Assembly (NCBI GenBank): GCA_946402415.1 | Contig: CAMIWK010000008.1 | Coordinates: 1-32,450 of the forward strand | Reading direction: 5' to 3' | Source of the DNA: an uncultured Fibrobacter sp. | GTDB lineage: Bacteria; Fibrobacterota; Fibrobacteria; Fibrobacterales; Fibrobacteraceae | Length of the DNA stretch: 32,450 nucleotides | In this document: positions 1 through 32,450 of the stretch, piece after piece | Position numbering within the stretch: position 1 is the first letter of the stretch | Layout: the number at the start of each line of letters is the position of its first letter | Notes under the pieces: model-generated | Told to the model about the DNA's origin: nothing | Databases searched by the model: none | The model's input: the letters and a program-made list of their open reading frames with translations, nothing else | Position numbers and translations under genes: made by a program

Positions 1-168
1 ATACTTGCCCGGGGCTACCCAGATGGTATCCCCCGCCTTGGCATTCAAAGTAGCCGAAGTCAAGTCGGCAACGGTAGAAACATTCACCTGTTTGGCGAAG
101 GCAACCGGCATGGAGCTGGCGGCCACAAAGCACAACGCCACAAAACTTCTTCCTTGAAGAAGACTCAT
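1..168 (-). CDS. Secreted beta-helix protein, possibly PL6-type polysaccharide lyase (5' part only)
   Basis: The reading frame starts at an ATG at 168 behind a good Shine-Dalgarno GGAGG (6 bases upstream) and stays open to the left edge, giving 56 residues. The N-terminus is a signal peptide: a short basic start, a hydrophobic stretch FVALCFVAASSMPVAFA, and a likely cut before KQVNV. The mature start, with the pattern VSTVADLTSATLNAKAGDTI followed by WVAPGKY, is the typical first turn of right-handed beta-helix polysaccharide lyases such as chondroitinase B/alginate lyase (PL6) and related proteins. A TATATT -10-like hexamer lies at 197-202 on the minus strand but I see no good -35. The catalytic part lies outside the window, so the lyase assignment is inference from the first turn only; an adhesin or other beta-helix protein is possible. 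Confidence 0.62.
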   Translation of the reverse strand, partial: MSLLQGRSFVALCFVAASSMPVAFAKQVNVSTVADLTSATLNAKAGDTIWVAPGKY

Positions 169-324
169 AGACACCTCCCAAATGCTCCCCTTCAGTAATA
201 TATTCTTTTTATAACGGGAAAGCACGTTTAATTACAAAAAAAATGTAAAACTCCCCTTTTTCAACGGACTTTAGCAACCGATTTTAGCCCGGAAAACGCC
301 TATTTTGCTAAATTTTCGCCCACT

Positions 325-1614
325 ATGAGCATTTCTATTCCTCAGTTGCCCAAGGGCACCCGCGATTTTTACCCGGAAGCGCAGCGCATCCAGAACTACA
401 TCTTTGACACTTGGCGGAGCACCGCCGAAAGTTTCGCCTACGAAGAATACGAAGGCCCCATGTTCGAGCATCTGGAGCTTTATACGGGCAAATCCGGCGA
501 AGAAATCGTTAGCCAGCTTTACAACTTTAAGGACAAGGGCGACCGCGAAATCGCGCTCCGCCCCGAAATGACCCCGACCCTTGCCCGCCTGGTCATCCAG
601 AAGGCCCGCGAACTGAAGAAACCCTTCAAGTGGTTCAGCATGCCCCGCCTTTTCCGTTACGAAAAGGCACAGAAGGGTCGCCTCCGGGAATTCTTCCAGC
701 TGAACATGGACATTATCGGCACCGAAAGCATCTACGCCGAGGCCGACCTGATGGCAGCCATCGCCACCATGCTCCGCAAGTTCGGCCTCAAGGATGGCGA
801 ATTTGCCATTGGCGTTTCCAGTCGGAAGCTCTTGGCCACCTACCTGGAGGAAATCGGCGCCCCGAACCCCTCGCTGGTGTACCCGGTGCTTGACCGTCGC
901 TTAAAAATCGGGCCCGAGGCATTCGCCAAAGCCCTGGCCGAAGCCGGTCTTACCGAAGACCAGGTGAAAAAGCTCGACGACTTCATGAGCTGCAAGTCCA
1001 TCGAAGAAGTCAAAACCAGAGTGCACAGCGAAAACGCAACGGCAGCCCTCGCCGAAATAGAAGACCTGTTCGCAACGCTTACCGCTGCAGGTTACGGCGA
1101 ATGCGTGAACCTGGACCTGAGTATTGTCCGCGGTCTCGCCTACTACACCGGCATCGTGTTCGAAGTCTTCGACAAGGGTAAATCCATGCGCGCTATCGCT
1201 GGCGGTGGCCGTTATGACAGCCTCACCGAAAAGCTGGGTGGCGAACGCATCCCGGGCGTGGGCTTTGGCATGGGCGACGTGGTTCTCGCAGACCTCCTCG
1301 CCGAACACAAGCTGCTCCCCAGCCCCAAGCAGAGCGTAGACTTCTACATCGCAAGCTTTACAAACGATATGAAGAAGGTATTTGAGACCGCCCAGGCATT
1401 CCGCAACGCAAGTTCCGGCAAGCCCTTCTCGGTGGCTCACCCCCTCGCCGCCATGAAAATGGGCAAGCAGCTGGACCAGGCCAACTACCAGGGCGCCAAG
1501 ATTGTCGTGTACGTCGACGGTTCCAAAGCTGCCGCCGGAGAATTCGAATACAAGGACATGCGTACCGGCGAAATGTTCGTGGGCAATATGGATGCGATTG
1601 TAGAACGTCTATGA
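325..1614 (+). CDS. hisS: Histidine--tRNA ligase
   Basis: Charges tRNA-His with histidine in the cytoplasm. The 429-residue length is normal for bacterial HisRS. Class II motifs are visible: RPEMTPTLAR at 79-88, the motif 2 loop RLFRYEKAQKGRLREFF at 108-124, the histidine-binding motif RGLAYYTG at 269-276, and GGGRYD at 293-298. The C-terminal region from about 335 is the anticodon-binding domain. The ATG at 325 has no obvious Shine-Dalgarno; a TAAATT hexamer lies only 10 bases before it (309-314), so the transcript may have a very short leader. The stop overlaps the ATG of the next gene (ATGA at 1611-1614), so a housekeeping synthetase appears to be translationally coupled to an envelope glycan-modification cluster. 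Confidence 0.97.
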   Translation: MSISIPQLPKGTRDFYPEAQRIQNYIFDTWRSTAESFAYEEYEGPMFEHLELYTGKSGEEIVSQLYNFKDKGDREIALRPEMTPTLARLVIQKARELKKPFKWFSMPRLFRYEKAQKGRLREFFQLNMDIIGTESIYAEADLMAAIATMLRKFGLKDGEFAIGVSSRKLLATYLEEIGAPNPSLVYPVLDRRLKIGPEAFAKALAEAGLTEDQVKKLDDFMSCKSIEEVKTRVHSENATAALAEIEDLFATLTAAGYGECVNLDLSIVRGLAYYTGIVFEVFDKGKSMRAIAGGGRYDSLTEKLGGERIPGVGFGMGDVVLADLLAEHKLLPSPKQSVDFYIASFTNDMKKVFETAQAFRNASSGKPFSVAHPLAAMKMGKQLDQANYQGAKIVVYVDGSKAAAGEFEYKDMRTGEMFVGNMDAIVERL

Positions 1615-3194
1615 TGTCTCCTCTCAAAGTCCTCCTCTCCATCATCAGCCTGTTCGTGGTCCTCGCCATCGTGGCTGTAGTCTACCCTGACGGTGGAATC
1701 AAGGTGGCAAACGTGACGCTCCGCTACCCGAAGCTCACCGACATCTTCGAAAAGAAGTCCCCCAAGGACTCCACCGCCGATTCTGCTGCGGTGGACCCCG
1801 AAGAAGCCATCCGCGAGATGATGGAGGCAACCAAGCGCAAGGAATTCGCCGCCTACAGCGACTCCCTCAAGTATTACGAGGACTTTTTTAAGGAAGGTAA
1901 GACACGATTCGACCTGCCAAACGACGATCCCACCTGGTTCGACAGGTTCTTCTTGCACCTGCAGCTGGCGGAGCTGGATTCCAACGTGGTCCACATCGTC
2001 CACTACGGTGATTCCCAGCTAGAAGAGGACCGCATATCGGCTACCATCCGCGAAGACCTGCAGCAGGAATTCGGCGGAGCGGGCCCCGGCATGATGCCGC
2101 CTATCCTTACCATTCCCTCCCAGACCACAAGCCACTGGAACGAGGGCGAACTCAAGCGCTATATTCTTTTCGGACCTAAAGAAGAAGAGGCGGACCACAA
2201 CCGCTACGGTCCTCTGGCACAGTTCGCCGACCTAGAAGGCTCCGCCGTCATCGGCATCAAGAAACGTGAAGACCGCAAGAACACCTTCCCCCATGTTGGA
2301 GGCTACTCTACGATAAAAGTCCTCGCCGGCAAGCGTGGAGCCCTGCGGCTCAGGCTGGTCTACCAGCGCACCTACAGGGACACCGTAGGCCTTAACGAAG
2401 ACAGCACCTTCAAGGTAAAGACCCGCACCGTATTCGAAACCGCTGCCGCCCCCGAGGTGGAACGCCTTACCAGGCTCAATGTCTACACCTGGAAACTTCC
2501 CGACACCACTTCCAACGCCAAGATCTATCTGGACGGAACCGCCGAAATCTACGCCATCTCCGCAGACGGGGCCTACGGCGTAGCCGTGGACAACGTAGCC
2601 ATGCGCGGTTCTTCGGGCACAGTCTTCCATCGCATTGATTCCGAACTTCTGGCCGAATCCTACAAGGCCATGAACGCACGGCTCATCATCATGGAGTACG
2701 GCGGCAACCTGGTGCCCGGCACTAACAGCAGCAATGTAGACTGGACCAAGAAGCTCATTACCAAGCAGATTCTCGCCATCCAGAAGGCGAACCCCGATGC
2801 TGACATTCTGTTCATCGGCCCCGCCGATATGGCTAAGCAGGTGGATGGCGAATGGAAAACATACCCGGGCCTAGCCCTTACCGTCAAGACCCTCCGGGAG
2901 GTAGCCCTAGAAAACGGCGCTGCCTACTGGGATATGCACCGAGTGATGGGCGGGAACGGCTCCATGATCAAGTGGGCTAACCGCGAACCTGCTCTCGGCT
3001 TTACCGACCACATCCACTTTACCCGCAGGGGCGCGGCCTACATGGGAGACCTGTTCTGCTCGGCACTGCGTATGCACTACGACTACTTCAAGTTCCGGGA
3101 CCGTCACGGCCTCAACGACGAGAAGATGAAAGAACTGCAGCAGTGGAAAGAAGATGCCGCAACTAAACCGGATTCAGGAGAAGTCAATCCATGA
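1611..3194 (+). CDS. Membrane-anchored SGNH/GDSL hydrolase-like protein (glycan acylation cluster)
   Basis: Protein of 527 residues with one N-terminal membrane segment (about residues 4-25) acting as anchor or uncleaved signal, so the bulk is probably periplasmic. SGNH hydrolase blocks are visible: block I HYGDSQ with nucleophile candidate Ser135, a block III-like YGGN at 363-366, and block V DHIHF with Asp466 and His469. A charged, Ser-rich spacer follows the membrane segment. It overlaps hisS by 4 bases and the next gene by 4 bases (ATGA at 3191-3194), which implies coupled translation. The following protein shares the same architecture (H-x-G-x-S-x-L near the start; GSM-x-KW, D-x-[IV]-HF and GDLF near the end), so the two are probably an old tandem duplication. 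In known MBOAT loci, SGNH partners such as AlgJ/AlgX, DltD or PatB transfer or remove acetyl groups on exported polymers; the substrate here is unknown. Confidence 0.8.
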   Translation: MMSPLKVLLSIISLFVVLAIVAVVYPDGGIKVANVTLRYPKLTDIFEKKSPKDSTADSAAVDPEEAIREMMEATKRKEFAAYSDSLKYYEDFFKEGKTRFDLPNDDPTWFDRFFLHLQLAELDSNVVHIVHYGDSQLEEDRISATIREDLQQEFGGAGPGMMPPILTIPSQTTSHWNEGELKRYILFGPKEEEADHNRYGPLAQFADLEGSAVIGIKKREDRKNTFPHVGGYSTIKVLAGKRGALRLRLVYQRTYRDTVGLNEDSTFKVKTRTVFETAAAPEVERLTRLNVYTWKLPDTTSNAKIYLDGTAEIYAISADGAYGVAVDNVAMRGSSGTVFHRIDSELLAESYKAMNARLIIMEYGGNLVPGTNSSNVDWTKKLITKQILAIQKANPDADILFIGPADMAKQVDGEWKTYPGLALTVKTLREVALENGAAYWDMHRVMGGNGSMIKWANREPALGFTDHIHFTRRGAAYMGDLFCSALRMHYDYFKFRDRHGLNDEKMKELQQWKEDAATKPDSGEVNP

Positions 3195-4966
3195 TCCGCC
3201 TACTCCTCATCGTTGCCTTCGCAGCACTTTCGACTTTTGCAAAGGACCTGACCATTGCCCCTGGCAGCTATAGTCTGGACCTTACCAAGTACGATTTCAT
3301 CGACACCACCGTAAACGTCATCCAGTTCCCCAAAGGAAACGAAGCATTCACCCCCTTCTTCAACAAGATGGACACCCTGGTGTTCGAAAACAAGGGGCAG
3401 GTGCGAATCATGCACGTGGGAGGCTCCCACCTGCAGGCAGACGTCATCTCGGGCCGTATCCGCGAACATATGATCAAGGAATACCCCGGGGCTTCTGCAG
3501 GTCGAGGATTCATATTCCCCTATTCCGCAGCCCGCACCAACACACCCTCCAGCTACGCCAGCTACTACAAGGGCATCTGGGACAAGAACAAGAACGTGCA
3601 GCGCGAAATTTCAAAGCCTCTGGGCCTGCTTGGCATCGCCGTCAGCACCAGCGACCCCCGCGCCGAGATCACCCTGATGCTGGACAAGTACAACTCCGCA
3701 CCCATCTGGGGCGAGACCCGCTTCCGTCTGTTCGGCTACAGCGACAACAACGACGTAGTTCCCGTGCTGCGGGTAGATTCCACCGACATCTATGGAGTTC
3801 ACGACACCGTAAGCCAGAGCTACGTGTTCACGAGCCCCCGGCCCATCGATACCATCCAGATTCAATTCCGTTGGGTGGATTCACTTAAGCAAGCCACCGT
3901 AGCACAGTTCATCAACGATTCACTCCTACAAGATTCCATCGCAAGGGCTGATTCTTTAAAGACGGATTCCCTAAAGAAGGATTCGCTGAGCAAAGATTCC
4001 CTAAAGAAAAATGGCAACGACACGAGCAAGGTTGAAAAAGCGAAGATTCCGGCCAACGTTTTGAACCTGCAGAACGCACAGCTGCAGAATGCACAACCGG
4101 CCCTGGATTCCATGTTCCAGGGAGAATGCGACGTTCTGGATACCGCCTGCATCGCCCGAGAAGAAGCCAAGAATAAGGACACTACCGTCAACAGCAGGTG
4201 TGCCGAACTGGCCGCCAAGAAGGCGGACATCAATTACGAAGAAGGGGAACAGGACCCCACCAATAACCCTGATGACCACTGCTTCACGGAGCCTGCCGCC
4301 GTGCCGGATTCCGTCAAGAAGAACGCCCGTCCCCATTTTACCTTGACAGGCATTCTTTCCGAGAACGACGCCCCGGGCATCATCTATACCAACGTGGGAA
4401 TCAACGGGGCGAAAGTCCACGACTATTTCGAAGAAGTGTGTCCGCTTTTCGAGAAGGAGATGGAATACTTCAAACCCGACCTGGTGATTTTCGCCATCGG
4501 TATCAACGATGCCAACGTGCAGCGCTTTAACGACAAGCAGTTCCGCGAAGATTACGACAAGTTGATTGAGCGCTTCAAGAAGGTGAATCCCAACGTGGCC
4601 TTTATCTTCGAGACCAACAACGACATGTTCCGCAAGATCAAGCGGAAAAAGTTCGTGCAGCATGGGAACGGCGAAGTGGCACGCAAGTCTTTCTTTATGC
4701 TGGCTGATAAGCACAAGGCCGGCGTCTGGGACAAGTTTAGCATCATGGGCGGCCTAGGTTCCATGGCCAAGTGGGAGCGTGCAAGCCTTGCCAAGAAGGA
4801 CAAGGTCCATTTCAACCTCACCGGCTACAACCTCTTGGGAGACCTGTTCTACAAGGCCCTCATCCAGGCCTACCAGGACCACATTGCCAATCTGCCCGCC
4901 CAGACTAAGTCAGAGAACAAACCGACTGCTCAACAGGCAACAAAAGATGAGAGAGGTAATAAGTAA
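3191..4966 (+). CDS. Secreted SGNH hydrolase-like protein with altered block I
   Basis: Protein of 591 residues with a signal peptide (about residues 1-17, cut near FAKD). It is a paralogue of the preceding gene. Block I reads HVGGSHLQAD, so the usual GDS Asp is Gly while Ser79 is kept; block III is clear as GIND with Asn439; block V KDKVHF provides Asp537 and His540. A triad Ser79-Asp537-His540 is therefore still possible. Between the N-terminal lobe and the GIND lobe sits a low-complexity insert with four tandem five-residue units (residues 254-273), followed by a linker with five cysteines. It is translationally coupled to the upstream gene and lies 5 bp before the MBOAT gene. Likely role: periplasmic acyltransfer or esterase step on an exported glycan. 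The esterase or transferase activity is inference. Confidence 0.77.
   Translation: MIRLLLIVAFAALSTFAKDLTIAPGSYSLDLTKYDFIDTTVNVIQFPKGNEAFTPFFNKMDTLVFENKGQVRIMHVGGSHLQADVISGRIREHMIKEYPGASAGRGFIFPYSAARTNTPSSYASYYKGIWDKNKNVQREISKPLGLLGIAVSTSDPRAEITLMLDKYNSAPIWGETRFRLFGYSDNNDVVPVLRVDSTDIYGVHDTVSQSYVFTSPRPIDTIQIQFRWVDSLKQATVAQFINDSLLQDSIARADSLKTDSLKKDSLSKDSLKKNGNDTSKVEKAKIPANVLNLQNAQLQNAQPALDSMFQGECDVLDTACIAREEAKNKDTTVNSRCAELAAKKADINYEEGEQDPTNNPDDHCFTEPAAVPDSVKKNARPHFTLTGILSENDAPGIIYTNVGINGAKVHDYFEEVCPLFEKEMEYFKPDLVIFAIGINDANVQRFNDKQFREDYDKLIERFKKVNPNVAFIFETNNDMFRKIKRKKFVQHGNGEVARKSFFMLADKHKAGVWDKFSIMGGLGSMAKWERASLAKKDKVHFNLTGYNLLGDLFYKALIQAYQDHIANLPAQTKSENKPTAQQATKDERGNK
3950..4009 (+). repeat. 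Four tandem DSLKK-type pentapeptide repeats
   Basis: Inside the second SGNH-like gene, residues 254-273 consist of four 15-bp units encoding DSLKT, DSLKK, DSLSK and DSLKK. Looser DSL/DSI units occur just upstream. The block is strongly charged and predicted to be extended or helical linker. Copy number could vary between strains. Confidence 0.85.
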
Positions 4967-4971
4967 ACATC

Positions 4972-6822
4972 ATGCTTGACTACTTAATCCCCTACCTCAC
5001 TCGTACTTTTTCGTTTGACCCCAACAGTCCACTGCTGTTCACGCAGTTCTATTTCTGGGGATTTTTTGCCGTCGTATTTGCGATGCTCACCCTGGTCAAG
5101 AACCGCATCCTGCTCCGCAACGCCTTCTTGTTTGCCACCAGCATGTTCTTCTATTACAAGACCAGCGGAAGCTACGTGTGCATTCTCGTGTTCTGCGTGG
5201 TGGCGAACTTCTTTATCGGCAAGTGGATCGAAAAGGCCGAACAGCACTGGAAAAAGAAGCTCTGGATGATTATCATCGTCATCATCGACCTTCTGGTGCT
5301 ATGCTACTACAAGTATTCCTATTTCTTCCTGGACGCCCTCCGCGACTTTACCGGAATTGAGCTTCATGTCTACAACTTCTTCGCCGCAGCATCTAACAAG
5401 ATGTTCGGCACCAACTCCCTAGTAGATACCATTATCCTGCCGGTGGGTATTTCTTTCTTCACGTTCCAGGCCATCAGCTACTGCATTGACATCTACCGTG
5501 GAAAGATCAAGGCCGTCACCAACATTTTGAACTTTGGTTTCTACCTGACCTTCTTCCCGCAACTTGTAGCGGGCCCCATTGTGCGTGCCGACAAGTTCGT
5601 ACCCCAGCTCTACAAGAAGTATTTCCTCCCCCGCCGCACTTTCGGCATCGCCGTGTTCTGGGTGCTGAACGGTCTAGCCAAAAAGATTATTCTGAGTGAT
5701 TACCTGGCCACCAACTTTGTGGACCGTGTGTTCGATACACCTCTGCTGTTTACTGGCCTTGAAAACCTGATTGCCCTTTTCGCCTATTCCCTGCAGGTCT
5801 ATGCCGACTTCTCGGGCTATACCGACATCGCCATCGGCGTGGCACTCCTCATGGGATTCAGACTGCCACAAAACTTTAACAGTCCCTACAAGGCACTCAG
5901 CCCTACAGAATTCTGGCGTCGCTGGCATATCAGCCTTTCCAGCTGGTGGCGCGACTACCTGTACATTCCTCTGGGTGGTAACCGCGGAGCCTCTGTAGGC
6001 ACCTTCTTCTGGATGGGATTCCTGAGCCTCGTGGCCATTCTCCTTTCTGGGAGCATCTGGGTAGGCATAGCGCTTGGCGTATTCTTCCTCTACATCGCCA
6101 TCTACGCCTACATCAAGCCGGAATCCCGCAAGTTTATTACCACCAACATGAACGCTATGGCGACCCAAGTCGTAGGAGGTTGGTGGCATGGCGCCAGCTG
6201 GAACTTCATCATCTGGGGTGGCCTCAATGGTTTCGGCCAGGTATTCAACAAGATCTGGGTCAAGCGTGGCCCCGGATTCCGCGCCTCTGTATCCCTGCTA
6301 TTCTTTGCTATCAGCGCCATCATCTACAAGCACCTGCACACCCCCATCTGCGCCATTACCGCCGTATGGTTCGGCGTTTTGTTCCTCGGCATCTACAGCG
6401 TCATGCTGTTCCGGCTGTTTAGCGACAAAACCTTCCACTGGCTCTATACCGCCTGGAACGTGACACTTACCTTCGTGTTCATCACCTTCACCCGCCTCTT
6501 CTTCCGCGCAGGCTCTAATTTGGACCCGGCTGAGGCCAACGAAGTGGCCTGGAATACGGCCAAGAATATGATTAACCAGATGGGTACTGCCTGGAAATGG
6601 GACAACTTGGGCACCATCGCCTGGGAACACATCAACATCATTTTGGTGTTCATCGCAGGCATGCTCATCCACTGGATTCCCAAGAAGTTCAAGAGCCGCT
6701 ACCGGATTATGTTCGCCTCGCAGCCCTTACCGCTAATGGTATTTACCACGGCGTTTATCATCTTCGTGATCTACCAGTTCATGAGCGCGGACAGCTGCCC
6801 GTTCATCTACTTCCAGTTCTAG
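4972..6822 (+). CDS. MBOAT-family membrane O-acyltransferase (AlgI/DltB-like)
   Basis: Polytopic inner-membrane protein of 616 residues, somewhat longer than AlgI (about 520). Hallmarks: YADFSGYTDIAIG; the block FWRRWHISLSSWWRDYLYIP with His319, followed by LGGNRG; and WWHGASWNFIIWGGLNG carrying the invariant MBOAT His406. Extra length lies partly in an additional hydrophobic segment between these two blocks. MBOAT proteins of this class pass acyl groups, usually acetyl, from a cytoplasmic donor to an extracytoplasmic acceptor or to an SGNH partner. The ATG at 4972 lies 5 bp after the previous stop, with GAGAGG at 4951-4956 as a somewhat distant ribosome site. Context with two SGNH-like proteins supports an O-acylation system for a surface glycan. 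The acceptor cannot be named from this window. Confidence 0.92.
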   Translation: MLDYLIPYLTRTFSFDPNSPLLFTQFYFWGFFAVVFAMLTLVKNRILLRNAFLFATSMFFYYKTSGSYVCILVFCVVANFFIGKWIEKAEQHWKKKLWMIIIVIIDLLVLCYYKYSYFFLDALRDFTGIELHVYNFFAAASNKMFGTNSLVDTIILPVGISFFTFQAISYCIDIYRGKIKAVTNILNFGFYLTFFPQLVAGPIVRADKFVPQLYKKYFLPRRTFGIAVFWVLNGLAKKIILSDYLATNFVDRVFDTPLLFTGLENLIALFAYSLQVYADFSGYTDIAIGVALLMGFRLPQNFNSPYKALSPTEFWRRWHISLSSWWRDYLYIPLGGNRGASVGTFFWMGFLSLVAILLSGSIWVGIALGVFFLYIAIYAYIKPESRKFITTNMNAMATQVVGGWWHGASWNFIIWGGLNGFGQVFNKIWVKRGPGFRASVSLLFFAISAIIYKHLHTPICAITAVWFGVLFLGIYSVMLFRLFSDKTFHWLYTAWNVTLTFVFITFTRLFFRAGSNLDPAEANEVAWNTAKNMINQMGTAWKWDNLGTIAWEHINIILVFIAGMLIHWIPKKFKSRYRIMFASQPLPLMVFTTAFIIFVIYQFMSADSCPFIYFQF

Positions 6823-6839
6823 CGGCAGAGCCGCAAGAA

Positions 6840-9008
6840 TTACCCTACTTCTTGAGTAGGAGAAAGCTTTGTCCGCTCTTCGTAGAGATCCGCTGCGATG
6901 TGACTAAAGGCCTCCACCACCTTGGGGTCAAAGTGCTTGCCCGCCCCTTCGGTAATAATGGCCATGGCCTTTTCGAAGGTAAAGGGCTTCTTGTACACGC
7001 GTTCTGCCACTAGAGCATCGAACACGTCGGCTACAGCCATAATGCGGGCGGAAAGCGGAATCTCATCGCCCTTAATCTTTGTGGGGTAACCCGAGCCGTC
7101 CCACTTTTCATGATGATAGTGGGCCATCTCGACAGCCTCTTTCAGGTATTCCGCCTCCATAGTGTCACCCGTATTCTCCATAATCTTGTGGAGAATTTTC
7201 CACCCTTCAGTGGTATGGGTCTTCATGATCTCGAACTCTTCATCGGTCAGCTTACCGGGCTTATTCAGAATCAGGTCTGAAATAGCAATCTTACCTATGT
7301 CATGAAGCGGAGCGGAACGCTTAAGTCTTGTGATATAGTCTTCTGTAAGCACGTCACTGTAAACGCCTTCTTTCTTCAACTGACGGGCAATGGCTTCTAC
7401 GTAAGCAGCGGTCTTCTTAATATGGTTTCCCGTTCCTTCATCTCTAGCTTCCACCAACTCCGCAAAGTTGATGATAATTTCATCTTGCATACGGGTAATG
7501 CGTTCATTCTGGGCATTAATCTGTATGATATAGAGGAGGAAATCCTCCGCCATGGTAGAGAAGGCCTTGTAGAGGTTCTGGATTTCGTCATCAGACCGTA
7601 TATTCAAGGCCTTCACGCGCCGCATACTGATCTTGCGGCCGGCTTCCGAATTATGGGCAAAGGAATTTGCCACCTGAGACATACGGTTGACGGGAATCAC
7701 AATACGCCGTTTCATAACCTCAGTGACCAGACACATAATAACCAGAGAAACGCCAAAGAACAGAGACAACTCCTTGATAAGGAAGGAAATCTCATCCATC
7801 ACAATAGATTCCATAGAGATGTCCGCCGCCACATAGGCAACAGTCGTTCCACTAGAATCCTTCAATGGCTTATAGACCGTCAGCAACCATCCATAAGAAT
7901 CATCGGAAATCACCGGTTCGATGGTATCACCCTTAAGCAAGGAAGGCAGGTATTTTTCAAAGCTCTGATCAAATGGAATCAAGTCTCCAGGCTGGCTGGG
8001 TTCCTCTCCATCCGCCGGCATCAAATCGAATACGACATGGCAGCCATCTTCTTCGATATGATAGACGTACATGTACTTCGCCGTGGGGAAGCCATCACGA
8101 ATAGCGTACAGCTTTTTCTCTGTCTCCACATAGCCTTCTGCCTCACGACCTTCTTGCAAATACGTCATCATCCTGTCCCCATCCAACACGATGGACGCTG
8201 CATCCGTCAAACCATACGCGACAGATGTGTACTTGGCAATAGCTTTTTCCCTGTAAAGGAAATACCCGATATTTGCAACAAAAGCGGCAAGTAGCAATTC
8301 CGAAATAATTACGACCGCCATTACTTTCCCCAACAGGGAATGCCTCACCACCATTCCGGAACCTTTGCTGTTTAGGTTCCGTTGAAAGACATGATTCAAC
8401 CGGTTCTTCAGCCTGCGGGAAATAAAGTGGAAAACGACTATGGCAACGACAACCGTAACGGCCTTATCAAAGAGGTCAACGACGACATCAGCCATAAGCT
8501 GGGATGAGAAAACACTGGTATTCAGGGTCTCGTGGATATATTGAGCAAACGGTGCCGACGCGCCCGTTCCAAAACTCTGGCGGTGAAGATAATAGGTGAA
8601 TACAGAGCCTAAACCACCGCCCAAGAGGGCGTAGCAGAAAATGACCACGAACAGCTTGGGAATGCTGGAAAAGAATTTCTTATTGAAGAAGAAAACCGTG
8701 GCAAGACCAATGAAGATACTGATGACTCCATAGTACATGGAAAACGAACCCGAAAAGCTCTTTACCAGATTCGTAGAAAAACCCACTAGCACAGCAGGGA
8801 GAACACCACCCAGCATAGCCGCCAGCAGCGTACCGATACAGTCAAGGAAAAGCGGCAACCCAACGACACCCACAACCTTGGTAGGCACGATATTCAGGAG
8901 GATTCCCAGGGCAATGAGCAAGGCACCACTACCAAAGCCAATCCACTTCTTTTTCCCTTCATCAGTCATCGCAGTAAAATTTAAAATAAATAAGCCCCTA
9001 TGGGCCAT
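6840..9008 (-). CDS. Membrane sensor HD-GYP protein, likely c-di-GMP phosphodiesterase
   Basis: Protein of 722 residues. In order: a multi-pass N-terminal region (about 5-6 membrane segments, residues 18-215), a further membrane helix near 230-255, an extracytoplasmic region of about 150 residues with a Cache-like end (YGWLLTVYKPLKDSSGTTVAY), a membrane helix near 410-430, a HAMP-like linker, and a C-terminal HD-GYP domain. HD-GYP motifs are intact: HDIGK with His569/Asp570, HHEKWDGSGYP ending at 642, and the downstream DVFDAL block. Such domains usually hydrolyse c-di-GMP. An alternative ATG at 8969 would remove 13 residues and begin MTDEGKKKW, which looks more natural as a cytoplasmic N-terminus; the 9008 start has AAGGA 13 bases upstream. 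It converges on the MBOAT gene with 17 bp between stops, and diverges from tamB. The signal sensed is unknown. Confidence 0.9.
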   Translation of the reverse strand: MAHRGLFILNFTAMTDEGKKKWIGFGSGALLIALGILLNIVPTKVVGVVGLPLFLDCIGTLLAAMLGGVLPAVLVGFSTNLVKSFSGSFSMYYGVISIFIGLATVFFFNKKFFSSIPKLFVVIFCYALLGGGLGSVFTYYLHRQSFGTGASAPFAQYIHETLNTSVFSSQLMADVVVDLFDKAVTVVVAIVVFHFISRRLKNRLNHVFQRNLNSKGSGMVVRHSLLGKVMAVVIISELLLAAFVANIGYFLYREKAIAKYTSVAYGLTDAASIVLDGDRMMTYLQEGREAEGYVETEKKLYAIRDGFPTAKYMYVYHIEEDGCHVVFDLMPADGEEPSQPGDLIPFDQSFEKYLPSLLKGDTIEPVISDDSYGWLLTVYKPLKDSSGTTVAYVAADISMESIVMDEISFLIKELSLFFGVSLVIMCLVTEVMKRRIVIPVNRMSQVANSFAHNSEAGRKISMRRVKALNIRSDDEIQNLYKAFSTMAEDFLLYIIQINAQNERITRMQDEIIINFAELVEARDEGTGNHIKKTAAYVEAIARQLKKEGVYSDVLTEDYITRLKRSAPLHDIGKIAISDLILNKPGKLTDEEFEIMKTHTTEGWKILHKIMENTGDTMEAEYLKEAVEMAHYHHEKWDGSGYPTKIKGDEIPLSARIMAVADVFDALVAERVYKKPFTFEKAMAIITEGAGKHFDPKVVEAFSHIAADLYEERTKLSPTQEVG

Positions 9009-9113
9009 TTCACGGAAATGTTCCTTGTTTTATATGGCCCCTATTTTACCAAAATGTTAACAAAAGTTTACACCAAGAAACGAAGGCGGCTGAACGCTGC
9101 TCTAAAACCACGC

Positions 9114-9136
9114 AACTCGTTGATACTCAATGAGTT
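9114..9136. promoter_or_regulatory. Inverted repeat between divergent HD-GYP and tamB genes
   Basis: Ten-base arms AACTCGTTGA (9114-9123) and TCAATGAGTT (9127-9136) are separated by TAC. They pair fully as RNA on the plus strand if one G-U pair is allowed. There is no T-run after it, so it is not an intrinsic terminator. It could be an operator or a leader hairpin. The rest of the 191-bp divergent intergenic region shows no gene. Confidence 0.45.
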
Positions 9137-9184
9137 ACGCGGGCATTTTCCAGGCCAAACGGCAACAAAAGTACCCCCCTTTTC

Positions 9185-9190
9185 TATAAT
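9185..9190 (+). promoter_or_regulatory. Candidate -10 box (TATAAT) for tamB
   Basis: A perfect TATAAT hexamer ends 9 bases before the predicted TTG start at 9200. No convincing -35 is seen 16-18 bases upstream. If this is the real -10, transcription would begin at about 9197 and the mRNA would be nearly leaderless. Confidence 0.35.
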
Positions 9191-9199
9191 TCTAGGTGG

Positions 9200-12100
9200 T
9201 TGAAGAATCGAACTTCGACATTCCTTAAGCCCGCCGTCATCACGACGGCGATCGTGGGTGTATTGGCTCTATGCACCTGGTTGTCGGACTATTTACTCGA
9301 TGTGTTCCTTTCGAGCCCTCACAGCTTTGGTTCCATAGAAATTTCACCCCACGGACACCGACAAGACGGCTACCTGACCCATCATTGGGACTCTCTCGCC
9401 ATCAGGACAGGAGAAAACACCTTTGTCCTGCGAAACACGGATCTAGACATCACCCTGTTCCAAGAGAGCAGGAACATCCAGCTACATACTGACGAAATCA
9501 ACGCAAGCATTTCTTCTGCAGGGCCGCCAAAGGAAAAGAATGTGGAGACGGACCTTTCACCGCCCTCACTGCCGGAACACGCCAAATTCTATGTGCCGGT
9601 AAATATCGGCGTCGGAAAACTCACAGTGGACCTGGATTCCAGTAAACACTGGGAGGCTAAAGACATTTCTCTAAAGAGCGAGGGCTCCTCCAAAGCCCGG
9701 TTCAACGCTGACAGCATCAAGGGCGACTTTGTCAAGCACCCGGCCAAGGTAGCCGTATCCCTTGATTTCCAGTCAGAACAAATCAAGATGAAGGGCAAGG
9801 TAGTGGCAGGCCCCGATTCTATCGCTGTTGACGCAACGACCTCCAAGAACAACTTGGCGGCAGTCTCTACTACGACCTCCCTAGACGTGAAGAAGGTGGA
9901 GGATTGGCTCCCTGTGAAGATACCCAAGGGAGCTCCGACCATCGGTAAACTTCACGTGCAGACCAAGGCAAGCCTACACCCCAAGACCGGCAAGCCCAAT
10001 TACGACGTCACCATCAAGACCCGCATAGGAGAGTTCTGGCCCCTAATGCCCTTGAACGCCACCATTCGGGTTAAGGGTGACCAGAAAAAATTCCATTCTG
10101 ACGTTCTGCTGCAAAACAATGAAGGCGGATCCATACGGCTAGCAGCAGATATGGACATGAAGCTAAACGGGACTCTAAGCGGCAAAGTGGAAAAGATGAG
10201 CGCCGAGTTCGGCCCGCAGATGATGCCCCTAGACATGACCATCCATTCCGCAGAAAAGAGGGGCAACAAGATAACGGCAAAAGTCGAAACCAGACAGGGC
10301 TCCGTAGTCGAGGCAAACATCGACCTGGACAGCGACATTCCTGTCACTTACACCGGAGACATGTCGCCCCTTGAACCTTGGGCTCTGGACTGGACAAAGG
10401 GACAGCTCGTCCTCAAGGAGCGGTTCAAGGTCTATGGAACCGTCTTTGACGGAAAGACCCGCATTTTTGTCAAGATTCCGAACGTAGAATATGCGTACCA
10501 GATGAAGGCCGATTCACTGCAGACGGTACTGCTCATCGACAAGCATGGCATCGATTTCTCAAAGGGCATTATCTACACGCCCAAGGAAACTTTTGACTTC
10601 ACAGGCGATGTGGTCTGGGATGAACCCGCACCCCACACCTCCTGGAACGTAACCCAACGGCATGGCGGTAGCGCCACGGCATACGTGTCTATCATAGACT
10701 CCACCACCATCAGCGTCACCGCCGACCAAGTCGAAATTTCCACCATACCCTTTGCCACCATGAAGGTGAACGAAGCGCTGAACGGAAAAATTTCTGGACA
10801 ATGGACACAAAATTTTGACACCAACGTGGGACAAGCCTCCGCAAGCTTCGATGGAAACTTTGACCCCTACAGCCTAAAGGGAAATATTTCCGCAAGGCAA
10901 AACGGAGACACCATCTTCATCGACAAGGCCGAAGCAATCCAAAGCCAGAACAAGGTCCAGGGCGAGGCCATCTTCATCTTGCCAAACGATTCCAACCCCG
11001 AGTTCATGCCGACGGGTATGCTTCCCATACAGGTGGTACATGCCTGGGCCGCATCTGAAAAGTTCAACATTCCGTTGTTGCTCGATCCTATCAACGACAC
11101 AACATTCACATCGGGCTTTATCAACGGTGACATTGCCTTCGAAGAAAAGATAGGTCTACAAGGAAACATTGAGTTTACCGACATAGAATTCAGCAAGGTG
11201 CCTTCTTACCTGTTCAACATCAAGAAGATGAACCTCTTTGCCGAAGGCAGTAAGATAGAACTGAATGCCTATCTGGGAATCGGAGGTGGCGGATGGACCG
11301 GAACCACCCAGGTCACCCTAGACAACATATTCGATGACAAGCGCCATATCAGCCTGTCACATAGTACCGACAACGGTGGAAACCTGTGGGCAGAAGGATT
11401 TATCGATACCTCCCTAGTGTTTGAAGGCAACGTGAACATGAATGGTTCCTGGTTTATCCCAGGTACAGTCAGTGAAATCAAGAAGACCGATTTGCAAATT
11501 GCCCTCATCGCCAAAATACGCGAAGGGATAAACGGTATCACGGCGGATCTACAGACTGATTCCACATTCTATCAGCCACCAAAGATGAACTACATGTTCC
11601 CGCTACGGGCCAGAGGCCATCTAGAGAAGGGCCTCTTGAATATCACCGAGGCTTCGACCCAAAATGACAGTGCTGAAACCATTTCGGGTACATTGATGTT
11701 TGACCTGAACAAGATGCAGTTACAGGGTATAGACCTGCAATCCGAAAAGTACACCATCCGGACAAAATACCACACCCTGGTTCTTGAAAACATTTCCAGC
11801 CATATGATAGACAACAACGATGCCCTTGTCATCTCAACGGAACTGCCATCTATCCAATACCTATTCAATCACGAATCCTATGGAGATGCCGAGGTGCGCG
11901 GTCAAGGAGATATCCGGTTTGTCATCCCACACTCTATAGACGGACTCATCAAGAACAAGAGCATCGAAGGAAATGTCTTCGTAGACAAGGCGGTCTATAA
12001 GAAAGACCTGGAAATCGAAGTCACACCCAATTCCCTTGACAAGATTTTGGCAATGTTCAATAACGCCATCACCAAATTGCGCAAGACCGAAAACAAAGAA

Positions 12101-13099
12101 GCCAAGATTTCTTCTGCAAGTCCCATCAACCTGTCCGTTCACGTTATGGACACCCAGAGGGACTCTATCGAAATTCTTTCCCCATTTGCAGCATTCCCCT
12201 TCACCTTTGACGTTTGGGTTCTAGGAAACACCAACAGGCCCCTATTGCGTGGCGATGTCACCAACTCCAACGCGGGCTTCATCGGTGTAAAGGACGTCTA
12301 TAATTTCGACCTGAATTATTTCCGCATCAGCTGGTCCGATGTGCCCTGGCAAAAGGGTGTGTTTGACGTCTCCAGTTCTCAGGAGCTCCCCTACTGTACA
12401 GAAACGGAAGAAAACCAGAACGAAACTTGTCCCATCAACCTCGACATACAGGGGACCCTCACCAATCCGCAAGCCAATCCCAACTCCAACTGTGGACGGG
12501 AATCTAGCGCAGCCGCAATTTACTACAATATATTCCTTGGTTGTATCGCAGACGACACAGATGAAAATACAGACTGGAACAAGCTTGCTGGAAAGGCTAT
12601 CGGTAAATTCCTATCCTCTACGGCCAACAGGACCCTTGGAGGAGACTATATCGGCGACATTGATATGAAGGTGATGCTATTCAACAGCAATACATCTAAC
12701 GAAAGGGATTCCAGCTACTTCAAGGTTCCCGTATCTCTGGACCGCTGGGTCAAGGACCTGAGCCTCATCTTTGGTTACACCCAGGACCAAAGCGAGAACC
12801 CCACATACGACCAGGCTTTGCAATTCGGCGTAAACTACACACTCCCCGTATTCCGCGAAAAAGAATACTCACACAAGAACCACATCAACCCAACCCTCTC
12901 TCTGAGCGGACTGCTAGTATCAAAGCAATACCTGACCAATACCGGTACAGAGGGTAACGAAAACCGCATCGAAAAGAATGTGGGTATCAACTACACCTAC
13001 AGGTACTGGAATCCATGCCTCCTTGGAATTGGAAACTGCGAAACGATTACGCCTCCAAAAGAGGCTGAGCAAAAAGAAGAAAAAGGAGGGCGGCCATGA
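9200..13099 (+). CDS. tamB: TamB-like translocation/assembly module protein (AsmA/DUF490 type)
   Basis: Protein of 1299 residues, close to E. coli TamB length. One N-terminal membrane helix (about 10-32) anchors a very long beta-rich periplasmic body with many short alternating segments, ending in a conserved C-terminal region (about 950-1290) with the LRGDVTNSNAGFIGV-type strand pattern seen in TamB/DUF490. Such proteins bridge inner and outer membrane and act in lipid transport or outer-membrane protein assembly. The gene overlaps the following Omp85 gene by 4 bases (ATGA), the classic TamB-TamA pairing with order reversed relative to E. coli. The only plausible start is TTG at 9200: no in-frame ATG or GTG lies upstream after the stop at 9131, and later starts would cut the membrane helix. 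The C-terminus carries a charged KEAEQKEEKGG tail. Family assignment is good; the exact partner function is inferred. Confidence 0.82.
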   Translation: MKNRTSTFLKPAVITTAIVGVLALCTWLSDYLLDVFLSSPHSFGSIEISPHGHRQDGYLTHHWDSLAIRTGENTFVLRNTDLDITLFQESRNIQLHTDEINASISSAGPPKEKNVETDLSPPSLPEHAKFYVPVNIGVGKLTVDLDSSKHWEAKDISLKSEGSSKARFNADSIKGDFVKHPAKVAVSLDFQSEQIKMKGKVVAGPDSIAVDATTSKNNLAAVSTTTSLDVKKVEDWLPVKIPKGAPTIGKLHVQTKASLHPKTGKPNYDVTIKTRIGEFWPLMPLNATIRVKGDQKKFHSDVLLQNNEGGSIRLAADMDMKLNGTLSGKVEKMSAEFGPQMMPLDMTIHSAEKRGNKITAKVETRQGSVVEANIDLDSDIPVTYTGDMSPLEPWALDWTKGQLVLKERFKVYGTVFDGKTRIFVKIPNVEYAYQMKADSLQTVLLIDKHGIDFSKGIIYTPKETFDFTGDVVWDEPAPHTSWNVTQRHGGSATAYVSIIDSTTISVTADQVEISTIPFATMKVNEALNGKISGQWTQNFDTNVGQASASFDGNFDPYSLKGNISARQNGDTIFIDKAEAIQSQNKVQGEAIFILPNDSNPEFMPTGMLPIQVVHAWAASEKFNIPLLLDPINDTTFTSGFINGDIAFEEKIGLQGNIEFTDIEFSKVPSYLFNIKKMNLFAEGSKIELNAYLGIGGGGWTGTTQVTLDNIFDDKRHISLSHSTDNGGNLWAEGFIDTSLVFEGNVNMNGSWFIPGTVSEIKKTDLQIALIAKIREGINGITADLQTDSTFYQPPKMNYMFPLRARGHLEKGLLNITEASTQNDSAETISGTLMFDLNKMQLQGIDLQSEKYTIRTKYHTLVLENISSHMIDNNDALVISTELPSIQYLFNHESYGDAEVRGQGDIRFVIPHSIDGLIKNKSIEGNVFVDKAVYKKDLEIEVTPNSLDKILAMFNNAITKLRKTENKEAKISSASPINLSVHVMDTQRDSIEILSPFAAFPFTFDVWVLGNTNRPLLRGDVTNSNAGFIGVKDVYNFDLNYFRISWSDVPWQKGVFDVSSSQELPYCTETEENQNETCPINLDIQGTLTNPQANPNSNCGRESSAAAIYYNIFLGCIADDTDENTDWNKLAGKAIGKFLSSTANRTLGGDYIGDIDMKVMLFNSNTSNERDSSYFKVPVSLDRWVKDLSLIFGYTQDQSENPTYDQALQFGVNYTLPVFREKEYSHKNHINPTLSLSGLLVSKQYLTNTGTEGNENRIEKNVGINYTYRYWNPCLLGIGNCETITPPKEAEQKEEKGGRP

Positions 13100-15003
13100 A
13101 GAAAATTGTAGTGCTGTTGTTCGCTCTCGCCTCGTTCCTTTTTGCCGAAGAAGGGGTAAAGCACCCCTGGTATATGAGTTTTGACGGAAACCAGGTGTTC
13201 TCCAATTACCAGCTAGAAGAACAGCTGGACATTCCCGAAGAATTCGGACGTCTGGATACCACCAAGCAGGACTTTTTGATGCGTCTATCTCTTGAAAACG
13301 TCAAGGCCCTTTATTACTCCAAGGGTTATTTCAGTCTAGACCTGAAAATGGACATCAAGCGCGAATACCTGGCACAGGACAGCATTCAAACAGGCTACCT
13401 GTTTACCTTGTCCGAAGGGGAAAGATACCGATTTGCAGGAACTATCCTAAAAATGCCCCAGACCGATAGCGTTGAGATTGATACATCTTCATTGAATACA
13501 TCTCAGGACCGCGTATTTGAAGATAACGACATTGCCGAAGACCTTCAATACATACAGACAACCTTCCGCAAGGCGGGTTACCTGCACGTCTATTTAGACC
13601 ATCTTGAAAAAATCGACACCCTCGCAAAGAAAATTTTTGTAGAAATCACTGTACAGCCCGGTGCCAAAGTAATCATGGGCAACATTACCAGTTCCGCCAA
13701 GAGAATCGGAGACCGAAGGGATAAGGAACACCAGCAAGAAACGGGACTCACGGACACCGCATGGTTATCCTCCCTATGGAAAATCCCGCAAGGAGAAACT
13801 ATTGATGGTAACCAGTACAACTCCTTCAAGAACAAGCTCTTTTCAACACAGATGTTCACCCAGATCAAGATGAGCGACTCCCTACGAGAAGATGGGCTAT
13901 CAGACGTGCATCTGGATGTAACCGAACGCGTTCCCGGAGAAGCCCGCTACGGTTTCTTCTACGAAGAGATTTACGGTTTCGGTGCACAGGCATACGCCAA
14001 GCACAAAAATTTTATCGGACATTTCCACGAATTTTCCACCGGTTTCCAAGTCGCGCAACACAAGCAGGAATTTTCCGTAGGTTATGCAAACCCGCTCCTG
14101 TTCGGAACATCATTCTCCTTCATTCCTACAGCCATACGCTTTGAGGACCGCCTTAGTTTCAACCACGAGAAGATTAACCCGCCCGCCTACCCCGACAGCA
14201 TAGAAGAGCGTTACGAAGTCATCAACCGTGCAGACCTTACCTTTGGAATCACCAGCCACATCAGATTCCGCGGAACCATTGACTCACGCTATGTCAACAG
14301 GAACGAAGACAAACTCCTGAAACAGAAACAGGAAATCGCCCTGACATTCGACTTTACCGATGATTACTTCAATCCCACAAAGGGTATACGACTAGCCCCC
14401 ACATTCGGCATGGGCCTAAACCTTACTGCTTCTCTGGACAACCCCACCATGATCGGTAATCCCTATACCTACTCCGAAGGAACTGTCAACCTTTATCACC
14501 CCCTGTTCTGGACTTTCTACGGAGCTGTCAGCGGAAGCGTGGGTAAATTCTTCAACTCGGCTCTAGAAGATGATGCCCGAGTATTCTATCAGGGCGGTTC
14601 CCGTTCCGTACGCGGTTACCGGTTTAGAAGTATCTACGCCAGCTACACCACACAGGAACCTGTCAAAAAGGCCGATGGCACAGTGGTAGAAAAAGAAGTC
14701 ATCAACACGGGCCTCACCCCTCTCTACTATCGTTTCAATCAGGAAATACGCTGGAAAATTCCTATCAAGTCTTGGAACCGCTGGCAAATCGTGCAGTTCT
14801 TCGACTGGGCCAAGGTTATGGATGAGGAAAGCGACCTTTATATCGAGGAATCCGACGCAAGTTTTGGCCTGGGTATCCGCTACCACTGGCAGTTCTTGAC
14901 ATTCCGCCTAGATTACGCCATCAACAAGAAGATGAAAAATATTGGACAGTGGGAAAACTTCGCCTGGAGCAGGTTTGCCTTCGACCTTTCCCAGGCTTTC
15001 TAG
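13096..15003 (+). CDS. Omp85-family outer-membrane protein (TamA/BamA type)
   Basis: Protein of 635 residues with a signal peptide (about 1-17, cut after FLFA). The N-terminal 230 residues hold POTRA-like units; the remainder is a 16-strand-type Omp85 barrel. The conserved loop-6 motif is present as GGSRSVRGYRF with Arg506, and the protein ends in Phe with alternating hydrophobic residues, the expected beta-signal. Length is nearer TamA (577) than BamA (about 800). AAGGAGG lies 6-12 bases before the ATG, inside the end of tamB, with which it overlaps by 4 bases. Together they suggest a TamAB-like complex for outer-membrane assembly. Its stop is only 6 bp from the stop of the convergent ABC gene, so the two transcripts must overlap at their 3' ends. 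Confidence 0.88.
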   Translation: MKKIVVLLFALASFLFAEEGVKHPWYMSFDGNQVFSNYQLEEQLDIPEEFGRLDTTKQDFLMRLSLENVKALYYSKGYFSLDLKMDIKREYLAQDSIQTGYLFTLSEGERYRFAGTILKMPQTDSVEIDTSSLNTSQDRVFEDNDIAEDLQYIQTTFRKAGYLHVYLDHLEKIDTLAKKIFVEITVQPGAKVIMGNITSSAKRIGDRRDKEHQQETGLTDTAWLSSLWKIPQGETIDGNQYNSFKNKLFSTQMFTQIKMSDSLREDGLSDVHLDVTERVPGEARYGFFYEEIYGFGAQAYAKHKNFIGHFHEFSTGFQVAQHKQEFSVGYANPLLFGTSFSFIPTAIRFEDRLSFNHEKINPPAYPDSIEERYEVINRADLTFGITSHIRFRGTIDSRYVNRNEDKLLKQKQEIALTFDFTDDYFNPTKGIRLAPTFGMGLNLTASLDNPTMIGNPYTYSEGTVNLYHPLFWTFYGAVSGSVGKFFNSALEDDARVFYQGGSRSVRGYRFRSIYASYTTQEPVKKADGTVVEKEVINTGLTPLYYRFNQEIRWKIPIKSWNRWQIVQFFDWAKVMDEESDLYIEESDASFGLGIRYHWQFLTFRLDYAINKKMKNIGQWENFAWSRFAFDLSQAF

Positions 15004-15009
15004 AACAAG

Positions 15010-15849
15010 TTATCGGGATACCGTTTCCCTATAGATATCGGCAAGGGAATCTCCACAAGCATTCAACTTGCTAATGGGAATTCCCGCCATGGTTAAAGCC
15101 TTGCGGAGTGTTTCTACGTCTGCAGGCTTAGACAGTTCCACCTCATACCGCGTTGCATCCACCACACTCGGGCCATGGTTACGTTGCAGGCTGCCCGAAC
15201 GCAATACGACACCTTTATCAATGATGGCATAATCCGTTGCTTCTGCATCCATTTCCGCTAAAATATGGGAACACACAATGGCCGTACCGCCCATTTCACG
15301 ACGCCAGTTTCCGATATAGTTCCACACCATCTCACGGGATTCAGGATCTAGATGGGCGACAGGTTCATCAAGAATCAAGACCTTCGGTCGATGCACAAGA
15401 GCACGGGCAAGTTGCAGCTTCTGCTTGTTTCCAAGGGACAACTGGGATAGCTTCGTATCCAAGGCCGGGCCACCGATTTTTTCAAGGACATCCCTGCTGC
15501 GGAGCAAGGCTTCATCGTGGGCCACACTATAGAAACCTGCAAAAAAGCAAAGGTATTCTGCCACCGTGAGCCGCTGGTAAATCCCTGGATTTTCCAAGAG
15601 CACACCATACACACGGGAATCCAGGAACCCTTTTTCGTTCCTATAGGCTAAAGCTACATCCAGTGTTCCCGTGTAACCGGGAAGCCTGCCGCACAGGAGC
15701 CGCATCAGCGTAGTCTTGCCGGCGCCATTGGGTCCCAAGAGGGCAAAGAACGAACCCTCGCCTACTTGCAGAGAAACGCCACTCAGGGCGAGGTCATCTG
15801 ACTTCGGGTACTTAAACGACAAATCTCGTATGGAAAGTAGATTTGCCAT
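15010..15849 (-). CDS. ABC transporter ATP-binding protein
   Basis: Protein of 279 residues with one ABC ATPase domain: Walker A GPNGAGKTT (Lys45), signature LSLGNKQK (Gly-Gly-Gln replaced by Leu-Gly-Asn, a variant seen in exporter-type ATPases), Walker B VLILDEPVAHLDPES, and the switch His in VCSHILAEMDAEA. The last 60 residues form a small C-terminal extension. The ATPase type resembles those driving ABC-2 membrane proteins. No permease gene is adjacent: downstream is the convergent Omp85 gene, upstream only a small soluble protein. The ATG at 15849 shares one base with the stop of the upstream small gene (TAATG), so the pair is translationally coupled. Confidence 0.9.
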   Translation of the reverse strand: MANLLSIRDLSFKYPKSDDLALSGVSLQVGEGSFFALLGPNGAGKTTLMRLLCGRLPGYTGTLDVALAYRNEKGFLDSRVYGVLLENPGIYQRLTVAEYLCFFAGFYSVAHDEALLRSRDVLEKIGGPALDTKLSQLSLGNKQKLQLARALVHRPKVLILDEPVAHLDPESREMVWNYIGNWRREMGGTAIVCSHILAEMDAEATDYAIIDKGVVLRSGSLQRNHGPSVVDATRYEVELSKPADVETLRKALTMAGIPISKLNACGDSLADIYRETVSR

Positions 15850-16073
15850 TAGCCTTCCCCTGCAGGAAACAAATCCTCACGACGGAATTTCGTCTCAGGA
15901 TTGACCAAGCGGTTTAGCGCCTCTGTAAGCAAATCCTGGGTATGGCGAGGAATAATCTTTTTGCCAAGCCGGGCCTTCTGCACCATCTTGTGGTTCAAGT
16001 TTTCAGGCATCTGCATCACCACGTCGTGATTGCTCCAGTTTCCCGACAAAAGAATTTCATCAATCTTCGTCAT
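15849..16073 (-). CDS. Small protein of unknown function coupled to ABC ATPase
   Basis: Encodes 74 residues from the ATG at 16073; an in-frame GTG at 16079 would add two residues. No signal peptide, membrane segment or recognised motif; the sequence is hydrophilic with several basic residues (KARLGKKIIPRH) and a helical look. Evidence that it is real: its stop overlaps the ABC ATPase start (TAATG), the arrangement of a coupled operon. Against: no good Shine-Dalgarno is seen, and the ompA terminator ends only about 13 bases before the start, leaving no room for a conventional promoter. Function unknown. Confidence 0.6.
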   Translation of the reverse strand: MTKIDEILLSGNWSNHDVVMQMPENLNHKMVQKARLGKKIIPRHTQDLLTEALNRLVNPETKFRREDLFPAGEG

Positions 16074-16085
16074 ACCCACAAATTA

Positions 16086-16118
16086 GAAAAAGCCCGGGGA
16101 ATCAACCCCGGGCTTTTC
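16086..16118 (-). terminator. Strong bidirectional intrinsic terminator after ompA-family gene
   Basis: Perfect 12-bp stem (16088-16099 with 16106-16117), GC-rich core GCCCGGGG, loop of six bases, and a T-run on the minus strand (TTTTTC) directly after it. It starts about 20 bases after the stop of the OmpA-family gene. The A-run on the other side gives it weaker terminator character on the plus strand as well. Confidence 0.88.
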
Positions 16119-16137
16119 AAAGATTCAGTAAGAGACC

Positions 16138-18723
16138 TTATTCCGTGAAGGTGGCCACGCACTTGGTGCCATCGTCATCCGGCGTCACATAGTGCATTTC
16201 GATACGGCGGTTCTCTTCACGACCGTCTGCCGTCTTGTTGTCGGCCACCGGAGCGCTATCGCCGCAACCCACGGCCTTGATGCGGTTCTTGCCCACGCCG
16301 GACTTGATGAGGAGGTTCATCACCGCCTTGGCACGGTCAAGAGACAGCTTCTGGTTCTTGGCGGACTTACCCACGTTATCGGTATGACCCTGGATAACGA
16401 TGTTCAGGTCCTTGTAGCGGTCTTCGGTAGTGAGCTTCTTCGCCACACCCTTCAGCACCGTCTTGGCGTTGGATTCAAGAGTAGCCTTGCCGCTCTTGAA
16501 GGTCACACCTGTCAGCTTTTCAGGAGCCTGGACAGGGCAGCCATGGCCATCGGCACCCGGTTCATCCGGGCAACGGTCAATCCCCTTACAGACGCTTTCG
16601 AACTGTTTCTGGAGCTTCTTCGTGGCAACCCACTCAGAGCAGGCTCCATCACCATCCGGGTCAGGATCATCATCGAAGGGGCAACCCTTGTTCCAAGCAG
16701 GACCATTTTCCGTCGGGCAACGGTCAGGAGTCTTGGTGGGACAGATATCCTTGAACTGGTCGTGCATAGACTTCTCAAAGACCCAGGAGGCGCAAAGAGA
16801 GTCGCCATCGACGTCCGGATTATCCATGGGGCATCCCTTCGCCCATTCAGGACCGGCTTCGGTGGGGCACTGGTCAATACCCTTACAAATATCATCGAAC
16901 TGGTCAAGCATCTTCTTCTCGGTCACCCAAGCGTCGCAGAGGCCGTCACCATCGGTATCGGGTTCGCCCAGCGGGCAACCTTCGTTGTTGGCAGGACCAG
17001 CTTCAGTCGGGCACTTGTCGATACCCTTACAAGACTTCTCGATGAACCATTCCTTGGCCATCTTCTGATCCGTTGCGGCCTTTTCGAAGTAGTAACCCAT
17101 CTTCTTCTCGGTCACCCACGGGTCGCAGATGCCATCACCATCGGAGTCCGGATCATCCCACGGGCAACCCTTATTGGCCTTAGAGCCTGCTTCACCCGGG
17201 CAGTTGTCATAACCCTTACACTGACTTGCAAACTGAGACAGCTTATTCTTCTGAGACACCCAAGGATCGCAGAGACCGTCGGAGTCCACGTCCGGATTAT
17301 CTTCGGGGCAGCCCATATTGGAGGCAGGACCCGCCTGGGCCGGGCAGCTATCGATACCCTTACAAACGCCAGCAAACTTCTTGGTCATCTTCTTCTGGGA
17401 AACCCACGGGTCACAGACACCATCCTGATCCGGGTCGGGGTCATCCAGTTCGCAACCGTCTTCACCTTCACCAGGTTCATTGGGGCATTCATCGACACCT
17501 TCACAGACATCGGCAAATTCATCCTCAAAGCCGCGTTCAGCCACCCAGGAATCGCAGACGCCGTCTTCATCGGAGTCAGGATTACCCAACGGGCACCCTT
17601 GGTTTAAGCGATGTCCATAATCATCGGGGCACTTGTCTTCGTTGTCGGTCACGCCATCACCGTCACGGTCCTGAGGAAGCAGGAATCCGCTCCAAGTCAG
17701 ACCGCCGTAAACAGTATATTCCGGATTAACACGACCCCTAGTGAGTTGAACCCCATCAGGACGGTCAACAGACTTCCAAGTCTTCATATTGGAGAGTTTC
17801 GCGTCGGGGCCACCCAGGTAGTAGGAAGCGCCCAAATGAATATCCAGACCAACGGGGGTATGGAAAACCAGGGCTCCAGTCAGCTGCTGCAACTCAAGAT
17901 TCTCTTCAGCACCATTGTTGTACGTAAACTTGTCCAGTTCGATATCCATAAAGTATTCAGCAAAGATAGAGAGGAAATCCACGAAGTAGTATTCCGCTGC
18001 GGCACTTACAAAAGGCACATTCATATAGACATCGCCTTCGCTGCTGGTGTAGCGATAACCACCGTTCACGTGAATCAAGAACGGGATTCCCTCGCCGCCA
18101 TCCAGCTTGGAGAAGTCCGCCGTTGCGGCAAGACCGAACTTCATAGTGGTGGAATTGGAACCGAAGGCCTGACCTTCACCGGTTTCCTTGTTGATGTACT
18201 CCAGCTCGCGAACCCACAGGCCCTGCTTTTCCTGATCGGCCGTAGGGAATGCGGCACCGAAAAACACAGCAATGTCCATAGGCTGGTCTTCGGGCAAGGG
18301 GAAACGAGCCTTCAAGCTTCCCTTCACATTACCCAGGCCACCCGTTGTACGGCCATCATCATTGATAATATCGCCATTGGCGGTAATCGTAGGCAGGTTA
18401 AACTTGTCGTAATAGACCGGGACCGCTACACCCACATCAAAGTAGTGCCAGATGCCCAAGGCAAAACCCACATTGGCATTCAGGGCGGCAAAATTCTTGA
18501 TTTCCCCCCAACCGGACCCGCTTGCCCCGCGCTCTCCGTTCAGGTTGTTGAAACCGTCGGCATAGTCCAAAAGGGCAAAGAACGCCAACTTGGAGTGTCC
18601 AAGAGACTGACCGGACTGGGTTTTGTTCACACCAACCATACCTTCTTTGTTCAAGGTCTGTGGGTGGGCAGCAAAGGCTCCTACGGCAAGGGCCAACGCT
18701 AATCCCGCAATTACTCGTTTCAT
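16138..18723 (-). CDS. OmpA-family outer-membrane protein with expanded TSP3-like repeats
   Basis: Protein of 861 residues. A signal peptide (1-19, ending FAA) is followed by an outer-membrane beta-barrel-like region (about 20-345), a calcium-binding type repeat region (about 352-730), and an OmpA C-terminal peptidoglycan-binding domain (about 735-850) with the motif IQGHTDNVG, and RAKAVMNLLI through REENRRIEM. It would link the outer membrane to peptidoglycan with a long rigid spacer. The first repeat DRDGDGVTDNEDKCPDD is a standard thrombospondin type 3 unit, but seven later ones follow a longer private pattern. A good ribosome site AAGGAG sits 6 bases before the ATG at 18723. A promoter and palindromes lie upstream, and a strong terminator follows. 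The gene stands alone as a transcription unit and is probably highly expressed. Confidence 0.93.
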   Translation of the reverse strand: MKRVIAGLALALAVGAFAAHPQTLNKEGMVGVNKTQSGQSLGHSKLAFFALLDYADGFNNLNGERGASGSGWGEIKNFAALNANVGFALGIWHYFDVGVAVPVYYDKFNLPTITANGDIINDDGRTTGGLGNVKGSLKARFPLPEDQPMDIAVFFGAAFPTADQEKQGLWVRELEYINKETGEGQAFGSNSTTMKFGLAATADFSKLDGGEGIPFLIHVNGGYRYTSSEGDVYMNVPFVSAAAEYYFVDFLSIFAEYFMDIELDKFTYNNGAEENLELQQLTGALVFHTPVGLDIHLGASYYLGGPDAKLSNMKTWKSVDRPDGVQLTRGRVNPEYTVYGGLTWSGFLLPQDRDGDGVTDNEDKCPDDYGHRLNQGCPLGNPDSDEDGVCDSWVAERGFEDEFADVCEGVDECPNEPGEGEDGCELDDPDPDQDGVCDPWVSQKKMTKKFAGVCKGIDSCPAQAGPASNMGCPEDNPDVDSDGLCDPWVSQKNKLSQFASQCKGYDNCPGEAGSKANKGCPWDDPDSDGDGICDPWVTEKKMGYYFEKAATDQKMAKEWFIEKSCKGIDKCPTEAGPANNEGCPLGEPDTDGDGLCDAWVTEKKMLDQFDDICKGIDQCPTEAGPEWAKGCPMDNPDVDGDSLCASWVFEKSMHDQFKDICPTKTPDRCPTENGPAWNKGCPFDDDPDPDGDGACSEWVATKKLQKQFESVCKGIDRCPDEPGADGHGCPVQAPEKLTGVTFKSGKATLESNAKTVLKGVAKKLTTEDRYKDLNIVIQGHTDNVGKSAKNQKLSLDRAKAVMNLLIKSGVGKNRIKAVGCGDSAPVADNKTADGREENRRIEMHYVTPDDDGTKCVATFTE
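16534..17670 (-). repeat. Coding TSP3-type repeat array (one classic plus seven extended units)
   Basis: After an initial standard unit at residue 352, seven units of about 46-60 residues run from about 381 to 730. Each reads roughly: PDxDxDGxCDxWV, then a charged helix (xEKKMxxxF), then CKGIDxCP, a short EAGP-like stretch, and NxGCP. Asp-rich loops are calcium-site-like, and there are about four cysteines per unit. The fourth unit has an extra insertion (around YYFEKAATDQKMAKEWF). DNA units are diverged, so recombination has not homogenised them recently. Confidence 0.85.
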
Positions 18724-18740
18724 AGAGTCTCCTTAAATGA

Positions 18741-18753
18741 GGGGATAATCCCC
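18741..18753 (-). promoter_or_regulatory. Leader hairpin in ompA-family mRNA
   Basis: GGGGATTATCCCC on the minus strand, five-base arms plus a three-base loop, lies in the predicted 5' leader about 17 bases before the start codon and just upstream of the ribosome site. It could stabilise the mRNA or modulate initiation. Confidence 0.45.
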
Positions 18754-18766
18754 AAAATTTTTTGCA

Positions 18767-18795
18767 AATATAGCTTTTACACCCCTATATTCCAT
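18767..18795 (-). promoter_or_regulatory. Candidate promoter of ompA-family gene
   Basis: On the minus strand: -35 ATGGAA (18790-18795), 17-base spacer, -10 TATATT (18767-18772). Predicted transcription start near 18760, giving a leader of about 37 bases. The -10 context AGCTATATTT matches that of the tRNA-Ala promoter in this window. Confidence 0.55.
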
Positions 18796-18805
18796 ATTGG
18801 AATAT
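18787..18805. promoter_or_regulatory. 19-bp perfect palindrome overlapping the ompA-family -35
   Basis: Arms ATATTCCA (18787-18794) and TGGAATAT (18798-18805) flank TAT. It covers the proposed -35 box, the usual place for a repressor operator. It could alternatively be a weak hairpin following radC, but it has no T-run. Confidence 0.45.
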
Positions 18806-18863
18806 GTAAAATGAGATAAAAAACACGTATTTCATCTTACTTTTCTGACTTGTTTTCGAAAAT

Positions 18864-19529
18864 TTACAGAAATTTCTCGAATAACTCGGGGTAAAGCCGG
18901 CAAATACTGGTAAGCCCGCGCCTGCTGATGATAAGGTGGTCTATCACAGGAATCTGAACAATTTTTCCTGCCGCGCACAGAGTCTTTGTCAAATGCAGGT
19001 CCTCCATACTGGGTTCCGAACTGCCCGACGGATGGTTGTGCACCAATATTACCGAAACCGCTCTGTCACCGATAGCATGGATAAAGGTTTCCCTCGGGTG
19101 CACCAAAGTCTGGTTTACAAGCCCCGTTGTCAATTCATGGACATTGATGACCACATTCGAAGAGTTCAGGGTGATCAGGACCATGTGTTCCTGGTTTTCG
19201 TATTTCAAGTAAGACAGCCTTGATTCAAGGTCTTCCGGCTTTGTCACCGAAATGGTCCTTGCTCCAAGCATATACCTCGATGAAAGCTCCAAACAGGCAA
19301 GGACCTTCGAAGCCTTGGCACGACCAAGACCGCGAACTTTCAAAAGGTCCTTCATTGTCGGGAATTCACTTATGGTCGCAAGGTAGTCCGAAAGATTGCG
19401 CGAGAGCTGGAAAACATCACAACTGGAGCAGCCGCTACCCAGCACCAATGCCAAAAGCTCCTCGTTATTCAGGGCCTCAACTCCCCTTTCCTGCATCTTT
19501 TCACGAGGTAATTTATTCTCTTCGCTCAT
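18864..19529 (-). CDS. radC: RadC/UPF0758 family JAB-domain protein
   Basis: Protein of 221 residues when started at the ATG at 19529, which has AAGGAG 7 bases upstream; the frame extends to 19598 but that extension lacks support and looks non-coding. Order: helix-hairpin-helix-like N-terminus (LNNEELLALVLGSGC, then GLGRAKASKVLA) and a C-terminal JAB/MPN domain with the metal motif HNHPSG (His164, His166) and Asp177, with the upstream Glu in PRETFIHAI. RadC proteins are widespread; their role (once thought DNA repair) is unsettled. Same direction as, and upstream of, the ompA-family gene but separated by 140 bp containing that gene's promoter. Confidence 0.93.
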   Translation of the reverse strand: MSEENKLPREKMQERGVEALNNEELLALVLGSGCSSCDVFQLSRNLSDYLATISEFPTMKDLLKVRGLGRAKASKVLACLELSSRYMLGARTISVTKPEDLESRLSYLKYENQEHMVLITLNSSNVVINVHELTTGLVNQTLVHPRETFIHAIGDRAVSVILVHNHPSGSSEPSMEDLHLTKTLCAAGKIVQIPVIDHLIISRRGLTSICRLYPELFEKFL

Positions 19530-19552
19530 AGATTCTCCTTGAATTTCATAAT

Positions 19553-19577
19553 GAGTCTTTGTATTAGACTCTTTTTT
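19553..19577 (+). terminator. Terminator-like hairpin on plus strand upstream of radC
   Basis: Arms GAGTCT (19553-19558) and AGACTC (19566-19571), loop of seven, then six T on the plus strand. No plus-strand gene ends here, and the stem is short, so it may be chance or may end antisense transcription. On the minus strand the hairpin lies in the radC leader about 24 bases before its start. Confidence 0.35.
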
Positions 19578-19642
19578 CAGGAGATATAAGCCCTGCAAAG
19601 AAAAATTTTACAAATAACGGAACGTCAATATCGCTGTAAAAC

Positions 19643-20671
19643 CTAGCGGGCAACCTGCTTCCAAAGTTTCCAGGAAGACACGCCATAATGTTCCCTGAGG
19701 GATTCATCCACCCCTTTATTGCGAAAATCCTGGATACAGTCCTTAAACTTAAGGAACTGCTCCTTTGGAGTCTGGTTACCTTCGGTACGGAACATTATCT
19801 TGACCATTTCCAGGGAATACCAATACAGTTTCACCGCCTCATCCGTTCTGGATTCTCCCACGAAAGGCGTCACAAGGGCTTCAAGGGAAGGTGCCGGACC
19901 ATATGGACGTTCCTTGTCCACCCTGGAGCCATCCACCAATTGAGCTACACCTTCGTTTAACCACAAAGGCACCCTGACCCTGGTCATTGCACGAATAAAG
20001 GCGTGGGTCAATTCGTGAAACAAGACCGGACGATAGATTTCGCGGTTCTGCATCAAGCCTACGGGAATCCGCAACTTTCCATCAAAGATGGCCCCCACCC
20101 ATTCTGGCCTTGGGCCTATACCCTGATACGATGCCGACTGGTACAAAACGACATGCATCTTATTTTCAGGATGAAAATCAAATAGATGACACAAAGAATC
20201 GTAAGCCACCTCCAATACGGAGAGAGCCTCCAACACGTCGTTCCTGCTTGGAGCCCCCTCGAATTCCACGCGAAAATGCATAGAGCGGGCAATACCCAAT
20301 TCCTCCATTTCCTTCAGGAGAGATCTGGATTTCTTTTCCAAAAACTCCAAGTCCTCATTCCTGTAATTCAGAGTAGCGATGTAGGCGATGCAGTCTTCGT
20401 ACCGTTCCTGCTCGTAAAGGGTCCCCGCTAGATGGAGTTGCAAATTTTGGTTATCAGGAGTCTTTTCCAGAAGGGCTCGTAACGCTCTTTCTGCGCATTT
20501 CCAGTCGGCAGCATCCTGACATTCGTTGAATTCATCTATAAGGTGATTCGTTTCTTCAATTTCCTGATTTTTCTTCGCCACGTCCTTATAGGTATGAATC
20601 CCATATCCCAGGGCAACAATACCCACTGCAATGGCGATAAATATCCGAAATGGCGGCTTGGACTGCTGCAT
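19643..20671 (-). CDS. Membrane-anchored TPR-type peptidase (HExxH, peptidase-MA-like)
   Basis: Protein of 342 residues from the ATG at 20671. One N-terminal membrane helix (about residues 7-26, FRIFIAIAVGIVALGYGI) suggests an extracytoplasmic anchored protein. Residues 40-120 are TPR-like helices (CAERALRALLEKTPDNQNLQL). The C-terminal half is a gluzincin-type domain with HELTH (His219, Glu220, His223) and NEG with Glu240, i.e. HExxH-x16-E, in the context PLWLNEGVAQLVDG typical of the peptidase-MA/DUF1570 group. Substrate unknown. The frame reaches 20848, but that part is antisense to the start of ychF (see rejected items). It diverges from ychF with 85 bp between starts. No clear Shine-Dalgarno precedes the chosen start. 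Confidence 0.82.
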   Translation of the reverse strand: MQQSKPPFRIFIAIAVGIVALGYGIHTYKDVAKKNQEIEETNHLIDEFNECQDAADWKCAERALRALLEKTPDNQNLQLHLAGTLYEQERYEDCIAYIATLNYRNEDLEFLEKKSRSLLKEMEELGIARSMHFRVEFEGAPSRNDVLEALSVLEVAYDSLCHLFDFHPENKMHVVLYQSASYQGIGPRPEWVGAIFDGKLRIPVGLMQNREIYRPVLFHELTHAFIRAMTRVRVPLWLNEGVAQLVDGSRVDKERPYGPAPSLEALVTPFVGESRTDEAVKLYWYSLEMVKIMFRTEGNQTPKEQFLKFKDCIQDFRNKGVDESLREHYGVSSWKLWKQVAR

Positions 20672-20696
20672 AGGAATAAGATAGCAAGTAGAATAT

Positions 20697-20742
20697 GCTA
20701 AATTTAGCGCCGAAATCAAAAGACTGGCACATTTTTTGTGCC
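20697..20742 (+). promoter_or_regulatory. Palindrome and leader hairpin upstream of ychF
   Basis: GCTAAATTTAGC (20697-20708) is a perfect 12-bp palindrome that also contains a -10-like TAAATT. Downstream, GGCAC (20726-20730) and GTGCC (20738-20742) form a hairpin around a T-rich loop, ending 2 bases before the ribosome site AGGAGA (20745-20750). The arrangement suggests promoter plus leader structure; no good -35 is visible. Confidence 0.4.
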
Positions 20743-20756
20743 TTAGGAGATTTATC

Positions 20757-21854
<1,098 letters not shown>

Positions 21855-21948
21855 CGACCTTTAGCACCGCCAGGCGCCCACGAAAATAACCGATCCAACC
21901 AAAGGAACGCGACCAGAGAACAGCGGTTTATTGAGGGCAAGGAGAGTC

Positions 21949-21981
21949 TTAGGGAGGGCAGAGCCTTCCCTAACTTTTTTT
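21949..21981 (+). terminator. Intrinsic terminator of ychF
   Basis: Eleven-base arms TTAGGGAGGGC (21949-21959) and GCCTTCCCTAA (21963-21973) with one G-U pair, loop AGA, then C and seven T. It lies 95 bp after the ychF stop; its right arm overlaps the end of the convergent membrane-protein gene. The preceding 90 bp contain no visible gene. Confidence 0.82.
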
Positions 21982-22548
21982 CCTTTTTGCCCGCAAGCCA
22001 TCCACGATCGGTCTTGCAATGCAGGCGAGATTCATCGCCGTACCGATTAGGATTAAAATGCTAGCACAATAAGCGCCCGCAGCAGGTTCTACTTTCAGCA
22101 CATTCATGCCGATAGTGTTGCAAAGCGCCCCTACCTGGGAAAGTAGGACCCATAGAGAAAACATCGATAGCATTCCCATAGCCAAGGAGCCCAGGGACGC
22201 ATAGTAGCCAAGAGGCGAAATAAAAGCAAAGAATGCCGCTATGACTAAGGCTCCCGCAATTCCAAACAAAGGAAACACCGGCTCCATTTTAGGGAAATTG
22301 GGAATAAAATCCTTGAACCGCTCAATGGACCTGGGGTTGCCCTCCTCCATTTTCTTGAGCAGGCCCGACGCAGGTTCCCGGAGTTCAGTCCCCAAGTCAT
22401 ACCCTAACGCTATCTCATACATAGAAGGCTCTGCGATAACCTGGTCCGTGCAGGACACGCTGGCCATCGGCATCAGCAAGCCGAGCAACGCCAATAAATA
22501 TGGGAGCCCCACCAACCTCTGGAAAAGTCTGAACCGTTTATCGGGCAT
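21970..22548 (-). CDS. Four-TM membrane protein of unknown function
   Basis: Protein of 192 residues with about four hydrophobic segments (near 13-31, 90-110, 113-137 and 155-177), a soluble loop of about 55 residues between the first and second, and a basic C-terminal tail RAKRKKS that predicts a cytoplasmic end. No family recognised. Its ATG at 22548 overlaps the stop of the upstream FGE-domain gene by one base (TAATG), so the two are translationally coupled and probably work together. The 3' end overlaps the ychF terminator. Confidence 0.75.
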   Translation of the reverse strand: MPDKRFRLFQRLVGLPYLLALLGLLMPMASVSCTDQVIAEPSMYEIALGYDLGTELREPASGLLKKMEEGNPRSIERFKDFIPNFPKMEPVFPLFGIAGALVIAAFFAFISPLGYYASLGSLAMGMLSMFSLWVLLSQVGALCNTIGMNVLKVEPAAGAYCASILILIGTAMNLACIARPIVDGLRAKRKKS

Positions 22549-24938
22549 TACTTACCCACAACATCCAGAGGATAAACGCAGCGGAAGCCCAGCGCTTCGG
22601 ACCAATACCTGGGGTCCTCATCATCCCTTACAGTCATATTCAGGAGTTTTTCCTTGTCCCTCCAGGAACCACCCTTGTAAACCTTGGTATATCCGAACAA
22701 GGCGCCTGTGGGGTTGGAAGATTCAATCCAAAAAGAGAGCATGAAGTAGCTGTCGCGGGTCCATTCGGCCACGTTACCAGACATATCGTAGATACCCCAG
22801 GCATTAGGCTTTTTGGTTGCTGCCTGTTGCGGTCCGTAAGCATCATCGCCCTTACGCTTCTTGTAGGAATTTTCCATGTAGATGGCATAAACAGACGGAT
22901 CCGGATCAGCGTCAAGCACCCACGGGGCGCCTTCAATGCTTCCCGCACGACCAGCAAATTCCCACTGAGCTTCCGTAGGCAGGTCGCCCCCATGCACCTG
23001 GCACACCTTACGGGCATCGTGCCAGTTGATGTTGTGGACCGGCTTCTGCGGATGGAAGAAGGAGGACTTGTCCTTGACGCGTTCAGCGGAATCCACATGG
23101 AGCATGATTTTTTCCATGAGCTCCTGGGTCATCTCCGTTGTCTGTATGGCAAAGGGAGACATGCTCACCACGTTTCCGTAATAACGGAATGATCCGGAAT
23201 CAATAATGGCCAGCTGTCCACGACGTGGGTCATTCACTATTTTCTTCGCCGTTTCAATGTGGCTGGAAGAAGAAGGAATGATAACCGAAGAAGATGAGCT
23301 GAGTTCTGGCATAGATGAGGATGAGCTCTCTACAGGGGCCGGAGGAGGCGGGTTCAGCCAATCCTGGACTTCCTGCTGTTCAAAAATGTATTGAGGCAAG
23401 ATGAAACTTCCCTGAGCTTCCACCACCTGGTCACCAATTTGGACTTCCAACTTCACATACCGGTAATGGTGCCTGGAAATGCCGCCATCCACCCCGTAAA
23501 TCCACACGGGCTTATTGTTCTGCAGAGAAACAATGATTCGGGCGGAGCCTTCCGGAGAGGCCAGCATGGCCGCCAAGGCGTCGGAAGAGTAACCAGGAAC
23601 CTGACCCTTCCAGGTCACATCGTAGCGGTTGACGGGCTGGCTAAACTTGAGAATCAGTAAATTGGCCTTGACCTGAGGCTGCACAGATACCGGTGCCGAA
23701 GAATTTGAGGGTGCCAAGGCCGTAGGGGCAGCGGGAGCAGCGGAATCAGCAGAGGCAGAAGACGCCAAGGAATCTGCCGGAGCCAAAGAATCAACGGGCG
23801 CCTCAGTAACAGCCGGTGCAACAGGAAACACGAGGATAGCTTCCGAAGCCCCAGTAGAATCCGGTTCCGTATCATAAGAAATGGAATCCGGCACGAGGTA
23901 GAAGCGAGCCGGCAAGGCATGCAAACTGTCAAATTTCTGTTTAAAGGCCAAATCCAGAACGGAAGTACCCGCCATCTGGGACTTACGCCACATATCCATA
24001 GCTTCAGCATGAACGACATCAAATCGAGTCGCATAAGCCTTGTAAACAGGATCATTCTCATCCAGGCCAACAGAAGCGGCCTGCTTCTTGGCGGGATAGA
24101 TCTTTGCAAAATCGTTTGTATCTACGGCATTTATCACGTTCACCAATTCACCGACATACTTGTCGTAAAGGGCTTCCGTGTACTCCAGATTCGGGGTCGC
24201 CGCAATCTGTTCAACGGTCACCGATATGGGAACCGCTGTCGCCGAAGAAGGTTGGACCACCACAAGGTTTGGCTTAAATGTCAAGGTTTTTCCAGTCTGG
24301 ACCACGCCAATATCAGCAAAAGGCATATAACCAGAAGCCGAAAAAACAAAGGCATAGGGACCGGGATCAACCGGAGAAATAGTCTTGGACAAATGGCGGA
24401 GCTTGGAGTTGATGGTGGCTATGTCCAGCTTTTTGATGGGACTTTCCACCTTGATTATTCCAGGAAGCGGGTCCTCTTTAAGCACCTGCCAGCGCCCATT
24501 CTTCATAAAGAACAGCTTGGGGACTCTCGGGGAATAAATGTATTCCCTATCAAAATAGATGTCCTTTTCATCCTGGAAAGCCTTGGAGTTCTTGGTGGGG
24601 TACATACGCAACTGAACTACATCAAAAACCGTAAGGTGGTTCTTTTCCAGACTAAAGGCGTGAAGCTTTTCGTAATTTGCGAAACTGACCTTACCCTCGA
24701 CCCAATGGTATTCCTTAGGAGTCTTCTTGTGACGTAAATAGAGTCTGTTTTCATTCAGTGGCAAACTCGGTGCAGCAGATGTCACAGAACCAGAAACCTT
24801 GATAGCCATCTCAGGGAACGGTTCGAAGAGATCACCGACCTTGTATTGGTCCGTGGTCACCCTAAACATCTTGTCACCGTCGGCAAAGGCCAGCACCGGC
24901 AATAAAACCAGGATAGGCAGTATGCGCAAAAATTGCAT
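22548..24938 (-). CDS. Secreted multidomain protein with C-terminal FGE/SUMF1-like domain
   Basis: Protein of 796 residues from the ATG at 24938, with AGGAG 6-10 bases upstream; the frame reaches 24983 but the later start gives a clean signal peptide (MQFLRILPILVLLPVLAFA). Then: a large region without a firm family (30-190), a PEGA-like segment (SPVDPGPYAFVFSASGYMPF), an Ala/Pro/Ser-rich stretch near residues 385-430, a beta domain, a poly-serine linker (ESSSSSMPELSSSSSVI), and a C-terminal formylglycine-generating-enzyme-like domain (about 600-796) with PVHNINWHDARKVC, LPTEAQWEFAGRAGS, WGIYDMSGNVAEWTRD and KVYKGGSW. The copper-binding cysteine pair of true FGE is absent near the C-terminus, so it is likely a binding or structural domain. 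Poly-serine linkers are typical of Fibrobacter secreted proteins. Coupled to the following four-TM gene. Confidence 0.85.
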   Translation of the reverse strand: MQFLRILPILVLLPVLAFADGDKMFRVTTDQYKVGDLFEPFPEMAIKVSGSVTSAAPSLPLNENRLYLRHKKTPKEYHWVEGKVSFANYEKLHAFSLEKNHLTVFDVVQLRMYPTKNSKAFQDEKDIYFDREYIYSPRVPKLFFMKNGRWQVLKEDPLPGIIKVESPIKKLDIATINSKLRHLSKTISPVDPGPYAFVFSASGYMPFADIGVVQTGKTLTFKPNLVVVQPSSATAVPISVTVEQIAATPNLEYTEALYDKYVGELVNVINAVDTNDFAKIYPAKKQAASVGLDENDPVYKAYATRFDVVHAEAMDMWRKSQMAGTSVLDLAFKQKFDSLHALPARFYLVPDSISYDTEPDSTGASEAILVFPVAPAVTEAPVDSLAPADSLASSASADSAAPAAPTALAPSNSSAPVSVQPQVKANLLILKFSQPVNRYDVTWKGQVPGYSSDALAAMLASPEGSARIIVSLQNNKPVWIYGVDGGISRHHYRYVKLEVQIGDQVVEAQGSFILPQYIFEQQEVQDWLNPPPPAPVESSSSSMPELSSSSSVIIPSSSSHIETAKKIVNDPRRGQLAIIDSGSFRYYGNVVSMSPFAIQTTEMTQELMEKIMLHVDSAERVKDKSSFFHPQKPVHNINWHDARKVCQVHGGDLPTEAQWEFAGRAGSIEGAPWVLDADPDPSVYAIYMENSYKKRKGDDAYGPQQAATKKPNAWGIYDMSGNVAEWTRDSYFMLSFWIESSNPTGALFGYTKVYKGGSWRDKEKLLNMTVRDDEDPRYWSEALGFRCVYPLDVVGK

Positions 24939-25013
24939 AATCGCTCCTATAAATACTCCTAAACACCGCCTTTCAGCAGTCATTTTCCATAAAGATAATT
25001 TCTTGTTTTGTTT

Positions 25014-25027
25014 TCCCGCAAGCGGGA
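25014..25027. other. GC-rich hairpin between uvrA and the FGE-domain gene
   Basis: TCCCGC and GCGGGA around AA form a compact hairpin 22 bases after the uvrA stop. No T-run follows on the minus strand, so it is at best a weak terminator or an mRNA-end stabiliser. Confidence 0.35.
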
Positions 25028-25048
25028 GTGCCTCTACGAAGCCAAAAA

Positions 25049-28000
25049 TCAGCTATTTACGCCCATTTTCAGCAAATAACCGCCCTGGCTACCGCCTGTG
25101 GGGCCTAATTCCACCGCCCAGTCCGCCATACGGATAATATCCGGGTGGTGCTCGATGACAATTAGGGTGTTTCCACGGGCCGACAGACGGCGAAGTAAGT
25201 TCCAAAGAACCTGGACATCCTTCAGGTGGAGCCCCGTGGTAGGCTCATCCAGCAGGTAGACCATCTCCCCCGCCGTTTTCCGTGAAAGTTCCGCTGCCAG
25301 CTTGAGCCTCTGGGACTCGCCGCCCGAAAGGGTGGTGACGGGCTGGCCCAGCCTCAGGTACCCAAGGCCCACATCCCGCAGACATTCCAGCTTGGGCAAG
25401 ATTTTCGGCTGGTCCTTGAAGAACTCGCAGGCCTCGTCGATACGCAGGTCCAGAACATCAGCGATGTTTTTGCCCTTGAAAGTAACCGTAAGGGTTTCCT
25501 GGTTGTAACGTTTGCCGCCGCAGACTTCGCAGGTTTCCCAGATGTCCGAAAGGAAATGCATTTCCACCGATATGGCGCCGCGACCCTCGCAGGCCTCGCA
25601 GCGGCCACGGGCAATGTTGTAGCTGAAACGGCCGTAATCGAAGCCCTTGGCCTTTGCCTGTGGCAGTTTGGCGAAGAGCTTGCGGATGTCGTCAAATACG
25701 CCCGTGTAGCTCGCGGGCGTGCTGCGAGGCGTTCCCGAGATGGGGCTCTGGTCCACCAACAGCACCTCACCGCTCTGTTTTTTGCGGCCTCGGGCCTGGA
25801 ACTTCTTTTTCAAGGCCGGGTAGATTTCATCCACCACCATGGAACTCTTGCCCGAGCCGGACACGCCACAGACCACGCTGATGGCGCCCTTCGGAAACCG
25901 AACGGAAAGGTTTTTCAGGTTGTTCTTCTTGAGTCCCTTGAATTCATAGAATTCGGAATCATCCGTTACGGGGCGGACACCTATCTGGTTTGTCACGGGA
26001 ATAGAGCCCGTCAGATACTTGACGGTCTCGCTCCGAGGGAACTGCTGCAAGGCATAAGGCTTGGAAAGCTGACTTGGAGAACCTTCCGCCACCACTTCGC
26101 CACCGAATTCACCTGCCGCAGGGCCCATGTCGATGATGTGGTCTGCCGCCTTCATCATCTTCATATCGTGCTCCACCACCACCAGGGTGTTTCCCAAGTC
26201 CCGCAGGCGATAAAGGGAATCCAGCAACTTGGCGGTATCGCTTTCGTGGAGGCCAACCGTAGGCTCGTCCAGAACGTACAGCACTCCTTCAAGGCCGCTA
26301 CCAATCTGGCTTGCCAAGCGAATACGCTGGGACTCGCCGCCGCTAAGGGTGTCGCCTGCACGGTCAAGACCAATGTAGCCAAGACCCACACTGATGAGGA
26401 ATTCCAGACGGCCGATGATTTCACGGAACAGGGGTTCCGCCACCATCTTTTTGCTTTCGCCGTTCTTTTCGCCCTTGAAATTCACATGGGTGAACCAATC
26501 TAAAGCTTCGGCAATGCTCATGCGGTGGACATCCATAATGTTCTTGCCCGCGATACGCACGGCAAGGTATTCGGGCTTGAGCCTTTCCCCGTGGCAATCA
26601 GGGCAGACTTCGCCATCCTTGAAATGTCCAAGACCAAGGCAGGTATCGCAGGCGCCCCAGTGGGTATTGAAACTGAAATGCTTGGGATTGAGGGCAGAAT
26701 CCATGTACCAGCCGCAATCGGGGCAACCCGGCTTTTCGGAACAGGCGAGGCGTCCGCCCTTTTCGTCTTCTACGTACAGGATTCCGTTGCCGTCACGGTA
26801 GCCCCGTTCAAAGGCCTCTACCAGACGGGCACGGTTGGATTCCTTGACCACCACAGAATCCACTACGGCGAGCACCTGACGCTCCCGTGTGGGAACCTTC
26901 GGCAGCGGAAGCTCCACCAGCTTTTTGCCCAGGTAAGCCTTGCGGTATCCCTTTTCCGTCAAAATTTTAGACAACTTAACCTCATCCTTGATTTCGAAGG
27001 GAGCAAGGACCGTCACCATCTTGTTCAGGTCACGGTCAAAGGCATACTGCATCAGGTCACCCGCGGAGTACGAATCCACGGGTTTCCCGCAATGCAAGCA
27101 ATGCGGTGTGCCGACCCTCGCCCACAAAATGCGGAAATAGTCGTAAATCTCGGTGAGGGTCGCCACCGTACTCCGCGGACTCTTGCTCGCGCTTTTCTGG
27201 TCGATGGCGATAGCCGGGGCAAGTCCCGTGATGGAATCGATGCTCCCGTGGTCGGGGCGGCCAAGGAAGCGACGGGCGTAAGTACTGAGGGTTTCTACAA
27301 AACGGCGCTGGCCTTCGCTGAACAGGGTATGGAATGCCAGGCTGGACTTGCCGGAGCCCGAAACTCCGGTGATTACCGTAAGCTTGTGGCGCGGAATGGT
27401 CACATCGATATTCTTCAGGTTGTGCTTGCGGGCGCCGTGCACCTCCATATCCAGGGAGTAAGCCTCCCCCGCCTTGAGAGACCTGTCGAACTGCTTGTTC
27501 TCCCCATGCTTTTTCGAGAGTACAGGTGCCAGGTATTTGCCGGTCTGGCTTTTCTTGTTCTTTGCAATCTGCTCCGGAGTGCCTACGGCCACGATGCGTC
27601 CGCCGCCTACACCGGCCTCAGGCCCTAAATCAATAATCCAGTCGGCGCACTTGATGACATCTAGGTTGTGCTCAATGACCACCACGCTGTTGCCAAGGCC
27701 ACGCAGGCGGTTCAGGCATTCCAAAAGCCTGCGGATATCTTCAAAGTGCAAGCCCGTCGTCGGCTCGTCGAGCAGGTAAAGCGTCTTGCCCGTACCCGGG
27801 CGACGCAGTTCCGAAGCAATCTTGATGCGCTGGGCCTCGCCGCCGCTGAGGGTGGTAGAAGGCTGGCCAAGCGTCAGGTAACCCAGGCCCACTTCCTTGA
27901 GCAGGTTCAAGGGTTCCGCAATTTTCGGCAGGTCCTTGAAAAATTCTGCCGCATCGGCAATGCTCATTTCCAGAATTTCGGAAATATTCTTGCCCTTGAA

Positions 28001-30286
28001 ATAGATTTCCCGGGTGGCATCGTTAAAACGCTTGCCGTCGCAGACATCGCAGGTCACCTGCACACTGGGCAAAATGTGCATATCTACCACTTTTACGCCC
28101 GCCCCTTCGCAAGCGTCACAGCGACCGCCCTTCACGTTAAAGCTGAAACGGCTCTTGGTGTAGCCACGGACCTTGCTTTCGGGCAGGCTACCGAACAGGT
28201 CGCGGATATCGTCCCAAATTTTCGTGTAGGTCGCCGGATTGCTCCGGGGCGTGCGACCGATAGGTGTCTGGTCAATTTCAATCACCTTGTCGATGTTCTC
28301 AAGACCTTCCAGGTGGTCGAACTTGCCCACCGGTTCTTCGGAATTGTAGAACACCCGGGCAAGTTCACGACGCAGAATCTGGTTCACGAGAGTACTCTTG
28401 CCGGAGCCGGAGACGCCGGTGACCACGGTAAAGGCACCATCCAGCGGGATTTCCACGTCGATGTTCTTCAGGTTGTTTTCGGACGCGCCACAGATTTTCA
28501 GCTTGTGGGTATTCTTGTCTATCTTCTTGCGGTTTGCCGGAATCTCGATGGCCTTGCGACCGCTCAGGTAGGCGCCCGTAAGCGAAGACTTGTTCTTTTC
28601 CAGCTCCTCCACCGTGCCCGCCGCCAAAATCCGGCCGCCCTCTACGCCAGCGCCGGGCCCTACGTCTATGACGCAGTCGGCGTGACGCATGGTGTCTTCA
28701 TCGTGCTCCACGATGACCAGGCTGTTGCCCTGGGCACGGAGGTGCTCCAGCATTTCCAGGAGCTTGTCGTTATCCCGCGGGTGGAGTCCGATACTGGGTT
28801 CATCTAGAATGTAAAGCACCCCCTGAAGCCCAGCTCCCACGGCGCTTGCCAAGCGAATACGCTGAGCTTCGCCGCCGCTCAGGGTAGAAGCCTTGCGGCT
28901 GATGTTCAGGTACCCGAGCCCCACCGTCTTCAAGAAGTTCAGACGGCCACGGATTTCGCGGAAGATTTCCTTGCCTATTCGCAGTTCCTTTTCGGAAAGC
29001 TTCAAGCCGTTGAAAAAGTCGGCGGACTTGTCCACAGACCATTCCGTAAGTTCGGTAAGATTATGGCCATGGAATTCAACCGCATTGGCCGTGCGGTTGA
29101 TGCGTGTCCCTCCACATTCGGGGCAAACGCCGATCTTCATGAACTTGCGGAAATGGAAGATGTGCCACATGTCCCACAATTCCTGCATCACGGAGACCAC
29201 GCCGTTCTCGTTACCGCTAGGCGGGCCGTACAAGAAGGCGTGACGCTGCTTTTCGGTCAGCTTTTTCCAGGGAGTATCCAGGGAGCAGTGCATCTCGTTG
29301 GCGATAGTCCGCAAGTTCCGCCAGCCAAAATCAGAAAAGATAATCGTGCCCGTGTCCTTCTTTTGGCAAGCAAAACAGCCCTGCTTGATAGAAAGGTTCG
29401 GGTCGGGCACTACCAGGTTCAGGTCGAACTCGCAACTTTCCCCCATGCCCTTGCAGGCGGGGCAGCGACCTTTCGGGTCATTAAAGCTGAAGAATCGCGG
29501 TTCCAGTTCTGGAATGGAAATTCCGCACTTGGGGCAGGCAAGCTCCGTACCCTGCAGGCGGTATTCTTCATTCAATAAAAAACTCACCAGTTTTCCGTCG
29601 GTCAGCTTAAGCGCCCCTTCCAGGGCCTCACGCAGGCGGCTCATGTTCTTGCGTTCCAGCGTCAGGCGGTCTATGACAGCCTCGATGGTGTGCTTCTCGT
29701 AACGCACCAGCGCCGGAACATCTTCAAGCCTGTAAATCACGCCATCCACACGGGCACGGACAAAGCCATCTTCCTTAAGTTCCGAAAGTTCCTTGCGGTA
29801 TTCACCCTTGCGCTCCTGCACGATGGGGGCCATCACCGTGATCTGCTTGCCCTCATCGCTCACGTACAGGTTATCCACAATCTGATCCACCGTCTGGGCC
29901 TTGATGACACGTCCACACTTGGGGCAATGGGGCACACCCAGGCGGGCAAAAAGTAGACGGTAATGGTCCAGGATTTCTACCACCGTTCCCACCGTTGAGC
30001 GAGGGTTCCTGTTCACCGTCTTCTGGTCAATGGAAATGGTTGGCGAAATGCCGCGGACACTTTCCACCTCGGGGTGTTTCATGCGGCCGATAAACTGGCG
30101 GGCGTACGCCGACAGCGATTCAACAAAACGGCGCTGGCCCTCCTGAAACACCGTATCAAAGGCAAGGCTGGACTTGCCCGAACCCGAAACGCCGGTCACC
30201 ACCACGATAGAATCGCGGGGAATTTTCAAATCTACATGTTGCAGGTTGTGTTCGTGGGCGTCGCGGATATCAATAAACTTGGTCAT
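25049..30286 (-). CDS. uvrA: Tandem-fused UvrA, excinuclease ABC subunit A (four ATPase cassettes)
   Basis: Damage-recognition ATPase of nucleotide excision repair, here 1745 residues instead of about 940. Four Walker A motifs are visible (Lys38, Lys630, Lys980, Lys1480) and four signature motifs (three [18 protein letters not shown], one LSGGESQRL), so two UvrA copies are joined head to tail. Copy one (about 1-945) is full-size, with a normal UvrB-binding region ([20 protein letters not shown]) and zinc modules [13 protein letters not shown] and CDACEGAG...CDVCDGKR. Copy two (about 950-1745) is shorter and more diverged, particularly in the UvrB-binding region, but keeps [13 protein letters not shown] and CEACEGRG...CEVCGGKR. 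All P-loops look intact. Similar double-length UvrA proteins are known in Chlamydia and some other phyla. No strong Shine-Dalgarno before the ATG; a promoter lies 25 bases upstream. Confidence 0.96.
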
Positions 30287-30310
30287 AACGGCTATTCAAC
30301 ATTTGCTCTA

Positions 30311-30339
30311 AATATAGTGAACATTTGGACAATTTCCAA
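30311..30339 (-). promoter_or_regulatory. Candidate promoter of uvrA
   Basis: On the minus strand: -35 TTGGAA (30334-30339), 17-base spacer, -10 TATATT (30311-30316), ending 25 bases before the ATG. Two copies of CAAATGTT flank the -10. No inverted repeat resembling a LexA box was seen. Confidence 0.5.
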
Positions 30340-30370
30340 GGGCTTAAAAAACGCCTAGAATCGGCTTATC

Positions 30371-30399
30371 TTGCCAAAATGAGCCGAATTAGCTATATT
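30371..30399 (+). promoter_or_regulatory. Promoter of tRNA-Ala
   Basis: -35 TTGCCA (30371-30376), exact 17-base spacer, -10 TATATT (30394-30399), placing the transcription start around 30406, eight bases before the mature tRNA. It is back to back with the uvrA promoter. Confidence 0.72.
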
Positions 30400-30413
30400 C
30401 GGCACTCCAACAC

Positions 30414-30486
30414 GGGGATATAGCTCAGTTGGTAGAGCGACAGGTTCGCAATCTGTAGGTCATGGGTTCGACTCCCACTATCTCCA
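30414..30486 (+). tRNA. tRNA-Ala (anticodon CGC)
   Basis: Seventy-three bases fold as a full cloverleaf: acceptor GGGGATA/TATCTCC, D stem GCTC/GAGC, anticodon stem ACAGG/TCTGT with loop TTCGCAA (anticodon CGC, decoding GCG), and T loop TTCGACT. The acceptor has the G3-U70 pair that defines alanine identity, and the discriminator base is A. One T-stem pair (A49-C65) is a mismatch. CCA is not encoded; it must be added enzymatically. Confidence 0.95.
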
Positions 30487-30489
30487 CTC

Positions 30490-30519
30490 AAAAGAGGCAG
30501 ACTATCGTCTGCCTCTTTT
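30490..30519 (+). terminator. Intrinsic terminator of tRNA-Ala
   Basis: Perfect 13-base arms, AAAAGAGGCAGAC (30490-30502) and GTCTGCCTCTTTT (30507-30519), around the loop TATC, ending in a T-run. It begins three bases after the tRNA. Confidence 0.9.
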
Positions 30520-30759
30520 GTTGCATAACAAGACCGTTCGCGCTAAAATTCGGTGCAAATTCTCCGGCCTACGCTCACTCTCGCAACCACGCCTCGTTAA
30601 TAAACCTAAGCCGAACACAGCAGAAACAAGTATACTTGTTTCTATTGTTGAGGCGCCAGTTTATGCGATGTAATCGCAATACGAGGCGTTTGTTGCTCAC
30701 GATTGGTCGGCATTTGCCAGCCTTTTGTTTTTAGTGATTGCACGGCAATCAACCCGCAC
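30520..30759. other. Palindrome-rich non-coding region between tRNA-Ala and ahbAB
   Basis: No convincing gene. It holds a pair of inverted nine-base arms ACGCCTCGT (30589-30597) and ACGAGGCGT (30681-30689); between them a perfect 22-bp palindrome (30622-30643, arms AGAAACAAG/CTTGTTTCT around TATA) and a small hairpin GCGAT/ATCGC (30665-30677); and, outside them, GATTGC/GCAATC (30736-30750). None carries a T-run. Confidence 0.6.
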
Positions 30760-31725
30760 CTAGGCAAAATAGACAAAACTGGTCTTTTTCAGTTCCTTCA
30801 GGGATGTCAGCACCGCATGGTCCGGGCCGTTCAGGGTGGACACCGCAGAACAGATGCTTTGCTCCAGTTCGGCTTCACTTTGCCCGTGGAACATGGCGTA
30901 AAGGTTATAGGGGAAACCTTCGAAAGGGGCTCGTTCGTAGCAATGGGAAACATGAGGATTTTCGGCAAGCAACATTCCCGCACGCTCCGTATCCGCGACG
31001 GCAAAGCACACCATGGCATTTGCGTCAAAGCCCGCCTGCTGGTGCCTGAGGACCGCCCCGAACCGACGCATAATTTTAAGGTCCAGGTCACCGCGAATTT
31101 CGGCAACGTCTATTCCCAAATCGGAAAACGGCGTTTTGGTGTGAGGAATATCCTTGGAGAGCGAGTTTATCCGGCGACGGTCCTTGGCGTTAGGGACAAA
31201 GGGTTCGGCACTTTTTGAAGCTGGCTTATCAGAAACCGACTTATCCGCAACCTGATCCACCACCTTCGCTGACGCCACAGCCTTCCCCATCACCGTATTG
31301 ATCTTAAACATCCGGCTGGCCGAAAGCACGTGGGCATCGTGCAGAGCCGTTTCCGCCTCCAGCCCCCGGACCGTTTCTTGAATTTCGGCCTCCGACCGGG
31401 CAATGACGGTGAACCAAACATTGTAGGCATGACTGCGGATGTAGTTGTGGGTAATGGAGGGAATCTTATCGGCCGCTGTGGCAAAACCATCCAGATTACC
31501 TTCAGGCACCACTCCCGCACAAAGCCTGGAGATGTAGCCTAGCCTGCGGGAATCGTAGATACCGCCCAGGCGACGGATGACCCCCGACTTCCGCAAGTTT
31601 TCCACATGCTCAAAGGCATCTTCTTCCGAAACGCCTAGCCGTCGCCCCAGGGCGGCATAAGGACGCTCCTCCAGCGGGAAACCGTCCTGTATAATTTCCA
31701 AGATTTTTCGGTCTAGAGTTTCCAC
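30760..31725 (-). CDS. ahbAB: Fused siroheme decarboxylase AhbA-AhbB (NirDL-like)
   Basis: Protein of 321 residues. The N-terminal half (1-146) is AhbA/NirD-like: Lrp-type helix-turn-helix (LDRKILEIIQDGFPLEERPY), then GGIYDSRRLGY, and the haem-substrate motif THNYIRSHAYNVWFTV with His93. A polar linker of about 35 residues follows. The C-terminal half (180-321) is AhbB/NirL-like with RRFGAVLRHQQAGFDANAMV and VSHCYERAPFEGFPYNLYAM with His261; its own helix-turn-helix is shortened and degenerate. The enzyme removes two acetate side chains of siroheme to give didecarboxysiroheme, in the siroheme-dependent haem pathway or haem d1 synthesis. The start is GTG at 31725, overlapping the upstream gene by 13 bases, which supports co-transcription. 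An Lrp/AsnC regulator annotation would be an easy mistake. Confidence 0.88.
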   Translation of the reverse strand: METLDRKILEIIQDGFPLEERPYAALGRRLGVSEEDAFEHVENLRKSGVIRRLGGIYDSRRLGYISRLCAGVVPEGNLDGFATAADKIPSITHNYIRSHAYNVWFTVIARSEAEIQETVRGLEAETALHDAHVLSASRMFKINTVMGKAVASAKVVDQVADKSVSDKPASKSAEPFVPNAKDRRRINSLSKDIPHTKTPFSDLGIDVAEIRGDLDLKIMRRFGAVLRHQQAGFDANAMVCFAVADTERAGMLLAENPHVSHCYERAPFEGFPYNLYAMFHGQSEAELEQSICSAVSTLNGPDHAVLTSLKELKKTSFVYFA

Positions 31726-32450
31726 GAGAATCCCCTACCCCGGATTTGATCCTTCACAGTCTCACCCGCCTCTACGGCCGCGCCCTCGAACAAGATGGAG
31801 TTCTCGATACGAGCCGACGCAGGAATTTCCACTCCATTCTGGACAATCGAATGGCCGGAGATGAGGGCGCGGACTTCGCCTGCGACCTGCCCGCTGCACC
31901 AGTTAGAAAGTCCCAGCTCTTCCAGGCGGGCGTCGCAGGCGGCCTTCAGCCCCGCCGGGCTTCCCATGTCTATCCAGGTAGCATTCATCTGGTCGCAGTC
32001 CACAAGAATCGGGCGGTCTGCCGCAAGTTCCTGTTTCCAGAATTCACGTATGTCGAACTCGCCGTCCCTTATGCGGGCAAGGGCGGCGTCGCTGTACCAG
32101 GATACACCCGAGAAGGTGGCGGGCTTTCCTTCTTCTGAACCAAAACGCCCTGCCACACCGGCCAAATGGCCATTGCCATCTACGCGGAAGGTATTCACCT
32201 GAGGGAATTCCACCGCCAAAAGCGCCACGTCGCAGCCAGAGTTTCGGGCGTTTTCCATAAAGTCGTTCAAGTCAAAACGGCAGTAGGCGTCGCCATTCAT
32301 CACCAGAAGTCCTCCCCGGTAGCCTTCGTTATAGATGCGTTTCAGGGGGCCTGCCGTCCCGAGGATTTCCGGCTCTTCCCAAACCTTTTCGAACTCGAGA
32401 CGATTCCCTTCGGCAATCACCTGTTCTGCAAGGTAATGGGCGTTGGCATG
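31713..32450 (-). CDS. Sugar-1-phosphate nucleotidyltransferase (N-terminal part outside window)
   Basis: The frame is open to the right edge, giving 245 residues; the N-terminus with the GxGTRLxP nucleotide motif lies outside. Visible features: HANAHYLAEQV, ILGTAGPLKRIYNEG and LLVMNGDAYCRFDLNDF, all typical of the NDP-sugar pyrophosphorylase fold close to MurU/mannose-1-phosphate guanylyltransferase proteins. The C-terminal 45 residues look like the start of a left-handed beta-helix (GVEIPASARIENSILFEGAAVEAG). It would make an NDP-sugar for cell-wall or surface glycan. Substrate cannot be told. The downstream ahbAB start lies inside its last codons. Confidence 0.85.
   Translation of the reverse strand, partial: HANAHYLAEQVIAEGNRLEFEKVWEEPEILGTAGPLKRIYNEGYRGGLLVMNGDAYCRFDLNDFMENARNSGCDVALLAVEFPQVNTFRVDGNGHLAGVAGRFGSEEGKPATFSGVSWYSDAALARIRDGEFDIREFWKQELAADRPILVDCDQMNATWIDMGSPAGLKAACDARLEELGLSNWCSGQVAGEVRALISGHSIVQNGVEIPASARIENSILFEGAAVEAGETVKDQIRGRGFSWKL

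Follow-up and report, generated by a model that had tools for sequence, protein, structure and literature searches.

A Fibrobacter SGNH-SGNH-MBOAT gene cluster resembling the peptidoglycan O-acetylation cluster of Bacteroides

Introduction

What do two SGNH proteins and an MBOAT protein encoded side by side in a rumen Fibrobacter do together, and on which polymer do they act? The three-gene cluster that raises this question was studied in a window of 32,450 nucleotides (the whole stretch of DNA analysed, contig CAMIWK010000008.1). O-acetylation of the cell wall blocks lysozymes and autolysins, and a system of this kind would therefore be relevant to survival in lysozyme-rich ruminant guts. A literature search yielded neither biochemical work on Fibrobacter nor any study of its peptidoglycan.

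Results

The cluster comprises the genes for SGNH1 (527 aa, 1611..3194), SGNH2 (591 aa, 3191..4966) and MBOAT (616 aa, 4972..6822), located behind hisS, which encodes histidyl-tRNA synthetase (325..1614; Pfam PF13393, E 6.1e-43). All four genes, and all the features described below, are on the + strand. Neighbours in this hisS-SGNH1-SGNH2-MBOAT array overlap or stand 5 bp apart, and the three open reading frames of the cluster, with their ATGA overlaps or 5-bp gap, matched exactly those of the initial annotation. The 3′ end of hisS also overlaps the start of SGNH1 by ATGA; both genes probably share one transcript, and hisS is outside the acetylation pathway. The hisS gene was upstream of the cluster in 25 of the 28 Fibrobacter loci scanned, some of them cut off by contig ends. 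The other neighbour of the cluster encodes an HD-domain protein, and no wall-synthesis genes lie alongside.

Retention of the gene group in relatives had been set beforehand as a test of the annotation, and SGNH1, SGNH2 and MBOAT were indeed located on one contig in 24 of the 25 Fibrobacter genomes searched, with both SGNH genes co-occurring in every Fibrobacter genome that carries either of them. The three cluster genes are under strong purifying selection, each showing dN/dS values of 0.065-0.066 in comparison with a sister species. Co-location on one contig, these dN/dS values and the invariance of the catalytic residues rule out a chance layout. The SGNH pair was not found in the sampled genomes of other Fibrobacterota families; within this sample only Fibrobacter and its near relatives have the cluster.

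Domain searches agreed with the annotation of two SGNH-like proteins and an MBOAT: SGNH2 was above the cut-off for Pfam PF13472 (SGNH/GDSL; E 6.7e-10), SGNH1 was right at the threshold (E 1.4e-7, 32.7 vs a cut-off of 32.9 bits), and MBOAT matched PF03062 (E 7.9e-18). Structure prediction, also set beforehand as a test, revealed in both SGNH1 and SGNH2 an SGNH fold that is interrupted between blocks I and II by a CBM35-like domain, which is the architecture of Ape1; these structure matches rule out an unknown fold or a new SGNH family. The Ser, block II Gly, block III Asn, Asp and His residues are invariant in both SGNH families, and esterase activity on O-acetylated peptidoglycan is a putative, family-level expectation for the two proteins.

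From its sequence and model, SGNH1 is predicted to be a membrane-anchored, Ape1b-like protein. A linker of ~100 aa connects its N-terminal transmembrane anchor (residues 7-25, 1629..1685; 19-residue hydropathy of 3.02) to the catalytic domain, and among 69 homologues the mean anchor hydropathy was 2.7, with ~125 residues from the start of the transmembrane segment to the Ser. Catalytic Ser135 in block I HYGDSQ (2013..2015) is invariant in SGNH1-family alignments A1 and A4, as are, in alignment A4, Asn366 of block III (GGN, 2706..2708) and Gly333 of block II (2607..2609), an esterase-type residue that is kept and pairs with the Gly of the Ape1 GINGA motif. Within block V (Asp466-His-Ile-His469, 3006..3017), D466 and H469 are invariant. 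The inserted beta-rich domain (residues 173-320, 2127..2570) is CBM35-like as in Ape1, as judged from AlphaFold strands and the alignment through Ape1. The SGNH1 model, of low confidence (mean pLDDT of 65.5, active-site loops below 50), matched NmApe1 (4k3u) with a Z of 27.0 over 333/349 residues (rmsd 3.4) and CjApe1 (8gld) with a Z of 25.6, in comparison with a Z of 13.9 over 189 residues for CjPatB. Ape1 also ranked first in the profile search of PDB (E 9.7e-24). Motifs I and VII of SGNH1 are GDSQ and DHIH, the Ape1 patterns being GDS(H/F) and Dx(V/T)H.

SGNH2 is predicted, also from sequence and model, to be a soluble secreted protein of Ape1 architecture, Ape1c-like by position. It starts with a cleavable signal peptide of about residues 1-17 (STFA/KD, 3191..3241, by reading of the sequence), and its homologues have short cleavable signal peptides with AQ-type ends. 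Catalytic Ser79 (3425..3427), invariant in SGNH2-family alignments A2 and A5, is part of a GGSH motif where classical Ape1 has GDSH; block I is GGS/GAS across the SGNH1-SGNH2-MBOAT loci compared, and SGNH2-like proteins in loci of the SGNH1-MBOAT-SGNH2 type keep GDSH. Motif VII, DKVH, stands against the same Ape1 pattern, Dx(V/T)H. Gly406 of block II (GINGA, 4406..4408), Asn439 of block III (GIND, 4505..4507), and D537 and H540 of block V (Asp537-Lys-Val-His540, 4799..4810) are invariant. The inserted CBM35-like beta-sandwich (residues 102-228, 3494..3874) is modelled with pLDDT mostly of 85-96. It precedes a charged helix and disordered stretch (residues 231-375, 3881..4315; pLDDT below 50 over most of it), which is variable in alignment A2 and constitutes Fibrobacter-specific filler, the Bacteroidales orthologues being ~414 aa long. 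The model matched NmApe1 with a Z of 36.4 over 348/350 residues (rmsd 2.9) and PatB with a Z of 14.6 over 185 residues; a CBM35 mannan esterase was the next-best fold match after Ape1, and Ape1 ranked first in the profile search of PDB (E 3.4e-30). AlgJ, AlgX and DltD, initially named as comparators, gave way to Ape1, which is closer to both SGNHs, and AlgJ/AlgX were absent from the fold-match lists of the SGNH models.

A tandem duplication had been proposed from end motifs common to both SGNHs (GSMxKW, DxI/VHF and GDLF). The motifs are real, but they are signatures of the whole Ape1 family. SGNH1 and SGNH2 are homologous (26% identity over 176 aa, E 5e-12), and each of them has its own full-length Bacteroidales orthologues (31-41% identity). 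The proposal is thus right only remotely: the separate Bacteroidales orthologue groups rule out a recent local event, and sequence comparison indicates that the two proteins are ancient paralogues.

The third gene encodes a predicted PatA-type acyl exporter of a long Bacteroidales-type subfamily, DltB-like according to NCBIfam and PDB matches, with DltB as the nearest solved MBOAT. Both PatA-type traits are present, namely the conserved-His domain, with putative catalytic His406 (WWHGASWN, 6187..6189), and a C-terminal FXYXXF hexapeptide, here FIYFQF with Tyr613 (6802..6819). Both elements are invariant in alignments A3 and A6, including in 18 Fibrobacterota and Bacteroidales sequences. FXYXXF is the acyl-shuttle motif of PatA/DltX, and in C. 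jejuni PatA the motif Tyr is auto-acetylated, the acetylated peptide being a donor for PatB (PMC12148441). By analogy, Tyr613 is a putative site of auto-acetylation from acetyl-CoA. The initial proposal that MBOAT and SGNH proteins O-acylate an exported glycan is well supported.

Quest for a dedicated transferase gave no PatB/DUF459 (PF04311) protein over the cut-off in 28 genomes, with a model uncalibrated on known PatB sequences; SGNH2 reached 16.6 bits (cut-off of 27.2) and SGNH1 had no match. This search gave no sign of a PatB encoded apart from the cluster. A DltD-type partner was also discarded: across 9 Fibrobacter genomes there was one match over the cut-off, unlinked and located in G010, and the cluster itself contained none. 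In block II, PatB carries Ser or Asn, and Gly is the esterase-type residue (PMC12148441). This swap was looked for in the two SGNHs, where Gly333 and Gly406 were invariant instead, so that neither bears the known transferase mark. Neither this swap nor the hydrophobic wall residue before the block V His told transferase from esterase, both proteins having Gly and I/V as in Ape1. A PatB-like N-terminal anchor with a long linker was found in SGNH1 only, SGNH2 having a signal peptide. Since no PatB was found, transfer is probably carried out by an Ape1-type protein.

The closest relatives outside Fibrobacter are Bacteroidales triads, whose MBOATs show 55-58% identity, and in a quick tree with SH-aLRT support only the Fibrobacter MBOATs nest among those of Bacteroidales, suggesting that the cluster reached Fibrobacterota from Bacteroidales. 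The order SGNH1-SGNH2-MBOAT was found in 27 of the 32 named Bacteroidota loci. Among 148 Bacteroidota genomes, all those with a clear SGNH2 (~16) also carry SGNH1 and none has SGNH2 alone, whereas ~13 have an SGNH1-like protein and an MBOAT of the Fibrobacter-cluster type without SGNH2; loci of the latter sort commonly have a short secreted SGNH in front of SGNH1. SGNH1 appears the better transferase candidate, because it is anchored and accompanies SGNH2 in all the Bacteroidota genomes surveyed that have the latter, whereas SGNH2 is soluble and often missing. It has to be noted that in a few genomes (L172, L161, L163 and G179) SGNH2 adjoins MBOAT and SGNH1 is elsewhere or inverted, which weakens the argument from adjacency. 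Literature searches on B. thetaiotaomicron BT_2680-2682 (tags derived from accession offsets) yielded nothing relevant.

Discussion

On balance, we favour the reading that this is a Bacteroides-type peptidoglycan O-acetylation (OAP) cluster, ape1b-ape1c-pat, with SGNH1 as transferase and SGNH2 as esterase. The exporter and two wall-targeted enzymes most likely add and remove cell-wall acetyl groups; we infer that the acyl group is acetyl, that the acceptor is peptidoglycan and that the SGNHs divide the labour in this way. The acetyl-Tyr peptide of MBOAT would pass its acetyl group to Ser135 of anchored SGNH1, in the role held by PatB in Neisseria and Campylobacter. Held on the wall via its CBM35-like insert, SGNH1 would then deliver the acetyl group to a hydroxyl of peptidoglycan, by analogy the one at C6 of MurNAc. 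Soluble periplasmic SGNH2, with its own insert on the same wall, would strip acetyl groups as Ape1 does, and this removal would allow autolysins and growth enzymes to act. The initial idea of two opposed SGNHs, one transferring acyl groups and the other taking them off, is well supported, the assignment of each role being our proposal. That an anchored Ape1-type protein replaced PatB as peptidoglycan O-acetyltransferase in Fibrobacter and much of Bacteroidota is a tentative idea, with chances slightly short of even. If true, an esterase scaffold was turned into a transferase while keeping its block II Gly and bringing its own wall-binding module, which PatB does not have.

The polymer was at first taken to be an unknown surface glycan. 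The Ape1 architecture of the SGNHs and the match to ape1b-ape1c-pat make peptidoglycan the leading acceptor instead. It is rather unlikely that the same machinery O-acetylates an envelope or capsular glycan other than peptidoglycan: the shuttle motif does recur in MBOAT/SGNH pairs that act on alginate, on cellulose and on secondary wall polysaccharides (PMC12148441), CBM35 is not peptidoglycan-specific (PMC9487903), a CBM35 mannan esterase follows Ape1 among the SGNH2 matches, and the neighbours are hisS and the HD-domain gene rather than wall-synthesis genes; however, both SGNHs match the whole two-domain Ape1 layout far above any other structure, the glycan-synthesis operon expected for a dedicated exopolysaccharide acetylase is not attached, and the genus retains the cluster throughout, in most cases behind hisS.

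The roles of the SGNHs could also be reversed, with SGNH2 as the transferase fed by MBOAT and anchored SGNH1 as the esterase. The altered block I of SGNH2 (GGS/GAS, not GDS), set beside the GDSH of SGNH1-MBOAT-SGNH2 types, and its position directly beside MBOAT, a pairing kept in L172 and G179 with SGNH1 elsewhere, would fit such a scheme. We regard it as improbable, given that SGNH2 is soluble and nearer to the esterase Ape1 (Z of 36.4) and is absent from the ~13 genomes with this MBOAT type and an SGNH1-like protein. Those same genomes indicate that a two-step relay is not required, and together with the Ape1-type fold of both SGNHs they make it very unlikely that the pair acts as a forward relay without any esterase, in the manner of AlgJ/AlgX for alginate, even if both proteins have a full triad and occur together in every Fibrobacter genome with either.

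The preferred OAP assignment can be placed among the known systems. The cluster shares with DltB-DltX-DltD (teichoic acid D-alanylation) and AlgI-AlgJ/AlgX (alginate) an MBOAT with SGNH partners and a C-terminal Tyr shuttle motif. It differs in having neither carrier protein nor DltX microprotein among its three genes, and its SGNHs match Ape1 instead of DltD or AlgJ/AlgX. In common with patA-patB-ape1 of Neisseria and Campylobacter, it has an MBOAT with FXYXXF and two periplasmic SGNHs, one anchored and one soluble and Ape1-type, and identical chemistry may be expected by analogy. In contrast to that system, no DUF459/PatB was detected in the 28 genomes searched, both SGNHs have the Ape1 architecture, and MBOAT is last rather than first and, at ~616 aa, has extra segments.

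The nearest counterpart, and the reason why the idea of a new system is not supported, is the OAP cluster ape1b-ape1c-pat described in Bacteroides and Porphyromonas by Weadge, Pfeffer and Clarke in 2005 (PMC1199599), where the B. thetaiotaomicron genes are listed as NP811595, NP811594 and NP811593. That cluster was linked to peptidoglycan by correlation, O-acetylation being 69% in B. fragilis and 27% in B. thetaiotaomicron (PMC1199599). Some traits differ: motif I of Fibrobacter SGNH2 is GGSH rather than GDS(H/F), the upstream gene is hisS rather than a cation-efflux gene, and Ape1c lacks a ~100-aa segment after motif I (PMC1199599) where SGNH2 has its beta-sandwich and a disordered insert, so that membership of the cluster rests on order and family. 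Both sets have the same SGNH-SGNH-MBOAT order with MBOAT last, Ape1-family SGNHs and no Ape2/PatB gene, which draws attention to a neglected gap: such clusters, carried by one of the major groups of bacteria in the gut, have a PatA-like exporter with no recognisable PatB. The Fibrobacter genes, from a different phylum, have their closest sequence relatives in Bacteroidales, and the Bacteroides-type wall O-acetylation cluster would thus extend to Fibrobacterota.

Gene layout and conservation of the cluster in Fibrobacter

All three genes that the initial annotation had proposed as a candidate exported-glycan O-acylation system were found at the positions assigned to them (SGNH1, 1611-3194; SGNH2, 3191-4966; MBOAT, 4972-6822). 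SGNH1 starts inside the stop codon of hisS (ATGA, 1611-1614), a second ATG at 1614 being an equally possible start; it shares an ATGA overlap with SGNH2 (3191-3194), and 5 bp separate SGNH2 from MBOAT. The dN/dS values against the sister species were 0.066, 0.065 and 0.066 for SGNH1, SGNH2 and MBOAT, respectively. The gene-neighbour survey that had been proposed located the three genes on one contig in 24 of 25 Fibrobacter genomes, with hisS upstream of the cluster in 25 of the 28 Fibrobacter loci scanned. In 16 genomes representing different families within the class or phylum, no SGNH1 was detected, and SGNH2 gave two partial matches only, both very weak.

An HD-domain (PF13487) membrane protein is encoded convergently with the cluster (6840-9008, minus strand); it is not a fixed neighbour, since its homologue adjoins the cluster in only two scanned loci (L102 and L112). 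Elsewhere in the window, a single 1745-aa ORF (25049-30286, minus strand) reads like a head-to-tail fusion of two UvrA excinuclease proteins. At 9200-15003, a gene starting with TTG encodes a 1299-aa protein with zero Pfam matches and overlaps the gene of a 635-aa Omp85-like protein; together the two proteins look like a divergent TamB/TamA pair.

Fold and catalytic residues of the SGNH proteins

For SGNH1 and SGNH2 alike, the sole Pfam assignment was a generic GDSL domain, located in the C-terminal third of the protein. The top PDB sequence matches of both were the peptidoglycan O-acetylesterases Ape1 of Neisseria meningitidis and Campylobacter jejuni, and a profile search against PDB matched 4k3u at 9.7e-24 (SGNH1) and 3.4e-30 (SGNH2). 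Structure prediction, also proposed initially, yielded AlphaFold models (mean pLDDT 65.5 for SGNH1 and 79.0 for SGNH2) that both cover the whole length of Ape1 (Z 27.0, 333/349 residues, and Z 36.4, 348/350 residues, respectively); the runners-up, PatB for SGNH1 and a CBM35 mannan esterase for SGNH2, each cover only ~185-210 residues. This whole-length match of the models indicates that both proteins are of the Ape1 layout, with predicted SGNH block I, inserted beta-sandwich, and blocks II, III and V. The previously noted end motifs (MGGxGSMxKW, DxI/VHF and GDLF) are present, but they are largely common to Ape1 itself.

The catalytic residues of SGNH1 (Ser135, Gly333, Asn366, Asp466 and His469) and SGNH2 (Ser79, Gly406, Asn439, Asp537 and His540) showed no variation in Fibrobacter alignments or in wider ones including Bacteroidales. 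Block I of SGNH2 is GGSH (GASH in one homologue), in contrast to GDSH in classical Ape1. The GGSH type is constant across closely related clusters, and GDSH is retained by SGNH2-like proteins of the SGNH1-MBOAT-SGNH2 arrangement.

The MBOAT and its predicted acyl shuttle

The MBOAT is of the DltB/PatA type, and its His406 and C-terminal FIYFQF are constant from Fibrobacter through Bacteroidales. In C. jejuni PatA, the FXYXXF tyrosine is auto-acetylated with acetyl-CoA as source, and the acetylated peptide is the donor for PatB (PMC12148441). From the motif, a similar tyrosine acetylation and donation via FIYFQF would be expected in the Fibrobacter MBOAT. Most near-complete Fibrobacter genomes also encode a second, shorter MBOAT (472 aa; PF03062, E 2.1e-26; L230:6346-7764, L231:6518-7936, L232:5568-6986), which ends in NPFLYFQF and has no obvious adjoining SGNH partner.

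Proposed assignment of the transferase

No DUF459/PatB match exceeded the family cut-off in 28 genomes, and the block II Ser/Asn of PatB is in neither SGNH1 nor SGNH2. If no PatB exists, an Ape1-type protein must serve as transferase. Across 148 Bacteroidota genomes, three arrangements were observed: SGNH1-SGNH2-MBOAT; SGNH1-MBOAT-SGNH2, with the MBOAT ending in PIYLQF or similar; and an SGNH1-like gene plus MBOAT without SGNH2, commonly preceded by a short secreted SGNH (PF13472, E 4.5e-19 to 1.6e-24 in the three tested). SGNH2 occurred without SGNH1 in none of these genomes, and SGNH1-like genes without SGNH2 in ~13. SGNH1 is anchored at its N terminus and has a ~100-residue linker, as in PatB, whereas SGNH2 has a cleavable signal, as a free periplasmic esterase would have. 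Reasoning from this gene distribution and from anchor versus signal, we favour SGNH1 as the transferase and SGNH2 as the esterase, although the MBOAT pairs with SGNH2, not SGNH1, in a few genomes (G179, L172, L161 and L163), which argues against SGNH1 in the transferase role.

In some Bacteroidota clusters, the SGNH1-like gene and MBOAT are separated by a gene resembling AMP-binding acyl-CoA ligases (L200:8751-10511, L201:8467-10194, L202:8127-9860, L203:8066-9787, L206:7981-9705); both of those tested matched PF00501, and the gene product could supply a non-acetyl acyl group. At two loci, a tandem MBOAT pair, both ending in QPFIYFQF, follows a single SGNH1-like gene (L194:7252-10217, L195:7239-10204).

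Relationship with the Bacteroides cluster

A named-genome scan with the MBOAT alignment retrieved Fibrobacter loci first, followed by Bacteroidales at 54-58% full-length identity. The order SGNH1-SGNH2-MBOAT was found in 27 of 32 Bacteroidota loci, with genes mostly overlapping or nearly touching; in the remaining five, the genes are rearranged or the locus is truncated at a contig end. In a quick maximum-likelihood tree, the one method applied, Fibrobacter MBOATs formed a single clade within Bacteroidales (SH-aLRT 97-100), a position that suggests transfer from Bacteroidales.

The MBOAT step and the SGNH folds are well grounded, and peptidoglycan is the likely acceptor. The same gene order, ape1b-ape1c-pat, was described in Bacteroides and Porphyromonas by Weadge and colleagues, with peptidoglycan O-acetylation of 69% in B. 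fragilis and 27% in B. thetaiotaomicron (PMC1199599). Ape1c is reported to lack a segment after motif I (PMC1199599) that is present in Fibrobacter SGNH2; the correspondence between SGNH2 and Ape1c is thus based on gene position and protein family and not on this segment. Altogether, the cluster is probably a Bacteroides-type peptidoglycan O-acetylation cluster found in another phylum.
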